NCBI RefSeq assembly: GCF_000214375.1 | Contig: NC_015578.1 | Location: 3,844,001-3,908,000 of the forward strand | Reading direction: 5' to 3' | Source: Treponema primitia ZAS-2 | GTDB lineage: Bacteria; Spirochaetota; Spirochaetia; Treponematales; Breznakiellaceae | DNA: 64,000 bases | In this document: one piece after another, positions 1-64,000 of the stretch | Numbering within the stretch: position 1 is the first letter of the stretch | Layout of the letters: every line of letters begins with the position of its first letter | Position numbers and translations under genes: made by a program | Notes under the pieces: model-generated | What the model was told of the DNA's origin: nothing | The model's input: only the letters and a program-made list of their open reading frames with translations | Databases searched by the model: none

Positions 1-1
1 C

Positions 2-985
2 ATAGCCCTGCTCCTGGCCTTCGTGATAGAACCTATGGTCATTTTCTTCCTTAAAAGAAAAATCCCCCGGGGAGTTTCGATTTCTCTGGCCATACTCATT
101 ATTGTCGCCGGCTTATACCTGCTGGGGATGGTACTTTTTTCCTCTGCCAGGACGATCATTTCCATGTACCCCCGATATGAACGACGTTTGACCGAAATTT
201 ATATCGGGGTAGCGGAATTTTTTGATCTTTCCTATGACGCACACCTGAGTTTTATGGAAAACCTTTGGGCCCAGTTGGGGTTCAGAACCAGGGTAAGGAA
301 TATGACCTTTACCTTTTCCAACTCCTTCATTGGCTTCCTGAAAGACGCCTTCCTGGTAGTTTTATTCCTGGTTTTTATGCTCTATGAAGCGGCTTTTGCC
401 AAGGAAAAAATCGACCAGGCCTTTGAGGATAAATATTCGGGCCCGATAAAAAAGATAAGCGACGATATAGTTCTGCAAATCATCCGGTACCTTTCTACAA
501 AATTTCTTATTTCTCTGGTTACGGGGATTGTGGTCGGTGTTGCACTCCACCTGGTAGGGCTTGAATTCGCCCTGGTATGGGGGCTAATTCAGTTTGTCCT
601 GAATTTTATTCCCAATATCGGGAGCATCGCCGCCGGTTTGGGGGCGGGTATTTTCGGCCTCCTCCAATTCTGGCCTGAACCCGGACCTATCATCGCGGTA
701 GCCCTGATCATGCTGGCGTCCAACATGGTTATCGGTAATATCCTGGAACCAAAAATAATGGGGGATAACCTGGGACTTTCGCCCCTGGCGGTATTGGTAT
801 CCTTGCTTATTTGGGGCTGGCTCTGGGGTTTTGCAGGGATGATCCTGGCGGTTCCCATGACCGTAATCGTTAAAATAATCTGTGAAAATATTCCGGTCTT
901 GGAACCGTTTTCAATAATCCTGGGTTCCCACCGGGCAATAATGGCGGCAAAAACCTCCGAAGAAGGACCGGAAGAAGCGATATAA
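2..985 (+). CDS. AI-2E family transporter (5' end outside window)
   Basis: A hydrophobic integral membrane protein of the AI-2E transporter (TqsA/PerM/YdbI-like) family, which exports small molecules or acts as a Na+/H+ antiporter; the substrate here is unknown. The reading frame is open to the left edge, and the residues before the first GTG at 23 (IALLLAF) fit the family's first helix, so the gene starts upstream of the window. About six to seven membrane helices are visible around a central soluble stretch. The C-terminal half has the family's conserved helices, with PNIGS near residue 200 and an ILEPKIMGDNLGLSPL segment. It ends in a short charged tail. A hairpin lies just past the stop. 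Confidence 0.85.
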   Translation: MALLLAFVIEPMVIFFLKRKIPRGVSISLAILIIVAGLYLLGMVLFSSARTIISMYPRYERRLTEIYIGVAEFFDLSYDAHLSFMENLWAQLGFRTRVRNMTFTFSNSFIGFLKDAFLVVLFLVFMLYEAAFAKEKIDQAFEDKYSGPIKKISDDIVLQIIRYLSTKFLISLVTGIVVGVALHLVGLEFALVWGLIQFVLNFIPNIGSIAAGLGAGIFGLLQFWPEPGPIIAVALIMLASNMVIGNILEPKIMGDNLGLSPLAVLVSLLIWGWLWGFAGMILAVPMTVIVKIICENIPVLEPFSIILGSHRAIMAAKTSEEGPEEAI

Positions 986-989
986 AAAA

Positions 990-1044
990 AACCACGGGGA
1001 GTCCTATGATCTTTTTCTATTCATCTTTTTGTCCCTTCGTGGTT
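990..1044. terminator. Bidirectional terminator between permease and sua5
   Basis: Inverted repeat AACCACGGGGA / TCCCTTCGTGGTT with a long loop. It has an A run on its left side (T run for the minus strand) and TTAAAAAT on its right. It sits between convergent genes and could stop transcription from both sides. Confidence 0.6.
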
Positions 1045-1070
1045 AAAAATTCTTCCTATTCTTTTAGACG

Positions 1071-2159
1071 TTACAAGGTACTAGCCCGGGAAAGCCGGTC
1101 GTTGATTGCGGGGCCAAGTTCATACGGGGGAGCCGCTTCCACCCGGATATAGGCCGCCTCCAAACGGTCCAGTTTATGGAGCAGATCAAAGAGATTTGCC
1201 GCCCCGTCCAGGGTGCTACCGCTGTCCGAAAGCGTCCAAATGAGGTCTTTGGGGAAGGTCCGATTTTGTACCGCAAGCCAGGAATCTCTGCTTTTAGGTG
1301 AAAAAAAGATGAACAATTCTCCGGGGCTATAGGCCAAGGATGCCATGGCCTCAGGGCTATACAAAACCAGGGGGGTTATCGGCGCATAGTGGCTCTTAAG
1401 CTGCCCCGGAGAAACCGGGCCGGACTGACCCGGTGTAAACGCCGTCGGATCCGAAATACCAGCGGCCTCGGAGGCTGAAAACCCCGGCGCCAAAAACTCC
1501 ACCGGCCCAATTACCGCCTCTATGGCCTCCCGGGAAAGTCCGCCGGGCCGGAGTATGCGGGGTACGGGGGCGGCGGCAGCCGGAGAGCTCCCCCCAGATA
1601 GGTCCAGTACCGTAGATTCCACCCCCACTGAAGTGCGACCACCGTCCAAGATAAAGTCCACCCGGTCCCCCAGTTGGTCCCGCACATGCTCCGCCTTGGT
1701 GGGAGAAAGCCGCCCAAAGGGATTGGCACTGGGGGCAGCCACTGCACCGGTAGAAAGCCGGATAAGCTCCAATGCAGCCGGATGATCCGGACAGCGGACC
1801 GCCACCGAAGGTAGGCCGCTGGTAGCCAGGTCCGGGACTTCCGGCTTTTTGGGGAGGATCAGGGTCAGGGGGCCGGGCCAGAACCGGGCCATAAGGGCGG
1901 CGGCCTTTTCCCGCATAAGGGGAGTCAGGGCGGAAAGGTCCGCCAGCCGGTCCAGGGTTTCCAAGGACGCAATGTGGATGATCAGGGGGTCAAACCGAGG
2001 GCGGCCCTTGGCGGCAAAAACCCGGGCCAGGGCTACCTGATTGAAAGCGTCGGCGCCCAAGCCGTAGACGGTTTCCGTGGGAAAAGCCACCAAAAGCCCC
2101 GCTTTTATCCCATCTGCGGCCCTGCGTATATCCGCTTCCCCGGTGGTGAGTAATTCCAT
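1071..2159 (-). CDS. sua5: L-threonylcarbamoyladenylate synthase, Sua5 type
   Basis: Makes threonylcarbamoyl-AMP from threonine, bicarbonate and ATP, the first step of t6A37 modification of ANN-decoding tRNAs, in the cytoplasm. The N-terminal YrdC domain (about residues 10-200) shows FPTETVYGLGADA, the KGRPRFDPLIIHI nucleotide-binding strand, PGPLTLIL and a serine-rich APSANPFG motif. A C-terminal Sua5 domain follows (SPGQLKSHYAPITPL linker), so this is the long two-domain form of 362 residues. The ATG at 2159 was chosen because the family begins near MELLTTGEAD; a longer TTG start at 2216 would overlap corA. It lies 10 bp after corA and is probably co-transcribed. No clear ribosome-binding site is seen. 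Confidence 0.93.
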   Translation of the reverse strand: MELLTTGEADIRRAADGIKAGLLVAFPTETVYGLGADAFNQVALARVFAAKGRPRFDPLIIHIASLETLDRLADLSALTPLMREKAAALMARFWPGPLTLILPKKPEVPDLATSGLPSVAVRCPDHPAALELIRLSTGAVAAPSANPFGRLSPTKAEHVRDQLGDRVDFILDGGRTSVGVESTVLDLSGGSSPAAAAPVPRILRPGGLSREAIEAVIGPVEFLAPGFSASEAAGISDPTAFTPGQSGPVSPGQLKSHYAPITPLVLYSPEAMASLAYSPGELFIFFSPKSRDSWLAVQNRTFPKDLIWTLSDSGSTLDGAANLFDLLHKLDRLEAAYIRVEAAPPYELGPAINDRLSRASTL

Positions 2160-2169
2160 AAAAAGGGCT

Positions 2170-3243
2170 TTACAGCCAGTTCCTTCTTTTAAAGAAAACA
2201 ACCATCCCCAGGGCAACGAGGATCATGATGCCCCAAACTATGGGATACCCGTAGACGCTGGACAGCTCGGGCATGTGGACAAAGTTCATCCCATAGACCC
2301 CGACAATGAAGGTCAGGGGGATAAATATGGTGGATATAATGGTCAGAACCTTCATGACCTTATTCAGGCGGTTAGAGGCTGCTGAAAGATGGACCTCCAT
2401 GATCCCGGAAATAGCTTCCCGATAACTTTCCACAGTTTCCGCCGCCTGGATCACGTTATCCTGAAGGTCCTTGAGGAAGGGCGCCAAATCTTGGCTGATG
2501 AAATCCGATTCTGCCCGGAGGAGAACGGAAAGACTCTCCCTAAGGGGCCAAATAGCACGCCGGGCATGGTGCAGCTTCTGTTTTGCCGTCTGGAGGTCGG
2601 AAATAAAGGCCGTATCCTTATCATCCACCGCCCGTTCCTCAAAATCCTCGACAGTGGCGCCTAATACATCCAGGGCGATAAAATATCGGTCCACCACGGC
2701 GTCGATCAGGGCATAGGCCAAATAATCCGCTCCAAGTCTGCGGACCCTACCCACATTATTCAGAATCCGCCGTCTGATCCCGTCAAAGGAGTCCCCGGCG
2801 ATTTCCTGAAAGGTGATAACTGTGTTCCCTGTCAAAACCAGGCTTATCTGATCAAAAGCCAGGGCATCCTCATTAGGATTACTTATTTCCTTGAGGGTAA
2901 TATAAAGGTAATCGTCGAATTCCTCAACCTTGGGCCGGTGTTCGGTATTGAGAATATCTTCTATAGTTAAAGGGTGTATTTTATAAACCTCTGCTAAACG
3001 GCTTATGGCGCTGCTGTCCTTAAGGCCGTTAACGTTTATCCAGGTAATTCCCGATGAATTCCGGTATTGCAATAGTTCATCAACAGTTTCCGCTGTCCGG
3101 GCCCAGGAGCTTACGGGATCATACCCGATCATCAAAAGGGCCATCTCCTCAGGATGGCGATCCCCCACATATACCAAACTTCCCGGAGGCAGCCCTATAT
3201 CGGAGCGTTCAAAATCTAAGGCCATGGGCAAGGATACTACCAT
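2170..3243 (-). CDS. corA: Magnesium/cobalt transporter CorA
   Basis: Pentameric Mg2+ (Co2+, Ni2+) channel of the cytoplasmic membrane. The long N-terminal part is the cytoplasmic funnel, ending in a charged helix. Two transmembrane helices lie at the C-terminus, separated by the family signature YGMNF (GMN at 318-320), which forms the selectivity loop. The protein ends FFKRRNWL, a basic tail typical of CorA. Length 357 is normal for the family. Sua5 follows closely on the same strand. The start ATG has no good Shine-Dalgarno sequence, and an internal methionine six codons on is also possible. Confidence 0.95.
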   Translation of the reverse strand: MVVSLPMALDFERSDIGLPPGSLVYVGDRHPEEMALLMIGYDPVSSWARTAETVDELLQYRNSSGITWINVNGLKDSSAISRLAEVYKIHPLTIEDILNTEHRPKVEEFDDYLYITLKEISNPNEDALAFDQISLVLTGNTVITFQEIAGDSFDGIRRRILNNVGRVRRLGADYLAYALIDAVVDRYFIALDVLGATVEDFEERAVDDKDTAFISDLQTAKQKLHHARRAIWPLRESLSVLLRAESDFISQDLAPFLKDLQDNVIQAAETVESYREAISGIMEVHLSAASNRLNKVMKVLTIISTIFIPLTFIVGVYGMNFVHMPELSSVYGYPIVWGIMILVALGMVVFFKRRNWL

Positions 3244-3308
3244 ACCGGGGGCAAATCAATAGGGTCCAGTGTTATCGCTATAATTTTATACATTTCAAAT
3301 TCTTTTTC

Positions 3309-3337
3309 TTGACTTTTCAGGCTTTGAGTTCTACACT
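3309..3337 (+). promoter_or_regulatory. Sigma-70-like promoter for PTS IIA gene
   Basis: TTGACT (3309-3314), 17-base spacer, TACACT (3332-3337). Transcription should begin around 3344, on top of the second candidate start codon (ATG 3345), so the mRNA may be leaderless. Confidence 0.6.
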
Positions 3338-3338
3338 C

Positions 3339-3791
3339 ATGGATATGAACCTAAAGACAGTACTAAACAAAGATACGATTTCCCTTCATTTGAAAGGCGC
3401 GTCTAAACCAGAAATTATTAACGAGCTCTTGGATATCCTGGTAGCGGCTGGAAAGATACAGGACAGGGATGCGGCCCATGCCGCAATCATGGACAGGGAA
3501 GAAAAAATGTCCACAGGCATGAAGCACGGAATCGCCATTCCCCACGGAAAAAGCGCCACCGTTAAAGATCTAGTCGCCTGTATCGGCATTTCCGACGCTC
3601 AGATCGATTTTGATACCCTAGATAAAGAGCCCTGCCGGATTTTCATCATGACCCTTTCCCCATTGGAAAAAACCGGCCCCCATCTCCAGTTTCTTGCAGA
3701 AATAAGCCTACTCTTTAAAAGTGCGGAAAAACGGGCGGAAATACTGAAAGCTTCCACCCCCGAAGATATTATGCGTATCCTGGCCGAGTAG
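3339..3791 (+). CDS. PTS fructose/nitrogen-type IIA protein
   Basis: A stand-alone PTS EIIA type-2 domain of about 150 residues (fructose/mannitol/Ntr class). It accepts phosphate on the histidine in TGMKHGIAIPHGKS (the family's GxAxPH motif). With no IIB or IIC beside it, it is more likely a PtsN-like regulatory phosphoprotein than part of a transporter. The domain begins near LKTVLNKDTISLHLKG, so the start is ATG 3339 or ATG 3345. Upstream in-frame codons have no family similarity. Neither start has a Shine-Dalgarno sequence, and the promoter lies directly upstream. It could interact with the PTS genes 28 kb away, but that is inference. Confidence 0.88.
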   Translation: MDMNLKTVLNKDTISLHLKGASKPEIINELLDILVAAGKIQDRDAAHAAIMDREEKMSTGMKHGIAIPHGKSATVKDLVACIGISDAQIDFDTLDKEPCRIFIMTLSPLEKTGPHLQFLAEISLLFKSAEKRAEILKASTPEDIMRILAE

Positions 3792-3834
3792 AACCTCAGA
3801 GCCTTCTATCTCTCATTATATACCCACATAAAAA

Positions 3835-3868
3835 AACAGGAAAATATGATTCATCATATTTTCCTGTT
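3835..3868. terminator. Strong bidirectional terminator
   Basis: Perfect 15-bp inverted repeat AACAGGAAAATATGA / TCATATTTTCCTGTT with a 4-base loop. An A run on the left gives U residues for the minus-strand transcript, and GGTGTTTTTA follows on the right. It separates convergent genes. Confidence 0.9.
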
Positions 3869-3891
3869 GGTGTTTTTAGGATTTTCCCGCT

Positions 3892-5109
3892 CTAATTGAG
3901 TTTTGTCAGAGCGTCACTGGCAAGGTTCTTTACTGCCGGAGTCAGGTTTGGCACCGCCCCAACACTCCGCAAGGAGCTTTTAGCGGATTCCCTGACCGGG
4001 CCGCTGACATTGGCGGCAGAAACCCCCAGATTGTTGATAAGAGACCGGATCAAAGCCTCGTCGGACCTGTTGTTGGTTTGGCTTGCATATCGGCCGGTAG
4101 TAATCTGGAGGAAAGAACTTAACAATTTAACCGCATCCTCGCTTCCCAGAGCAGCCAGAGCCGTGATGGAATCAAGCTTTTCGTTATCATCCCCGCCCTC
4201 TTTAAAGGAACGTTCCAGCAAAGGATACACTGCGGGATCAGTGGTGCTATAACGCTTGATCATGTCGATACTGGTTTTGCGTATACGGAGCAGATCCTGC
4301 CGCTGCCTGACATCGTTAGTGGCGGCTCGCCAACCCTCAGAAAGGGCCGCTACTGCAACCCCAGCCTTTGGCTGACTTCCTATATTGGCCTCTTCCTCGG
4401 TCTGTAAGGCCAAAAATTTAATGCTATAGGGATAACTGGCGCTCCGGATGACCTCGGTCAGAGGAGCCGAAGGATCTTCCAGAATTACCGGAAGGGTTGC
4501 CTTAGCCAGTTGTTTTACCGAATCCGGATACCCTCCGGTAGCCATAAAGAACACCGGCAAATACCCCGAAGGATCCCGGAATTTTTCCAGGGCAATAATG
4601 GCACCCCGGGCGATCTTCCCCTTTGAATCCGCTTCTTCTCGGCCAGCCGGGGGAGCGGAGTTAAGATCCTGCAATATCCGTACCACCTGGGGCAGGAAAT
4701 CCGTTGCCCGCATTTTGCCCAAAGCTATCAGCGCTTCAGCTTTAACATTTGGAGCGGTGAAAGCTCCTATAGTACGCCAGAGATCCGGCGCGGCGGTGGT
4801 ATATTTCTCTTCCCCCAACAATGCCGAGAGGGTTTGGGCTAAATCATCCGCTGCGGTTTTTTCCAAAACAGGGGCGCTTCTCTGAATATTGGGGTATTGA
4901 TTAACCAGACGATTGAGAGCGGTAGCATAGAATTCACCGGCGCCGTTGAGCTTTAGAGTCTGTAAAACCGTCAATATGGCATACTGATCCGTAACACTCC
5001 GGGAATTATTGTAGAGATACATATATATCTCTAAATCCTCAGCAGATGCGGCAAAGCCCATTCCGGCGACACATGATATAAATCCAAGAATCAAAAAGAT
5101 TCGTTTCAT
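3892..5109 (-). CDS. Exported HEAT-repeat protein
   Basis: A 405-residue protein with a signal peptide (MKRIFLILGFISCVAGMGFAASA, cut after about residue 22) followed by alpha-helical HEAT-like repeats. Recurring pairs such as EALIALGKMRATDFLPQVV, AIIALEKFRDPSGYLPV and SITALAALGSEDAVKLLSSF show this. HEAT solenoids usually mediate protein-protein contacts; no enzymatic motif is seen. It probably acts in the periplasm. It is the second gene of a two-gene unit with the lipoprotein at 5138-5992 (28 bp apart) and has an AGGGG ribosome-binding site. Function unknown; a structural or scaffolding role with the lipoprotein is inference. Confidence 0.75.
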   Translation of the reverse strand: MKRIFLILGFISCVAGMGFAASAEDLEIYMYLYNNSRSVTDQYAILTVLQTLKLNGAGEFYATALNRLVNQYPNIQRSAPVLEKTAADDLAQTLSALLGEEKYTTAAPDLWRTIGAFTAPNVKAEALIALGKMRATDFLPQVVRILQDLNSAPPAGREEADSKGKIARGAIIALEKFRDPSGYLPVFFMATGGYPDSVKQLAKATLPVILEDPSAPLTEVIRSASYPYSIKFLALQTEEEANIGSQPKAGVAVAALSEGWRAATNDVRQRQDLLRIRKTSIDMIKRYSTTDPAVYPLLERSFKEGGDDNEKLDSITALAALGSEDAVKLLSSFLQITTGRYASQTNNRSDEALIRSLINNLGVSAANVSGPVRESAKSSLRSVGAVPNLTPAVKNLASDALTKLN

Positions 5110-5137
5110 AAATCGGGTACCCCTATCATATTAAAAT

Positions 5138-5992
5138 TTAAGTTCTACCACGATCAGTCCGGAATTCATACTCGAATTCCATGACTTGGACAGAATTACC
5201 CTGATAATTTTCTACGGTCTTCTTCAACAGCTCGCCGGTGTTTCCATATTCATTGGTAATCTTCAGCTGGACCTTACCGTCCCCGGAGATCTGGGTATTT
5301 TCTATTTCCTTGCCATTCTGCCAAACTGTGGTGATTCGCCTGGAGACATTCCCTGCGGCATTACGAAGCACCTGGGAAACCAGATTTCCATCCCGATCAT
5401 ACTCGTTCTGGGAAGAACTGATAGGTTTGCCCTGGCCGTCCTTGGTTTCCGAAGCAACAACCAAAGTCCCATTGTAGGTATATACGGTTTCGGCAAGCTT
5501 GACATTGTTTCCGTTCAGGATAGCCCGGGATGCCACATTGCCCCCGTTGTTATAGGCATATTCGTTGGAAGAAACCGCCTTTCCGGCTTTATTTACCACG
5601 GTTTCCTTTGCCAGCTGGTTCTTTTCGTTATACTGATACACGATTCTGGACTTCAGCCTGTTTTCTTCATCCTTGGTCATCTTGACAGTCAGCACCTGCT
5701 TTTCTTCCTGGTAGGTAAATTCCACTTGATCCATTAAACCGCCGGAGGCTGAATACCGATTCTGACCTATCAGGGTAACATCTGAAGGGTCATAGTCGGA
5801 AATGGTATACTCATCCAAGGTTCCATCCGCAAATTTGACCAAGGCGCGCTTCTCTACTGGAATCGCTCCGGGAGGGGGGACAGCAGTTTTACCCTTGGCA
5901 GGAGCAGAGGTAGATCCGGCTTCGGTAGCAGGCTTTGAGCCGCAGGAGGCAAACGCCAACATAACCACGACTAATAAGGTAATTATTCGCAC
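5138..5992 (-). CDS. YD-repeat-like lipoprotein
   Basis: A 284-residue lipoprotein. It starts at GTG 5992, chosen for AAAGGAG seven bases upstream. A lipobox ends at FASC (Cys 17), followed by a low-complexity S/P/K linker to about residue 45. The rest consists of beta-strand repeats of the type YxYNEKNQLAKETVVN, YAYNNGGNVASRAIL, NEYDRDGNLVSQVLRN and NEYGNTGELLKKTV, which resemble the YD/RHS antigen-variant repeats (MORN-like strands) found in surface proteins. It is probably anchored in the outer or inner membrane facing the periplasm. It precedes the HEAT-repeat protein in the same operon. Exact function unknown. Confidence 0.75.
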   Translation of the reverse strand: MRIITLLVVVMLAFASCGSKPATEAGSTSAPAKGKTAVPPPGAIPVEKRALVKFADGTLDEYTISDYDPSDVTLIGQNRYSASGGLMDQVEFTYQEEKQVLTVKMTKDEENRLKSRIVYQYNEKNQLAKETVVNKAGKAVSSNEYAYNNGGNVASRAILNGNNVKLAETVYTYNGTLVVASETKDGQGKPISSSQNEYDRDGNLVSQVLRNAAGNVSRRITTVWQNGKEIENTQISGDGKVQLKITNEYGNTGELLKKTVENYQGNSVQVMEFEYEFRTDRGRT

Positions 5993-6082
5993 GATAATTC
6001 TCCTTTAACCATATAAATATGCATTAATTCAAAAGATAATTCAAGGCTATTAACATGAATATACCAGTTTTCAAAAAAAGAA

Positions 6083-6088
6083 TACACT
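6083..6088 (+). promoter_or_regulatory. Possible -10 element for GH5 gene
   Basis: TACACT ends six bases before the ATG at 6095, and there is no Shine-Dalgarno sequence. The -35 region (about 6060) is poor, so this is a weak call, but the spacing matches other leaderless candidates in the window. Confidence 0.35.
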
Positions 6089-6094
6089 TATATT

Positions 6095-7981
6095 ATGGAC
6101 ATTGTAAATCAAAAACTTAAGGATGAACAGGGGCGGCAGCTGCTGTTTCGCGGATGTAACCTGGGCGGCAGCAGTAAAAATCCGCTTTTCCCGGATTTTT
6201 ACTCCCAGGGGCCGGAATCCTTGAAAAATGCAAAAGAAATCTCTTTTATAGGCAGGCCCTTCCCCCTTGAAGAAGCGGAATCCCACCTTGAACGGCTCCG
6301 TTGCTGGGGCTTCACCCTGGTTCGGTTCATCATCAACTGGGAAGCCCTGGAACACGCGGGGCCGGGAATTTACGACGAGGCCTACCTGGCCTATCTGCGG
6401 AAAGTCCTCAAGCTGGCGGAAGAAAAGGGGATTTTCGTATATATGGATCCCCATCAGGATGTATGGAGCCGCTGGACCGGCGGGGATGGGGCGCCGGCCT
6501 GGACCATGGAAAAACTGGGCATGGACTTGGACCGCCTGGAACCCCTGGGTGCCGCCCTGACCAAGCAGCGCTACGCTGAATTCCACCGGGGACCCTACCC
6601 GAGGATGGCCTGGCCCACCAATTATAACCGCTACGGTGCGGCAACCATGTTTACCCTTTTCTTCGCCGGCAATACCTATGCCCCGGAAACGAAAATTGAC
6701 GGGGAAAGCGCCCAGGACTGGCTTCAGGAGCGGTACCTGGCCTGTATGCGCCACTGTTTCCGGCGGCTCAAGAACTGCAAAGCCATAATAGGCTGGGGGA
6801 CAATGAACGAGCCCCATCCGGGATTTATCGGGTATAAAAACCTGGAGGGCCTAGAAAACTATGCGGTCGCCACCGGGCCCATACCGGGGGGCTTCCAGGC
6901 CATGGCCGCCGCTTCGGGGCATAGGGTTTCCGTGCCGGTCTATTCCACAGGCATTCGGGGACAACAGGTGGTAGGCCATGAAACTATAAACCCCGAGGGA
7001 CTGTCCCTTTTTAGGGAAGGGTTTTCCTGCCCCTGGAAGCAGGCCGGGGTCTGGTCGGATCAGGACGGGGAACCCAGGCTGCTCCGGAAAGACCACTTTG
7101 CCCTGTATCAGGGAAGGCCGGCTAACTTTGTCGATGATTTCTTAAAACCCTTTATGCTCCGCTTTACCGAAAGGATGCGGGATGCGGACGAAAAAACCCT
7201 TATCTTTATCGAAGGTACCCCCGCCGGGGCTGCTTCCGGGGCAAGCCATCCTTCCTGGGCCGGGGACGATTCCCCCGGAGTGGTCAATGCTTTCCACTGG
7301 TACGACGGCCCCACCCTGTTCACAAAATTTTTCCGGCCTTGGCTTTCGATTCGTACCGATACGGGAAAACTCATACTGGGACGCAAAAAGGTGGCGGCCT
7401 ATTTTGCGGAGCAGCTTTCCCAGGGCGTAGTCTGGGCCAGGGAGCACATGGGAAACATGCCCTGCCTGCTGGGGGAATTCGGCCTTCCCTTTGACATGAA
7501 CGGGAAGAGAGCCTTTAAGACCGGAGATTACCACCTCCATGAAGAGGCCCTGTCCATGTACTACGACGCAATTGATAAAAACCTGCTCCACGCCCTGATC
7601 TGGAACTATACGGCGGATAATACCCATGAGAATGGGGACGGCTGGAATGGGGAGGACCTGTCTATTTACAGCGAAGGGAAAGGCAGGGCTGTTGCCGGCT
7701 GGTTGCGACCCTATCCTATGGCCACCGCCGGGGAACCCCTGGAATTCACCTGGGATCGGAAGAAGGGCAAATTCCGGTACCGTTTCCAAGCAGATCCGGC
7801 AATAGGGGCGCCCACGGAGATATTTGCTCCAAAGGAGTGTTTCGGGACCAGAGTGGACATTGCTCTCATCCGGGAGCCCTCCGATTCGGAGCCCAGTGCT
7901 GCATATGCACCGGATAAAGAAAGGGTTTTACTAGAAAACAACGGCTACCGGGGGGTCTTGGAAATTACAATTTCCCGCTGA
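6095..7981 (+). CDS. GH5-family glycoside hydrolase (endoglycoceramidase-like)
   Basis: A 628-residue retaining beta-glycosidase of clan GH-A, family 5. The N-terminal (beta/alpha)8 barrel starts at QLLFRGCNLGG. Motifs seen in order: FTLVRFIINWEALEH, VYMDPHQDVWSRWTGG, GWGTMNEPHPG with acid/base Glu239, and LLGEFGLPFDM with nucleophile Glu461. A C-terminal beta-rich domain follows (from about residue 540). The layout, with long insertions between barrel strands, is like the glycosylceramide/steryl-glucoside hydrolase branch of GH5. There is no signal peptide, so it should act in the cytoplasm on an imported or internal glycolipid or glycoside. The 3' end overlaps the convergent transglycosylase gene by 37 bp. 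Substrate uncertain. Confidence 0.85.
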   Translation: MDIVNQKLKDEQGRQLLFRGCNLGGSSKNPLFPDFYSQGPESLKNAKEISFIGRPFPLEEAESHLERLRCWGFTLVRFIINWEALEHAGPGIYDEAYLAYLRKVLKLAEEKGIFVYMDPHQDVWSRWTGGDGAPAWTMEKLGMDLDRLEPLGAALTKQRYAEFHRGPYPRMAWPTNYNRYGAATMFTLFFAGNTYAPETKIDGESAQDWLQERYLACMRHCFRRLKNCKAIIGWGTMNEPHPGFIGYKNLEGLENYAVATGPIPGGFQAMAAASGHRVSVPVYSTGIRGQQVVGHETINPEGLSLFREGFSCPWKQAGVWSDQDGEPRLLRKDHFALYQGRPANFVDDFLKPFMLRFTERMRDADEKTLIFIEGTPAGAASGASHPSWAGDDSPGVVNAFHWYDGPTLFTKFFRPWLSIRTDTGKLILGRKKVAAYFAEQLSQGVVWAREHMGNMPCLLGEFGLPFDMNGKRAFKTGDYHLHEEALSMYYDAIDKNLLHALIWNYTADNTHENGDGWNGEDLSIYSEGKGRAVAGWLRPYPMATAGEPLEFTWDRKKGKFRYRFQADPAIGAPTEIFAPKECFGTRVDIALIREPSDSEPSAAYAPDKERVLLENNGYRGVLEITISR

Positions 7982-8694
7982 GACTGAGGCTCCCGCTGTA
8001 TATATTCGGCCTGGAAAAGGGACTCTATACCCTTTCGAAAGGCCAGTATCCGGGATACGTGGTCCAGGGTATGCGGGGGGGTGGTTCCGGCTTTAACCCG
8101 GTTGGTCCCGGCGTTGTACATAGCCAGGCCGGCTACCTCGGAGCCTCCCACATCCAGACACCAGCGCAGATGGGCCATGCCGTAATAGGCATTCACCGAG
8201 GGGTTAAAAAATTCCGCCTCCCTGAGCTTGGGGAAGGAGTCACCATTTAGCTGGAAAAGTCCCCGATCTATGGTTTGGTTCCGGTTTTTCCGGTTAACCG
8301 CCAGGGGATTAAACCGGCTTTCACCCCAGGAAAGGGCAAAGGCCAGGGAAGGGGGAATATCAAAGGTGTCCGCATTTTCTAATATCGCCTGGGCGATTTC
8401 TTCTGACTGAACCAAGGCGCCGAAAAAGGCAAGAATCTCCTGATGGGTTGCCTCGTCCCGGTAATATTCCAGGATAGGATCCGGTTTTTCCAGGGATTCC
8501 AAAATTTCCGCAGTGTAGGCAGCATTTTCCCGGGCAGTCCAGGAATATATCTGGGCCATTTCTTCCTGAACGCCGGGATCATTTTCTGTGCAGACCTCAG
8601 CCCGGCGATACAGGTTCAGTCCCAGCAGTCCCGCCAGGACCAAGCTGGTGGGAATTAAAAATTTAATATTCACTTTCTGTAAATATCCTCTCAA
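7945..8694 (-). CDS. Membrane-anchored lytic transglycosylase (SLT domain)
   Basis: Cleaves the MurNAc-GlcNAc bond of peptidoglycan, leaving 1,6-anhydromuramic acid. Residues 9-27 form a single N-terminal helix (signal anchor), so the enzyme sits in the periplasm. The SLT/lysozyme-like domain spans about residues 100-225. It has ALSWGESRFNPLAVN (catalytic Glu in the family's ESxF/N motif), DRGLFQLN, AYYGMAHLRWCLD and AGLAMYNAGTNRV, which match motifs I-IV of family 1 transglycosylases. Start choice is uncertain: TTG 8694 gives the full helix but lacks a ribosome-binding site, and GTG 8673 has GAGAGGA somewhat far upstream. Its last 37 bases overlap the convergent GH5 gene. Confidence 0.85.
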   Translation of the reverse strand: MRGYLQKVNIKFLIPTSLVLAGLLGLNLYRRAEVCTENDPGVQEEMAQIYSWTARENAAYTAEILESLEKPDPILEYYRDEATHQEILAFFGALVQSEEIAQAILENADTFDIPPSLAFALSWGESRFNPLAVNRKNRNQTIDRGLFQLNGDSFPKLREAEFFNPSVNAYYGMAHLRWCLDVGGSEVAGLAMYNAGTNRVKAGTTPPHTLDHVSRILAFRKGIESLFQAEYIQREPQSQREIVISKTPR

Positions 8695-8823
8695 AAATAT
8701 AAAGTTATGCTAATATACTGCTTTTTTATCAAATACAGAAGACATTTTTTAAGAATTTGTCATGGGCGCTGTGAAAGCCCTCCCCTTGCGGATACCGCCG
8801 CCATTATGCCATGATCAGATATC

Positions 8824-9507
8824 ATGATCGAGTATGTGACAGCGGGAAATACCGATGACCGCATCCTCAGCCGAAGCGCGGAGATGCTCTCCAAGGGGGG
8901 GCTCCTGGCCTTGCCTCTGGACACCAGCTGGGCCGTGGTCTGTTCCCTCCAGTCAAAGGAGGGCATCAAAAAACTGCGGCGCATCTCCGGGGAACGGGAC
9001 GAGCGGCACTTCACCCTGCTCTGCCGGGATATTTCCCAGTTCGGGGAACTCTGCGACCTGGACAATACCCGGTTCCGGCTGGTCAAACGGCTTTCCCCGG
9101 GCCCTTATGTGTGGATACTCCGCACACTCCTGGGTACCGAAAAAGCCCTGGGCCTCCGCCGGAAGGAAGTGGGAGTCCGCATCCCGAATCACCCCCTTCC
9201 CCTGGACCTAATCAAGGCCCTGGGCTGCCCCCTCTATGCGATAACCGCCAAGCGTTCCATGGCCGCAGACCCGGGCTTCCCGGATCAGGATGACAGCGCC
9301 GGAAGCGCCACGGACAATTCGAACGAACTCCCCCCCATCCCCGAGGAGGACCTCTTCGACGGCGGCTGGGAGATGGAAGATATACGCGACCTTGACCTGA
9401 TCCTGGACACCGGGGAAGAACGGCCCCGGATATTTTCCACCATCCTGGACATAAGCGGTCCCGAGGTTCACCTGCTCCGCCCCGGCGCAGGCCCCTGGCC
9501 GGTTTAA
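8824..9507 (+). CDS. YciO-like protein of the Sua5/YrdC superfamily
   Basis: A 227-residue single-domain protein with the YrdC fold. It matches the YciO branch rather than true Sua5/TsaC: LALPLDTSWAVVCSL replaces FPTETVYGLG, and RDERHFTLLCRDISQFGEL and SPGPYVWILR follow, as in E. coli YciO. The region after ITAKRS carries an acidic insertion (about residues 155-190, rich in D, E, S). The C-terminus ends STILDISGPEVHLLRPGAG. The KxR nucleotide-binding element of Sua5 is not conserved, so t6A synthesis activity is doubtful. The biological role of YciO proteins is unsettled. It is transcribed alone between convergent neighbours. Confidence 0.82.
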   Translation: MIEYVTAGNTDDRILSRSAEMLSKGGLLALPLDTSWAVVCSLQSKEGIKKLRRISGERDERHFTLLCRDISQFGELCDLDNTRFRLVKRLSPGPYVWILRTLLGTEKALGLRRKEVGVRIPNHPLPLDLIKALGCPLYAITAKRSMAADPGFPDQDDSAGSATDNSNELPPIPEEDLFDGGWEMEDIRDLDLILDTGEERPRIFSTILDISGPEVHLLRPGAGPWPV

Positions 9508-9524
9508 ACAGAACAGTATTACTG

Positions 9525-11282
9525 TTACTCTAGAAGGGTGTCCAAATCGACTTCCGCAGCGATACAGGGAACCGTGACCCCCCAGTTTTCCAGCACCTCA
9601 GGGTGGATTTCACCGAAGACGCCGGCTTGTTTTCCTTTGTACAGAATCACTGCGGCCCGGCCCGGGATAAACCGGGTATCCGTTGACTCCTCCACTTCGT
9701 ATTCCCGGGAAATGTAATAGAACAGGGTTTGCAAATCCGCGGCTGCTGTATTGAAGTTGGCATCAGGCCCGGCGTGGAGGAAACCTGCGTACTGCCTGGT
9801 ACTGGTACCGGAGTTTTCCGCACTGTTCAGGTAGGCTACCTTACCCACTTCAAAGATACGGTGCGGGAAAACTGCCCCGGACACGGACTCGCTCTGCATC
9901 AGGGAAGCCAGGACCGAATCACGGACATATTCGTAGTTTTCCGACATGGGATTGGCGATGCGGATAATCTTCCCGCCGTCACCCCGCATATTTTCTACCA
10001 GGTTCTTCCGGGAACCCAGGTAGTTGTAGATCATCTCCTGGTAGCTCATGCCCACCAGTAGTTCCTTAACCCGACGACTGAAGTAGGTAATGGGGGTAAG
10101 CCGGCCCACGGTAAAGTCCCGGGGGCGTTCGGGTTTGAAAGACTTGAGGGTGCGGCCTATCATCACATCCTCCGCCACATCCGCAGCATGGAGAAAATCG
10201 TTCCGGTATTCAGGCGGCCAGGCCCGGACCCCTTCCTGTTCAGTGACGCCCCCGCGCTCGGCGGCCTTCGTTTTTTCGGCAATAACCCCCATGCGCTCCA
10301 GGGCATTGAGGCATTCATCAGCGCTGAGTTTTTCGCCCAGGAATTTTTCTACCCGGGCAAGGGAACAGAAAACCGGTTCCTGAAAGTAATAGGGGGTTGT
10401 GACGGTTTTGCCAAAGGGCGTGTCGTATTCGTACTCCACTTCCACAGGTTTTATGGTATAGCCCTGGTCCGCCAGGTCGCAGGCCATGATGGAAGCCGAC
10501 AAAGTCACCGAAGGCTGATCCGTGCCGGTAAGCTCCACGAAGAGATCCGTGTCTCCCACCTGGACCGCCCCCAGATCGGCGGAGTTGATAATAGGCGGGT
10601 AGGAGAGAATTGCGCCCTGGGAATCCAGCAGCAGGGGGTGCAGGGGTTCGTGTTCCTGGATGAAGGCGTATTCCTTGCCCTTGGGGTGCTGCTTGAGAAT
10701 CTCCCGCAGGGTAAGGGGAACATCCCACTGGAGGGGCACAAAGGACACCGAGTCCGGGTCCACCGCTTTGTAGCTAATAGGCCACCGGATTCTGGCGATA
10801 CGATAGAGTCCCATGGAAATGGTCCGCCGCTTTCGGCCAAAGTTCCAGGCCAGCTTCTCCTGGGTCTGGATCATATCCCTCAGGGAGGCGTCGGTAACCG
10901 GCTTCCCGGAGGCGATGAACCCCGCAAGATAGGGCCGCACTCCCTTAACGGAAGCCTCCACCAGCACCTTGTGGTCCGCCTTCTGAAGTTTTCCGGCCCT
11001 GGAAAAGAAGGGGTACTCAGGCCGTTTGCCGCCGTTATGAATACGCAGCTGCCGGGCGCAGCCTGCGGTGGCCCAGAGATCGGGCCTGTTGGTATCGTTT
11101 AGTTCGATTTTAAGGGTCCGCTCCGTCTGGGGGAGGCTTTTGTCCGAATCCTCGTCCAGTTCCGCCTTGGCGCAGGTCAGGGCGTCCTCGAGGGAAGCCC
11201 TAGCTTCCCCAGCGTCCCGGGTATCCCAGCGGCGGCCCGCTAATGAATAGAAAACATCTTCGTTCACTTCAATCTTTGGCAT
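9525..11282 (-). CDS. pheT: Phenylalanine--tRNA ligase beta subunit, archaeal type
   Basis: Beta subunit of the (alpha-beta)2 enzyme that charges tRNA-Phe. At 585 residues it is much shorter than the ~800-residue bacterial form. It starts directly with the MPKIEVNEDVFYSLAG segment and lacks the N-terminal tRNA-binding EMAP-like domain and the C-terminal anticodon-binding domain, as in archaeal/eukaryal PheT. Spirochaetes are known to carry this type. B3/B4 editing region: NDTNRPDLW near residue 65, then PYLAGFIASG. The B5 domain (PYYFQEPVFCSLARVEKFLG) and the catalytic-core-like fold follow (MVGMSYQEMIYNYLGS, ANPMSENYEYVRDSVLASLM). It lies 24 kb from pheS. The promoter overlaps the start region, so the mRNA may be leaderless. 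Confidence 0.95.
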   Translation of the reverse strand: MPKIEVNEDVFYSLAGRRWDTRDAGEARASLEDALTCAKAELDEDSDKSLPQTERTLKIELNDTNRPDLWATAGCARQLRIHNGGKRPEYPFFSRAGKLQKADHKVLVEASVKGVRPYLAGFIASGKPVTDASLRDMIQTQEKLAWNFGRKRRTISMGLYRIARIRWPISYKAVDPDSVSFVPLQWDVPLTLREILKQHPKGKEYAFIQEHEPLHPLLLDSQGAILSYPPIINSADLGAVQVGDTDLFVELTGTDQPSVTLSASIMACDLADQGYTIKPVEVEYEYDTPFGKTVTTPYYFQEPVFCSLARVEKFLGEKLSADECLNALERMGVIAEKTKAAERGGVTEQEGVRAWPPEYRNDFLHAADVAEDVMIGRTLKSFKPERPRDFTVGRLTPITYFSRRVKELLVGMSYQEMIYNYLGSRKNLVENMRGDGGKIIRIANPMSENYEYVRDSVLASLMQSESVSGAVFPHRIFEVGKVAYLNSAENSGTSTRQYAGFLHAGPDANFNTAAADLQTLFYYISREYEVEESTDTRFIPGRAAVILYKGKQAGVFGEIHPEVLENWGVTVPCIAAEVDLDTLLE

Positions 11283-11291
11283 GGTAACGTG

Positions 11292-11321
11292 ATTCTACGG
11301 TATAATTTGTCTGTGTTTCAA
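11292..11321 (-). promoter_or_regulatory. Promoter for pheT
   Basis: On the minus strand, TTGAAA (11321-11316), 18-base spacer, TAGAAT (11297-11292). The -10 ends nine bases before the ATG, giving a leader of about two bases. No Shine-Dalgarno sequence is present. Confidence 0.55.
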
Positions 11322-11335
11322 TAGCCGGAACAAAA

Positions 11336-11363
11336 ACCCCCTGGACAGCCCCGTCCAGGGGGT
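11336..11363 (-). terminator. Strong GC hairpin with minus-strand T run
   Basis: Perfect 11-bp stem ACCCCCTGGAC / GTCCAGGGGGT with a 6-base loop, followed on the minus strand by TTTTTG. It would stop leftward transcription entering the pheT promoter from the region around 11.4-11.6 kb. Confidence 0.65.
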
Positions 11364-11375
11364 GTATAAGGGGGA

Positions 11376-11495
11376 ATGGAGCCGGAAGAGGAGGCGTTTT
11401 TGGAGCAAATACAGGAGTCCAGGATTGAGCGGAAAAAGAAAGCTGCCCGGGAGTGGATTCTTTTAGTATTTTGCCTAAGGCAAATAACAGAGTGA
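11376..11495 (+). CDS. Possible 39-residue small protein
   Basis: A small open frame starting at ATG 11376 after a good AAGGGGG site. It encodes a charged, coiled-coil-like N-terminus (MEPEEEAFLEQIQESRIERK) followed by REWILLVFCLRQITE. A second short frame (ATG 11513, about 18 residues, ending at 11569) follows in another phase after AAAGGG and looks helical (ILDGLEDIINNF). The two could be the broken halves of one small gene. No family is recognised. Confidence 0.25.
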   Translation: MEPEEEAFLEQIQESRIERKKKAAREWILLVFCLRQITE

Positions 11496-11627
11496 TTTAT
11501 TCCCAAAGGGATATGACCGGGATTCTGGACGGTTTAGAAGATATAATAAACAATTTCAGAGAACTATAAAACTTACTATGAAAGTATTTTATTAGTCTTT
11601 TATTAAACAATTGATATTATCTTCAAC

Positions 11628-11656
11628 TTGACAATAAAAAAGAAATATCATATATT
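11628..11656 (+). promoter_or_regulatory. Promoter of the dpp-molybdoenzyme operon
   Basis: TTGACA (11628-11633), 17-base spacer, TATATT (11651-11656). It is followed at 11663-11683 by a near-palindrome GTAATAAC-TAG-GTTATGTTAC around the expected transcription start, which may be an operator. The leader to dppA is about 98 bases. Confidence 0.75.
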
Positions 11657-11695
11657 CCATAGGTAATAACTAGGTTATGTTACTGGAAGTAAAAT

Positions 11696-11728
11696 AAAGG
11701 CCATGAAATGATTGCGTCATGCCTTTTT
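11696..11728 (+). terminator. Possible leader terminator/attenuator before dppA
   Basis: Within the dppA leader, AAAGGCCATGA pairs with TCATGCCTTT (one bulged C, 10-base loop) and runs into TTTTTCT, 32 bases before the dppA start. It has the form of an intrinsic terminator inside a leader. No known riboswitch class is recognised. Confidence 0.4.
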
Positions 11729-11760
11729 CTAGCTGCAAACCTAATAAAAGGAGAAATTTC

Positions 11761-13287
11761 ATGAAAAGAACAATTTTGTTGTGTGGAATCTTGTCGATAG
11801 CAATGCTTACAGGTATTACCGGATGTAAAGCAAAAACTGCGGCGGAAACTTCATCCACCCCGACCAAGACTGAACTGGTTTATGTGGAAAGCACAGATAT
11901 TTCTACAATGGATCCCCGGAACGCTACGGGGACCGTCACAGCCGGCATATTGGCAAACGTTTTCAGCAGCCTGGTAAAGACCGATGAAAACGGCACTATA
12001 CTGCCGGATTTAGCCGAATCCTGGAAAAATATAAATGACCTTACCTGGGAATTCAAGTTGCACGATGGGATCAAATTTCATGACGGTTCCCAGTTGACTG
12101 CCGAGGACGTAAAGTATACTATAGATACCATCAAAGATAAGAATAATAAATTCAGGCTGGCATCGGACTTTTCATTCATGGATGTAGAGGTTGTAAACCC
12201 CCTTACCCTGAATATCATTACCGACGGCCCCTTCCCCGAAATACTGTTGCGTCTTAACTATGTAAAGATACTGCCCAAAGCATACGTTGAAAAGGTTGGA
12301 AACACTGAATTCGCAGCTAAACCTATTGGTTCGGGCCCCTTCAAATTCGTGGAATGGCGCAAGGACGACCGGGTTATTCTGGAGGCTAACCAAGACTACT
12401 TTGGGAAAAAACCGATTATACAAAAGGCAACCATGAGAGTAATACCCGAATCGGCCGCCAGGATAGCCGCTCTGGAATCCGGGGAAGTGGATATTATTAC
12501 TAAAGTGGAAACCAGTCAGATTTCGCGGCTTCAGGGATCTTCAAGCTATACCGTTACAAGCGGCCCCACCACCCGGGTTATGTATTTTGGTATCAACACT
12601 TTAAAAAAAGGCCCCCTTCAGGATAAGCGGGTAAGGCAGGCTTTAAACTACGCCATAGACAAGCAGGCTCTCATAACCGGTGTGCTTGATAATTTTGGCA
12701 AACAGCTAGCCACAATTTCTACGCCGGAATACCGTGGTTTTGATCCTTCAATTACCCCTTATGAATACAATCCGGCTAAAGCAAAAGAACTGCTGGCTGC
12801 GGCGGGCTATCCCAATGGTTTAAACCTGGAAATATCCACCACATCCGGTTTCTTAAATGGATCCGATTTTGTACAAGCCTTCGCTTCCCAACTGAAGGAC
12901 GTCGGAGTCAACGCTACGATTCTTGAAGAAGACGGAACCGTCAGAAATGAAAAAATCATTAAAGCTACCATTTCGGATTTGTATTTCTTTGGGTTTGGCG
13001 GACCCTATTCAAGTATGGATAATCTCGGAAAAAATTCATTTGGAACCGGAGAACGTTATTCAACCTATAACAATCCGGAATTCGATGCCCTGCGGAAAGG
13101 CGCCGGCGCCGCAATTGACACAAATGAAGCTAATAAACTGTATTCCCAGCTTCAGGCTTACATAAAAGAAGATGCTCCGGCTATTTTCAGTCACCAGCAA
13201 TACGGCATTTATGCCATTAATACCCGGCTCAAAGACTGGAAGCCCAGGACCGACGAAATGATTGTGATCAATGACGCCCATTTCTAA
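11761..13287 (+). CDS. dppA: Peptide-type ABC transporter substrate-binding lipoprotein
   Basis: Family 5 extracellular solute-binding protein (DppA/OppA/NikA fold), which captures a peptide, metal-chelate or similar ligand outside the membrane. 508 residues. Signal peptide with lipobox TGITGC (Cys 22). The family signature appears as ELVYVESTDISTMDPRNATG, then LAESWKNINDLTWEFKLHDGIKFHDGSQLTAEDVKYT, IGSGPFKFVEW and VRQALNYAIDKQALI. Start ATG 11761 is fixed by AAAAGGAG seven bases upstream. It is the first gene of a nine-gene operon. The ligand cannot be read from the sequence; downstream enzymes hint at an amide- or peptide-like compound. Confidence 0.93.
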   Translation: MKRTILLCGILSIAMLTGITGCKAKTAAETSSTPTKTELVYVESTDISTMDPRNATGTVTAGILANVFSSLVKTDENGTILPDLAESWKNINDLTWEFKLHDGIKFHDGSQLTAEDVKYTIDTIKDKNNKFRLASDFSFMDVEVVNPLTLNIITDGPFPEILLRLNYVKILPKAYVEKVGNTEFAAKPIGSGPFKFVEWRKDDRVILEANQDYFGKKPIIQKATMRVIPESAARIAALESGEVDIITKVETSQISRLQGSSSYTVTSGPTTRVMYFGINTLKKGPLQDKRVRQALNYAIDKQALITGVLDNFGKQLATISTPEYRGFDPSITPYEYNPAKAKELLAAAGYPNGLNLEISTTSGFLNGSDFVQAFASQLKDVGVNATILEEDGTVRNEKIIKATISDLYFFGFGGPYSSMDNLGKNSFGTGERYSTYNNPEFDALRKGAGAAIDTNEANKLYSQLQAYIKEDAPAIFSHQQYGIYAINTRLKDWKPRTDEMIVINDAHF

Positions 13288-13303
13288 TTGAAGGAGATTC
13301 CTG

Positions 13304-14221
13304 TTGAAGGCGTACCTTTTTAAAAAGATAACTCAGATGGTAGTTGTCCTTTTGGGTATTACCCTGGTGGTTTTTTCAATACTCCATCTGGTGGGAGATC
13401 CGGTACAGTTGTTGCTGCCTCCCAGCGCTTCACAGGAAAATGTCGAACAGTTACGGGAAGAAATGGGGTTTAACGATCCTTTACTGGTACAGTACGGCCG
13501 TTTTCTCTCCGGAATTTTCCGGGGAGATTTCGGCATGTCTTACAATTACAACCAACCCGCATTGAGCGTGGTACTTGAAAGGGTACCGCAAACCTTAAAG
13601 CTTGCGGGGATAGCTTTTTTAATATCCCTGGTCATAGGCATACCCACAGGGGTTCTGTCGGCAATAAAACAGGACACCGTGACCGATGCGGTTATACGAG
13701 TTCTTTCTTTTCTTGGACAATGTACGCCGTCTTTTCTTTTAGGCATCATGATGATGCTGCTTTTTTCGGTTAAATTAAAATGGCTGCCCACATCAGGAAA
13801 CGATGGCTGGAAAAATATAATCATGCCATCCTTAACCCTGGGCCTGTTTTCCACCGCAACAATCATACGGCTTCTTAGATCCAATATGATAGAGGTGATG
13901 GAAAAAGAATTTATAGAAGTGGCCCGCGCCAAGGGTCTCAAATATCGCCTTATCGTTTGGAAGCACGGTTTTAAAAATGCATTCAGTTCGGTCATGACAG
14001 TGCTGGGAATGCAGATTGTCTCGCTAATGGGCGGCGCGGTGATAATTGAAACCGTATTTGCCTGGCCGGGCATAGGCAGGCTGGCGGTTCAGTCAATCAG
14101 GAACAACGATTTTATGGTAACCGAAACAATAGTCATTCTCATGGCTTCTTGTTTTGTAGTTATGAACCTGATTGTGGATCTTCTTTATGCAGTAATCAAT
14201 CCCCGAGTAAAGGTTCAATAA
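13304..14221 (+). CDS. dppB: ABC transporter permease, DppB type
   Basis: First membrane component of the importer, 305 residues with six helices. It starts at TTG 13304, seven bases after AAGGAG. It has the family's N-terminal helix and large loop (QLREEMGFNDPLLVQYGRFLSGIFRGDFG) and the cytoplasmic EAA-type coupling loop EFIEVARAKGLKYRLIVWKHGFKNA. The C-terminal helix pair ends DLLYAVINPRVKV. It lies one base before dppC (TAAAATG), so translation is probably coupled. Confidence 0.94.
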   Translation: MKAYLFKKITQMVVVLLGITLVVFSILHLVGDPVQLLLPPSASQENVEQLREEMGFNDPLLVQYGRFLSGIFRGDFGMSYNYNQPALSVVLERVPQTLKLAGIAFLISLVIGIPTGVLSAIKQDTVTDAVIRVLSFLGQCTPSFLLGIMMMLLFSVKLKWLPTSGNDGWKNIIMPSLTLGLFSTATIIRLLRSNMIEVMEKEFIEVARAKGLKYRLIVWKHGFKNAFSSVMTVLGMQIVSLMGGAVIIETVFAWPGIGRLAVQSIRNNDFMVTETIVILMASCFVVMNLIVDLLYAVINPRVKVQ

Positions 14222-14222
14222 A

Positions 14223-15062
14223 ATGTTAAAAAGCCTTTTAAAAAGCAAAACCGGCCTTCTGGGGGCGGCGCTGGTAATACTGGTGATCTGCATTGCGCTT
14301 TTTGCGAATATTATTGCGCCTGCGGACCCAAACAAACAGAACCTTTTAAATAAGTATAAACCGCCCGCCTGGTACGAAGGGGGCAGCATAGATCACCTCT
14401 TAGGAACCGATTCTTTAGGCCGGGACGAACTCTCCAGGCTTGTACACGGCAGCCGTTATACCCTGATGGTAGCTTTTGTCGGCACCATAGTAGCGGGCGC
14501 TGCGGGCGTTTTGTTAGGTTCTCTCAGCGGGTATTATGGCGGAATTATTGACGTGGCGATCATGCGGATTGCGGAAATCCAACTGGCCTTTCCTTTTGTG
14601 CTTCTTGCCCTGTTTATTGCGGCGGTTTTAGGGCAGGGCCTTGGCAATGTCATATTCATTGCCGGACTTTCAGGCTGGGTGCGGTACGCCCGAGTTGTCC
14701 GGGGTGAATTTATGGCTATAAAAGAAATGGAATATATTGAAGCGGTTAGGGCTTTAGGCTGCAGAAATATGCGTATTATTTATCATCATATCATGCCGAA
14801 TGTGATCAGCCCTATCATTGTTATCGGAACCCTGGAAATAGCTAAAATCGTGCTTATGGAAGCATCTTTAAGTTATCTTGGAGTAGGAATCCCAATCATC
14901 ATTCCTACCTGGGGACGTATGCTTTCGGAAGCGCAAGTGGCCATATTCAACGCGCCTTGGCTTTCCGCGCTACCCGGCTTATTTATACTTTTAACGGTCC
15001 TTGGGGTAAATCTTTTCGGCGACTGGCTTCGGGATTACCTGGATCCGAGACTGGATGTATGA
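14223..15062 (+). CDS. dppC: ABC transporter permease, DppC type
   Basis: Second membrane component, 279 residues. The short N-terminal OppC_N-type helix region is followed by HLLGTDSLGRDELSRLVHGSR, the characteristic DppC entry motif. EMEYIEAVRALGCRNMRIIYHHIMPN is the EAA coupling loop that contacts the ATPases. It ends GDWLRDYLDPRLDV as DppC proteins do. Its stop overlaps the dppD start (ATGA at 15059-15062). Confidence 0.94.
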   Translation: MLKSLLKSKTGLLGAALVILVICIALFANIIAPADPNKQNLLNKYKPPAWYEGGSIDHLLGTDSLGRDELSRLVHGSRYTLMVAFVGTIVAGAAGVLLGSLSGYYGGIIDVAIMRIAEIQLAFPFVLLALFIAAVLGQGLGNVIFIAGLSGWVRYARVVRGEFMAIKEMEYIEAVRALGCRNMRIIYHHIMPNVISPIIVIGTLEIAKIVLMEASLSYLGVGIPIIIPTWGRMLSEAQVAIFNAPWLSALPGLFILLTVLGVNLFGDWLRDYLDPRLDV

Positions 15063-16072
15063 ACGGGCAAACGATGGACGAAGAAAACCTAAAAGATAAA
15101 GACCTTATTTCTGTGGAAGATCTGAGCGTACTATTCCGTACAAAGTATGGAAGCGCCAAGATAATCAACAACATCAGTTTTAAACTGAAGCCGGGAGAAC
15201 GGCTGGGCATAGTCGGGGAATCCGGCTCAGGAAAAAGCATTACCGCCCGGGCAATTATGGGCATACTCCCTAATCTGGATAAGGAAGTCAAGGGGCGCAT
15301 TGTTTTTCAGGGAAGGAACCTGCTGGAACTCGGTGAAAAAGAAATGCGGGACTTAAGAGGGAACAGGATGGCCATGATTTTTCAGGAGCCTATGATCTCA
15401 TTGGATCCTCTGTTTTCAATAGAAAACCAACTTATAGAAGCATTGAACGCCCATAAAAAAACATCCGCCACGGAAGCAAGAAAAAAAATTCTGGACTTGC
15501 TGACCATAACCGGCATTAAGCAGCCGGAAATAAGAATGAAACAATACCCCTTCGAATTTTCGGGAGGGATGCGCCAGCGGGTAATGATCGCCATGGCGCT
15601 GCTCTGCAATCCGGAGCTATTGGTGGCGGATGAGCCTACTACTGCGCTTGATGTGACTATACAAGCGCAAATCATGGATCTGCTGCATAAAATAAACAAG
15701 GAATTCGGAACGGCTATAATATTGATTACCCATGATTTAGGCCTTGTGTATGAACAGGTAGACCAGGTAGCGGTTATGTACGCAGGAAGCCTGGTGGAAA
15801 AAGGGCCCGTGGAAAAAATATTCAGCAATCCCCTTCATCCGTATACCAGAGGGCTCTTCAATGCCATGCCTTCAATCGAAGAAAAGCGGGAAAAGCTCGA
15901 AACCATAGAAGGGAATGTACCCAGCCTGTACGAGCTGCCGCCGGGCTGCGCTTTTGCCCCCCGCTGCGGCAAAGCCCGGGATTTCTGCCATTCAAAAATA
16001 CCCCCAATTAAAAACATTGGCAGCCAGGAAGTTCAATGTTGGCTTTACGCGAACCAGGAGCATGCTCCGTGA
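15059..16072 (+). CDS. dppD: ABC transporter ATP-binding protein, DppD type
   Basis: ATPase of the importer, 337 residues. Walker A is GESGSGKS, the Q-loop lies in MIFQEPMISLDPLF, the ABC signature is FSGGMRQRVMIAMAL, Walker B is LLVADEPTTALD and the H-loop is ITHDL. The C-terminal oligopeptide/dipeptide extension has a cysteine cluster (PGCAFAPRCGKARDFC plus a later QCW) of the type that binds a 4Fe-4S cluster in DppD/DppF-class ATPases. The start at ATG 15059 overlaps dppC by four bases; the alternative is ATG 15074. Confidence 0.94.
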   Translation: MNGQTMDEENLKDKDLISVEDLSVLFRTKYGSAKIINNISFKLKPGERLGIVGESGSGKSITARAIMGILPNLDKEVKGRIVFQGRNLLELGEKEMRDLRGNRMAMIFQEPMISLDPLFSIENQLIEALNAHKKTSATEARKKILDLLTITGIKQPEIRMKQYPFEFSGGMRQRVMIAMALLCNPELLVADEPTTALDVTIQAQIMDLLHKINKEFGTAIILITHDLGLVYEQVDQVAVMYAGSLVEKGPVEKIFSNPLHPYTRGLFNAMPSIEEKREKLETIEGNVPSLYELPPGCAFAPRCGKARDFCHSKIPPIKNIGSQEVQCWLYANQEHAP

Positions 16073-16899
16073 ACAGTGAAAAGAAAGATATAATCATGGA
16101 AGCCCAGGATCTTACTAAATACTTTCCCCTGAGACGAGGCCTCTTCAGCGGGAGCGGCGAATCCATTAAAGCGGTAGAGGGGGTAAATCTTCAGATAAAT
16201 CCCGGAGAAACCTTGGGTATAGTAGGCGAATCCGGATGCGGCAAATCAACACTGGTACGGATGCTGCTGGGTTTACTCAAACCCACACGGGGCAAGGTGA
16301 TATTCCAGGGAAAGGATATTTCATCCATGGATCAGGATGCATTACGCAGGATGCGCCGGGACATGCAGGTTATTTTCCAAGATCCCTATGCGGCGCTTAA
16401 CCCCAGACACCGGATCAGGGATATGCTGATTGAACCGCTCCTGATACATAAGATCTCAGAAAAAAAAGAAGCCTTAGCGCAAGCTGGCGAGATGCTGGAA
16501 AAAGTGGAACTCTCCAGGGAGAGCCTTTCAAAATTCCCTCATGAATTTTCCGGAGGACAACGCCAACGTATATGTATCGCCAGGGCTCTTATGACAAAAC
16601 CAAAGCTTTTAATATGCGATGAATGTGTTTCGGCTTTGGATGTTTCAATACAGGCTCAGGTATTGAACCTGTTAAACAAGGTGCAGCGAGAATTAGGCTT
16701 GACCATGGTATTTGTGTCCCATGATCTCCGGGTTATACACCATATGTGCCGTAATATCATTGTTATGTATATGGGGTGCGTAGTTGAAAACGCCAACAAG
16801 GATGAACTTTTTACAAACCCCCAAGATTCGTATACCAAAACCCTGCTTCAGGCAATTCCAAAGGCTATTATCACACAAAGAGGAGCCAATGATGAATAA
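16069..16899 (+). CDS. dppF: ABC transporter ATP-binding protein, DppF type
   Basis: Second ATPase, 276 residues. Walker A is [10 protein letters not shown], the Q-loop [15 protein letters not shown], the signature [15 protein letters not shown], Walker [13 protein letters not shown] (Cys in place of the usual Pro after DE), and the H-loop VSHDL. GTG 16069 overlaps the dppD stop (GTGA) and has AGGAG eight bases upstream, so it was preferred to the upstream ATG. The C-terminal cysteine motif seen in dppD is absent and the protein ends early, at [15 protein letters not shown]. It overlaps the next gene by 11 bases. Confidence 0.92.
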
Positions 16900-17875
16900 A
16901 AATGAGCGAATAAAAGCGGCAATAACGGGCGAAAAACCGGACACCATTCCCTATTCTTTTTGGGCCCACATGCCGGCTATTGATCGGGATCCGCCGCTAA
17001 TCGCGGAAAAAACCTGGGAATTCTTTAACCGATACAATCTGGATCTGGTTAAAACAATGAATAACGGCATGTACAGCGTGGAAGACTTTGGTTGCGAAGT
17101 TGATTTTTCGGAAATAGAAAACGGTGGGGTCGCTAAAATAAAAACTACGCCAATAAACAGGGCGGAAGATTTTGAAACCATCAAGGCCCTGGGAAGAAAA
17201 GCCCTGGATCGGGAACTCGAATACCTGTCAAGGCTTATGGAAAAAATTCAAAATCAGGCACCGGTTGTCTTTACCGTATTCAGTCCCCTTACAACAGTGA
17301 ACAAGCTCTGCAACGGAAGGATCCTTGAATTTATAAAAGCTGGTGTGGGAAAATCTGTACATAAGGCCCTGGAAGAAATTACCGAAGTAACAAAATTGTT
17401 AGTGGAAGAATCCATAACCAAGGGGGCTTCGGGGATATTCTTTGTATCCCAAATGGGAAATTACAATATTATGACGGAAGAACTATACCGGGAGTATGGC
17501 AAAACCTATGACGAGGAAATAATAAAAGCTTCAAAAGGGTGGTGCAATGTTATTCATGCCCATGGGGAACAAATAATGTATACTGTTTTCAAAGACTACC
17601 CTGGGGAAATACTCAATTATCATGTATGGGAATCTCCTCCGGCAATAGAAGAAGCAATGAAAAGTGGAAAATGTATACTGGGGGGGCTTAAACGCATGGA
17701 TATTACAAACAGGAAAAAAGATGCTGTTGAAAAACAGATCCATGACACTATTACAAAGCTTAATGGCAGAAAACTCATCTTAGCCCCTGGTTGCGTTATC
17801 CGTTATCCTGTATATGAAGAAATGCTTGATTTTATATATAATACCAAGGAAAGTGAAGAAGCAAAACTATTTTAA
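16889..17875 (+). CDS. UroD/MtaA-family protein (methyltransferase-like)
   Basis: 328 residues of the uroporphyrinogen decarboxylase superfamily. The real UroD substrate motif (PxWxMRQAGR) is absent; instead the N-terminus reads ERIKAAITGEKPDTIPYSFWAHMP. The family's methyltransferase branch (MtaA/MtbA) binds zinc through HxC...C; here the corresponding sites read VIHAHGE and ILAPGCVI, so one Cys is His. It is therefore probably a corrinoid- or thiol-linked methyl- or alkyl-transfer enzyme or a related lyase, not a haem enzyme. ATG 16889 (or 16892) follows AGAGGAG. Its place between importer and hydrolases suggests it acts on the imported compound, which is inference. Confidence 0.75.
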   Translation: MMNKNERIKAAITGEKPDTIPYSFWAHMPAIDRDPPLIAEKTWEFFNRYNLDLVKTMNNGMYSVEDFGCEVDFSEIENGGVAKIKTTPINRAEDFETIKALGRKALDRELEYLSRLMEKIQNQAPVVFTVFSPLTTVNKLCNGRILEFIKAGVGKSVHKALEEITEVTKLLVEESITKGASGIFFVSQMGNYNIMTEELYREYGKTYDEEIIKASKGWCNVIHAHGEQIMYTVFKDYPGEILNYHVWESPPAIEEAMKSGKCILGGLKRMDITNRKKDAVEKQIHDTITKLNGRKLILAPGCVIRYPVYEEMLDFIYNTKESEEAKLF

Positions 17876-17898
17876 GGTTTGATTATAAGGAGGACTTT

Positions 17899-18948
17899 AT
17901 GCCACAGGTTATTAATCTTAAAGGGACGCACTACGAACAAGGGGTACAGGAGGGCAAGCTTCTTGCAAAAGAAATTCAGGTAAACTGCGATTTTGTGAGA
18001 AAGAGCCTGGAAGAAAAAAAAATCAACAAAAGTAAATATGCTGATTTTTTAGCGCAAAACGCCGCTTTCATGAAGGAAAACCAAAATGATTTATACTCGG
18101 AGATGGAAGGAATTGCCAAAGGATCTGGTATTTCATGGCAAGAAATTTTAGAGCTGAATATCCCAGCTTATTTCATGTCATCCAGCTTTACACAGGAATG
18201 CAGCCAGCTTCTAGTCCGAGGAAAGGCTACGGCGGATGGTCATACATATATTATTAAGAACAGGGATCTGAGCTGGCGTCTCGACCAGGCGCTAATACAC
18301 CGGGAATATCCTAATGGCCTTAAAGTAACGGAATCAAGCGGCATGGGCACTCTCACATATCCGGGAGCGGGAATAAACAGCTATGGTCTTGCAGCGTCAA
18401 CAACAGGATCATGGCCAAAAAGCATAAAACCGGATCTGAGCTTGGCATCAAAAACCTCTATATTTATAAACATCAGGTTGATTTTAGATCAATGCAAGAC
18501 GGCCAAGGAAGCTGTAGAATATGTAAAATCCAGCCCGCGAATGAATGGCATTAACCTTCTGATTGCAGACAGCAATGATGCCTTTGCGGTAGAAGTAACT
18601 AAAGATGAGATTGATGTACAGGCAGCCGGCGATGATGGTATTTTATTCCGGACAAATCATTATATGTCAGAAAAATTTTCTCCTCTTAATGATAAAAATT
18701 ATGCTTCGACATTTTACAGAGCCGAACGGATCAAGGAATTAACAGAAAAAATAGCAGGAAAATTCCGTTTTCAGGATCTCTTCAAAATTATGTCGGATCA
18801 TGAAAATGGGATAAACAGCATATGCAGACATCCGCAGGGGGATATAAAAACCTCGACCATATCTACTACGCTGGTTTCAATAGAAGATAAAGAAGTATGG
18901 CTCACACCTGGTAACCCATGTGAACATATACAGCAGTCATCATTATAA
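17899..18948 (+). CDS. C45-family autoproteolytic acyltransferase/hydrolase
   Basis: 349 residues of the Ntn-hydrolase group that includes acyl-CoA:6-aminopenicillanic acid acyltransferase and related amidases. Such proteins cut themselves before an internal cysteine that then becomes the N-terminal nucleophile. The candidate is Cys101 in FTQECSQLLVRGKATADGHTYIIKNRDLSW; the rest matches the family's pattern of AxDGxxxxxRNxDW. The residue before Cys is Glu rather than the usual Gly. N-terminal motif LKGTHYEQGVQEGKLLA is also typical. It likely hydrolyses or transfers an amide-linked acyl group in the cytoplasm (no signal peptide). Start is set by AAGGAGG. It is part of the dpp operon. Confidence 0.85.
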   Translation: MPQVINLKGTHYEQGVQEGKLLAKEIQVNCDFVRKSLEEKKINKSKYADFLAQNAAFMKENQNDLYSEMEGIAKGSGISWQEILELNIPAYFMSSSFTQECSQLLVRGKATADGHTYIIKNRDLSWRLDQALIHREYPNGLKVTESSGMGTLTYPGAGINSYGLAASTTGSWPKSIKPDLSLASKTSIFINIRLILDQCKTAKEAVEYVKSSPRMNGINLLIADSNDAFAVEVTKDEIDVQAAGDDGILFRTNHYMSEKFSPLNDKNYASTFYRAERIKELTEKIAGKFRFQDLFKIMSDHENGINSICRHPQGDIKTSTISTTLVSIEDKEVWLTPGNPCEHIQQSSL

Positions 18949-18965
18949 GAAGCAAGAGGTTGAAT

Positions 18966-20156
18966 ATGGAAACTATCAAAACATATGTAAAACGGCGCAT
19001 AGAGAAATTCCAAACCGCCTTAAAAGAGGCGGACATTCCCGGCGCGCTCTTGGCAAAACCCGAGGATGTCTTCTATTTGAGCAATTTTAATCCGGTGCTA
19101 AATAGTCATCCGGTGTATCTTTTAATACAGCCGGAAGAAGAGCCTTGCCTATTAGTACATTGTTTACGGTATAATCATGCCAGAGAGGAATCCGTCACGG
19201 ACAATATCCGCTGTTACGCAAAATGGGGAGATGCCCCATCTATGGCGCCGACGGCGGATGAAGCAATAGAAAAGCTCCTCATCCCGCGAAAATTTCGACG
19301 GTTTGCATTTGAAATGGATTATGTTTCAGTGAATTTTCATCGCGGGATTTGTAAAAGGCTGGGTATTGAAGAAAGCATTGATGTAACGCCACTGCTTAAC
19401 CCTCTAAAAATAATCAAAGACCCTTGGGAAATAGACTGTATCAGGGGAGCGGCGGCCTTAGTCGACAGGGGAGTGGAACGTACTATAGAAGCCCTTGATC
19501 AGGGACTTTCCGAAGCGGAAGCCTGTACAGAAGGCCAGTATAGCATGAGGAAACTTTGGAGCAGTAAATATTCCGACAGAGAAGTTTCAGGTTTTGGCAC
19601 CTCCGAAGGAGGGATGATAGACAGTCTTTTTGCTTGGTCCCTCACTAATGAACATATTGCATATGGCACGGATTGTCCCAGAAAAATAGTTCCTGAATCA
19701 GGCGATATTTCATTATCCATGGCTTGGGCAAGTCTGGGCGGATATCATGCTGAAAATGAACGCAGTTTACAAGTCGGAATTCTGATAGAAACAAGAGAGA
19801 ACGCTTACGAAGCTATGCTTGCGGCCAGAAAGTCAATATTTGACAGATTGAAACCCGGCGTAATTTTTGAGGACCTCTATGCAGCGGCAATAGAGGAATT
19901 CAAATCACGGGGGTTTGAAGATATAATTCCGGGACGTGTAGGCCATGGGGTAGGGCTTTCCGCTCATGAATTCCCTTCAGTAGCTCCCGGAAACAAATTG
20001 GCGCTGGAAAAGAACATGATATTCACGGTCGAACCGGGTATAATGGATTTAAAATGGGGAGGCGCACGACATTCCGACACCGTACTTATCACCGATGACG
20101 GCTATGAATCTCTTACGCAGTTACCAAATGGAAAAATTTCAATAAAAGCCGGGTAA
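18966..20156 (+). CDS. M24-fold (creatinase/prolidase-like) protein, degenerate metal site
   Basis: 396 residues with the N-terminal creatinase domain (residues 1-125) and the C-terminal pita-bread fold of family M24B. Conserved scaffold motifs are present: LKIIKDPWEIDCIRGAA, GRVGHGVGLSAHEFP and MIFTVEPGIM. Metal ligands of the peptidases are mostly lost. The first Asp (normally in lvDlG) falls in GDISLSMAWAS, the second (sDitRT) reads AENERS, and the last Glu (RiEDt) is Ser in RHSDTV. The usual substrate His before them appears as Tyr. Creatinase shows similar metal-ligand loss, so a metal-free C-N hydrolase or a non-catalytic role is possible. Start ATG 18966 has AAGAGG six bases upstream. 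Confidence 0.8.
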   Translation: METIKTYVKRRIEKFQTALKEADIPGALLAKPEDVFYLSNFNPVLNSHPVYLLIQPEEEPCLLVHCLRYNHAREESVTDNIRCYAKWGDAPSMAPTADEAIEKLLIPRKFRRFAFEMDYVSVNFHRGICKRLGIEESIDVTPLLNPLKIIKDPWEIDCIRGAAALVDRGVERTIEALDQGLSEAEACTEGQYSMRKLWSSKYSDREVSGFGTSEGGMIDSLFAWSLTNEHIAYGTDCPRKIVPESGDISLSMAWASLGGYHAENERSLQVGILIETRENAYEAMLAARKSIFDRLKPGVIFEDLYAAAIEEFKSRGFEDIIPGRVGHGVGLSAHEFPSVAPGNKLALEKNMIFTVEPGIMDLKWGGARHSDTVLITDDGYESLTQLPNGKISIKAG

Positions 20157-23005
20157 TGAATTACTTGTTGTCCGTATACTTATATCATTGGTTTGCGCTT
20201 TTTTTTGATTCCTTTCCGGAATGGCTGAAAACAGTCAAACCCCAGGGAATCTTGGGAGATCTCGTCCGCCACATCGAAGGGACGGATGAGGCAGCCCTCC
20301 GCTTGGAATATGATGCCCTTTTTAAGGGAACTAATGCCCATATAAGGATTCCCCTTTGGGCTTCGGCAATCCAGGGACAGACACTCATGGATAAGACCAC
20401 TGCCGGTCTTATTGCGCGGTACCGCCAAAACGGGTATACCTCGGTTGCCATGGACGGAAACCCGCCGGACTATATCGGCCAGCAGCTTCGGTTTATGGAA
20501 TACCTTTCGGCCTGCGCAATCACTGATCCGGAGGCGACTGGGGCTGAAGCGGAACAGATCCGCTCCGTCTACCTTGCCGGGACTGTTCGGGCGGTGCGGG
20601 AGGGTGTTGAGACCTATGCCCGGCATGCGCTTTTTCCGGCGGTACTACAGGCCCTTGATACGTTTGTCACATCGCCCCAGGTTTTTGAGGATATTGAAAT
20701 CCAGGGTCTGGAAGAACAGCTCTCTCGGCTTTGGTGCTACGGGAATATTCAAACCGGAAAGAATGTGTCCCTACCCCCGGAACCGTCCCGGATTATTCTT
20801 ACTGCGGGGATCAACAACTGCGGCGGGAAGTGCGTGATCCGTGCGGAAACCCAATATGGTTGTATTCTGCGGATCATGGGCAGTTTCGATCCCCAGGACC
20901 CCCAACTCCGCCCCTGTGTACGTATCCGGGGCTACCAGGGAACCTTCCTCCACCGTGAACGACTGCGCTATCCTCTTAGACGGGTCGGCAAGCGCGGGGA
21001 GGGAAAATTCCGGCGGATAAGTTGGCAAGAAGCGGTGGAAGAGATTTCCCGGGAATGGGTCCGTATCCGAGATACCTACGGCGCCGCTTCACGGTATGTT
21101 AATTATTCTGTCGGGGTTGCTTCTGTCATGCGCCCCGACAAGCTTGCTATGCGGCTCTTAAATGCCGATGGCGGTTTTTTATCCTATTACAATTCTTATA
21201 GTAGCGCCTGTACCCGGTGGATAACACCGTACATCTACGGGGATAACTTGAGTGGCAACAGCCTGGATGATGTCCTCAATGCCAAACTTATCATCCTCTG
21301 GGGGCACAATCCAGTGGAAACCATCTTTGGAAACCATCGCAATTATTACCTTGCCCAGGCCAAAGCCCAAGGCATCAAAATCATAGTTATCGATCCCCGG
21401 TTCAGCGATTCCGCAGCCCACTATGCCGACCAATGGATAGGTATCCGCCCCTCCACGGACAGCGCCCTTGCGGATGGTATGGCCTTTGAAATATGGAGCC
21501 TGGGCTTGCAGGATCAGGCCTTTATGGACCAGCGCTGCCTGGGCTTTGATGAGGCCCACATGCCTGACGATGTCCCCAAAAATGAATGTTATCGGGCCTA
21601 TCTTTTTGGAGAAAAGGACGGCATCCCCAAAACCCCGGAATGGGCGGAATCAATTACCGCAGTTCCTGCGGACACCATCCGCACCCTGGCCCAGGAATAT
21701 GTCGCCGCTAAACCCGCCTGTCTGCTTCCCGGATTTGGTATCCAGCGCACCGGGAACGGCGAACAGACGGTACGCAGCCTGGCCTTGCTTGCCTGTCTGA
21801 CAGGAAATGTGGGGATATCCGGAGGCGGGGCGGCCGGAACAGGGGACATCGCCAAACACCAGAACCCGGCGCTTCCCCTGTTGGATTTTCCTTACCAAGG
21901 AAAAATACCCTGCTTTCTTTGGACCCAGGCGGTAGAGAGGGGCCCTTCCATGGGAGCGGAAGATGGGGTCCTTGGGGTGGACCGGCTTCACACAAATATT
22001 AAAATGATCCTGAACCTAGCGGGAAATACCCTGGTTAACCAACATTCGGATATTAACGCTACCAAAAAAATTCTTGAGGATGAAACCAAGTGTGAGTTCA
22101 TCCTTTGCTCAGATCTCTTCATGACCTCCAGCGCCATGTTTGCAGATATTCTGCTTCCCGGGGCTAGCGTTTTTGAGACTGACAATATTACTGCTCCTTG
22201 GGGAGGATTTGGGGATTATCTTTTAAGGAACAACCAAGTGATAGACCCCCTCTTTGAAGGCCGGTTTGAATATGAATGGCTTCGGGAGGTGGCGGAGAAA
22301 ATTGGCTGCCGGGAAGCTTTTGATGGGGGGTATCGTTCTATGGGGGAATGGCTCCAGGGGCTCTACGAAGATACCAGAAAAACCGAACCGGAATTGCCGA
22401 ATTTTGAAACCTTTAAAAAAACAGGTATCTATCGCTATAAAAATAACCCGGTTTATATTGCCTATGCAAAACAGCGAGCAGACCCGGCTACGGCGCTATT
22501 TGAGACCCCTTCGGGGAGGATCGAAATTTTCTCCCCCCGGCTCTACGGTCTGCATAAAAAAGACGTTCCAGGGATACCGGCCTATGTGCCCTGCCCTGAA
22601 GGTCCCGGGGATCCCCTGCGGGAACAGTACCCGCTTCAACTTATCGGGTGGCACACCAAGCGGCGCACCCATACGATCCATGATAATAATGAAGGCATGG
22701 AAGGTATGGAGCCCCAGCGTCTCTGGATACATCCCCAGGATGCGGACGTTCGGGGCCTTTCCGAAGGCGATCTGGCGGATATTTTTAATGCCCGGGGGAA
22801 GATCTGTATCCCGGTCCATGTCACCGATAGGATCATGGCCGGGGTTATTGCTCTCTCCCAGGGCGCCTGGTACCAGCCCGACTCGGAGGGCGTTGACCGC
22901 CGAGGCAGCATTAACGTCCTCACCTCAGCGGACCATCCCACTCCCTTGGCAAAGGGAAACCCCCAACACACAAACCTGGTGGAAGTGGTTAAATCCCAGG
23001 CTTAA
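20156..23005 (+). CDS. TorD chaperone-DmsA-like molybdoenzyme fusion
   Basis: A 949-residue protein. Residues 1-190 are a TorD/DmsD-type maturation chaperone: ALRLEYDALFKG, IPLWAS, and PPDYIGQQLRFMEYLSA correspond to the family's EY-LF and DHI-L-FM motifs. Residues about 210-949 form a bis-MGD oxidoreductase of the DMSO-reductase family: a cluster region with Cys222, Cys226 and Cys254, RYPLRRVGKRGEGKFRRISWQEA, a Ser349 at the molybdenum-ligand position (NSYSSACTRW), LIILWGHNPVET, GFGIQRTGNGEQ, and a C-terminal dinucleotide-binding domain from about 820. The first Cys of the usual C-x3-C-x3-C is Gly218. There is no Tat signal and no DmsB/DmsC neighbour, so it is probably cytoplasmic and soluble. 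TAATG overlap with the M24 gene. Substrate unknown. Confidence 0.88.
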   Translation: MNYLLSVYLYHWFALFFDSFPEWLKTVKPQGILGDLVRHIEGTDEAALRLEYDALFKGTNAHIRIPLWASAIQGQTLMDKTTAGLIARYRQNGYTSVAMDGNPPDYIGQQLRFMEYLSACAITDPEATGAEAEQIRSVYLAGTVRAVREGVETYARHALFPAVLQALDTFVTSPQVFEDIEIQGLEEQLSRLWCYGNIQTGKNVSLPPEPSRIILTAGINNCGGKCVIRAETQYGCILRIMGSFDPQDPQLRPCVRIRGYQGTFLHRERLRYPLRRVGKRGEGKFRRISWQEAVEEISREWVRIRDTYGAASRYVNYSVGVASVMRPDKLAMRLLNADGGFLSYYNSYSSACTRWITPYIYGDNLSGNSLDDVLNAKLIILWGHNPVETIFGNHRNYYLAQAKAQGIKIIVIDPRFSDSAAHYADQWIGIRPSTDSALADGMAFEIWSLGLQDQAFMDQRCLGFDEAHMPDDVPKNECYRAYLFGEKDGIPKTPEWAESITAVPADTIRTLAQEYVAAKPACLLPGFGIQRTGNGEQTVRSLALLACLTGNVGISGGGAAGTGDIAKHQNPALPLLDFPYQGKIPCFLWTQAVERGPSMGAEDGVLGVDRLHTNIKMILNLAGNTLVNQHSDINATKKILEDETKCEFILCSDLFMTSSAMFADILLPGASVFETDNITAPWGGFGDYLLRNNQVIDPLFEGRFEYEWLREVAEKIGCREAFDGGYRSMGEWLQGLYEDTRKTEPELPNFETFKKTGIYRYKNNPVYIAYAKQRADPATALFETPSGRIEIFSPRLYGLHKKDVPGIPAYVPCPEGPGDPLREQYPLQLIGWHTKRRTHTIHDNNEGMEGMEPQRLWIHPQDADVRGLSEGDLADIFNARGKICIPVHVTDRIMAGVIALSQGAWYQPDSEGVDRRGSINVLTSADHPTPLAKGNPQHTNLVEVVKSQA

Positions 23006-23054
23006 ATCCGATAAGGACCCCTTATGTTCCTTTTCCTTTTTTTATATCCCGATC

Positions 23055-23089
23055 AACAACCTCGCCCTAAAGGGACGAGGTATGTTGTT
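23055..23089. other. Stem-loop after the molybdoenzyme gene
   Basis: AACAACCTCGCCCT / AGGGACGAGG-tat-GTTGTT folds into a long imperfect hairpin, 50 bases past the operon stop. No T run follows on either strand, so it may be an mRNA 3' stabiliser or a factor-dependent end rather than an intrinsic terminator. Confidence 0.5.
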
Positions 23090-23156
23090 CTTCGACACCT
23101 ACGTTATTACCAATGAAGTATACGAACATATCGTGTATACGCCGCGGAAGAAGCTG

Positions 23157-23873
23157 CTAAGAAGACAACCGGGACACCGCCTCCTTGTCGCAAATAACGG
23201 TAAAGTTGGGATGTAGTTTCAAAATACTAGCGGGAAACGCCGTATCTACCGGGCTCTCAAAAAAATGCTTTACTGTTTCTGCCTTATTTAGTCCGTTTAC
23301 AATCATCACTAACTGGCGAACCTTCATAAGACTTGCCGCCCCCATGGTTACAAACCATTCAGGGACCGGATCATTTCCGCACAATGCGGTTAACGAGCTA
23401 TACCAGGAATATTCCCGGGTTATGGGGATACGGTAGATCTTCTCCTCAAATTTGACCGCATAGGGCATATTCCCGCAAAAATGACCATCGGCGCCCAGGC
23501 CGATAAGCATGAAATCAAGTCCGCCGGCGTCATCAATGGCCTGATCCTGGGTAGTATAATTTTCACAGGTCAGGGGATGAATTTGACTTTCGGCTATCCC
23601 GGCGGGTTGAAAATACAACTGGTCTAATTCCCGCAGTGTATACCCCTTGGACTCGCCGGCAATGGGGACTTCATCAAAATTATAATAATGGACGTTGCGG
23701 TAATTATCCGGGGCCGCGTTGATGTGCCGGGTAACGATGCTATAGGTTTCCCTGGGGGAATTCCCTGCGGTAATCGCTATGTTTACCCGCCGGTCCCGGG
23801 CCATGGCCGCCAAAAGCAAAGCTGCCGCCCGTTGGGATAATGCTTCATAGGAATTTTCAAAGTACAGTTTCAT
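23157..23873 (-). CDS. Glucosamine-6-phosphate deaminase-like protein
   Basis: 238 residues of the NagB/6-phosphogluconolactonase sugar-isomerase fold. Motifs: INIAITAGNSPRETY (sugar-phosphate-binding loop), YYNFDEVP (the FDEV/Y catalytic segment), FMLIGLGADGHFCGNMP (NagB has GxGxDGHIAFNEP) and the VNGLNKAETVKHFFE C-terminal part. It would convert glucosamine-6-phosphate to fructose-6-phosphate plus ammonia, or isomerise or deaminate a related sugar phosphate. The GHFCGNMP variant departs from the canonical lid-histidine region, so the exact substrate is open. It is the last gene of the sigma-54-driven PTS operon, 11 bp after the GH1 gene. Confidence 0.82.
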   Translation of the reverse strand: MKLYFENSYEALSQRAAALLLAAMARDRRVNIAITAGNSPRETYSIVTRHINAAPDNYRNVHYYNFDEVPIAGESKGYTLRELDQLYFQPAGIAESQIHPLTCENYTTQDQAIDDAGGLDFMLIGLGADGHFCGNMPYAVKFEEKIYRIPITREYSWYSSLTALCGNDPVPEWFVTMGAASLMKVRQLVMIVNGLNKAETVKHFFESPVDTAFPASILKLHPNFTVICDKEAVSRLSS

Positions 23874-23884
23874 TGTTTATTTCC

Positions 23885-26189
<2,305 letters not shown>

Positions 26190-26190
26190 T

Positions 26191-27429
26191 TCAGGCAGCC
26201 GCCGCGCCCTGTTTCTCTGCGGCTAAATCATCGTGATCAACCTTTCGCAGGAAAGGAATATACATAAGAATTATCACCACTAACTGGATAATCTGTATCA
26301 GTGCGCCACGCCAGCCGGCGACCATAAAGCCCTGGACAACCGGGGGAATCATGCGGGAAACGTTCAGGCTGATAATGGGCAGGAAGCCGATAAGGGTGGC
26401 AAAGTACGCAATAAGAATGGAGACCACCGCGGAAAAGGTCATGGGGATAAGGAGCCAGGGATTCATCACCATGGGTATCCCGAACTTCATGGGTTCGGTG
26501 ATGCCGAAGAAACTGGGGAATATGGCGATCTTTCCGATAGTCTTAAGGCGGCCGCTCCGGCAAGAGAACAGGAGGAGTAGCGCCAGGGCCAGGGCACGGG
26601 GTCCCTTAAAAGAATCCATGAAGAACTGGTTCAGAATGAATTCCGGCTTAAGCCCGGCGGCAACAGCTTCCATATTGGCGTAAGCCTGGGTGGCGAACAG
26701 GGCGGTCAGGATGCTGGAGGTAACCAGGCTTCCGTGGATACCAAAGAACCAGAGCAATTCTGCCAGCATCATCAGAAGTACCGCCGACCAGATGGAACTG
26801 CCCAGGCTTTGTAAAGGCCGTTGAAGGAAGGTATAGACAATGTCGTGCATATTCCCGTAGGGGGTCAGCTTGAACAGGACATTGAGGACCAGGGCAGTAA
26901 CCAGCAGAATAAAGGCTGGCACAATATCCTCAAAGGATTTGGCGACTGCACGGGGGACCGCTTCGGGCATACGGAAAAAGATCCGCTTTTCTATTAAAAA
27001 GGCATAGAGCCGGGCGGAAAACATGGCGACGATGATCCCGACGAACATACCTTTGGAACCAAGATAAGAAACCTCAATGGCCTGAATTTTTTCAAAGGAA
27101 CGAATCGGGGTAAGAATAAAGAAACAGGCCATGGCCATGATCACCGAGGTAATCACGTCCTGTTTACATTCCTTTGCCATTACCGCCGCCAGGGCGATAA
27201 CGGTATACACCGTTATCAGGTTACTGGCGATCTGGGTACCCAGAAGGCAGACCGCGCGGACCGATGCCGGAACAAAGGGAAGGCCGGCGAAAATCGTCGC
27301 AAAACTACCCACCAAACTGATGGGCATAATGGCCATCATCCCATAACAAATAACCTTGACATACCGGTTTTCAGAAAATTTACCGACACCCATGGTCAGT
27401 TTCGGCAGTACTGAATCCTTAAAACCCAT
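26191..27429 (-). CDS. PTS IIC permease, lactose/cellobiose family
   Basis: 412-residue membrane permease with about ten helices that moves a beta-disaccharide across the cytoplasmic membrane for phosphorylation by IIB. Family motifs: VICYGMMAIMPISLVGSF near residue 28, FFGIHGSLVTSSIL, and FGITEPMKFGIPMVMNPWLLIPM with the conserved NxxE-like GITEP substrate-site motif. Slightly shorter than typical CelB (~430-450). Start follows GGAGGAACGATT. Preceded by IIB with 23 bases between them. Confidence 0.93.
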   Translation of the reverse strand: MGFKDSVLPKLTMGVGKFSENRYVKVICYGMMAIMPISLVGSFATIFAGLPFVPASVRAVCLLGTQIASNLITVYTVIALAAVMAKECKQDVITSVIMAMACFFILTPIRSFEKIQAIEVSYLGSKGMFVGIIVAMFSARLYAFLIEKRIFFRMPEAVPRAVAKSFEDIVPAFILLVTALVLNVLFKLTPYGNMHDIVYTFLQRPLQSLGSSIWSAVLLMMLAELLWFFGIHGSLVTSSILTALFATQAYANMEAVAAGLKPEFILNQFFMDSFKGPRALALALLLLFSCRSGRLKTIGKIAIFPSFFGITEPMKFGIPMVMNPWLLIPMTFSAVVSILIAYFATLIGFLPIISLNVSRMIPPVVQGFMVAGWRGALIQIIQLVVIILMYIPFLRKVDHDDLAAEKQGAAAA

Positions 27430-27452
27430 AATCGTTCCTCCTCTAAAATGAA

Positions 27453-27749
27453 TTATTTTATGGCCTGAAGAACATCCTTCAGTACCTTTTCTCCGTTCAT
27501 CATGCCGTAATCCTGCATATTGATAACATTCACATAAATAGCGGGATATGCTGCGGCAACCTTGTCTTTCATGTAACTAACCTGGGGGCCCAGCAGAATC
27601 GCGCTGCACCCTTCGCTATGGGAACCGAGTTCACTTACCGGATGGGCGGCGATTTCAATGTCCATGGACTGAACCGCAGCGGCCTTCTTCATCCGTTCCA
27701 CCAGCATACTGGTGGACATACCCACCGCGCAGGCTAAAATTATTTTCAT
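27453..27749 (-). CDS. PTS IIB protein, lactose/cellobiose family
   Basis: 98-residue soluble phosphocarrier. The phosphocysteine is Cys7 in ILACAVGMSTSMLVERM, the classic IIB-Cel motif (CxxGMSTS). It passes phosphate from IIA to the sugar on IIC. Start ATGA overlaps the IIA stop by four bases. Confidence 0.95.
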   Translation of the reverse strand: MKIILACAVGMSTSMLVERMKKAAAVQSMDIEIAAHPVSELGSHSEGCSAILLGPQVSYMKDKVAAAYPAIYVNVINMQDYGMMNGEKVLKDVLQAIK

Positions 27750-28075
27750 ACCCTTCCTCCTAAACCCTGTTTATGGATAAGCGCATAGAGATCACAAAAT
27801 TCCCGTGCCATATCCAGAATCGTAACCGCCGCCATTAAATGATCCTGAGCGTGGACCATGATCATCCCCATGCCCTGATCCGGATCGTCCAGGGTCATCT
27901 GGAGTATTTCGGTTTGGTGCCTGTGGGCAATGGTCATGGCCTCATCACTTTCCTGTAACTCCTGTTGAGCCTGATCCGGCTTCCCTTCCTTTGCCCGGGA
28001 TATGGCAGTCATGGCATGGCTTTTTGCGTTACCCGCATTGACAATGAGTTGCATTGCTTCTTCTTCAAAACCCAT
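27746..28075 (-). CDS. PTS IIA protein, lactose/cellobiose family
   Basis: 109-residue helical IIA. His75 in MIMVHAQDHLM is the phosphorylation site of the Lac/Cel class. Asn and Gln residues in the N-terminal LIVNAGNAKSHAMTAI helix also match. First gene of the operon; GTAGGAGG lies nine bases before the start and the sigma-54 promoter is directly upstream. It receives phosphate from HPr, whose gene is 3 kb away in the same cluster. Confidence 0.95.
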   Translation of the reverse strand: MGFEEEAMQLIVNAGNAKSHAMTAISRAKEGKPDQAQQELQESDEAMTIAHRHQTEILQMTLDDPDQGMGMIMVHAQDHLMAAVTILDMAREFCDLYALIHKQGLGGRV

Positions 28076-28102
28076 ATCACCGTACCTCCTACCCTATCTA
28101 TA

Positions 28103-28118
28103 AGCAAAATGTGTGCCA
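28103..28118 (-). promoter_or_regulatory. Sigma-54 promoter of the PTS operon
   Basis: On the minus strand, TGGCAC-N5-TTGCT matches the -24/-12 consensus fully, including the invariant GG and GC ten bases apart. Flanks read GTGTTTTGGCA and TTTTGC, shared with the HPr promoter at 31012. It points at the IIA gene. Confidence 0.92.
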
Positions 28119-28151
28119 AAACACACCCCATTTTAGTCGAAAATTCCCCTA

Positions 28152-28189
28152 TATGTGTTTTATTTTTGGTAGAATCTTTAAAACACATA
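28152..28189. promoter_or_regulatory. Inverted repeat, likely activator binding site
   Basis: Perfect 11-bp arms TATGTGTTTTA (28152-28162) and TAAAACACATA (28179-28189), 16 bases apart, lying 34-71 bases upstream of the -24 element of the PTS operon and just before the activator gene. A GTGTTTT half-site recurs beside both sigma-54 promoters. A natural enhancer site for the LevR-like protein (inference). Confidence 0.65.
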
Positions 28190-28212
28190 ATCTTAAAATA
28201 AAACAGTTTCCC

Positions 28213-28241
28213 TTGACAACCGAGGAATCCAGTTTTATGCT
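28213..28241 (+). promoter_or_regulatory. Sigma-70-like promoter of the regulator gene
   Basis: TTGACA (28213-28218), 17-base spacer, TATGCT (28236-28241). The ATG is nine bases after the -10 with no ribosome-binding site, so the transcript should be nearly leaderless. Confidence 0.7.
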
Positions 28242-28250
28242 AAACCAACT

Positions 28251-31004
28251 ATGAAACGAAAGGATACGGTTCTCCAGGCTCTACGCTCCCTGGGGGAAGG
28301 TGAAACCATAACTGCCTCGAAGCTGGGGGAACAGCTGGGGCTTTCCCGGGCCAATGTTTCAAGCGATCTCAACCGGCTCTGCGATGTAGCCTTGGCAATG
28401 AAGCGGGGCAGGAAGCCGGTGGAATATATGGCCGCCACAGTACCGGTGGCGGGGGGACCTGGGGCGGCGGCGAAAAATCCCGCAGCCCTGGACCATGATT
28501 TTGACGCCTTTGTCCGGGAAAATCCCAGCCTGTCCCCTTCTGTGGAACTGGCAAAGGCTGCGGTACTCTATCCCCCTGCGGGGATGCACATACTTCTTTT
28601 TGGCGAAACCGGGGTGGGGAAAAGCATGTTCGCCTCGCATATCTACCATTTTGCCCTTAGCCAACGCCGCATTGCCGAATCTGCTTCCTTTGTAACCTTT
28701 AATTGCGCCGACTACGCAAACAATGCCCAGCTCCTGATAAGCCAACTCTTTGGGGCCAGTAAGGGCGCCTATACCGGAGCGGACCGGGATCGGCTGGGGC
28801 TTATTGAACAAGCCGATGGGGGCATTTTGTTCCTGGATGAAATCCACCGGCTACCCCCGGAGGGGCAGGAAATGCTCTTTACCTATATCGACCGGGGGGT
28901 ATTCCGTCGCCTGGGAGAGACCGCCGGGGAGCGGAAAGTATCGGTACTCCTGATCTGCGCCACCTCGGAAAACCCTCAGTCCACCCTGCTGCGGACCTTT
29001 GTGCGGCGTATCCCTATGTTCATCCAAATCCCCAACCTTTTTGACCGTTCCCTGGACGAACGGGCCGCCCTGATCGACCTGTTCTTCGCCGGGGAGTCCT
29101 GCCGTTTTGGCCAAAAAATCCGGGTATCGGTAAACAGCATGAGGGCCCTCCTGGGTTATACCTGTCCGGGCAATGTGGGGCAGTTGAAAAGCGATATCCA
29201 GCTTCTCTGCGCCATGGCTTATGCCCAGTATATTTCCCGGGAGAAGGATTTTATCGGTATTAACAGCTTTTCCCTGCCTCCCCATATCCGGAACGGATTT
29301 TTTACCGAGCATAACCGGAAGGAAATCTGGAACCGGGTTCTGGGTATCGGCGGCCGGTACCTTGAATTCACTCCCCAGGGACAGGACAAGCCCCGGGAGG
29401 GGGCGGAGGAACCCTCGGATATCTACCGGATGCTGGAACAGCAGACCCTGGATATGCGGCGGGTCGGGATGGCCGAGGAGGATATCCGGGCGGGACAAAA
29501 TACCGTGGTAGACCGGTACTATACCAATCTTAAGGATTCCGCCGCGGACCTGGTTACCCTGAATGAAATTGAGCGGCTTATCGGCCCGGAAATACTTGCC
29601 ACGGTGGATAGGATGCTCCGCCTGGGGGTGGATTTATTCGGCGCCCCCTTTGGAGCGAATATCCGCTGGGCCCTGGGTATGCACCTGCACAATGCAATTA
29701 AGCGGGTCCAGGCGCATCAGGATATTATCAATCCCCGTCTTGAGGATATCCAACAGAATTATCCCCAACAATTCGCCATCGCCCGTGCCTGTTTGGATAT
29801 TATCTACCAGGACTTCGGCATAAGCTTCCCTGAAGACGAAGCGGGTTTTATCGCCCTCTTTTTTGATCCCCACCAGGAGGAGGCGCAGAAGAAGTCTTCT
29901 CTCCAGATTATCGTGACCGCCCATGGAACGGGAACTGCTACCGGCATGGCCCAAACGGCGAACCAGCTTATTGGGACCGATCTGGCGGTGGGCTTTGATA
30001 TGTCCCTCCAGGAAAATCCCAATACCACCTACCAGAAAATCAAGGAATTTTTGATCCGCAAACCGGAGATTCGGGAGCTGTTTCTACTGGTTGATATGGG
30101 TTCCCCCACAGATTTTGCCCGGCAGCTTGCCAAGGAGTTGGGGCTGAGGGCCGAGCATTGTGTCCTGGCAAGTACCATGCATGTTATGGAAGCCTGCCGT
30201 AAAGCCCTGCTGGGTTATCCCCTCCACCGGGTGGCGGAAGATACCCGAAAAATTACCCGGCTTGCCCTGGCGGAGGGCGAACACCCTATCATTGTACCGG
30301 CGGTAATCCCCTCGGCCCTGCCGCCGGATGCGGAGCAGCTCTTTTTTATTACCGCCTGTACCACCGGTACGGGAAACGCTGCCATGCTTAAACAGATTTT
30401 AGATTCCCGGCTGGATTTAAAAGAAGGAACCTGCAAAATCATCTCCCTGCCCATCACCCATCGGGACCGTTTTACCGCAGCCATCCGGGAACTTGCGGAC
30501 CAGGGCCGGATTATCGGCGCCGCCAGCGTGCTGGATACAGGGCTGCGGATACCCCATTTTCCCCTGGAGGGAATACTGGACGGTTCCGCTTTGGGAGATA
30601 TCCAGGCCCTTATCAATATTGAATCCCTCTTTGCCCATATGATCCCCACAATTATCCCCATGCTGGACCATATTGACGGGGCCGTTGTAAGCGCCGATAT
30701 CCGTACCGCCCTGGAACAGATGAGCGCTGAATTACAGATGCTTTTTAATGGGGAAACCCTGGTGGGGACCTTCTGCCATATTGCCTTTATGATGAACCGG
30801 CTCAAAAAAGAGGAATCCGTTGCGCCCTTCCCGGGGAAGGAGGGATTCCTGAAAAAATTCCCCCAGGTGATTTCCGCAGTGGGAAGGGAATGCCGGTTTC
30901 TGGGAACAAAGTACGGGGTAACCATTCCCCTGGATGAAATATGCTATATTGCCGCTTTTTTTACCAAGGAAGATATTTTTTCCCCGGCGGCCCCGGGGGT
31001 ATAG
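28251..31004 (+). CDS. LevR-type sigma-54 activator with PRD and PTS domains
   Basis: 917-residue regulator. Order: HTH (residues 1-60, ITASKLGEQLGLSRANVSSDLNRL); AAA+ sigma-54 interaction domain (about 95-330) with Walker A FGETGVGKS, the sigma-54 contact loop GAYTGA and Walker B GGILFLDEIHRL; PRD1 (about 440-545, with GMHLHNAIKRVQ); an EIIA-Man-like domain (about 550-680, IIVTAHGTGTATGMAQ with a phosphorylatable His); an EIIB-Gat-like domain (about 690-780, ITACTTGTGNAAM with Cys); and PRD2 to the end (HIAFMMNRL). This matches LevR/ManR. HPr and IIB phosphorylation should tune its activity to sugar supply. Divergent from the PTS operon and upstream of HPr/EI, with a sigma-54 promoter on both sides. 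Confidence 0.95.
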   Translation: MKRKDTVLQALRSLGEGETITASKLGEQLGLSRANVSSDLNRLCDVALAMKRGRKPVEYMAATVPVAGGPGAAAKNPAALDHDFDAFVRENPSLSPSVELAKAAVLYPPAGMHILLFGETGVGKSMFASHIYHFALSQRRIAESASFVTFNCADYANNAQLLISQLFGASKGAYTGADRDRLGLIEQADGGILFLDEIHRLPPEGQEMLFTYIDRGVFRRLGETAGERKVSVLLICATSENPQSTLLRTFVRRIPMFIQIPNLFDRSLDERAALIDLFFAGESCRFGQKIRVSVNSMRALLGYTCPGNVGQLKSDIQLLCAMAYAQYISREKDFIGINSFSLPPHIRNGFFTEHNRKEIWNRVLGIGGRYLEFTPQGQDKPREGAEEPSDIYRMLEQQTLDMRRVGMAEEDIRAGQNTVVDRYYTNLKDSAADLVTLNEIERLIGPEILATVDRMLRLGVDLFGAPFGANIRWALGMHLHNAIKRVQAHQDIINPRLEDIQQNYPQQFAIARACLDIIYQDFGISFPEDEAGFIALFFDPHQEEAQKKSSLQIIVTAHGTGTATGMAQTANQLIGTDLAVGFDMSLQENPNTTYQKIKEFLIRKPEIRELFLLVDMGSPTDFARQLAKELGLRAEHCVLASTMHVMEACRKALLGYPLHRVAEDTRKITRLALAEGEHPIIVPAVIPSALPPDAEQLFFITACTTGTGNAAMLKQILDSRLDLKEGTCKIISLPITHRDRFTAAIRELADQGRIIGAASVLDTGLRIPHFPLEGILDGSALGDIQALINIESLFAHMIPTIIPMLDHIDGAVVSADIRTALEQMSAELQMLFNGETLVGTFCHIAFMMNRLKKEESVAPFPGKEGFLKKFPQVISAVGRECRFLGTKYGVTIPLDEICYIAAFFTKEDIFSPAAPGV

Positions 31005-31011
31005 CGTGTTT

Positions 31012-31027
31012 TGGCATGAATTTTGCA
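31012..31027 (+). promoter_or_regulatory. Sigma-54 promoter of ptsH-ptsI
   Basis: TGGCAT-N5-TTGCA, a near-perfect -24/-12 element starting 7 bases after the regulator stop and 40 bases before the HPr start. The wider motif GTGTTTTGGCA-N4-TTTTGC is the same as in the PTS operon promoter. Confidence 0.9.
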
Positions 31028-31066
31028 TAGTATTAGAGAGAACAAAACACTCGAGGAGGCTTTTTG

Positions 31067-31333
31067 ATGGTAAGCGCAGATATAGAGGTTACCAATCGTA
31101 TCGGGTTCCATGCCCGTCCGGTATCCCTACTTATTGATACGGCGCGGAAATTTTCCAGTACCGTAAAAGTAAGCAAGGGAGACAAAACGGCGGGGACAGA
31201 CTCCATGGTAGCCATGCTCAAACTCCAGGTTAAACAGGGAGATATGATAAGCATTTCTGCGGAGGGGGACGATGAAGAAGCGGCCCTTGAGAGTCTTTCG
31301 GAATTAGTAAAATCAAAGTTTGGTGAAGATTAA
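31067..31333 (+). CDS. ptsH: Phosphocarrier protein HPr
   Basis: 88-residue general PTS protein. His15 in NRIGFHARP takes phosphate from enzyme I. Ser46 in GTDSMVAML lies at the position of the HPr-kinase site, though the surrounding sequence differs from the Gram-positive KSIMGVM. ATG 31067 is preferred over TTG 31064 because GAGGAGG lies about eight bases upstream. It overlaps ptsI by 14 bases. Expression from a sigma-54 promoter would make it a system-specific HPr rather than a constitutive one. Confidence 0.94.
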   Translation: MVSADIEVTNRIGFHARPVSLLIDTARKFSSTVKVSKGDKTAGTDSMVAMLKLQVKQGDMISISAEGDDEEAALESLSELVKSKFGED

Positions 31334-32948
31334 ATTGATACTAACGGGTATTGGGGTAACAGAAAAAATTATCATAGGGACCGCCTGTGTACTCAGGGAG
31401 ATTCCTAAAACCGCCGCTGTTCCTGTTTTGGGGATAGAGGAATTCCGGACCGCCCTGGAAACAAGCAGAAAACAAATAGAGGCCCTGATCAGCTCCGTCC
31501 CGGCGGATCAGGGGGCTATCTTTGCAAGCCACCTGAATTTTCTTGAGGACCCCGAATTTACCCAGGAGATGGCAAAGCTTATTGAACAGGAGGGCTGGGA
31601 TGCAGTCCGGGCGGTGGAAAAGGTAAGCGGGGATTTACAGCAAAGCTTTCGGGAATTTGAGGAACCCTACCTTCAGGAACGGGCTGCGGATGTTCGGGAT
31701 CTGGGGGAGCGGATTTTACGGAACCTATTGGGCAAAGAAGAGACGGATTTATCCCGTCTACAAGAACAGACGATTCTGGTGGCTGCGGATTTGAGTCCCA
31801 GCCAGACCGCCCGGATAGACGGCGCCCATGTGACAGGGCTGGTAACCGAGCAGGGGGGAAGTACCAGCCATACGGTAATCCTGGCAAAAGCCCGGGATCT
31901 TGCGGCAGTGGTGGGATGCACGAATATTCTTGCCTCTGTGCAAACCGGAGATTCCCTGATTGTGGACGCTTTAAGTGGTACGGTCATTATCAATGCGGAT
32001 CCTGAGCAGATACAGATATACCGGGATAAGATACAGAAGCTGGAAGCGGAACAGGAAAGCCGACAGAATATGATCCCGGTACAGCTCTTCCGGACCGATG
32101 GACGACAGGTTGTGGTAGCCGCCAATATCGGCAGCGAGGAAGACGCCCGGCAGGCCCTGGAAAAGGGCGCCAATGGGGTGGGGCTTTTTCGCACCGAGTT
32201 CCTCTTTTTGGACCGGGATCGTATGCCCAGTGAAGAAGAACAATACCAGGTATACCGGCGGGTAACGGAACTGTTTGCCGGTAAAAGCGTGGTGATCCGT
32301 ACTCTGGATATCGGCGGGGATAAACAGATTCCCTATCTTCTTATGCCTGCAGAGGAAAATCCCTTTCTTGGGGTACGGGCCATACGGCTCTGCCTTAAGC
32401 ATGAGGAATTGTTCTGTACCCAGCTTAAAGCCCTGCTCCGCGCGGCTCTGGCGGGGGATCTTAAAATTATGTTTCCCATGATAGGTTCACTGGGGGAACT
32501 GCACCAGGCCCAGGAACTGCTCCGGCGCTGCAAGGCTGAACTTTCCGGGGCAGGTATCCCCTTTAGGGAAAACCTTGAAATCGGCATGATGATTGAAATT
32601 CCTGCAGCGGCGATCCAGGCGGATGAATTTGCCCGGGAAGTGGATTTTTTCAGTATCGGTACCAACGATCTTACCCAGTATACCTTGGCGGTGGATCGGG
32701 GCAACCCGGAATTGAACCGGCTCTACGATTTTATGCACCCCGCAGTTACCACCCTCATCAAGCATACCATCGAAGCAGCTCACCGGCAGGGGATTCCTTG
32801 CTTTATGTGCGGGGAGATGGCGTCCTCCCCGGAGGCCATTCCCCTCCTAGCCGGATACGGACTTGATGAATTTTCCGTGAATCTGTCCGATATTTCCCGA
32901 ACCAAGATGATCCTTCTAAAACAGGAAGGCATTCGCCATTTCAGGTAA
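31320..32948 (+). CDS. ptsI: PTS enzyme I (phosphoenolpyruvate-protein phosphotransferase)
   Basis: About 540 residues. Transfers phosphate from PEP to HPr. The N-terminal HPr-binding domain is followed by the swivelling phosphohistidine domain with GGSTSHTVILAKA (His184). The PEP-binding TIM barrel has GVGLFRTEFLFLDRD, FRTLDIGGDKQIPY-like VIRTLDIGGDK, LEIGMMIEIPAAA, DFFSIGTNDLTQYTLAVDR and the catalytic Cys in CFMCGEMAS. Somewhat shorter than E. coli EI (575). The start is uncertain: TTG 31320, GTG 31323 or TTG 31335, all overlapping or touching ptsH, with no clear ribosome-binding site, so translation is probably coupled. Confidence 0.95.
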   Translation: MVKIKLILTGIGVTEKIIIGTACVLREIPKTAAVPVLGIEEFRTALETSRKQIEALISSVPADQGAIFASHLNFLEDPEFTQEMAKLIEQEGWDAVRAVEKVSGDLQQSFREFEEPYLQERAADVRDLGERILRNLLGKEETDLSRLQEQTILVAADLSPSQTARIDGAHVTGLVTEQGGSTSHTVILAKARDLAAVVGCTNILASVQTGDSLIVDALSGTVIINADPEQIQIYRDKIQKLEAEQESRQNMIPVQLFRTDGRQVVVAANIGSEEDARQALEKGANGVGLFRTEFLFLDRDRMPSEEEQYQVYRRVTELFAGKSVVIRTLDIGGDKQIPYLLMPAEENPFLGVRAIRLCLKHEELFCTQLKALLRAALAGDLKIMFPMIGSLGELHQAQELLRRCKAELSGAGIPFRENLEIGMMIEIPAAAIQADEFAREVDFFSIGTNDLTQYTLAVDRGNPELNRLYDFMHPAVTTLIKHTIEAAHRQGIPCFMCGEMASSPEAIPLLAGYGLDEFSVNLSDISRTKMILLKQEGIRHFR

Positions 32949-33006
32949 AAAGCCCTTACAACGTAAGTTTTATGGTAGAAGGAAATATCATGCTTTAGGG
33001 ACCCCC

Positions 33007-33036
33007 GCATTAGGGGTTATCCCTGTTCCGTAATGC
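33007..33036. other. Stem-loop after ptsI
   Basis: GCATTAGGGG...CCCT...TAATGC can fold with arms GCATTA/TAATGC and an inner GGG/CCC pairing. No T run follows. It may mark the 3' end of the ptsHI transcript. Confidence 0.3.
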
Positions 33037-33076
33037 AAATTGTAAGACAATATGCTATATTATAACCATGAGATTC

Positions 33077-33883
33077 TTATGGAATCTTTAAATTATTTAA
33101 TATCGGAATTATCAGATCTTTCCATTTTTCATATCCAGCTTCGATTAAATGGATACCATCGCCTGAAACATAGTCTTCATTTAATTCACCGCTGCTTGAT
33201 AATACTTTATTTATATCTACAAATATCAAATTATTCTCTTCAGAAAATTTAATTAAATACTCATTTAATTTATCAATTTCATTATTTATTTTTTTCCAGT
33301 CATTGTGATTTTTTGATATTTTTAATGTAGATTGAATTATCACTTTTATATCGTGATCTTCAAGATTTTTTACAATGGTTTTATAATTTTCTAATATTGT
33401 TTCAACATCTATTCCACCAAATATATCATTAGTTCCGCCCATAATAAAACACAATTTTGGTTTTAGTAAATATATATCGTCCAACCGAGATAGAAATCTT
33501 TTTGTTACATCCCCTGGAATTCCTAAATTTACTACATCATTTCTATTGAGTAATTTATTCCATTCACCACCATATGTATGAGAGTCCCCGAACATTACTA
33601 TATGATATTCCTCAGGCTGCCGGACCAATGTTTTTATATTTATATTACTATAACCAGGGGACCATGGCTCATAAGGTTTTTCCATATTATGAATTTTAAC
33701 CAATCCTATTTTTATTAATAATCTTTCAGGGATTTTATAATATATTGAAATAATTATAATAAATGCTAAGGATATTATGTTTGTAATAATAAGTTTGGTG
33801 TTTGGTGTTTGGTGTTTGGTGTTTGGTGTTTGGTGTTTGGTGTTTGGTGTTTGGTGTTTGGTGTTTGGTGTTTGGTGTTTCAT
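33077..33883 (-). CDS. SGNH/GDSL-type hydrolase with heptad repeat N-terminus
   Basis: About 268 residues from ATG 33883. The first ~33 residues are HQTPNTK repeats encoded by a 7-base tandem array. Then comes one hydrophobic helix (LAFIIIISIYY) and an SGNH esterase domain: VMFGDSHTYGG (block I Ser), NLGIPGDVT (block II Gly), MGGTND (block III Asn) and SGDGIHLIEAGY (block V Asp/His). It is probably membrane-anchored, with the hydrolase outside, removing acyl groups from a cell-surface carbohydrate or lipid. Strongly AT-rich compared with its neighbours, suggesting transfer. The start is doubtful because the promoter -10 overlaps ATG 33883; translation may begin within or after the repeat. Confidence 0.75.
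   Translation of the reverse strand: MKHQTPNTKHQTPNTKHQTPNTKHQTPNTKLIITNIISLAFIIIISIYYKIPERLLIKIGLVKIHNMEKPYEPWSPGYSNINIKTLVRQPEEYHIVMFGDSHTYGGEWNKLLNRNDVVNLGIPGDVTKRFLSRLDDIYLLKPKLCFIMGGTNDIFGGIDVETILENYKTIVKNLEDHDIKVIIQSTLKISKNHNDWKKINNEIDKLNEYLIKFSEENNLIFVDINKVLSSSGELNEDYVSGDGIHLIEAGYEKWKDLIIPILNNLKIP
33793..33880. repeat. Heptanucleotide tandem repeat, about 12.5 copies
   Basis: GTTTGGT (CCAAACA-type on the coding strand) repeated twelve times plus GTTT without a single mismatch. Since 7 is not a multiple of 3, a gain or loss of one unit shifts the frame of the hydrolase relative to any start codon before the repeat. Confidence 0.95.
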
Positions 33884-33910
33884 TCTATCAGAAAATATCC
33901 TTCTTGTCAA
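33882..33910 (-). promoter_or_regulatory. Promoter abutting the heptanucleotide array
   Basis: TTGACA (33910-33905), 17-base spacer, TAGAAT (33887-33882) on the minus strand. The predicted start of transcription (about 33875) is within the repeat array, so the array would form the 5' end of the mRNA. Confidence 0.6.
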
Positions 33911-34006
33911 GTATACAAATATAAAGTAGTTCTCCTTTTATTTATAATAATCAGAAAACCACAGCCTAAGTTCCGCCTTCATATAAGAATTAGCCTACGC
34001 GCTTTA

Positions 34007-35362
34007 TCATTCAGCCAAATCCTTCCCCTTCCGGTAGTATTTCTGCATTTCCGCCGGGGGAACCATGCCGCCCCCGGTCGCCCACACCAGATGGGTTGCC
34101 TGCCCCGGACCGGCGGATTTGCCGAACTGCTCCCTGAGCCAGGCCTGGCCATTTTTGCTGCCGTAGAGATCCGTGGGGCCCATAAACCCTGCGGTTGCTG
34201 AAGGCTCCAGCCAAAGGTCCTCCAACTCCGCGAGCCGGTATACCAGGTAGTACATCTGTTCGTCGCTGACCGTACATTCGCCGCTCAGCAGGGTGTCCAT
34301 CACGGTTCCCACAAAGCTGGAGGGGCGGCCCACGGCCAGGCCGTCGGCGCAGGTTTTGTTGTCAATGCCGAAGTCGCCGACACTGACCTTGTCCTGGAGG
34401 CCCGTGACCAGGCCCAGGAGCATACAGGGCGCATGGGTCGGCTCCGCGAAAAAGCAGTGGGCTGCAGCGCCGAATACCCGCTTGATGCCGTAGGCTACGC
34501 CGCCGGGGCCGCCGCCTACGCCGCAGGGCAGGTATACAAAGAGGGGGTGATCCGGGTCAACCGGGATGCCCTGTTCATCAAGCTGTTTTTTCAGGCGCAG
34601 GGCTGCTACAGAATATCCCAGAAAAAGGGTCTTTGAATTTTCGTCGTCCACAAAATGACAGTTCGGCCCGGCCAGTTTGCGGCCTTCTTCCACAGCTTTA
34701 CTGTAGTCTGCCTGGTACTCCACCACGGCAACACCTTTGCTGCGGAGCAGGTCTTTCTTCCATTGACGGGCATCGGCGGACATGTGCACGGTGGTCTTGA
34801 AACCCAGCCGGGCGCCCATGATGCCGATGGAAAGCCCCAGGTTGCCCGTGGATCCTACCGCCAGTTCGCGGGTGCCGAAATAGTCCCGGAAACGGTCTTC
34901 CAGAAGTATGTCATAGGAATCGGTTTCCTTGAGCATTCCCTTTTCCAGGGCCAGTTTTTCTGCGTGGGCCAGCACTTCGTAGATGCCGCCCCGGGCTTTG
35001 ATGGACCCCGATATGGGCAGTTGGCTGTCGCACTTTAAAAACAGCTTGCCGCCTATTTTTACCTTGCTCTCTTTTTTGATGAAGTCCAGCATTTTGGGGA
35101 TTTTCCGCAGGGGGGATTCGATAATGCCGCCATCCTTTGCGGTTTCAGAGAAGGCCTTGGCGATAAAGGGGGCGAACCGGGTAAGCCGATCCGAGGCGTC
35201 GTCCATGTCTGCGGGGCTTACACCCCAGCCGCTTAAGCCGGCATCTTTTTTGTAGCGGGGGTTGATCCAGAACACTTGCTCCAGGTCTGACGCCATCCGG
35301 AGGACCGGGAATTCTTTTTTCCACTGGTCAACAGTTTTATTGCCGATTAATTTTCTGCCCAT
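34007..35362 (-). CDS. dsdA: D-serine dehydratase
   Basis: About 451 residues. PLP enzyme that turns D-serine into pyruvate and ammonia. PLP-lysine in [13 protein letters not shown]; phosphate-binding glycines in AVGSTGNLG and [10 protein letters not shown]. Other DsdA signatures: [10 protein letters not shown] and [18 protein letters not shown]. The ATG at 35362 (MGRKLIGN) is preferred to the upstream TTG codons. It lies downstream of pheS on the same strand (about 40 bp) and may be co-transcribed with it; no functional link is known. It could detoxify D-serine or feed it into pyruvate metabolism. Confidence 0.95.
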
Positions 35363-35404
35363 GATCAACAAACCTTATTTGCAGTGTTAATTCTTCTTTA
35401 AAGT

Positions 35405-37126
35405 TTATACCGCCCCTTCTTTGGTCCGCCGCAGCCTGACATTTTCAATATCATAGCTGAACAATTCCCGCAGATCGTTGAGCCCCAGGGCCATCAGGGC
35501 CATGCGGTCTATGCCTATGCCCCAGGCGGCTACGGGCACATCCACCCCAAGGCTGGCAGTTACTTCGGGCCGGAAGATGCCGGAACCGCCCAGCTCAAAC
35601 CAGCCCAGGACCGGATGCTTGATGTGCACCTCCACGGAAGGCTCGGTAAAGGGGAAATAGCCGGGGACGTATTTCACTTCCTTGGCGCCGGCTACTTCAC
35701 GGGCAAACATGTCCAGCATGCCCAGCAGGGTTTTCAGGTTCACATCCTCGCCCAGGACTATGCCTTCGGTCTGGTAGAAGTCCGAAAGGTGGGTGGCGTC
35801 CACCTGGTCGTAACGGAAGCAGCGCACTATACCAAAGTACTTGCCAGGAATCTTGGCCTTGGGCAGGGTTTTGGCGGAAAGCACCGTACCCTGGCTGCGG
35901 AGTATAAGCCGCTTGGTAAACTCCCGATCAAAGTTATAGCTCCAGCCCCGGCTGCCCGTGGCGCCGCCGTTTTCATGGGCCGCAGCAACATTGGAAAGCC
36001 AGGGCTCCTCAATGGACTTGGTATGGGCGAAGCCTTCGGGGCTTGCGGGCCTTGAGGGGTCCGGGGTTTCTGCAACATGGTAGACATCGTGGATGTCCCG
36101 GGCGGAGTGGAACTGGGGCATGAACAGGGCGTCGGAATTCCAGAATTCGGTTTCCACCAGGGGGCCGTCGAATTCCTCAAAGCCCAGGGAGGAAAGTTTA
36201 TCCTTCACATCTTCCAAAAATTTTGCGTAGGGATTGGTCCGCCCGGGGATGAGCCGGGTGGGAGGAACCTTCACGTTGTAGGAACGAAAAGCCTTGCCCT
36301 TCCATGAACCGGTTTCCAGCATCTCCGGGGTAAGGGTCCCGATTTCGTCCCCCGTGATCCCCGTCGCTTTCAGGGCCGCTGCAAGCTGCTCCGCCGCCAC
36401 GGCGCCATCAGTATCCGTGGCAAAGCCGTAGATCACGGTTTCCCGGTCCGCCTGGCGGAAGGGCGCATCCGCAGCGCCCCGCTTTTTGGCGATACCCCCC
36501 ATGGCGGCTTTTTCGGCGGGGGACAGATCAGCCTCCGCCAGGAGGCCGCCTTCGGCGGAGGCGGCTTTGTTCAGCAGGCCCCGGACAAGGGCGAAGTGCC
36601 CGGCAATGCCTTCAGTGGGCTGATCCCCTGAGGCCGCGCCGTGGGAGTGCGCCGTGCCGGGCTGCGGGGCGTTGCCGGCGGGCCGGCCATTGACCAACTG
36701 GTCCGGGGGCAAGGCGACTATCACCCGCTTTTCGCCATCCAGGGCTAGAACCCCCAGCTTGGACAGCGCCCCAAAGGCGCTCCCCACGTCCTTATTGTCA
36801 AGCCCCAGGGTTTGGGCAATCTCAGGCAGCCGCAGCCCCTGTTTAATCCGAATCAGCTCAATGATCCGCTCTTCCGGGGTCCCCTTTTCCTTCCACTGGC
36901 GGCCCAAATCGGTTAATTCATAAAAAATACTGGTTTCCCGGCGGATTTCGCTGACAATGCCCTTGCCCGTAAGCCAGGACAGTGCCTGATTGCCGTTTCC
37001 GGGCTTAAAATCCAGGTCCTTTTCAACCTTTTCCACTGAAAGTTCATCGCCCTTCTTATAAAAGAGGATGATCCGCACTTCCAGGGGGTGCAAATTCTTT
37101 ACCGTACTCTGAATATCGATACCCAT
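35405..37126 (-). CDS. pheS: Phenylalanine--tRNA ligase alpha subunit, archaeal type
   Basis: 573 residues, far longer than the ~330-residue bacterial PheS. The N-terminal ~150 residues hold winged-helix DNA-binding-like modules (EVRIILFYKKG, LSWLTGKGIVSEI, IIELIRIKQGLRLPEIAQTLGLDN), as in archaeal/eukaryal alpha chains. A low-complexity linker with A/G/H (about 155-185) follows. The class II catalytic core begins near FLEDVKDKLSSLGFEEFDGPLVETEFWNSDALFMPQFHSARD (motif 2 and 1 elements), with FRYDQVDATH and the motif 3 GIGIDRMALMALGL at the end. Normal partner of pheT, which lies 24 kb away. GGAG is five bases before the start. Confidence 0.95.
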   Translation of the reverse strand: MGIDIQSTVKNLHPLEVRIILFYKKGDELSVEKVEKDLDFKPGNGNQALSWLTGKGIVSEIRRETSIFYELTDLGRQWKEKGTPEERIIELIRIKQGLRLPEIAQTLGLDNKDVGSAFGALSKLGVLALDGEKRVIVALPPDQLVNGRPAGNAPQPGTAHSHGAASGDQPTEGIAGHFALVRGLLNKAASAEGGLLAEADLSPAEKAAMGGIAKKRGAADAPFRQADRETVIYGFATDTDGAVAAEQLAAALKATGITGDEIGTLTPEMLETGSWKGKAFRSYNVKVPPTRLIPGRTNPYAKFLEDVKDKLSSLGFEEFDGPLVETEFWNSDALFMPQFHSARDIHDVYHVAETPDPSRPASPEGFAHTKSIEEPWLSNVAAAHENGGATGSRGWSYNFDREFTKRLILRSQGTVLSAKTLPKAKIPGKYFGIVRCFRYDQVDATHLSDFYQTEGIVLGEDVNLKTLLGMLDMFAREVAGAKEVKYVPGYFPFTEPSVEVHIKHPVLGWFELGGSGIFRPEVTASLGVDVPVAAWGIGIDRMALMALGLNDLRELFSYDIENVRLRRTKEGAV

Positions 37127-37264
37127 AAAAACTCCAGCGCGGGATAATTATAGCGATAACGCCGGAATCAGAATAACAAGTTCAGGGGGGTTTGAGAAGG
37201 GTTTGCGAGGCTTGTTTTATATTCCGGACCTTACCGTGGAAAATTGGGTTTAAGGGGCAGTGCG

Positions 37265-37951
37265 CTAATACGCCGCGAAGGGAATGACCTCTTCGACCTT
37301 TACCCGGAACCTGCCCGAGGCGGCCCACTGACCGGCGTCCCTCCAAAAAACAGGGAACTCCGCCAGGCTGATGAAGCCCTCAGCGGCTTTTGGGCGCTGC
37401 CGTTCGCTGCCCCGGAGCATGGTGCGGATAGCGGCCCGGGCGGCGTCTTCCAGGGCGGCCTGCTTGATGGTGACCCAGTCGGCTAACAGTACCGGGCCGC
37501 CCAGGGGGCCGTGGCCTACAGCCTGGGCACTCCGGTACATGCCCGAGGTCCAGGTGCTTAATCGACGGCGCTGGGCGGCGCTGGGACGGAAGTCGGCCCA
37601 CATATAGAGCCGGTTATCCCGGACTTCGGTATCGGTAGCGAAAAGCCCCGGGTCTCCCCATGGGATGACTCCCTGGGGTTCCAATTCCAACTGCTCTGGG
37701 ATGTTCCGGGCCTGTTCGCCTATGTCATAATGAAAAGCCCAGCCGTATACCATGGCGGAAAAAAACAGGGACGCCTCCTCCAGGGCCCGGCGGCGCAGGG
37801 CTTCCGCATCAGGAGGGGCGGGATCCTCAATAAATTGTCCGGGCATGGGCTCCAGTTCAACCCAGACCTGCCCCCGGAGTACTTCCTGGGCGGGAAGTAC
37901 AAAGAGGGGGATACTAAAAAGCAGCAGGCCCAGAGCGCAGAACCGTAACAT
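37265..37951 (-). CDS. Exported protein of unknown function
   Basis: 228 residues with a signal peptide (LRFCALGLLLFSIPLFVLPAQE, cleavage near residue 21). The mature part is rich in Ala, Arg and Glu. It contains FSAMVYGWAFHYDIGEQARNIPEQLELE, WADFRPSAAQRRRLSTWTSGMYRSAQAVG and an arginine-rich RTMLRGSERQRPKAAEG. No known domain is recognised. Probably periplasmic and possibly spirochaete-specific. Single gene between pheS and the HigBA cassette. Confidence 0.65.
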   Translation of the reverse strand: MLRFCALGLLLFSIPLFVLPAQEVLRGQVWVELEPMPGQFIEDPAPPDAEALRRRALEEASLFFSAMVYGWAFHYDIGEQARNIPEQLELEPQGVIPWGDPGLFATDTEVRDNRLYMWADFRPSAAQRRRLSTWTSGMYRSAQAVGHGPLGGPVLLADWVTIKQAALEDAARAAIRTMLRGSERQRPKAAEGFISLAEFPVFWRDAGQWAASGRFRVKVEEVIPFAAY

Positions 37952-37993
37952 ATCCCCATTATCGGAACAGGGGGGAATAAATTAAGCCGGCTA

Positions 37994-38022
37994 TTGACAA
38001 TGTATCATAAATATGATACATA
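37994..38022 (+). promoter_or_regulatory. higBA promoter with palindromic operator
   Basis: TTGACA (37994-37999), 17-base spacer, TACATA (38017-38022). A 22-base palindrome (38000-38021, arms ATGTATCATA/TATGATACAT with a two-base centre) covers the spacer and most of the -10, a good autoregulatory operator for the antitoxin. The ATG is six bases after the -10, so the mRNA is probably leaderless. Confidence 0.8.
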
Positions 38023-38028
38023 TAGATC

Positions 38029-38406
38029 ATGGATAAGGATAACTGTACAATATATATAGAGCCCTTTTATTCCATTGAGTGGTATTATGATCAAAAAGGT
38101 AATAGTCAGGCTTATGATTATTTTTTATCAACTACACAAGAGCAAAAAAGAAAGTTTTTAATTTTGGTAAAAAAAATTGGGGATTTTGGAAAAATATATA
38201 ACAAAACAAAATTTACCTATGAAGGAGATAAAATATATGCCTTTAAACCACAGCCAGATAGATATTTATCCTTTTTTACAACGGAAAAGAAAATAATTGT
38301 TACAAACGCCTTTTGGAAAAAAACTCAAAAAATGCCAACGAATGAAAAAAATTTGGCTATAAAATATTTGAATGAATATAATTCAAGAAACCCTGGAGGT
38401 AAATAA
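38029..38406 (+). CDS. higB: HigB/RelE-like toxin (Gp49 family)
   Basis: 125-residue basic protein of the phage-derived Gp49/HigB mRNA-interferase group. The C-terminal signature IIVTNAFWKKTQKMPTNEKNLAIKYLNEY matches the family's HGFxKKTxKTPxxEIxxAxxR. The first half has FYSIEWYYDQKGNSQAYDYF and a central IGDFGKIYNKTKFTYEG, where other members have gLyElR. AT-rich compared with flanking genes. Likely cuts ribosome-bound mRNA when free of antitoxin. Toxin-first order with the antitoxin two bases downstream, as in higBA loci. Confidence 0.8.
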   Translation: MDKDNCTIYIEPFYSIEWYYDQKGNSQAYDYFLSTTQEQKRKFLILVKKIGDFGKIYNKTKFTYEGDKIYAFKPQPDRYLSFFTTEKKIIVTNAFWKKTQKMPTNEKNLAIKYLNEYNSRNPGGK

Positions 38407-38408
38407 TT

Positions 38409-38678
38409 ATGGAAACAACCTTTGATAAATTTATTAACAAGGATCCCAAGGAAAAGGAAATATTTGAAAAAGAATATAATGATTTTTTGGTATCAGAATT
38501 TGTATTACAAAAAATGGAAGAAGAAAATATTTCTGTAAGAACGCTCGCCAAAAGAGCGGGTGTGTCTCCAACAATAATACAAAAGATGAGAAGCAAAGAG
38601 TCTGAAAAAATAAATTATAGGACGTTTTCCAATGTATTACATTCATTGGGATACAAAATCAGTATAGAAAAAATGTAA
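38409..38678 (+). CDS. higA: HigA-like XRE-family antitoxin
   Basis: 89 residues. C-terminal HTH of the Xre type: SVRTLAKRAGVSPTIIQKMRSKESEKINYRTFSNVLHSLGYKISIEKM. The N-terminal acidic helix (KEKEIFEKEYNDFLVSEFV) probably wraps the toxin. It should bind the palindrome in its own promoter. GGAGG lies nine bases upstream of the start. Translationally close to higB. Confidence 0.82.
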   Translation: METTFDKFINKDPKEKEIFEKEYNDFLVSEFVLQKMEEENISVRTLAKRAGVSPTIIQKMRSKESEKINYRTFSNVLHSLGYKISIEKM

Positions 38679-38730
38679 AATGGAAATTATAAACAAGAGC
38701 CTCGGAGCGGGGTTCTTCTAGGAAGGCCTG

Positions 38731-38774
38731 AAAAAAAGGCGCCCGCTTCCGAAACCGATCCGGAAACAGGCGCC
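38731..38774 (-). terminator. Terminator of trpB2
   Basis: On the minus strand, GGCGCC...TTCCGG-N-CGGAA...GGCGCC forms a long stem with small internal loops, followed by seven T residues. It lies 18 bases past the trpB2 stop. Confidence 0.85.
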
Positions 38775-38791
38775 CCCTCTTTTCTAACTCC

Positions 38792-40171
38792 TCACTTATT
38801 CTGCGGTATATCCGGCAAACTTGCAAAACCCTTCGCCAGATCCTCGTCAGTGGGGATCGAGTCGGTCATGGTTTTGGCGTTGTAGGACATATAGGCGGTC
38901 ATGTCAAAGTAGCCGGTCCCGGTAAGGCCGAAGAGGATCACCTTCTTTTCACCGGTCCGCTTACATTCCAGGGCTTCGTCGATGGCAGCCTTAATGGCGT
39001 GGGAGGATTCCGGCGCGGGAAGTATGCCTTCGATTTTGGCGAACTGCACGGCGGCATCGAAAACATCGGTCTGCACCTGGGAACGGGCTTCCAGGTATCC
39101 GTCCTGGTAGAGCTTTGACAGGATGGGGTTCATGCCGTGGTAGCGCAGGCCCCCGGCGTGGTTGGAGGAGGGGATGAAGCCGTTCCCCAGGGTACACATC
39201 CGTAAAAGCGGGGTGGTCTTGGCAGTGTCCCCAAAGTCGTAGGCATAGCGGCCCCGGGTAAAGGAGGGACAGGAAGCGGGCTCCACGGCTATGAACCGGG
39301 TATCGGACTTGCCATTGATCTTATCCGCCATGAAGGGGGCAATGAGGCCCCCCAGGTTGGAGCCGCCGCCTGCGCAGCCGATGATGATGTCCGGCTTAAT
39401 GCCGTATTTGTCCAGGGCGGCCTTGGCCTCCTGGCCGATGATGGACTGGTGAAGCAGCACATGGTTCATGACACTCCCCAGCACATAGCGGCACTTATCG
39501 GTTTTTATCGCAGTCTCCACGGCTTCGGAAATAGCGCAGCCCAGGGAGCCGCCGGTGTTGGGGTTCCTTGCCAAGATGCCCCTGCCCGCTTCGGTGGTGT
39601 TTGACGGTGAGGGAATCAGCTCGGCGCCGTAGGTCTCGATCAGGGCTTTTCGGTAGGGTTTCTGCTCGGAACTGACCTTCACCATATAAACCGTGAGCTT
39701 AATATCGTAATAAGCGCAGGCCATGGCCATGGCGCTTCCCCATTGGCCCGCCCCGGTTTCGGTGGTCAGGGATGTGAGCCCCTCTTCCTTGGCGTAATAG
39801 GTCTGGGCGGCGGCGGAATTCAGCTTGTGGGAGCCGGAAGTGTTGGTGCCCTCGTGCTTGTAATAGATCTCCGCCGGGGTTCCCAGGGCCTTTTCCAGAA
39901 AGTAGGCCCGGATCAACGGGGCGGGACGGTAGGCCTGGTAAAATTCCCGAAGCCCCTCGGGGATGGGAATAAGCCGGGTGGTTTCGTCCAATTCCTGCTT
40001 TACTGACTCCTTGCAAAACACCGCTTCCAAATCTGCCGCTGTGGCGGGCTGCAGGGTCCCGGGGTGCAGGATGGGGTCCGGTTTATCCTTCATATCCGCC
40101 CGGAGGTTGTACCAGTTCCTGGGGATCTCGTCCTCAGAAAGGTACAAGCGGGTAGGGATTCTCTTTGCCAT
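38792..40171 (-). CDS. trpB2: Tryptophan synthase beta chain, TrpB2 type
   Basis: 459 residues, the longer TrpB2 form with an N-terminal extension (RIPTRLYLSEDEIPRNWYNLRADM). Joins indole and serine to make tryptophan with PLP. PLP-lysine in GTNTSGSHKLNSA; the ETGAGQWG loop holds the catalytic Glu; the phosphate-binding glycines are GCAGGGSNLGG. No trpA or other trp gene is nearby, so it probably works alone, salvaging free indole. AAGGAG lies nine bases upstream. Regulated by a palindrome over its -10. Confidence 0.95.
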   Translation of the reverse strand: MAKRIPTRLYLSEDEIPRNWYNLRADMKDKPDPILHPGTLQPATAADLEAVFCKESVKQELDETTRLIPIPEGLREFYQAYRPAPLIRAYFLEKALGTPAEIYYKHEGTNTSGSHKLNSAAAQTYYAKEEGLTSLTTETGAGQWGSAMAMACAYYDIKLTVYMVKVSSEQKPYRKALIETYGAELIPSPSNTTEAGRGILARNPNTGGSLGCAISEAVETAIKTDKCRYVLGSVMNHVLLHQSIIGQEAKAALDKYGIKPDIIIGCAGGGSNLGGLIAPFMADKINGKSDTRFIAVEPASCPSFTRGRYAYDFGDTAKTTPLLRMCTLGNGFIPSSNHAGGLRYHGMNPILSKLYQDGYLEARSQVQTDVFDAAVQFAKIEGILPAPESSHAIKAAIDEALECKRTGEKKVILFGLTGTGYFDMTAYMSYNAKTMTDSIPTDEDLAKGFASLPDIPQNK

Positions 40172-40194
40172 AATAGGTCTCCTTAAAAATAAGT

Positions 40195-40239
40195 TGTTTC
40201 TACGTATAGAAACATAGCATATTAAAAATCTTCTGTCAA
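40195..40239 (-). promoter_or_regulatory. trpB2 promoter with palindromic operator
   Basis: Minus strand TTGACA (40239-40234), 17-base spacer, TATGTT (40216-40211). The palindrome TGTTTCTA-N4-TAGAAACA (40195-40214) overlaps the -10 and the transcription start, as a repressor site would. Confidence 0.75.
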
Positions 40240-40255
40240 GAAAAAGCCCGAAATT

Positions 40256-40885
40256 TTATTTATTTTTTTGGGTCAGATACTTCCAGGGGTTAGCGTTAAA
40301 GCGGACAAGAAAATACAGCCACCCAAAGGCAAAGCCCGCCAAATGGGTCAGATGGGCCACCCCGCTGCGGAAGCCGAATACCGAGGAGAAAAGTTCCAAG
40401 GCGGTAAAGCCCAGGACCATAACCGGCGCCCGGAGGGGCAGTATGCCCCAGAGGTAGACCATTGAATCGGGGAAAAAGGTCGCATAGGCCAGCTGCACTG
40501 CAAAAAGAGCCCCGGAAGCGCCCATGAGCTGGACCATGTAAGCCCCGGTAAACCAGTAGATGCAAAAGGACAGCACCCCGGCCAGAACACCAGTTACAAG
40601 ATAATAGAGAAGGAATTCTTTGCTCCCCATTCGCCGCTCCACCTGGGCGCCGAAAAAAAACAGGGCCAGCATGTTAAAGAGGATGTGGGTTATGCTCCCG
40701 TGGGCAAACATGTAGGTTAAAAACTGCCAGTAAAATCCGTTCCGGATTAGAATGGGATTCAGGGCCAGATAATAGGTAATCCGGGGATTTATCATCTGCA
40801 TGACAAAAATCAAAACATTGATGCCGACTATAAAGAGCATGGTATTATCATAACGGTAACGGAAGGGCCGTTGTATCAAATTCAT
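40256..40885 (-). CDS. Rhomboid-family intramembrane serine protease
   Basis: 209 residues with six helices. Catalytic Ser in LMGASGALFAVQLAY (GxSx) on TM4 and His in THLAGFAFGWLYF on TM6. HGSITHILFNMLALFFFGAQVERRMG carries the family's HxxxxHxxxN oxyanion-stabilising motif in TM2. Both catalytic residues and scaffold are intact, so it should be active in the cytoplasmic membrane, cutting single-pass proteins. It follows the diguanylate cyclase gene by 12 bp. Confidence 0.93.
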   Translation of the reverse strand: MNLIQRPFRYRYDNTMLFIVGINVLIFVMQMINPRITYYLALNPILIRNGFYWQFLTYMFAHGSITHILFNMLALFFFGAQVERRMGSKEFLLYYLVTGVLAGVLSFCIYWFTGAYMVQLMGASGALFAVQLAYATFFPDSMVYLWGILPLRAPVMVLGFTALELFSSVFGFRSGVAHLTHLAGFAFGWLYFLVRFNANPWKYLTQKNK

Positions 40886-40897
40886 AAAAACTCACTT

Positions 40898-41956
40898 TTA
40901 GGATAAGGTAATTCTGTTTCTGCCGTTTTGCTTTGACTGGTATAGGGCCTGATCCGCCCGCTCGATCATGGCTTCGCCGGAAACATCCCGGTCTTTATCA
41001 TAGCAGGCAATGCCGCAGGAGATGGTTACCCCCAGGATGACATCTTTATATTTAAATTTGGTTGTTTCAATGGTCTTCCGGATACGCTCGGCTATTTTCA
41101 GGGCCATACTTTTCCCCGGATGGGAGATGAGGACCACAAATTCTTCCCCACCGTACCGGGCTGCAACATCCGAGCTCCGGGTATTGTCTATGATGATCTG
41201 GGCAACGTTCCTGAGTACATCATCACCGCAGGAATGGCCGTAGGTATCGTTGACCTTTTTGAAAAAATCAATATCAAACATGAGCAGGCTAAAACATTCT
41301 CCGGTCTTCGCATTGTCCAGCCATTCGTTCAGTACAGAAAAGAGATAGTGTTTCAACTTGAGTTTGGTCATCATATCCGTGGTAGCCATCTCAAATAGCA
41401 CAGCATTATTGATGGCGATGGAAGCCAGGGTCGCCACATTGAGGATATACTTCTTTTCGTAGCTGTCAAAATCACCCTCGTCTATACGCTCCCCCATCAT
41501 GATAATGCCGTTTATCCGGCCCTGGGCCTGCAGGGGGATCAATAGAGAAGGGTTAAGTTCCAGAATAGGATCTAGCCCTTCCAGGGAAACCCCGTTGTCC
41601 CGAATCTCATCTATGGTGTAGCAGCCATACTGCTTATTGAAGAACCGTATCAGATCATGCTTTTCCGGTATTGTGTAGGCAAGGGTATGGTCGATCTCAA
41701 AGCCCGTATAATTCCGGTGAAGGCTGAATTCCTCCGAATCCAGGTGTTTGCGGACCAGGAGACCCACCTTGAGTACCTTGAGCTGGGCCATGCAAATAAG
41801 CAACAGGGAATCAATGAGAATGGTAAAATCCAGGGTTGAATTCAAACTTTTCGATATCTCAAAGAGTTCCTTCAGATCGAAAACCTGCTTTTCAAGCTGT
41901 TCGATAGCTGAGAATTCCTGTGTCCCGGATTTGATTAAAAGCGCATCGTCTCCCAT
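40898..41956 (-). CDS. Diguanylate cyclase with GAF-like sensor
   Basis: 352 residues. An N-terminal coiled segment (AIEQLEKQVFDLKELFEISKSLN) leads into a GAF-like domain (about 30-190: LNSTLDFTILIDSLLLICMAQL, PLQAQGRINGIIMMGERID). A GGDEF domain (about 205-352) has LMFDIDFFKKVNDTYGHSCGD and the active-site RYGGEEFVVL. A product-inhibition I-site RSSD sits five residues before GGEEF. All residues for c-di-GMP synthesis are present. No membrane segment, so the signal is cytoplasmic. Promoter at 41984-42012 and AAAGG before the start. Co-transcribed with the rhomboid gene. Confidence 0.94.
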   Translation of the reverse strand: MGDDALLIKSGTQEFSAIEQLEKQVFDLKELFEISKSLNSTLDFTILIDSLLLICMAQLKVLKVGLLVRKHLDSEEFSLHRNYTGFEIDHTLAYTIPEKHDLIRFFNKQYGCYTIDEIRDNGVSLEGLDPILELNPSLLIPLQAQGRINGIIMMGERIDEGDFDSYEKKYILNVATLASIAINNAVLFEMATTDMMTKLKLKHYLFSVLNEWLDNAKTGECFSLLMFDIDFFKKVNDTYGHSCGDDVLRNVAQIIIDNTRSSDVAARYGGEEFVVLISHPGKSMALKIAERIRKTIETTKFKYKDVILGVTISCGIACYDKDRDVSGEAMIERADQALYQSKQNGRNRITLS

Positions 41957-41983
41957 CGTACCTTTCCGTAAAAGAATTAGGTA

Positions 41984-42012
41984 AGTATACCCCTTTAGGC
42001 GGTGCTTCGCAA
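41984..42012 (-). promoter_or_regulatory. Promoter of the cyclase-rhomboid unit
   Basis: Minus strand TTGCGA (42012-42007), 17-base spacer, TATACT (41989-41984), 28 bases before the start. Confidence 0.6.
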
Positions 42013-42020
42013 GCTGTCAT

Positions 42021-42998
42021 TTATAAACCCAGAATTGCCCGGTATTCTTCAATAGTACCGGCGTGTACCAGCCGATTCCGCAGGGCGGAGCCACCACTGA
42101 TTCCCCTGGTATAGGCGCAGAACTGTTTCCGCATTTCCATACAGGCCGATCCTTCTCCCCTATCCCGGCTTAATAGCCGCAACTGCCTGAGGGCGGTTTC
42201 CAGCCTTTCCCGGGGTTCCGGGGGCTGCCAGGAACCTGTGGTAAGGAGGGAACGGGCGGCGGCAAAAACAAAGGGGTTCCCCAGGGCGCCCCGGGCAAAC
42301 ATCACCGCAGCGCAGCCCGTTTCCCGCAGCATCCTCTCAGCATCCTCCGCCGTAAAAAGGTCCCCGGAACCGGCCACAGGAACCGGTAGGCAGGCGGCCA
42401 AGTCGGCGATAAGGGACCAGTCGCTTTGACCGGAATAGCCCTGGGCCCGGGTCCTGGGATGGAGCCCCACCAGAGCCGCCCCGGCCTCCACGGCTATCCG
42501 GGCGCATTCCCGGTAATTGAGGGAAGCCCCGTCCCAGCCGGCGCGGAGCTTCACCGTTACCGGGACCCCTCCCAGGGCTTCCCGAGAAGCCCGGACCACC
42601 GCCTCCACAATACGGCCCAGGATATCCGGGTTCTTCATCAGGGCGGAACCGGAGCCGGTTTTTATTATCTTTGGAACCGGGCAGCCGCAGTTGATGTCCA
42701 CCGCCTCGGGACGCCAGGGCGCCAACAGCAGAGCCGCCGAGTACATCACATCCGGGTTGGCGCCGAAAAGCTGTATGGCATAACGGGTCTCATTTTCCGC
42801 CCTGGGCAAAAGCAACTCAGTCCGCACCCCGTCCCGGGTCAGAGCCTCTGAGGAAACCATTTCGGTGCAGGTAAAATCGGCGCCTTGCTCGATACACACC
42901 GACCGGAAGGCCCGATCCGAGTATCCCGCCACAGGCGCGAGAAAGAGATTGCCCGGAACTATCAGCTTGCCAATGGCAAGGGGATGATAGAGGCTCAC
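42021..42998 (-). CDS. dus: tRNA-dihydrouridine synthase
   Basis: 325-residue FMN-dependent enzyme that reduces uridines in the tRNA D-loop. The barrel shows NLFLAPVAGYSDRAFR (FMN-binding), YAIQLFGANPD, the signature VDINCGCPVPKI-KTGSGSALMKNP with the catalytic Cys, VTVKLRAGWD, and AVMFARGALGNPFVF. A helical C-terminal tRNA-binding domain follows. The start GTG 42998 directly abuts the TatD stop with no ribosome-binding site, pointing to coupled translation. Confidence 0.94.
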   Translation of the reverse strand: MSLYHPLAIGKLIVPGNLFLAPVAGYSDRAFRSVCIEQGADFTCTEMVSSEALTRDGVRTELLLPRAENETRYAIQLFGANPDVMYSAALLLAPWRPEAVDINCGCPVPKIIKTGSGSALMKNPDILGRIVEAVVRASREALGGVPVTVKLRAGWDGASLNYRECARIAVEAGAALVGLHPRTRAQGYSGQSDWSLIADLAACLPVPVAGSGDLFTAEDAERMLRETGCAAVMFARGALGNPFVFAAARSLLTTGSWQPPEPRERLETALRQLRLLSRDRGEGSACMEMRKQFCAYTRGISGGSALRNRLVHAGTIEEYRAILGL

Positions 42999-43775
42999 CT
43001 ATTCAGTGGGCAGCCCAAAGAACCGGTTGGAGTTTTCCCAGAGCGCGGCGGAAAGTTCTTCATCCCCGATTTCCAGCATATCCGCCAGGAAACGGGCAGT
43101 CAGGGGCAGGTACTTGGGCATATTCCGCTTGCCCCGGAAATCCGCGGGAACCATGAAGGGACTCTCGGACTCAATGAGGATCCGATCCAGGGGCAGAACC
43201 CCGATAGTATCATGGAGGTTCCGGGCATTACGGTAGGTCAAATTCCCCGCAAAGGAGAAATAAAGGTTCAGGTCCAGGGCCCGTTTGGCGTATTCCGCGT
43301 CCTCGGAGTAGCAGTGGAGTACCCCACCCTTAGGGGGCAGCCGATCCCGGAGTATGTCCAGCACATCCTTACCAGCATCCCGGTTATGAATGATCACCGG
43401 CAGGTTGAGCTTTGCCGCCATATCCAATTGGGTGATAAAAAGCTCAATCTGAGACTTTTTATCACCGAATTTGCGGTAATAGTCCAGACCGATCTCCCCT
43501 ATCGCCACAACCCTGGGAAGCTGGACGCTCTGCTCAATTATTTGAGCCCAGTCCTTACCGGGGTTCTGCACCTCCGAAGGGGAGACCCCAACGGCATGAA
43601 AAACATTTGAGGCGGATTTAAGGTTATCATAGATCTTCACAAAATCGTGAAGGCTGTTGCAGATTGAAACAAGCCGGGTCACAGAGGCCTGGCGGGCTTC
43701 CTGAATAACAATGAGCTGCTCGATAGGGTCATCACAAATGAGCCCTACGTGGGCGTGAGTTTCAAAATACTGCAT
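42999..43775 (-). CDS. TatD-family metal-dependent hydrolase
   Basis: About 258 residues from ATG 43775, the start supported by the promoter at 43826-43854, which makes the upstream GTG impossible. TIM-barrel nuclease family acting on DNA ends or other phosphoesters. Metal ligands: ETHAH (HxH), AIGEIGLDYYR (Glu), IIHNRDAGKD (His) and LHCYSEDA (His). The last ligand, usually Asp in ETDxP, is Glu here (LIESESPFMVP). Operon with dus. Confidence 0.88.
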   Translation of the reverse strand: MQYFETHAHVGLICDDPIEQLIVIQEARQASVTRLVSICNSLHDFVKIYDNLKSASNVFHAVGVSPSEVQNPGKDWAQIIEQSVQLPRVVAIGEIGLDYYRKFGDKKSQIELFITQLDMAAKLNLPVIIHNRDAGKDVLDILRDRLPPKGGVLHCYSEDAEYAKRALDLNLYFSFAGNLTYRNARNLHDTIGVLPLDRILIESESPFMVPADFRGKRNMPKYLPLTARFLADMLEIGDEELSAALWENSNRFFGLPTE

Positions 43776-43825
43776 GGCTTTGTCCAAAGAAATGAAATCG
43801 GAACTTTCCAAACTGGATATAACTG

Positions 43826-43854
43826 AGTATAACACACAATCCCCGTATGGTCAA
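43826..43854 (-). promoter_or_regulatory. Promoter of tatD-dus
   Basis: Minus strand TTGACC (43854-43849), 17-base spacer, TATACT (43831-43826). It leaves a leader of about 45 bases to ATG 43775. Confidence 0.75.
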
Positions 43855-43943
43855 TGAAATGTAGCATTTTCTTAAGGTACCCATCCAATGGTTAACCAGC
43901 CATCTTATGGCGCATGATCCCCATAATTTTCTAAATTTTTTTC

Positions 43944-43972
43944 TTGCGGTATATAACTAAAATACTCATAAT
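43944..43972 (+). promoter_or_regulatory. Promoter of the response-regulator gene
   Basis: TTGCGG (43944-43949), 17-base spacer, CATAAT (43967-43972), 40 bases before the ATG. Confidence 0.5.
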
Positions 43973-44012
43973 ATAACCATGTGGCTACTCTATAAAAGGC
44001 AGAAATACTACC

Positions 44013-44687
44013 ATGATAAGAATCGTTATTATCGATGGCCAGGATTCAGACAGGAGTAAGGTAGAATTTATTTTATCGGAACACCAAGACTTTAGGGTCG
44101 TCGGGGTGGGGAAAAACGGCTATGATGCCCTCAGTTTGCCCAATCATTGCAGACCGGATGTCGTTTTATTGGATATCAATTTATCCGATATAGACGGGGT
44201 ACGGGCGATCTCCATCCTGAAATGCCGTTCCCCCAAGATCGGCATCATCATCTTCACCTCAATAGAGGATGATGAAAGTGTTTTTAAAGCCATTTGCAAT
44301 GGCGCTTCGGGGTATCTCCTGAAAAACACGGACCCGGAAGAATTAGTCGAAGGGATACGGATGGTCAACTCAGGGGGCTGCTTCATGGCGCCCCAGCTGA
44401 CCCCGGGTGTTTTCCGCATGGTTTCTAGACTTGCCCGGAACCCTTCCGGTGCGGTTTCCAAAACCAATAGCCCGACTCCGGACGCGGCGGCCTTTCCCCC
44501 CAATCTGTCCAGGACCGACTTACAGATCATCCATTATGTCGGACAGGGACTGGAAAACCGGGAAATCGCAGCGAATCTCCGCCTCTGTATTGGCACGGTA
44601 CGAAACCGTATGTCCGTGATACTGCAAAAAATATCCCTCAGGGACCGGACCCAGTTGGCAATATTTGCCCGGCAGTACGGCCTTTAG
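44013..44687 (+). CDS. NarL/FixJ-type response regulator
   Basis: 224 residues. Receiver domain (1-120) with phosphoacceptor Asp54 in VVLLDINLSD, Thr in IIFTSIED and Lys in YLLKNTDPEE. The acidic pocket reads IIDGQDSD instead of the usual DD pair, so one Mg2+ ligand is displaced. A serine/proline linker (about 135-160) joins a LuxR-type HTH: LSRTDLQIIHYVGQGLENREIAANLRLCIGTVRNRMSVILQKI. No histidine kinase is encoded nearby, so it is an orphan here. Target unknown. Confidence 0.9.
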   Translation: MIRIVIIDGQDSDRSKVEFILSEHQDFRVVGVGKNGYDALSLPNHCRPDVVLLDINLSDIDGVRAISILKCRSPKIGIIIFTSIEDDESVFKAICNGASGYLLKNTDPEELVEGIRMVNSGGCFMAPQLTPGVFRMVSRLARNPSGAVSKTNSPTPDAAAFPPNLSRTDLQIIHYVGQGLENREIAANLRLCIGTVRNRMSVILQKISLRDRTQLAIFARQYGL

Positions 44688-44699
44688 GAGGTTTTCAGT

Positions 44700-45770
44700 T
44701 TACCTGATCTGCACCAGCTCCATCTCAAAAACCAGGAAGGAGTTGCCGGGAATAGCCCCGTTCCCGGCGCCCCGTTCACCATAGGCCAGTTCCGGAGGAA
44801 TGACCACCAACCGCTTTTCCCCGAGCTTCATGTCCAGCAGGGTCTCATCCCAGCCCTGGATAACCCGGCCCGCCCCAACAGGAAACTGCAAGGGTTCGCC
44901 GCGGAGCTCCGAATTGTCAAAAACCTCGCCGTTCAGGAACATCCCCTTGTAGTTTACCGAGACGGTCTTACCCTTTTCAGGTTTGGCCCCGGTTCCCGCT
45001 TTCTGGATAATATAGTAGATACCCGAGGGCGTTACATTCGCGTCCGGGTACCTGGTCTTAATCTGGGCAATGTCCGCGTCCCGGCCGGCCCGAGCCTTGG
45101 CGGCTTCCGCGGCAGCGGAGTTCTGCCTGAGGGTATCAAAGGCGGCCTGATCGGCCTTGAAGTCATTGGCAGCCTGGCCGTTGCGGATGATGGTTACTGA
45201 TTCTATCTTGTCGCCTTGCTTAATGGCGTTCACCACATCCTGGCCTTGCACCACCCGGCCGAAAATCGTGTGCTTTCCGTCCAGCCAAGGGGTCGCCACA
45301 TGGGTAATGAAGAACTGGCTCCCATTGGTGCCCGGCCCGGCGTTTGCCATGGAAAGAACCCCCGGTCCGTCATGCTTCAGGGACGAATCAAACTCATCGG
45401 GGAACCGGTAGCCCGGACCGCCTGACCCGTTCCCCACCGGGTCGCCACCCTGGATCATAAAGTCCGCAATAACCCGGTGAAAGGTAAGGCCGTCATAAAA
45501 GGGCTTACCCCCGGCGGCGTTCATCTTTCCTTCCGCCAGGGCAACAAAATTACAGACCGTCATGGGAGTCTTCTGATACTCCAGGCGGAGAACTATATCC
45601 CCCCTGCCGGTATGGATCCGGGCGAAAAGCCCGTCACCCAAAGCAGCATTAGCGGAATTCCGCGGAGCAGCCGGGCTGGTTGAAGAGGAGCCCCCTGGGG
45701 CACAGGAAGCGGTACCGGCCATCAGCGCCAAAAGGACGCTGCCGATACTTAGTTTTGTTAATATACGCAT
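44700..45770 (-). CDS. Cyclophilin-FKBP double PPIase lipoprotein
   Basis: 356-residue lipoprotein (lipobox AGTASC, Cys 23) joining two unrelated prolyl isomerase folds. Cyclophilin, about 45-200: [65 protein letters not shown] (active-site Arg, Phe, Gln, Trp present). A charged helix follows ([26 protein letters not shown]). FKBP, about 250-356: [57 protein letters not shown]. It should fold exported proteins at the membrane. Such double enzymes are known in a few bacteria, including Treponema. Possible leaderless mRNA. Confidence 0.94.
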
Positions 45771-45775
45771 AAGTA

Positions 45776-45805
45776 ATTATAGCATAAGGGGAAGATGCGG
45801 GGCAA
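45776..45805 (-). promoter_or_regulatory. Promoter of the double PPIase gene
   Basis: Minus strand TTGCCC (45805-45800), 18-base spacer, TATAAT (45781-45776). The -10 ends five bases before the ATG and no ribosome-binding site exists. Confidence 0.6.
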
Positions 45806-45823
45806 CTGTGGAGGACCGGACTC

Positions 45824-46435
45824 CTACAACTTCACCCGGCCTCGGAAGCTCCGGGAAAGGGTGAGCCGGTCGGCGTATTCCAGGTCCCCCCCCACGGGAA
45901 GCCCGGACGCCAAGCGGGTTACATCGGCGCCTGAATCCTTCAGGAGTTTCTGCAGATAGAGGGCCGTAGTGTCCCCTTCCAGGGTGGGGTTCATGGCCAG
46001 GATAAGCTCCCTGGTCCCTTCGGCCCGGACCCGGCTGAGGAGCTTGCCTATGGAAAGGTCCTCCGGGCCCACCCCTTCCAGGGGCGCGATAAGCCCCCCC
46101 AGGACATGGAAGCGCCCGTGAAATTCCCGGGATTCCTCAATGACCCGCACATCCTGGGCCCGCTCCACCACACAGATAATGGAACCGTCCCTGCCGGTAT
46201 CGGAACAAATGGGGCAAGGGTCACTCTCGGTAAAGCCCCCGCACACCGAACAATGCCGGATAGCCTGGTGCAACCCTGCCAGTTCCTCAGCCAAATCCTT
46301 GGCATAGCCGGGGCTGGTATCCAGGATATGGTAGGCCATGCGGCCGGCGCTTTTTTTGCCCACCCCGGGGAGCTTTGAGAGCAGGGCTACCAGCCGATCC
46401 AGGGCATTCAGGTCGCCGGAACGGTCCTGGTTCAC
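45824..46435 (-). CDS. recR: Recombination protein RecR
   Basis: 203 residues. Part of the RecFOR complex that loads RecA at gaps. N-terminal helix-hairpin-helix LLSKLPGVGKKSAGRMAYHIL, a C4 zinc finger (CSVCGGFTESDPCPIC), and a Toprim domain (IICVVERAQDVRVIEES, LILAMNPTLEGDTTALYL). Last gene of the dnaX-ybaB-recR unit; its start overlaps the ybaB stop by four bases (ATGA). Confidence 0.96.
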   Translation of the reverse strand: MNQDRSGDLNALDRLVALLSKLPGVGKKSAGRMAYHILDTSPGYAKDLAEELAGLHQAIRHCSVCGGFTESDPCPICSDTGRDGSIICVVERAQDVRVIEESREFHGRFHVLGGLIAPLEGVGPEDLSIGKLLSRVRAEGTRELILAMNPTLEGDTTALYLQKLLKDSGADVTRLASGLPVGGDLEYADRLTLSRSFRGRVKL

Positions 46436-46797
46436 GAGGCCCCCGGAGCCCCGAAGCCGGGAAACCCGCCCGGAAAGCCCGGCGGCATACCCTGTAAACC
46501 GTTCATCCCCATCAGGGAACCCATTTCCCGGTTCAGGGCCTCCTTCATCTTGTCCGTGGCGCTCACAAAGGCCGCCGCCACCAGGTCCTGGAGCATTTCC
46601 ATGTCACCCTGCCCTTCAACAGCCTCCGGGCGTATACGCACCCCCAGGACCTCCATGCGACCGTTCATGTCAATCTCCACCATACCGCCCCCGGCGGACC
46701 CGGTAACCGTGATGTCTCCCAGTTTTCCCTGGATAGACCCCATCTGCTCCTGGATCTTTTGGGCATTCTTCAGTATGTCAAAGGGATTAATGTCCAT
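46432..46797 (-). CDS. ybaB: YbaB/EbfC nucleoid-associated protein
   Basis: 121 residues. Small DNA-binding dimer: MDINPFDILKNAQKIQEQMGSIQGKLGDITVTGSAGGGMVEI, followed by helical parts (EMLQDLVAAAFVSATDKMKEALNREMGSLMG) and a glycine/proline-rich tail. Conserved between dnaX and recR in many bacteria; the Borrelia homologue EbfC binds DNA. Overlaps dnaX by 11 bases and recR by four. Confidence 0.94.
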   Translation of the reverse strand: MDINPFDILKNAQKIQEQMGSIQGKLGDITVTGSAGGGMVEIDMNGRMEVLGVRIRPEAVEGQGDMEMLQDLVAAAFVSATDKMKEALNREMGSLMGMNGLQGMPPGFPGGFPGFGAPGAS

Positions 46798-48706
46798 CGT
46801 TTTTCTCCATTCCGTTTGTTTTAACCACCGTACCCCGAAACATACGGCGGACCATTTCCGCCTGGGGGCTCAAGGGCTTCTCCGGCTCCACTCCGCCCGG
46901 GGCCCCGGCCGGGACTTGAACCGCTTCGGGCAACACGGGCTTCCCCCACAATTTTCCCAGCAACTGCCTGATAAGGGCAGAATCCTTCTTTATCAGCTCT
47001 GCCGTCAGGGGATCCTGTACCGGGATACGGAGCTTTCCTTCGCCGGGGGAATCGCCGGAACCGTTCGTTTCAACAGTGTTAGCGCCGTTGCCATCGTCGC
47101 CGATGCTGTTAGCGCCCGCCCACTCCCAGGGCAGGGACTTATCCAGCCCTGAAGCAAGAAGCCCCCGATCCTGCCGCAGGCTCTTGATAAGGGCCTCCCT
47201 CAGTTCCGGCAGATCCTTACAGGGCACAGCCGCTTCTACGGGGGACTCTCCGGGGAGAGCACCGGCTTCAGCCGAAACGCCGGGACCAGAGCCGGACAAT
47301 CCGGCCCCCGCCGCCAGTCCCGCACCCGGGGCCGACGGTTCCCCCATCTGAGACACAGCCGCCCGATCCGACGCCACTTGCAACGCAGTTCCCCGCGCAA
47401 CAAGCTCCGCCTGAGCCGCCGCATCGGCAGCTTCCCGGGCAGCCAGAACCCGCTTAAAACCTTCGACAAAGGCCCCGGGCCGGCTAAGGTCGGTCTTGTC
47501 CTGAACCGCCGGGGCTACCGACCCCGGCCCGGCTAAAGGGCCGGCTATCCCTCCCCCATCACCCTTGTCCAGAATGTTCCGGGCCCCCGCAATAGCCGCC
47601 CGTAGTTCCAAGGGGGACACCCAGCGGTCCAGCCAGCAGAGTTTAGAAACCGCCGTCTCCAGCTCAAACCGGGGGGACACCGAGTACCGTATATCCCGGT
47701 AAAGGTCCAGCAGCAGGGACAAAGCCTGTTCAAGCCGGGGCGAATCCAGCTTTTCCTGGACCAGGGCAGAGAAGCGGTCCGGCCCGAACCCCAGGAGGGA
47801 CTCCCTGGTCACCCCGTTTTTCAAAAGCAGCAGACTCCGGTAATACCCCGCCAGGTCAATGACGAATTGTTCTATCGCAATCCCCGCGTCCAGGATCTCG
47901 TCAATCTGGGCGAACGCCCCGGCAGTATCGTTGGCCGCGCAGCTTTCCGCCAGGGCGTTGAGCTTATCCAGTCCCACCAGTCCCAGCTTGTCCCGGATAA
48001 GCTGGGACCGGATATGCCCCTCGGAAAAAGAAGCCACCTGGTCAAACAGGGTATAGGCATCCCGCAGGCTGCCCGTAGACTCCTTGGCAATCCAGAACAG
48101 GGCCTCGTCCTCAGCCTCTATCCCCATCTCCGCGCAGGTATCCTTCAAAATACCCTGAATCGTTTCGATAGGGATAAGCCTAAAGTTGAACTGCTGGCAA
48201 CGGCTCCTGATAGTAGCCGGCACCTTATGCACTTCCGTGGTGGCAAAAATAAAGACGATATACTCAGGCGGCTCCTCAATGGTCTTGAGGAGGGCGTTAA
48301 AGGCGCTTTGGGAGAGCATGTGGACTTCATCGATAATATAGATCTTCTTCCGCCCACCCTGGGGTGGGAAGATGACCTCATCCTTAATCTGACGCACATC
48401 GTTGACCGAGTTATTGGAAGCCCCGTCAATTTCGATGATATCCAGACTGGCCCCCCGGGTAATTTCCCGGCAACTGGGACATTCCCCGCAGGGCGTCACC
48501 GTGGGCCCCTTTTCGCAGTTCAGGGACCGGGCCAAAATCCGGGCGGCGCTGGTCTTGCCGCAGCCCCTGGGGCCGGAAAACAGGTAGGCATGGGCAATAC
48601 GTCCGGTTTCTATGGAGCTTTTCAGGGTGGCAGCCACAAAATCCTGGCCCGCCAATTCATCAAAAGTCTTGGGACGCCGCTTGGTAGCGGTTACTTCATA
48701 AGCCAT
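46787..48706 (-). CDS. dnaX: DNA polymerase III subunit gamma/tau
   Basis: 639 residues from ATG 48706 (MAYEVTATKRRPKTFDELAGQDFV). Clamp-loader ATPase. Walker A GPRGCGKTSAARILAR, zinc-binding C-x8-CGECPSC, Walker B IYIIDEVHML, sensor 1 FATTEVHKVP, SRC motif TIRSRCQQFNF. Domain III follows, then a long Ala/Gly/Pro-rich linker (about 400-520) and a C-terminal tau-like region. The -10 TATACT (48718-48713) ends six bases before the ATG with no ribosome-binding site, so translation probably starts on a leaderless mRNA. Operon with ybaB and recR. Confidence 0.95.
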   Translation of the reverse strand: MAYEVTATKRRPKTFDELAGQDFVAATLKSSIETGRIAHAYLFSGPRGCGKTSAARILARSLNCEKGPTVTPCGECPSCREITRGASLDIIEIDGASNNSVNDVRQIKDEVIFPPQGGRKKIYIIDEVHMLSQSAFNALLKTIEEPPEYIVFIFATTEVHKVPATIRSRCQQFNFRLIPIETIQGILKDTCAEMGIEAEDEALFWIAKESTGSLRDAYTLFDQVASFSEGHIRSQLIRDKLGLVGLDKLNALAESCAANDTAGAFAQIDEILDAGIAIEQFVIDLAGYYRSLLLLKNGVTRESLLGFGPDRFSALVQEKLDSPRLEQALSLLLDLYRDIRYSVSPRFELETAVSKLCWLDRWVSPLELRAAIAGARNILDKGDGGGIAGPLAGPGSVAPAVQDKTDLSRPGAFVEGFKRVLAAREAADAAAQAELVARGTALQVASDRAAVSQMGEPSAPGAGLAAGAGLSGSGPGVSAEAGALPGESPVEAAVPCKDLPELREALIKSLRQDRGLLASGLDKSLPWEWAGANSIGDDGNGANTVETNGSGDSPGEGKLRIPVQDPLTAELIKKDSALIRQLLGKLWGKPVLPEAVQVPAGAPGGVEPEKPLSPQAEMVRRMFRGTVVKTNGMEKNDGH

Positions 48707-48741
48707 GCTGCCAGTATAGCCGGAAAAGCGGCAGAAAAAAA

Positions 48742-49290
48742 GGGGGCCCAACCCCGGTAACACTTATAACTTAATTAGAAGCCCCCGCCCAACAACAGCC
48801 CGCGAACCAGTGAGCGGGTCGTTTTCTACCAGGCAACACGGCGTGGGGGCCATCTCCGGTAACACTTAGTAAAAAGTAAAAAGCCCCCGCCCAACAACAG
48901 CCCGCGAACCAGTGAGCGGGTCGTTTTCTACCAGGCAACACGGCGTGGGGGCCATCTCCGGTAACACTTAGTAAAAAGTAAAAAGCCCCCGCCCAACAAC
49001 AGCCCGCGAACCAGTGAGCGGGTCGTTTTCTACCAGGCAACACGGCGTGGGGGCCATCTCCGGTAACACTTAGTAAAAAGTAAAAAGCCCCCGCCCAACA
49101 ACAGCCCGCGAACCAGTGAGCGGGTCGTTTTCTACCAGGCAACACGGCGTGGGGGCCATCTACGGTAACACTTAGTAAAAAGTAAAAAGCCCCCGCCCAA
49201 CAACAGCCCGCGAACCAGTGAGCGGGTCGTTTTATACCAGGCAACACGGCGTGGGGGCCATCTACGGTAACACTTAGTAAAAAGTAAAAA
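48742..49290 (-). repeat. Five tandem 102-bp structured repeats
   Basis: Copies begin at 48781, 48883, 48985, 49087 and 49189; a decayed partial copy lies at 48742-48780. Each contains a ~70-base region whose ends pair (GCCCCC...GGGGGC, extended by GCC/GGC), with an inner stem CCCGC/GCGGG, and closes on the minus strand with TTTTTACTTTTTAC. The same tail follows the SRP RNA. Copies differ by one or two bases only (A instead of C at one site in the two copies next to the SRP gene, plus one more in the last). An in-frame 34-residue translation repeat exists but overlaps the SRP RNA and is probably meaningless. Confidence 0.93.
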
Positions 49291-49399
49291 GCCCCCGCCA
49301 GGATTGACCACGGCGCAACAAACATCCGCTTGCCGTTGCTTCCTTCCGGACCTGGCGGGGTTGGGCGGCGTTCATTCGCATGGGTCCTGGCTAAGGGGC
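49291..49399 (-). ncRNA. ffs: Signal recognition particle RNA (small bacterial type)
   Basis: The core CAGGTCCGGAAGGAAGCA is the conserved tip of SRP RNA (GGAA tetraloop and the Ffh-binding loop). Arms GCCAGGA / TCCTGGC and CCCC / GGGG pair the ends, giving about 109 bases, which ends in GGGGGCTTTTT, a terminator. Promoter at 49406-49434. It lies just upstream of dnaX, as in many bacteria. Ends are approximate. Confidence 0.92.
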
Positions 49400-49405
49400 A
49401 GTTCT

Positions 49406-49434
49406 AAGGTACTAAATGGAGACGCTTAAGTCAA
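49406..49434 (-). promoter_or_regulatory. Promoter of the SRP RNA gene
   Basis: Minus strand TTGACT (49434-49429), 17-base spacer, TACCTT (49411-49406), seven bases before the inferred 5' end. Confidence 0.7.
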
Positions 49435-49536
49435 GGAATACAGCCCCTGTTTCAGGGGCCGATCATTTTAACCTCATGGTTTACCGCGATCCTTTTAGGG
49501 GGACCACGGCAAGCTATGGGGTTTATATTTAAAGCG

Positions 49537-51144
49537 CTATCTAGTACCCATGAGTTCCTGCAACTTCGAATCGTTAAAAGGAACAAAGCGGCTGTTCGCA
49601 TCAAAGATCATGGTGCCGGTTCTGGCGATAGGATCGTAGGGCTTCCAGTCCAGGCCGGGCTGGCTCGGGTTGCCGTTGGTGGCAAAGTTGACCCAAGCCT
49701 GGGCCATAATATCCTGCATCTTATAAACATCAGCCGTTCCACCAGTAGCTTTGGTAATTTCCCTGAGCCCCACATTGTGGAACACATAGATTAGTTCCGA
49801 ACAATGGAAGGCGGTTATGCCGCCGTTTGCAGGAGCTTCAAATACGAACAAGTAGGTGTATACCGGAGCGGTCGCGGTCTTTGCCTTATCCGCCAAGTGA
49901 TCCTGAGAGGGACGCCGGAAGCGGCCAATATCGTAGAAAAAAACATCCTGGGGTTTCTTCTCGGGGAAGAGCTTGGTAAATTCATCCTTTATTGCTGCGG
50001 CATCGGAGCCAAAGCGCTTGGTAAGATAGCTGTCTGTTTCCGCAGTAGTCCAATCATTCTTGTAAATACCCTGATCAATCAAGGGTAGATTGTGGTTGGT
50101 GATTTCGCTGAACACGGAGCCTTGCATAAAGGGCATTGTATTAGCCCAGTCGGGATAATTGTCCTGAACCACATTGTTATCGGCTACCGCACGCCACGAG
50201 AGGCTTACATTTAGTTCTTTACCTGCATCAGCAAGGGCCGCTACGCCGGCGGCCAGAAGGGTGTTATAGTCAATGGTCTTAATTTGGTCAATGGTGGCCT
50301 GAGTAAGACCGAGCTTCTGTACCGTAAGCTGACCAACCCGGTCAGCTTGTTGTTTGGTCAAGATGGTATAGGCGCCGCTGTGTCCAATTGCCCTAACAAA
50401 GAGACCCTTTGCCGCGGGCATATGCATCAAAACCTGCACCTTCTGGGAGCCGCCGGACTGCCCAAAGATGGTCACGTTATTGGGGTTCCCACCGAACTGG
50501 GCAATATTATCCTTAACCCACTGGAGGGCCGCCACCAAGTCCAACTGACCGAGGTTGGCGGTTTCCTTATAGGCATCGCCAAAACCGGAAAGATCCAGAT
50601 ACCCCAGGACGTTGAGCCGATGATTTACGGTCACTACAACCACATCGCCGAACTTGCTCAGGTTTCCACCTTCATAGGCTACCGCTTCAATAGCAGAACC
50701 ATTGTTGAATCCGCCACCATGGATAAAGACCATGACCGGTTTATCCGCGCTGGAAGAAAGAGATTGGGTCCATATATTGAGATACTGACAGTCTTCACTC
50801 TCAATATAATACCGATGGGGCCAAGCAAATTCATCGCCGCCTACAGCGGTCTGTACCGGAATCTTAGCATTAGGTCCGTACACCTGTGCAGGTTTAATCC
50901 CCTGCCAAGCCGGTACGGGCTGGGGTTTGCCAAAGCGCTCGGCCACCGCATACCGGATACCGGTGAAGGCCAAAGTCCCGTCCCCTTCAACAAATCCCTT
51001 GAGTTGTCCGCCCGCTACCTTGACGATAGGCATCTCAGGGGCCGCTGTGGGGATACTTTTCCCCTGCTCTGCACTGCCCTTGGCGAACACAAAAGAGCCC
51101 ACAGTGACAAGAATTACACACGCTGTTAACAATTTCTTTTTCAT
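49537..51144 (-). CDS. Exported type-B carboxylesterase
   Basis: 535 residues with a signal peptide (LLTACVILVTVGSFVFAKGSA). Alpha/beta hydrolase of the para-nitrobenzyl esterase/cholinesterase family: FTGIRYA, EDCQYLNIWTQS (family signature 2), VMVFIHGGGFNNGS (oxyanion hole), and VTIFGQSGGSQKV with the nucleophilic Ser. The acid residue probably lies in GSVFSEIT or nearby, and the catalytic His in ITAFHCSELIYVF. Cleaves carboxylic esters outside the cytoplasm; substrate unknown. ATG 51144 is preferred over GTG 51147 because GGAGG is six bases upstream. Single gene with a consensus promoter. Confidence 0.92.
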   Translation of the reverse strand: MKKKLLTACVILVTVGSFVFAKGSAEQGKSIPTAAPEMPIVKVAGGQLKGFVEGDGTLAFTGIRYAVAERFGKPQPVPAWQGIKPAQVYGPNAKIPVQTAVGGDEFAWPHRYYIESEDCQYLNIWTQSLSSSADKPVMVFIHGGGFNNGSAIEAVAYEGGNLSKFGDVVVVTVNHRLNVLGYLDLSGFGDAYKETANLGQLDLVAALQWVKDNIAQFGGNPNNVTIFGQSGGSQKVQVLMHMPAAKGLFVRAIGHSGAYTILTKQQADRVGQLTVQKLGLTQATIDQIKTIDYNTLLAAGVAALADAGKELNVSLSWRAVADNNVVQDNYPDWANTMPFMQGSVFSEITNHNLPLIDQGIYKNDWTTAETDSYLTKRFGSDAAAIKDEFTKLFPEKKPQDVFFYDIGRFRRPSQDHLADKAKTATAPVYTYLFVFEAPANGGITAFHCSELIYVFHNVGLREITKATGGTADVYKMQDIMAQAWVNFATNGNPSQPGLDWKPYDPIARTGTMIFDANSRFVPFNDSKLQELMGTR

Positions 51145-51189
51145 CACATTCCTCCAAAATAAAATAATGTACTATAAAAGTAACAATAT

Positions 51190-51218
51190 ATTATAAATCC
51201 TATATTCCTACCTGTCAA
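51190..51218 (-). promoter_or_regulatory. Consensus promoter of the carboxylesterase gene
   Basis: Minus strand TTGACA (51218-51213), 17-base spacer, TATAAT (51195-51190), a perfect consensus. An inverted repeat CTGTCAA-N9-TTGACAG (51212-51234) covers the -35 box and may be an operator. Confidence 0.85.
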
Positions 51219-51281
51219 CAAATTTTTTTGACAGATAAATGTACAACAACCGCGTAAATTTTACGCGTTTCATCAATAATG

Positions 51282-52496
51282 TTACCTGATTTCTCCGGAA
51301 CTTCCAGCGAAGCTTCCCCCGGAAACAATCTCCAGAACCTTCCGCTTATTGCCATTCTGCACCTCAAAGAGATATACCGGCTTATTCCGGGGATAGCCCC
51401 GGGAATTGCTCCAGGTATACTGGATGCCCTCAAAATTCTGAATCTCGTTGCAGTAATCCCGAATAAGTATCCGTTCCTCCGCCAGCTTTTTCGGATCCCC
51501 GGTGATCCCTGTCGCCTCAATCGCCCGTTTGATCATGTAGACCGCATCATAGTAGTTGGGTGAAAGGCTGAAAGGCTCAGCGCCGTTGTAGTCTGCCTTA
51601 AAGGCATCCCGGAACGCGTCCCAGCGGGGGTTGCTCAGGCCGGGGTCCGCGAAGTTGTAAATCATAACGCCGTTAATGTTACTGCCCCCCACGGTGTATA
51701 GGGACGCATCATCCCCGGAAGAGAAGACCAGGAGCCGGTTCATATCGGTCCAGCCCCGGGACTTGAGTTCAGCAATAATGCCTGGGATCTTTTGGGCATT
51801 GCAGGCAAAGATGATAGAGTCAGGATTCTGCGACAGGGCATTAACCACCAGGGGGCCGAAGCTCACCGCATCGCCCGGGACATCCACCTGGTTAAGCAGG
51901 ACGGCGCCTGCATCGGCAATGCCCTTTTCGTGGGCCTGGGCCATCCCGGCCCATACGCTGTAGTTCTCCACAAACTGGACCACCCGTTTCCCCCTGGTAT
52001 GGGTAAGCCATGCGGCAACAATGGGAGGCAGCGGTTCCTGAGTGGGGGGGAACCAGCTGATAGCCCAGGGGTAGAAATCCGCCACATATTCCCAGGAGGT
52101 AGTTGCCGTAAAAGAATAAATCCCCTCCTCGGCGGCAAGAGGCACCGCAGCCAGAATTACCGGCTCGGGAACCGGACCCATGACGGTCAAGGCGGTATCC
52201 AGAAGCTTGGACATTTCGGTAATGCCCGTGGCAGGCTCCATACCGGTATCGATCCGAAGTATACGCACAGGCTTCCCCGCAATGCCCCCTGCGGCGTTTA
52301 TCTCAGCGGCGGCCCGGTCAGCCCCCCACTGGAGGTAAGCGCCTATGCTGGCAATAGGGCCTGTAAGCACATTGAGAAAAGGAATCTCCCATTCCTCCGC
52401 TGCGGCAACAGATTTTTTTGCGCCCTTCGATCCGGAACATCCGGCAAGTACCAGGGCAAGCAATACAATCCAGGCAGCACGGAATTTCCTGTTCAT
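51282..52496 (-). CDS. LivK-type substrate-binding lipoprotein (liv operon 1)
   Basis: 404 residues from ATG 52496 (GGAGG four to five bases upstream). Lipobox LVLAGC (Cys 21). Periplasmic-binding-protein type I fold of the branched-chain amino acid/urea/amide group: EIPFLNVLTGPIASIGAYLQWGADRAAAEINAAGGIAGKPVRIL is the ligand-binding opening motif. SKLLDTALTVMGPVPEPVILAAVPLAAEEGI follows. The binding site need not be for leucine. It is the last gene of the operon, which is unusual for a binding protein. Confidence 0.92.
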   Translation of the reverse strand: MNRKFRAAWIVLLALVLAGCSGSKGAKKSVAAAEEWEIPFLNVLTGPIASIGAYLQWGADRAAAEINAAGGIAGKPVRILRIDTGMEPATGITEMSKLLDTALTVMGPVPEPVILAAVPLAAEEGIYSFTATTSWEYVADFYPWAISWFPPTQEPLPPIVAAWLTHTRGKRVVQFVENYSVWAGMAQAHEKGIADAGAVLLNQVDVPGDAVSFGPLVVNALSQNPDSIIFACNAQKIPGIIAELKSRGWTDMNRLLVFSSGDDASLYTVGGSNINGVMIYNFADPGLSNPRWDAFRDAFKADYNGAEPFSLSPNYYDAVYMIKRAIEATGITGDPKKLAEERILIRDYCNEIQNFEGIQYTWSNSRGYPRNKPVYLFEVQNGNKRKVLEIVSGGSFAGSSGEIR

Positions 52497-53401
52497 CTTT
52501 TCCTCCAAACACTAGTACTAATCCAAGGCAAAATTTTCCGCAAAGCCGGACGGGTTATTACCCCCTCGGGCCTTACCATCAATATAACAATAAGAATAAG
52601 CGCGTAAAAAACATTCTTCCAGCCCTGGAGCGCCTCGGGCATGATTAGGGGGATACCCCACAGTATTGGTGTTACCAAAAGTATGCCCCACTGGGTAGTA
52701 TAGCCCCCCACAAAGAGCATGGTCACAAAAAGCCCCAGGTTCTGAAAGGTAATAAAGGCCGGCGAAATGGACCGGGTCACATAAAGGTACAGCACCCCCG
52801 CCAGCCCCCCCATTGCGCTGGATGCGGTCTGGAGCAGCATCCCCATGGTTTTGATGTTTATCCCCAGGGAAAGCGCCATGTCCCGATCCGCGAAAATACA
52901 GGAAGCCGCCCTGCCCAAAGGGGAGCGGTCAAACCGGTAAACAAGAAACCCGACCAGCAGCAGGATAAGGTAGATCAGGATCACCAGAAAAAGCCGGTTC
53001 CCCTGGGTTGAATCGATGATCCGGGGAACCCCGTACATACCCAGGGTCCTGCCCAGGAAGGGGGTGTTTTCGGCAATAGTCCTGACCAGAAACATAAAGG
53101 TTAACCCAACGATCGCCACGGAGAAACAAGGGGCGTCTCCAATGCAGAGGGAAACTAGGAAGCCGATAAGGGCGCTCAGTATTACTGCGCCAAGGAGCAC
53201 CGCGAAAAACGGCCAATGGGCCGCGCCCTGGGCGCCTGAGACAGCGGCCCCGGACACCAAGGCGCCGAAATAGGCGGAGATAACCATATTGGGGATCACC
53301 AGAAAGTGAAGCTGCCCCATGCGGTAGGGCAGGTACAAGGCCCAGGATGCGAGAATAAAAATAGCGGTAAAGCTCAGGAAAAAAAACACCGGACCGGACA
53401 C
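52493..53401 (-). CDS. LivM-type ABC permease (liv operon 1)
   Basis: 302 residues, eight or nine helices. Motifs: NMVISAYFGALVSG and CFSVAIVGLTFMFLVRTIAENTPFLG near the middle, then SPLGRAASCIFADRDMALSLGINIKTMGMLLQTASSAMGGLAGVLYLY, the family's cytoplasmic coupling loop. Overlaps the substrate-binding gene by four bases and follows LivH by eight. Confidence 0.9.
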   Translation of the reverse strand: MSGPVFFFLSFTAIFILASWALYLPYRMGQLHFLVIPNMVISAYFGALVSGAAVSGAQGAAHWPFFAVLLGAVILSALIGFLVSLCIGDAPCFSVAIVGLTFMFLVRTIAENTPFLGRTLGMYGVPRIIDSTQGNRLFLVILIYLILLLVGFLVYRFDRSPLGRAASCIFADRDMALSLGINIKTMGMLLQTASSAMGGLAGVLYLYVTRSISPAFITFQNLGLFVTMLFVGGYTTQWGILLVTPILWGIPLIMPEALQGWKNVFYALILIVILMVRPEGVITRPALRKILPWISTSVWRKR

Positions 53402-53409
53402 GAACCCCC

Positions 53410-54339
53410 CTACAGCTTTGTTCCAAAGACGCCCTTGGGCTTTGCCAGGACAACAACCAGCATAATAACAAACACCGCCGCATTAGACCAGGACCCGGAA
53501 AAGTAGCCCTGGATAAGCGCCTCTACTATACCCAGAAGCAGGGCAAAAACCAGCCCCCCCGCAAGGTTCCCCAGCCCGGCGATGATGGAAATCCCCAGGA
53601 CCTTATGCCCCAGCTGATCCCCCAGGTCCGCCGAAGCGAAACCCAGCAGCATAGCCATCAGCGCCGCAGTGATCCCCCCCAAAAGGCCCGTAAGAAAATA
53701 ACTCTGGAGCCCGGTCCTGAAAACCGGAATCCCCGCCAGCTTTGCCCCGCCGGGATTTTCGGCCATGGCCCTGAAAGCCCGGCCCACTCTGGTCCGGTAG
53801 ATGATGCGGAACAGCACCGCTACTGCGATAATCCCCACCGCCAAGCTCAGCGCCTGTCCGTAACTAACACTGATAAGGCCGTGCTGCCAGAGGGGCTCCC
53901 GGGTCAGAGCTATCCACCCGGAAGGGTCGGCATCTTCGGTGAGAAAGGAAACCGGGAAACCCTTATTGATACTGTGGGAACAGAATTCGGTGATGATCAC
54001 CCCCATTCCCATGGAGATAACCATGGTAGCGTTAATATCAACCGTCCCCCGTTTGCGCGACTTGCAACGAAGTTCCCCGCGCATAATATGCTGAAACACC
54101 GGGGCTGAAACCATGTTAAGGATAATCGCAGAAACAATGCTTGCGCCAATACCCGCAATAATACTGCCCGTTGCCTGCAAGGCAAACCAGGCCATATACA
54201 TTGAAAACACGATGATTGCCGGGAAAGAAAAGTGAATGACCCTGGCAACCAGGAGGAGCAGATTAAAGGCCGTTACCAGGAGCACATAAATACTCCCCAG
54301 GGACAAGCCGTTGATAATCTGGGCTATCAGTATTTCCAT
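53410..54339 (-). CDS. LivH-type ABC permease (liv operon 1)
   Basis: 309 residues from ATG 54339 (MEILIAQIINGLSLGSIYVLLVTAFNLL, the family's first helix). Coupling loop TRVGRAFRAMAENPGGAKLAGIPVFRTGLQSYFLTGLLGG. C-terminal LVFALLLGIVEALIQGYFSGSWSNAAVFVIMLVVVLAKPKGVFG. The start lies one base after the LivF stop, so an upstream in-frame codon inside livF is less likely. Confidence 0.9.
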   Translation of the reverse strand: MEILIAQIINGLSLGSIYVLLVTAFNLLLLVARVIHFSFPAIIVFSMYMAWFALQATGSIIAGIGASIVSAIILNMVSAPVFQHIMRGELRCKSRKRGTVDINATMVISMGMGVIITEFCSHSINKGFPVSFLTEDADPSGWIALTREPLWQHGLISVSYGQALSLAVGIIAVAVLFRIIYRTRVGRAFRAMAENPGGAKLAGIPVFRTGLQSYFLTGLLGGITAALMAMLLGFASADLGDQLGHKVLGISIIAGLGNLAGGLVFALLLGIVEALIQGYFSGSWSNAAVFVIMLVVVLAKPKGVFGTKL

Positions 54340-54340
54340 G

Positions 54341-55060
54341 TTACGCCCCAAGGTAAGCCTCGCGGATCGCCGGATCATTCAAAAGATCCTCCGCCCTGCC
54401 CTGGGCAACAACCCTGCCGGCTTCCAGCACATAAGCCCGGTGGGCGCATTTCAGGGCCTTATACACATTCTGCTCCGCCAGAAAAATTGCGTACCCTTCT
54501 TTATTTAGATTAACCAGTATCTTAAAAATAGTGTTGACCACCATGGGCGCCAATCCCATAGAAGGCTCATCCACCATAATTATCCGTGGGGTAGACATGA
54601 GAGCCCGGGCAATGGACAGCATCTGCCGTTCCCCACCGGACAGAGTTCCTGCGTTCTGGTTTTTCCGCTCCCCCAGAACCGGAAAGGCATCAAAAACAAA
54701 TCCAAGCTTTTTGTCCGCGCCCTTAGTCTCATGGTGAGCCCCCAAGAGAAGGTTGTCCAGAACCGACATGGAGGCAAAGACCCCCCGGCCTTCAGGCGCC
54801 AGGGTCATGCCATTGCGCACATTTTTATCCACCGGAAGGCCGGTACAATCCCTGCCTTCAAAAACAACCGACCCCGTATCGGGGGTATTAACCCCCAGAA
54901 CAGTTTCCATAACCGTGGTCTTCCCCGCGCCGTTGGGGCCAATGAGCGCCACTATTTCCCCCCGGCGCAGCTCCAGGCTTACCCCCTGGAGTGCCTTGAT
55001 AGAGCCGTAGGAAACAGAAAGATCCCGGACCGACAGAATCGGCTCATTCCTCTGTTCCAA
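54341..55060 (-). CDS. LivF-type ABC ATPase (liv operon 1)
   Basis: 239 residues. Walker A GPNGAGKTTVMETVLG, Q-loop MTLAPEGRGVF, signature LSGGERQMLSIARALMS, Walker B IIMVDEPSMGLAP, H-loop LAEQN. Typical LivF C-terminus. Overlaps LivG by 17 bases. Confidence 0.94.
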   Translation of the reverse strand: MEQRNEPILSVRDLSVSYGSIKALQGVSLELRRGEIVALIGPNGAGKTTVMETVLGVNTPDTGSVVFEGRDCTGLPVDKNVRNGMTLAPEGRGVFASMSVLDNLLLGAHHETKGADKKLGFVFDAFPVLGERKNQNAGTLSGGERQMLSIARALMSTPRIIMVDEPSMGLAPMVVNTIFKILVNLNKEGYAIFLAEQNVYKALKCAHRAYVLEAGRVVAQGRAEDLLNDPAIREAYLGA

Positions 55061-55769
55061 GATAAGCCTCCATCACCAGGGGATCGCGGCGGATCTGATC
55101 CGGCCTTCCCTCCGCAATTTTTTCGCCAAAGTTCAGCACCGTAACCCAGTCCGCAGTATCCATGAGCATCCTGATATCGTGGCTTACCATTACCACGCTT
55201 ATACCCATGACCTTGATCTTCCGTATCAGGTCCGTCACCAATGCTGTTTCTTTAGCGGACATCCCGGAAACCGGTTCGTCCAGCAGGAGCAGCTTAGGCT
55301 TGCCGAGCAGGGCCCGAACAATCTGCACCAGTTGCCGTTCCGCCCAGACCAGGTCCGCCCCCCAGCGGTCCCGGGCGTCCCCCATGCCCACCGAGTCCAG
55401 CAGTTCCAGGGCTTCCTGTTCCAGAACCTTTTGCTTTTTGGGCGCCGTAAAAAAGAGGGAGCCGGAAACCCCGCAGAGTACATTTTCCAAGACCGTCAGG
55501 GAAGGCGCCAGATTGCCCGCCTGAAAGGTCCGGCCAATGCCGAGCCGGGCGATAGCATCCGCCCCCAGGCCGGAGATTTCGGTTTCGCCGAAACAGATCC
55601 TCCCCGAATTCAAGGGGAGCAGGCCGGAGATGCAGTTGAAAAGAGTGGTCTTACCCGAACCATTGGGGCCGATGATCCCGTGGATCCGGCCTTCCTCAAT
55701 GGTAAAACTGAGATCCCTCAGCGCCTGAAGGCCCCCAAAGGATTTGCTTACCCCCGCAATTTCCAGCAT
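55044..55769 (-). CDS. LivG-type ABC ATPase (liv operon 1)
   Basis: 241 residues. Walker A GPNGSGKTTLFNCISG, Q-loop RTFQAGNLAPSLTVLENV, signature region VWAERQLVQIVRALLG (the canonical LSGGQ is altered to VWAER), Walker B LLLLDEPVSGMS, H-loop VSHDIRML. First gene of liv operon 1. A TATACT lies 30 bases upstream but no convincing -35 was found. Confidence 0.92.
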   Translation of the reverse strand: MLEIAGVSKSFGGLQALRDLSFTIEEGRIHGIIGPNGSGKTTLFNCISGLLPLNSGRICFGETEISGLGADAIARLGIGRTFQAGNLAPSLTVLENVLCGVSGSLFFTAPKKQKVLEQEALELLDSVGMGDARDRWGADLVWAERQLVQIVRALLGKPKLLLLDEPVSGMSAKETALVTDLIRKIKVMGISVVMVSHDIRMLMDTADWVTVLNFGEKIAEGRPDQIRRDPLVMEAYLGTEE

Positions 55770-55802
55770 TGTCCCGCTTCCATGGGCCTAGTATAGCAGA
55801 AA

Positions 55803-55828
55803 AGGGGGAGCTTGATTATACCCCCTAT
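55803..55828 (-). terminator. Possible terminator of vapBC
   Basis: Minus strand GGGGG-N12-CCCCC followed by TTTT, between the vapC stop and livG. Confidence 0.5.
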
Positions 55829-55877
55829 CGAAAAAGCACCTGACATCTTTTGACCCAAAAATACCGGCTTACTGTTT

Positions 55878-56276
55878 TTAATAACAATATTGTATATTTA
55901 ATTTTTTACATATTTTAGCTAAATCGCCATCATTAGTTACTACTATACCATCGTTTCTGCGGGCTATTACCGCATAGAACATATCATAAACCGGATGTTT
56001 ATTTTTCACACTTTCCCCAAATGCCTCTTTCCAAATGTCCTTTGAATCAATGTATTCATCAATATAATTTAGCCCATCGTCAATAAACTGGGAACATTCT
56101 TCTGTTGTGTATAGTCCTTTGATACAATATTTCCACAAAGTATTGGATAACTCCGATACATATAAATCAGGAGCCAGGACCGACGTTGCTTCCTGCAAAA
56201 GGGTTTCAAATTTTTCTTTTTTTGATGTCTGAAATAATATTTGAGCAACACCACTTACATCAACAACAGCTATCAT
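55878..56276 (-). CDS. vapC: PIN-domain toxin, VapC type
   Basis: 132 residues. Metal-dependent RNase fold with acidic residues at the usual places: Asp6 (VVDVSGVAQ), Glu in YVSELSNTLWK, Asp in HPVYDMFYAVIARRND, and Asp in VVTNDGDLAKIC. Likely cuts tRNA or rRNA when free of VapB. Its start overlaps the antitoxin stop (ATGA). AT-rich relative to flanking genes. Confidence 0.88.
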   Translation of the reverse strand: MIAVVDVSGVAQILFQTSKKEKFETLLQEATSVLAPDLYVSELSNTLWKYCIKGLYTTEECSQFIDDGLNYIDEYIDSKDIWKEAFGESVKNKHPVYDMFYAVIARRNDGIVVTNDGDLAKICKKLNIQYCY

Positions 56277-56518
56277 CTTTCCCGGTCCTCTCTAACGAGT
56301 TTAGCAACATTCAGTAATTTTACTTCATCGGGTATGATTCTTGCGTTGCATTTTTTTACAAGTTGTCTCCGCCGTTCTTTGTTGGATTCTTCCAGCCCAA
56401 GGCTTTTTTTTAATAACACAATTGTTTGTTGGGCAATAGTCCTATGCTCTTTTTCCGCTACTATACTAATTTTCCGATAAATATCTTCCGGAAAATCTCT
56501 CACTTGTAATAAGGGCAT
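56273..56518 (-). CDS. vapB: VapB/FitA-like ribbon-helix-helix antitoxin
   Basis: 81 residues from ATG 56518, which follows GGAGGTGAT. The N-terminal LLQVRDFPEDIYRKISIVAEKEHRTIAQQTIVLLKKSL is an Arc-type ribbon-helix-helix of the FitA group. The charged C-terminal half should bind the toxin. Expressed from the promoter at 56541-56569 and probably self-regulating. Confidence 0.85.
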   Translation of the reverse strand: MPLLQVRDFPEDIYRKISIVAEKEHRTIAQQTIVLLKKSLGLEESNKERRRQLVKKCNARIIPDEVKLLNVAKLVREDRER

Positions 56519-56540
56519 ATTATCACCTCCGTCTGCATAC

Positions 56541-56569
56541 ATTTTACATATATTTTTATATTTTGTCAA
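56541..56569 (-). promoter_or_regulatory. vapBC promoter
   Basis: Minus strand TTGACA (56569-56564), 17-base spacer, TAAAAT (56546-56541). Confidence 0.75.
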
Positions 56570-56638
56570 GTATTTTCAGAAGTTGAACACGGCCTCAGCC
56601 TAGGCCGATACTTGACATACAAATCCCCTAAATAATAC

Positions 56639-57172
56639 TCACACAAATCGTACAATATCTTCAAAGGCCTTGCGCTTTTTAGAGCGAATAGTATCATTTG
56701 CAGAATATCCCAGGGCAATTACAGACCCGAATTGTTTTTCCACAGGAATATTCAACAATTCGCAAATCTTCTTACGATCGTAAAGACCAGTAATGCAGCT
56801 CCCGAGTCCCTGTGAAGCGGCTTCCAAACAGACGTATGCGGCGGCGGCGCCCAAATCGCCTTTTGCATAGTATTGGCTGTCAAGAAAGCAACTGATAATG
56901 GGGCTTAAAACTGCGTGTTCTTCCAGGATAATGATAAATGCCTTTGCGGTACCCAACCAAACGTTTTGCTTTAGCTGTTGGCCGCACAGTGCAATTTGAC
57001 TAACCATGTCTTCGCTTTCTACAACAACAAAACTCCAGGGCTGGGCATTACAGCCGGAGTGGGTTAAGCGGCCTGCTTCAACGCATTGTACCAGCTTGTC
57101 ATGCTCCACAGCTTGTTCTGAAAAGCCCCGGCAGCTTTGGCGTTTTTTACAAAGATCCAGAAAATCGCTCAT
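56639..57172 (-). CDS. Nitroreductase-family flavoprotein
   Basis: 177 residues from ATG 57172 (MSDFLDLCKKRQSCRGF, the family's opening with R-S-x-R-x-F). FMN site: THSGCNAQPWSFVVV; GDLGAAAAYVCLEAASQGLGSCITG is the middle dimer and flavin segment; it ends VIALGYSAND. FMN/NAD(P)H oxidoreductase with broad substrates such as nitroaromatics or quinones. The start was moved from an upstream codon to fit the family. Single gene between the VapBC cassette and liv operon 2. Confidence 0.88.
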   Translation of the reverse strand: MSDFLDLCKKRQSCRGFSEQAVEHDKLVQCVEAGRLTHSGCNAQPWSFVVVESEDMVSQIALCGQQLKQNVWLGTAKAFIIILEEHAVLSPIISCFLDSQYYAKGDLGAAAAYVCLEAASQGLGSCITGLYDRKKICELLNIPVEKQFGSVIALGYSANDTIRSKKRKAFEDIVRFV

Positions 57173-57280
57173 TTGATACATCCCCCATATCTGAGGAATC
57201 ATACTATAATACATTTTTTCAGGCAATGACGCATACTGTGAAAGGGCAATAGGTATTTCGGCTACATTGTTACAATAATC

Positions 57281-58021
57281 CTACCCGCCCAGATACGCCT
57301 TCTTCACATCCGGGTTTGCCATCAGCTCTGCTGAAGTGCCGCTGGCGATGATCTCCCCGGTTTTAAGAACATAGCCCCGGCTCGCAAATTCCAGGGCAAC
57401 CTTGGCATTCTGTTCCACCACCAGAATAGTGATGTGTTTCACAAAGTTAAGCTGCTTCAGAGCACGGAACATTTCATACATCAGTTTCGGGGCAAGCCCC
57501 ATAGAAGGCTCATCCAGCATGATGAACTCACTGCCGGTCATCAGGGCCCGGCCTACCGCCAGCATCTGCTGTTCACCCCCGGAGAGCAGTTCCCCCCGCT
57601 GTTTCCGCCGCTCATAGAGCCGGGGGAACAGGCCGTATACCTGGTCCAGGATTTCCCCGGTTATAATAGCTCGGTTAATATCCTTACGATGGGGGTAGGT
57701 AGCGATTTGAAGATTTTCTTGCACCGAGAGGTTACCGAAAATATGCCGCCCTTCCGGAACCAAGGCCAGCATTTTTTTCTGGATCAGGATGTGGGGTTCT
57801 GTTTTAAGGAGACTCTGCCCGTCGTACAGTATGTCCCCCCCGGTAACTACCGGGGCCTCGGGCCGGGGCAGCCGGGCAAGGCTCATAAGAGTTGATGTCT
57901 TTCCTGCACCATTAGCGCCGATGAGGGTAAGTATCTCCCCCTTATCAATAGAAAAAGAAATACCGTGCAGGGCTTCGATATTCCCGTAGGAAACTTTCAG
58001 GTTCTTTACTTCTAACAGCAT
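57281..58021 (-). CDS. LivF-type ABC ATPase (liv operon 2)
   Basis: 246 residues from ATG 58021 (MLLEVKNLKVSYGNIEALHGISF). Walker A GANGAGKTSTLMSLA, Q-loop LALVPEGRHIFG, signature LSGGEQQMLAVGRALM, Walker B FIMLDEPSMGLAP, H-loop VVEQN. Last gene of the operon. Upstream in-frame codons have no family similarity. Confidence 0.94.
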   Translation of the reverse strand: MLLEVKNLKVSYGNIEALHGISFSIDKGEILTLIGANGAGKTSTLMSLARLPRPEAPVVTGGDILYDGQSLLKTEPHILIQKKMLALVPEGRHIFGNLSVQENLQIATYPHRKDINRAIITGEILDQVYGLFPRLYERRKQRGELLSGGEQQMLAVGRALMTGSEFIMLDEPSMGLAPKLMYEMFRALKQLNFVKHITILVVEQNAKVALEFASRGYVLKTGEIIASGTSAELMANPDVKKAYLGG

Positions 58022-58046
58022 GATAACTCCGTTTTTGGTGTCTCCG

Positions 58047-58817
58047 TTAAATTGCGTCGTCCCCAAGATAGGCTTTAATAACCTCGGGGTTCCTCTGAAT
58101 CTCCTCCGGAACACCCTGGGCAATCTCCTTTCCAAAGTCAATCACTGAAATTTGATCGCAGAGGGTCATGATGACTTCCATCTGGTGTTCGATCATCCAG
58201 ATAGTAAGGTTGAACTTTTCGTGTATCCAGCGGATGTACTCAATAAGGCTTGCAACATCTGCGGTGCTCAGCCCTGCGGCAGGTTCGTCCAGCATGAGCA
58301 AATCCGGCTGCAAAGACAGTGCTCGGGCTATTTCTACCCGGCGCTGTACTCCGTAGGGAAGGTTTTTCGGGTACTCCTCCGCAAGGTCAGAGAGGTTAAA
58401 TATCTCCAGCAATTCCCGTGCCCGTTCAACGATATCCGCCTCCCGTTCCCGGTAGCGCCGGGTAGAAAACAAGGCGTCCGCAGCATTGTACCCCAGCCGG
58501 TAGTGCTGGGCGATGCGGATATTGTCCAGCACGGTCATCTCACTCCAGAGCCGTATGTTCTGAAAGGTGCGGCCTATTTTCATGGACGCAATCTCGTGGG
58601 GTTTCTTGGCATTGATCCTGACCCCGCCTACCACAATGTCCCCTTCGGTGGGAACATAAAACCCGCTCACCAGATTGAACACTGTGGTCTTGCCCGCGCC
58701 GTTGGGCCCGATAAGGCCGGCAATTTCCCCTTTCTTCAAATTGATATTGACATTCGTCAAAGCCTGGAGCCCGCCGAAACGGTGGGTCAGGTTCTTAATT
58801 TCCAGATGATATTCCAT
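58047..58817 (-). CDS. LivG-type ABC ATPase (liv operon 2)
   Basis: 256 residues. Walker A GPNGAGKTTVFNLVSG, Q-loop RTFQNIRLWSEMTVLDN, signature LPYGVQRRVEIARALS (the LSGGQ equivalent is PYGVQ, usual for LivG), Walker B LLMLDEPAAGLS, H-loop IEHQMEV. Overlaps LivM by 23 bases. Confidence 0.94.
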   Translation of the reverse strand: MEYHLEIKNLTHRFGGLQALTNVNINLKKGEIAGLIGPNGAGKTTVFNLVSGFYVPTEGDIVVGGVRINAKKPHEIASMKIGRTFQNIRLWSEMTVLDNIRIAQHYRLGYNAADALFSTRRYREREADIVERARELLEIFNLSDLAEEYPKNLPYGVQRRVEIARALSLQPDLLMLDEPAAGLSTADVASLIEYIRWIHEKFNLTIWMIEHQMEVIMTLCDQISVIDFGKEIAQGVPEEIQRNPEVIKAYLGDDAI

Positions 58818-59868
58818 TACCCTTGCCTCCTCTGAAAGACAGTTTCAGTTTTGCCCATACTTCTGGCAGTTCCCGGTTACCCATAAGCCCCTCGGGCCGG
58901 AACTGCATGAGCAGAATCAGTAACAGTGGAATAAACACCCACTTGAGGATCTGAAGGGGCCGCAGCAGTTCCAGTAGGAAGGTGAAGAGCACTGCCGAAA
59001 GCACGGAGCCCGAAAGGGAACCCATGCCGCCCAGGTACACCATGACCATCCCTTCAGTGGACTTCATGATGTTGAAGGAACTAGGATTAACAAAGCCCAG
59101 CATGTGGGCAAAGAGCCCCCCGGCCACTCCTGCCAGTCCCGATGAAAACATAAAAGCCAAAAGCTTCATCTGGTTGGTATTGACGCTCATAATCTCTGCG
59201 GAAATCTCATCGTACCGTATGGCGGAGATACCTTTCCCCAATACAGAACCCATGAGCCGCTTAATAGCGACCACGCAGACCACCACAAACACCATGATCC
59301 AGATCAGCATCCAGGGCAGGGGGATCAGGTCCGACATGGCAAAAACTGTGCCCTTCATCCCCATGAGCCCCCGGCTGGCCCCTACAGCAGGGATGTTATT
59401 AATGGCGGTCATAATGATGTAGTTGGCAGCAATGGTAATGATCGCCAGATAATCGTCCCGGGTTTTGAAAGACGGAATTGCCACCAGGAGGCCCGCCAAG
59501 GCCGCCGCAAAGCCGCCTATGATGATAACCACCGGGAAGAGGAATAATGCGGTTTGGGGCGGCAGCAGGGGATGACCGATAAACTTATTCTCGGTAAATA
59601 GAAGCAGGGACAGTACCGATGAGACATAGGCCCCCACGGCCATAAACCCCCCGTGTCCGCAGGAAAATTCGCCCATATAGCCGTTTACAATATTGAGGCT
59701 TGATGCAAAAATAATATTGATGCCGATGGACATGATCACTGTTTGAATGTACTGGTTGAGAACACCAATTGCGGCCAGGAATACTACCACCGCCATGCCT
59801 ATGACGATAGCCAGGATGATCTGCAGTTGAGTTTTTTGCTTGGTTTTTATATCCGGTGACAGCGCCAT
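58795..59868 (-). CDS. LivM-type ABC permease (liv operon 2)
   Basis: 357 residues, about nine helices. Motifs: LNIVNGYMGEFSCGHGGFMAVGAY, IPSFKTRDDYLAIITIAANYI, and the coupling loop SVLGKGISAIRYDEISAEIMSVNTNQMKLLAFMFSSGLAGVAGGLF. C-terminal FRPEGLMG. Lies nine bases after LivH. Confidence 0.93.
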   Translation of the reverse strand: MALSPDIKTKQKTQLQIILAIVIGMAVVVFLAAIGVLNQYIQTVIMSIGINIIFASSLNIVNGYMGEFSCGHGGFMAVGAYVSSVLSLLLFTENKFIGHPLLPPQTALFLFPVVIIIGGFAAALAGLLVAIPSFKTRDDYLAIITIAANYIIMTAINNIPAVGASRGLMGMKGTVFAMSDLIPLPWMLIWIMVFVVVCVVAIKRLMGSVLGKGISAIRYDEISAEIMSVNTNQMKLLAFMFSSGLAGVAGGLFAHMLGFVNPSSFNIMKSTEGMVMVYLGGMGSLSGSVLSAVLFTFLLELLRPLQILKWVFIPLLLILLMQFRPEGLMGNRELPEVWAKLKLSFRGGKGNGISSGN

Positions 59869-59877
59869 GGTATACTC

Positions 59878-60795
59878 CTAAATCTTTGTGCTTCGGGCCA
59901 CACCGAAGAACCCTGTGGGTTTAAGCACCAGGATGATCAGCAATATGACAAAGGAAATAAGGTCTTTAAAACTGGAGGGGAAAACTGCGGTGATGAATAT
60001 TTCGATGAACCCCAGGATAAAGCCGCCGATAAAGGCGCCCTTAATGTCCCCGATACCGCCGACCACTGCGGCGATAAAAGCCTTCCAGCCGATGATCATC
60101 CCCATATAGGGGTCCAGCACCGGATAGGACATACCGAAAAGAATTCCCGCCACTGCGGCGAGCCCTGAGCCCAGGGCGAAAGTAAACGTAATAACCCTGT
60201 TCACCGGAATCCCCATCAGGGGAATAGCGAACTTATCGTAGGATATGGCCCGCATGGACATACCCAGCACGGTTTTTTGCACAATAAATTGGAGCAGCCC
60301 GAACACTGCAAAGGCCGCCAGGATAACCAGGACCTTCAGGTTGGTAAGAACCACCGGGCCGAACTGCCAGATATGTTTTTCGATAACGTCCGGGAAGCGC
60401 CGGGCACTGGCGCCCAAAAACGCAAGGTTTCCGTTTTCAAGAATAAAGCCCACCATCAGGGCGGTGATAACCACATAAAGCCGATTCACCCCCTTCATCC
60501 GCAAGGGCCGGTAGGCAATCCGCTCAATGGTAATGCCCACCAGCGCAGTTGCCCCCATGGTCAGCAGCAGGGTAAGGGCAAACACAAACACGCCCCCGCC
60601 GGAAAAAGCCCCCAACAAAGCGGTGGCAATAAAAAAAGCGATGTAACAGGCGGTCATAAAAATATCGCCGTGGGCAAAGTTAATCAGCCGGAGCACCCCA
60701 TATACCAGACAGTATCCCAGGGCAATCATGGAATAGAAACTGCCCCACTGCAGGGCGTTGAAGACATTCTGTAAAAATGTAGTCAGCACAGGCAT
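59878..60795 (-). CDS. LivH-type ABC permease (liv operon 2)
   Basis: 305 residues. First helix region LQNVFNALQWGSFYSMIALGYCLVYGVLRLINFAHGD is a strong family signature. Coupling loop LGMSMRAISYDKFAIPLMGIPVNRVITFTFALGSGLAAVAG. The Shine-Dalgarno AAAGGAG touches ATG 60795, whereas GTG 60789 would have the ideal six-base spacing, so the true start may be two codons later. A repeat region separates it from livK. Confidence 0.93.
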   Translation of the reverse strand: MPVLTTFLQNVFNALQWGSFYSMIALGYCLVYGVLRLINFAHGDIFMTACYIAFFIATALLGAFSGGGVFVFALTLLLTMGATALVGITIERIAYRPLRMKGVNRLYVVITALMVGFILENGNLAFLGASARRFPDVIEKHIWQFGPVVLTNLKVLVILAAFAVFGLLQFIVQKTVLGMSMRAISYDKFAIPLMGIPVNRVITFTFALGSGLAAVAGILFGMSYPVLDPYMGMIIGWKAFIAAVVGGIGDIKGAFIGGFILGFIEIFITAVFPSSFKDLISFVILLIILVLKPTGFFGVARSTKI

Positions 60796-60802
60796 CTCCT
60801 TT

Positions 60803-60909
60803 AATAAGGAGGAATGAGAAGTGAGGAATTAGGAATGAAAGATAAGCATGGTGTTGCTATCCCTCATTCTTCATTATTCCTCACTACTCCTTCCTCATTC
60901 CTCATTCTT
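60803..60909. repeat. GAGGAAT-type inverted and tandem repeat
   Basis: Intergenic block of GAGGAATGAG / CTCATTCCTC units, several in tandem on the right (CTCATTCCTCATTC), inverted against the left half (AGTGAGGAAT / ATTCCTCACT, ten-base arms). It sits between livK and livH of operon 2, where it could form an mRNA stem-loop that separates their expression. Confidence 0.7.
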
Positions 60910-62082
60910 TTACGGTTGCAAGCTCGTTACGTAGACAAATTCTCCGGCTTCACTGATCCGGACCACTACGGCGTCTTTTTCAGGATCCCCCTGGACATTA
61001 AAGTTCATCTTACCGGTAATACCATCGTAGTTCCTCAGGGCAGCCATTGCGTCTTTTATGGCGTTCCGGTCTTTCTGGAGATCCCCGGAAAGGCCGGCGT
61101 TCTGGATCGCCTGAAGAACAATATTGACCGCGTCATAGGTCAGGGCCGCCACATCGTCGGGAATATAGCCGTAGCTGGCGTTGTATTCGTCGATAAATTC
61201 TTTGGTCTTGCCAACCGCGCCGGCGGCGGCATAGTGGGTGGTAAAGTAGTACCCCGCCACGGAACCCTTGCTCAGGGGTACCAAGTCTGCGGAACCCCAG
61301 GCATCGGCGCCCATGATGGGCTTATTCCAGCCCAGGTCCTTGGCTTGGGGAACGATCAGGGCGACAAAGTTGTAATACACCGGGAGGTACAGCATTTCTG
61401 CGCCGGAATTGACGATCCGGGTAAGCTGGGCAGAAAAATCCTGGTCCCGCTGGCCAAAGCTGTCAAAGACTACCACCGAGCCGGGACCGTTGGCCGCTTG
61501 CCAGCTATCCCGGTACAGCTCCGCCAAGGTCTTGGAATAGTCGTCTTCCAAATTGTAGAGGATAGCGGTCTTAGTTACATTAAACTGCTCCTTGGCAAAC
61601 TTCGCCGCCACCGGGGCCTGGAAGGGGTCCAGGAAACAGGCGCGGAAAACGTAGGGCCGGTTCAGGGTGGTGTCCGGGTTGGTGGACCAGGCGGAAATCA
61701 TGGGAGTGCGGTTGTCGTTGTTGACCTGTCCTGCGGGAATAGCCCGGCCGGAACCCTGGGGGCCCACCACTGCCAGGACCTTGTCCTGCTCAATTAAGCG
61801 CAGGGCTGCCTGAACCGCAGATTCCGCTTTAAGCTCGTTATCAACATAGATAAATTCCACCGGATACTTCTGACCTTTGACAGTAAGGCCGCCCTGGGCT
61901 TTAAGCGCTTTCAGCACAATATCCCCGGCATTTTTTGAACCTTCCCCAACCATGGGATTATCCCCAGTCAATGGAATGTTAAAACCGATTTTGATGGTCT
62001 GCTCCTTCTTGGAACAGCCGATGAACAGCGCCGTCGCTGCCAGGGCGATTAACAGAGCCCCTAAGAAACCTTTTCTTCTCAT
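60910..62082 (-). CDS. LivK-type substrate-binding lipoprotein (liv operon 2)
   Basis: 390 residues from ATG 62082 (GGAGG seven bases upstream). Lipobox LFIGC (Cys 23). IKIGFNIPLTGDNPMVGEGSKNAGDIVLKALKAQGG is the family's opening. Later VLAVVGPQGSGRAIPAGQVNN (ligand-contact loop) and YDAVNIVLQAIQNAG. First gene of the classic K-H-M-G-F order. Likely ligand is a branched-chain amino acid or relative, but residues cannot be assigned without modelling. Confidence 0.93.
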   Translation of the reverse strand: MRRKGFLGALLIALAATALFIGCSKKEQTIKIGFNIPLTGDNPMVGEGSKNAGDIVLKALKAQGGLTVKGQKYPVEFIYVDNELKAESAVQAALRLIEQDKVLAVVGPQGSGRAIPAGQVNNDNRTPMISAWSTNPDTTLNRPYVFRACFLDPFQAPVAAKFAKEQFNVTKTAILYNLEDDYSKTLAELYRDSWQAANGPGSVVVFDSFGQRDQDFSAQLTRIVNSGAEMLYLPVYYNFVALIVPQAKDLGWNKPIMGADAWGSADLVPLSKGSVAGYYFTTHYAAAGAVGKTKEFIDEYNASYGYIPDDVAALTYDAVNIVLQAIQNAGLSGDLQKDRNAIKDAMAALRNYDGITGKMNFNVQGDPEKDAVVVRISEAGEFVYVTSLQP

Positions 62083-62131
62083 TTTTTCCTCCATTTCTGC
62101 AACATTCACGTTTTATTCGTACTTGCAAGTA

Positions 62132-62160
62132 ACTATATTCATGTATGGGAAAATGATCAA
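62132..62160 (-). promoter_or_regulatory. Promoter of liv operon 2
   Basis: Minus strand TTGATC (62160-62155), 17-base spacer, TATAGT (62137-62132). A perfect 12-base palindrome TACTTGCAAGTA (62120-62131) lies immediately downstream, at the expected transcription start, and may be an operator. Confidence 0.65.
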
Positions 62161-62164
62161 GTAT

Positions 62165-62218
62165 TTTTATGCATCACTTGGCCAAAAAGCCATATTTTAT
62201 GCATTTTTTTGCCAAATA
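62165..62218. promoter_or_regulatory. Two direct repeats upstream of the liv operon 2 promoter
   Basis: TTTTATGCAT-N6-GCCAAA at 62165-62186 and again 30 bases on at 62195-62216. They lie just upstream of the -35 with about three-turn spacing, the usual arrangement of activator sites on one face of the helix. Confidence 0.6.
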
Positions 62219-62300
62219 TCCAAAAAAGCTACATAAATGTATTAAATATTTTGCTTTTTCTTTGAAATTTGACTATTTAGACCTTGCATATAATCAGACT

Positions 62301-62342
62301 TTATATGTAAACTTTATTGAAATTGAATATATATACATATAA
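62301..62342. promoter_or_regulatory. Inverted repeat upstream of the NitT-type transporter
   Basis: TTATATGTA (62301-62309) and TACATATAA (62334-62342), perfect nine-base arms 24 bases apart, in an AT-rich leader 51 bases before the ATPase gene. The stretch 62083-62392 has no gene and holds two divergent control regions. Confidence 0.45.
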
Positions 62343-62392
62343 GGTCTATATCCTTGAATAAAATTCCATCTATACAATAGGGGAGGAAAAGT

Positions 62393-63196
62393 ATGGAACA
62401 GGGACAAACCCCGTTTTGGCAGCTGGATGATCCGATTGAAATCTCTTTCAAAAACATCGGAATGACCTACCATGCCGCCGGGGGGCTGGATGTAAACGCC
62501 CTGGAGAGCTTTTCCCTTAAAATTAAAAAGGGGGAATTTGTATCCCTCCTGGGGCCCAGCGGCTGCGGAAAAACCACCCTCCTCAGAATTATCGCCGACC
62601 TGATCAAGCCTACGGTTGGAACGATCTATGTGGGGGGAGAACTGCCGGCGGATGCCCGGCTCAAGCAGAAGTACGGCATCATATTTCAAAACGCAGTGCT
62701 CTACGATTGGCGTACGGTCCGGAAAAACGTCAGGCTGCCCCTGGAAATTTTACGGGTCCCCAAAAAGGAACGGGAAGAGCGGGTGGACGAAATGCTGGAC
62801 CTGGTGGGACTTTCCGATTTCAGAAACCACTACCCCCACCAGCTTTCTGGGGGAATGCAGCAGCGGGTGTCCATAGCCCGGGCCTTCGCGGTAAACCCGG
62901 AGATTCTGTTAATGGATGAACCTTTTTCAGCCCTGGACGAATTTACCCGGGAAAAACTCCACGAGGACCTCCTTTCTATATGGAGGAAAACCAATAAAAC
63001 CGTGGTTTTCGTTACCCACAATATCGCAGAATCGGTGTTCCTCTCTGACCGGGTATGCGTGTTAAGCCCCCACCCGGGACGGCTCAGCGCGGTGATAGAC
63101 ATCGACCTTCCCCGGCCCCGGACAGCGGTGCTGCGGAACAGCCCGGGATTTAACAAGCTGATGGTAAAAATCAGAAACAGTTTCGAGGGCATATAA
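62393..63196 (+). CDS. NitT/TauT-type ABC ATPase
   Basis: 267 residues. ATPase of a nitrate/sulfonate/taurine-class importer (SsuB/TauB-like). Walker A GPSGCGKTTLLRIIA, Q-loop IIFQNAVLYDWRTVRKNVRLPL, signature LSGGMQQRVSIARAF, Walker B ILLMDEPFSALD, H-loop VTHNI. The YDWRTVRKNV stretch after the Q-loop is typical of this class. GGGGAGG lies about six bases before the start. Directly followed by its permease (no gap). Confidence 0.93.
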   Translation: MEQGQTPFWQLDDPIEISFKNIGMTYHAAGGLDVNALESFSLKIKKGEFVSLLGPSGCGKTTLLRIIADLIKPTVGTIYVGGELPADARLKQKYGIIFQNAVLYDWRTVRKNVRLPLEILRVPKKEREERVDEMLDLVGLSDFRNHYPHQLSGGMQQRVSIARAFAVNPEILLMDEPFSALDEFTREKLHEDLLSIWRKTNKTVVFVTHNIAESVFLSDRVCVLSPHPGRLSAVIDIDLPRPRTAVLRNSPGFNKLMVKIRNSFEGI

Positions 63197-64000
63197 ATGA
63201 AGGATAAGCTGTCGAAGTTTTTTGTAACCCTTACCTGGGTGATACTCATCTTTTTTGTCTGGGAATTTGCAGCCTTTATCCTTGATGAGATACTCCACGA
63301 CCGGATGGCCTCCCGCATCCTGCCTTATCCTGACAAAATCGTTTCCCAGATATTTGAGCGTTCAGCCCTGCTCACCCAGCACGCCTCCCTGACCCTTTCC
63401 CGGGCCTTCCTGGGCTTTATCATCGGCGCCGCAGTGGGGTTCTGTCTTGCCCTGATCATGAGCCTGGCAGGGCTGGTGGAACGGATGCTCTTCCCCTATC
63501 TCCTGGTCTCCCAGATGATCCCCATCCTGGGACTCGCCCCCATCCTGATCGGCATCATCGGCGATATCAGCAATACCCGGATTTTTATCGCCGCCTTTAT
63601 CACCTTCTTCCCCGTGGCAACCAATACCCTGGCGGGATTTAAAACCCCGGACCGTGAAAAAACAGATCTGATGTTTTCCTATGCGGCAAATAAATTTACC
63701 CTCTACACAAAACTGATGATCCCCGCCGCGATCCCCTACTTTTTTTCCGGGCTAAAGATCGCCGCGCCCATGGCTATTACCGCAGCAATACTGGTGGATA
63801 CCCTGGGCGGCGCCACCGGGCTTGGCTACCTCATCACCTATTCCCTTTACGGCGGGTTCCCCATCATGGTGTTCTGGTCCAGCGTATTGGTAAGCGCCGC
63901 CCTGGGGATACTCAGCTACTACGCCATTGTATTAATAGAAAAGATATGTATGCCCTATAAGTACCTGGAAAGCGCAGGGGCCCTGGGGCTTCTAAAGCAG
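63197..64000 (+). CDS. NitT/TauT-type ABC permease (3' end outside window)
   Basis: Begins at ATG 63197 directly after the ATPase stop and stays open to the window edge (268 codons). About six helices. First helix FFVTLTWVILIFFVWEFAAF, then LPYPDKIVSQIFERSALLTQHASLTLSRAFLGFIIG (family entry region) and the EAA-type loop DLMFSYAANKFTLYTKLMIPAAIPYFFSGLKIAAPMAITAAIL. GGATGLGYLITYSLYGGFPIMVFWSSVL follows. The family is usually ~250-270 residues, so only a short tail is missing. A binding protein may follow outside the window. Confidence 0.92.
   Translation, partial: MKDKLSKFFVTLTWVILIFFVWEFAAFILDEILHDRMASRILPYPDKIVSQIFERSALLTQHASLTLSRAFLGFIIGAAVGFCLALIMSLAGLVERMLFPYLLVSQMIPILGLAPILIGIIGDISNTRIFIAAFITFFPVATNTLAGFKTPDREKTDLMFSYAANKFTLYTKLMIPAAIPYFFSGLKIAAPMAITAAILVDTLGGATGLGYLITYSLYGGFPIMVFWSSVLVSAALGILSYYAIVLIEKICMPYKYLESAGALGLLKQ

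Follow-up and report, generated by a model that had tools for sequence, protein, structure and literature searches.

Maturation chaperones of the TorD/DmsD family and the molybdoenzymes they serve are normally separate proteins, and a gene of Treponema primitia ZAS-2 raises the question of whether the two form a single polypeptide there and what the chaperone would do in it. The window, the whole stretch of 64,000 nucleotides analysed here, carries on its forward strand at 20156-23005 a single intact frame, which runs from an ATG at 20156 to the stop at 23005 and encodes 949 amino acids without internal stops. A sequence-only reading had seen in this chain a TorD/DmsD-like part of ~190 residues followed by a DmsA-like enzyme of ~740 residues. 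The family profiles agree, with PF02613 matching residues 34-134 (45.2 bits, well over the cut-off of 22.2), PF00384 residues 269-715, PF01568 residues 827-939 and the NCBIfam model TIGR02166 (dmsA_ynfE) residues 212-946 (852.7 bits, cut-off 777.7), and the proposed domain boundaries were about right: an N-terminal TorD/DmsD-family domain is followed by a linker of ~17 residues and a DmsA-type bis-MGD reductase (Table 1). A profile built from the fused TorD domains only matches DmsD-type crystal structures (1s9u, 5.6e-7; 3efp, 3cw0 and 3u41, 1.3e-5). AlphaFold2 predicts the whole chain as a continuous fold with high confidence (pLDDT 91.7, pTM 0.92); by our estimate, such a pTM would be out of reach if the TorD domain were placed loosely on the enzyme. 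In the TorD part of the model pLDDT is mostly >85, and around the linker it is ~67 at residues 191-200 and 93 at 201-210. The linker occupies the place that a Tat signal peptide would take ahead of mature DmsA.

Table 1. Features of the fusion gene and of the genes upstream of it; positions are those of the window.
Feature	Position	Strand	Basis
Oligopeptide/dipeptide-type ABC transporter: binding protein, two permeases, two ATPases	11761..16899	+	ORFs, spacing; annotated by reading sequences
URO-D-fold protein (uroporphyrinogen decarboxylase family)	16889..17875	+	PF01208 86.6 bits
C45-family autoproteolytic acyltransferase/hydrolase	17899..18948	+	NF040521 215 bits
M24 (Xaa-Pro dipeptidase-like) peptidase	18960..20156	+	PF00557, PF01321
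TorD/DmsD-family chaperone domain, aa 1-194, all-helical	20156..20737	+	PF02613 45.2 bits; AF2 helices 2-194; profile match to DmsD structures
Linker, aa 195-211	20738..20788	+	AF2 pLDDT; PDB enzyme alignments begin 208-213
DmsA-type bis-MGD molybdoenzyme domain, aa 212-946	20789..22993	+	TIGR02166, PF00384, PF01568, TorA 9h4t
N-terminal Fe-S motif region, aa 218-254: G218 (CysA position), C222, C226, extra C236, C254	20807..20917	+	alignment

The architecture occurs twice in the ZAS-2 genome, the second copy (L003:6172-9084, 970 aa) being diverged, and fusions of this kind were also detected in ten further genomes from Bacillota (scattered gut Firmicutes); PF02613 is matched by all 12 fused proteins. 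In the tree, 11 fusions, including both spirochete copies, form one deep clade with a support of 100/100. The twelfth, L103, lies outside this clade and groups with the unfused L101 and L109 with moderate branch support (92/90); it looks like an independent fusion event, and a single origin of all fusions is unsupported given this grouping. Other arrangements are found as well: three relatives carry a DmsB-like ferredoxin domain in the same chain, with TorD located between it and DmsA (the AlphaFold2 model of one of them, L004, with pLDDT 79, pTM 0.77 and a poor DmsB part, was left out of the conclusions), and in Lachnospiraceae genomes without detected TatC, TorD::AsrA fusions (TIGR02910 AsrA, 404 bits) occur beside Tat-less molybdoenzymes. 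Among 247 Spirochaetota genomes the two ZAS-2 proteins are the only fusions, the remaining PF02613 proteins being stand-alone, and PF02613 was found in none of the 40 relatives that were searched, which leaves vertical inheritance within the order unsupported. Given the tree and this distribution, horizontal gain from Bacillota appears likelier; a search of plasmids with the TorD query gave no match.

The catalytic part retains the serine that binds molybdenum in this family. In a residue-level alignment to 1eu1, Ser349 (21200..21202, + strand) falls on Ser147, the Mo ligand in DMSO reductase from R. sphaeroides, and the aligned fused proteins keep the YS at this position. The four-Cys N-terminal Fe-S motif is incomplete, with CysA replaced by Gly218, CysB, CysC and CysD kept and an extra Cys at 236; PF04879 stays under its cut-off (12.1 bits), and the alignment shows that CysA is also absent from the unfused relatives L101 and L108. 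Because CysA is missing, the route of electron entry is uncertain. The nearest solved structures to the enzyme part are TorA (9h4t; Z 43.7, rmsd 2.4 A over 703 residues), DMSO reductase and MtsZ (7l5i; Z 39.5); the fold search with the whole model returns the enzyme fold only, so that missing TorD entries there are uninformative.

The TAA of the M24 peptidase gene overlaps the ATG of the fusion gene by one base (TAATG at 20154-20158). The ABC transporter genes further upstream run in the same direction with short gaps, and together with the fusion gene they are likely to form one operon. The second copy, L003, also adjoins an amino-acid or peptide ABC transporter, along with an amino-acid racemase-like gene. 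In the window, no electron-transfer partner gene adjoins the fusion gene, and neither does a gene for DmsB or DmsC (for DmsC, as judged by the ORFs nearby only). The best DmsB-like proteins of the ZAS-2 genome score under the cut-off and are encoded ~4 kb or less from a formate-dehydrogenase gene. The fusions of relatives sit in other contexts, namely NAD(P)H electron-transfer cassettes: genes for a DmsB-like protein and a NirB/rubredoxin-reductase-like FAD protein lie beside L006 and L110, and a gene for the FAD protein lies beside L047. MobA genes adjoin the fusions L006 and L048.

We consider it reasonably probable that the protein is a cytoplasmic, Tat-independent S-/N-oxide-type enzyme of the DMSO reductase family, in which a dedicated TorD/DmsD chaperone, fused N-terminally, replaces the Tat signal and loads the cofactor in cis. 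Cofactor insertion by a built-in chaperone is the best inference for the role of the TorD domain: tethered at very high local concentration, it would hold the new apo-enzyme in a cofactor-receptive state so that Fe-S and bis-MGD could be inserted in cis, and it may remain docked on the finished enzyme. Since nothing would be exported, the fused TorD would never need to leave. Its role in reading signal peptides is probably reduced, as suggested by an altered Asp-His (DH) motif. In the relatives, electrons would probably pass from NAD(P)H via the FAD oxidoreductase and a DmsB-like 4[4Fe-4S] protein to Mo, making a soluble reductase. The T. primitia substrate is probably, on the weak inference that the neighbouring peptide-type transporter allows, an imported small molecule.

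This reading has to be weighed against four others. A fusion of two adjacent genes by assembly error, frameshift or read-through is conceivable as a chance join in that TorD and DmsA are separate neighbouring operon genes in L072 and L105; however, a frameshift or join at ~20.7 kb, which the sequence-only reading had itself named as a possible refutation, is ruled out by the diverged second copy in a one-contig genome and by the ten other genomes, whose fusions align through the TorD-enzyme junction, and with the continuous predicted fold also against it the explanation carries next to no weight. Membership of the catalytic part in the DmsA family would fit an exported, membrane-associated DmsABC-type respiratory reductase with a chance N-terminal extension. 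This is very improbable, because no signal peptide and, as the sequence-only reading had claimed, no N-terminal Tat motif were found on the protein (RR is absent before residue 275 and occurs only at 275, 286, 836 and 915), no DmsB or DmsC gene adjoins it, and no TatC was found in the complete ZAS-2 genome by a family search that matches in 11 of 14 control genomes. On the missing signal and TatC an exported enzyme was rejected, and the proposal of a permanently cytoplasmic one is, at the sequence level, well supported. TatC was not found in eight of the ten main-clade genomes, a raw count without a background rate that includes several possibly incomplete MAGs, and it is present in the main-clade genomes G281 and G579 as well as in G716, which holds the apparently independent fusion; with TatC in two of ten and no background rate for comparison, a strict link between fusion and Tat loss is not claimed.

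The two remaining alternatives concern what the TorD domain and the enzyme do. It is unlikely, though not to the same degree, that TorD has lost its maturation role and become a structural or regulatory domain serving, for example, dimerisation or the docking of a ferredoxin or flavoprotein donor. The DH motif would fit such a change: in the window protein D is kept and the H is replaced by Tyr106, within a PPDY motif, and 10 of 11 main-clade fusions have Tyr or Phe in place of the His that 14 of 17 stand-alone TorDs carry, although the motif is common in PF02613 rather than a defining criterion and is also missing from three of the 17. Divergence is faster in the TorD part than in the enzyme, as would also be expected under a relaxed role, and the position of TorD between the DmsB-like domain and DmsA in three relatives points the same way. 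Against this, 11 columns of the TorD part, including Y52, W68, S70, D105 and G108, are invariant across the main clade, ZAS-2 encodes no stand-alone PF02613 chaperone that could act in trans (the family search returned only the two fusions) and MobA genes lie beside two loci. A dN/dS of ~0.2 in two pairs (dS high) places the domain, as far as sequence comparison goes, under constraint. A BisC/MtsZ-like cytoplasmic reductase for the detoxification or salvage of imported sulfoxides or N-oxides, such as (peptide) methionine sulfoxide, with TorD as the cis chaperone, is possible but rather doubtful. Both T. primitia copies lie beside amino-acid/peptide ABC transporters, amide/peptide hydrolases are encoded within 11761-20156, an amino-acid racemase-like gene accompanies L003, and TorA, DMSO reductase and MtsZ are the closest structures; yet the argument rests on neighbourhood, and the relatives occupy other contexts. 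This proposal specifies the substrate of the cis-loading reading and does not conflict with its mechanism.

The fusion can be compared with several known systems. With E. coli DmsABC and DmsD it shares the catalytic family (TIGR02166, over cut-off), the chaperone family (PF02613) and the Mo-ligand Ser, but it is one chain, lacks Tat signal, TatC and DmsC, and has Gly for CysA of the Fe-S motif. The single-subunit S-/N-oxide reductases BisC, MtsZ and TorA have the same fold, and of these the cytoplasmic BisC could plausibly be a functional counterpart, whereas TIGR02166 (853 bits) scores far above bisC_fam (395 bits, under cut-off) and the solved structures carry no fused chaperone. In the TorD::AsrA fusions, too, TorD is joined to part of a soluble molybdoenzyme system, again in genomes in which TatC was not found, but the subunit that carries it there is the electron-transfer one, not the catalytic one. 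NarX is a partial precedent, with the domain order truncated NarG, NarJ and NarI: nitrate reductase components, a NarJ-like segment included, are fused in one chain, whereas the protein described here has an N-terminal TorD and a complete DmsA and no NarI-like part. Mycobacterial NarX has been termed a 'fused-domain nitrate reductase', and that of Mycobacterium tuberculosis has no nitrate reductase activity (PMC7759655). A survey of the NarJ family makes no mention of a fusion (PMC4464133), and the claim that no system built this way has been described held within the literature searched, where no TorD-molybdoenzyme fusion of this build was found. The explanation offered for why the two are usually separate, that the chaperone guards the Tat signal before export, is too narrow: NarJ, a PF02613-family chaperone, matures NarG, which stays cytoplasmic, TorD helps the insertion of Mo-bisPGD even without a signal peptide, and DmsA deprived of its signal shows activity in the cytoplasm (PMC10609526). 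A cis chaperone without an export role therefore fits known biology, with the difference that NarJ is separate and dissociates and that NarG, a member of another subgroup, is anchored to the membrane.

What is new is the combination, as the TorD/DmsD and DmsA families joined here in one chain are themselves known. More broadly, there is about an even chance that anaerobes have repeatedly made TorD a permanent domain of cytoplasmic molybdo-reductases, at least twice on the catalytic subunit and again on an AsrA-type subunit, with loading in cis and TorD docked in a soluble NAD(P)H-driven reductase. As a natural chaperone-client fusion, the protein pulls two chaperone roles apart; it sets the stoichiometry of chaperone to enzyme at 1:1 and could keep an otherwise transient complex together. 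It also shows how lineages without Tat can keep molybdoenzymes, and it suggests a design by which active bis-MGD enzymes might be expressed without a separate chaperone.

The window protein reads, in a single open frame, from a TorD-type chaperone into a DmsA-like molybdoenzyme. PF02613, the Pfam TorD/NarJ/DmsD family, matches amino acids 34–134 at 45.2 bits, above its cut-off of 22.2; a profile built from the fused TorD domains alone matches DmsD-type crystal structures (E 5.6e-7 to 1.3e-5). The C-terminal part matches PF00384 and PF01568 and, over amino acids 212–946, passes TIGR02166, the NCBIfam DMSO/selenate reductase A subunit (852.7 versus 777.7 bits). The sequence-only reading had proposed such an in-frame fusion, a TorD identity for the N-terminal region and the absence of a Tat signal; all three are borne out, the last by a sequence scan that found no twin-arginine motif at the N-terminus. 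An assembly or frameshift artefact joining two genes is rejected, since the same genome (locus L003) encodes a second copy of the architecture.

Fusion genes in T. primitia ZAS-2 and in the other loci compared
Feature	Position	Strand	Remarks
TorD::DmsA	window 20156-23005	+	949 aa
TorD::DmsA, second copy	L003:6172-9084		970 aa; 45% identical to window protein
DmsB::TorD::DmsA	L004:2814-6326		
DmsB::TorD::DmsA	L048:7980-11498		
DmsB::TorD::DmsA	L049:7340-10714		
L103 fusion	L103:4496-7573		canonical fused TorD (129.7 bits; PF02613 104 bits)
TorD::AsrA	L051:7617-9596		
TorD::AsrA	L052:6449-8263		
TorD::AsrA	L053:1138-3027		
TorD::AsrA	L054:7093-8898		
TorD::AsrA	L055:6668-8527		
TorD::AsrA	L056:7465-9186		
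TorD::AsrA	L057:979-2769		

A PF02613 profile search of the T. primitia ZAS-2 genome returned only the two fusion copies and no stand-alone chaperone, and TatC was not found there by a search that was positive in 11 of 14 control genomes. Taken together, the second copy and these two absences make a permanently cytoplasmic enzyme, as first suggested from the missing Tat signal and the tethered chaperone, well supported. Two other PF00384 proteins are encoded, one with the in-frame TGA expected of a selenocysteine enzyme; they fit the paralogous formate dehydrogenases reported for this species.

PF02613 was detected in 0/40 relatives (profile search) and in 10 of 247 Spirochaetota genomes drawn, fused only in T. 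primitia ZAS-2. It occurs in 20 of 397 genomes of Lachnospiraceae (the family of G281, a MAG), in six of them fused to a full DmsA, and in 79 of 398 Bacillota genomes, with fusions in three: G280 (two frames), G716 and G1042. The fusion is thus rare and scattered, and horizontal gain by the spirochete is likely. A tree of the DmsA core unites the 11 main fusions in a single clade (support 100/100) with a long stem, in which the window protein is paired with L110 (62% identity, 88/78). The L103 fusion falls outside, with the Tat-bearing L101 and the unfused L109 (92/90), a placement that implies, with moderate support, a second, independent fusion event. The L103 genome has two TatC genes, and a separate ferredoxin gene follows its fusion. 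At L109 (2321-5180), two MttB-type trimethylamine methyltransferase-like genes, read by eye, diverge from the DmsA-type enzyme, which suggests coupling of TMAO reduction to trimethylamine demethylation. Absence of Tat, or of the first Cys in the Fe–S motif, is already seen in some unfused relatives, so these losses may predate fusion.

Both domains belong to known families. In the papers searched, we found no description of the architecture, its clade, the second origin, the triple fusion or the parallel TorD::AsrA fusions, in line with the earlier suggestion that no system of this build was known to have been described, and NarX of M. tuberculosis is a partial precedent (PMC7759655); the architecture may stand, without remark, in public domain databases. 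The TorD::AsrA proteins, from Lachnospiraceae, join TorD to an electron-transfer protein resembling AsrA (TIGR02910), and their neighbours are a DmsA-type enzyme that is Tat-less, a ferredoxin of DmsB-like type and a flavoprotein similar to AsrB; TatC was not found in five of the genomes bearing them. A 443-aa frame at L058:5791-7122 carries TorD in its C-terminal half (aa 246–437) after an unassigned N-terminal ~240 aa.

The triple fusions (1124–1172 aa) include a DmsB-like four-cluster ferredoxin, and so unite electron-transfer subunit, chaperone and catalytic subunit in one chain. At L006 and L110, DmsB is followed by an FAD/NAD(P)H oxidoreductase (NirB/rubredoxin-reductase type) and then by TorD::DmsA, with overlapping gene ends, and at L047 an FAD protein lies beside the fusion. 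From these variants, a soluble NAD(P)H-driven reductase would describe the relatives' enzyme. MobA, which makes MGD, is encoded next to the fusions of L006 (family match) and L048 (read by eye). No electron-transfer partner gene was seen adjacent to the window fusion, which ends a run of peptide-type ABC transporter, URO-D protein, C45 hydrolase and M24 peptidase genes, overlapping the last by one base. Its GC content is 0.536 against 0.41–0.45 in the three preceding genes, and the run may therefore be a recent assembly. Convergent with the fusion gene lies a sugar-uptake cluster (window 23157-32948, read by eye; glucosamine-6-P isomerase-, 6-phospho-beta-glucosidase-, PTS EIIC-, LevR regulator- and PTS enzyme I-like), and the start of a minus-strand ORF (window 33830-33910) consists of a short DNA tandem repeat that reads (KHQTPNT)n. 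Directly upstream of the second copy, L003:9096-9887 resembles histidine racemase (CntK type, below the equivalog cut-off) and adjoins an amino-acid ABC transporter.

The AlphaFold2 model of the whole chain, TorD helices included, has a mean pLDDT of 91.7 and a pTM of 0.92, a value apparently higher than a domain making up 20% of the chain would allow if its placement were loose; by our estimate, the model therefore probably has TorD docked on the enzyme. Residues 208–949 match TorA (Z 43.7, rmsd 2.4 Å, 703 residues), MtsZ and DMSO reductases in a fold search. Ser349 aligns with the Mo-ligand Ser147 of DMSO reductase 1eu1, Gly218 replaces the first of the four Fe–S Cys while the remaining three are retained, and most of the main clade has a new Cys within GC[IVM]L. 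In the TorD part, Y52, W68, S70, D105 and G108 are invariant across the main clade, and dN/dS is ~0.2 in two pairs, with dS high; this part is constrained, yet evolves faster than the enzyme part. The position after the conserved Asp holds Tyr or Phe instead of His in all but one of the 11 main-clade fusions (10 of 11); His is kept there in 14/17 stand-alone TorDs, all four TorD::AsrA fusions compared and L103. As the Asp–His pair of DmsD takes part in signal-peptide binding (mutagenesis), loss of this pair is consistent with a chaperone having given up signal-peptide recognition.

That the TorD part is now only a structural or docking domain is the main rival, and we consider it rather unlikely. 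TorD and DmsD bind both signal peptide and enzyme core, TorD facilitates Mo-bisPGD insertion even without the signal peptide, signal-less DmsA is active in the cytoplasm, and the NarJ client is never exported (PMC10609526); a tethered chaperone can therefore retain maturation without export. The best explanation, and in our judgement a probable one, is that the chaperone, tethered where the signal peptide once stood, would have kept its maturation function and dropped its export role. From the neighbouring genes, we guess that the substrate is an imported sulfoxide or N-oxide.
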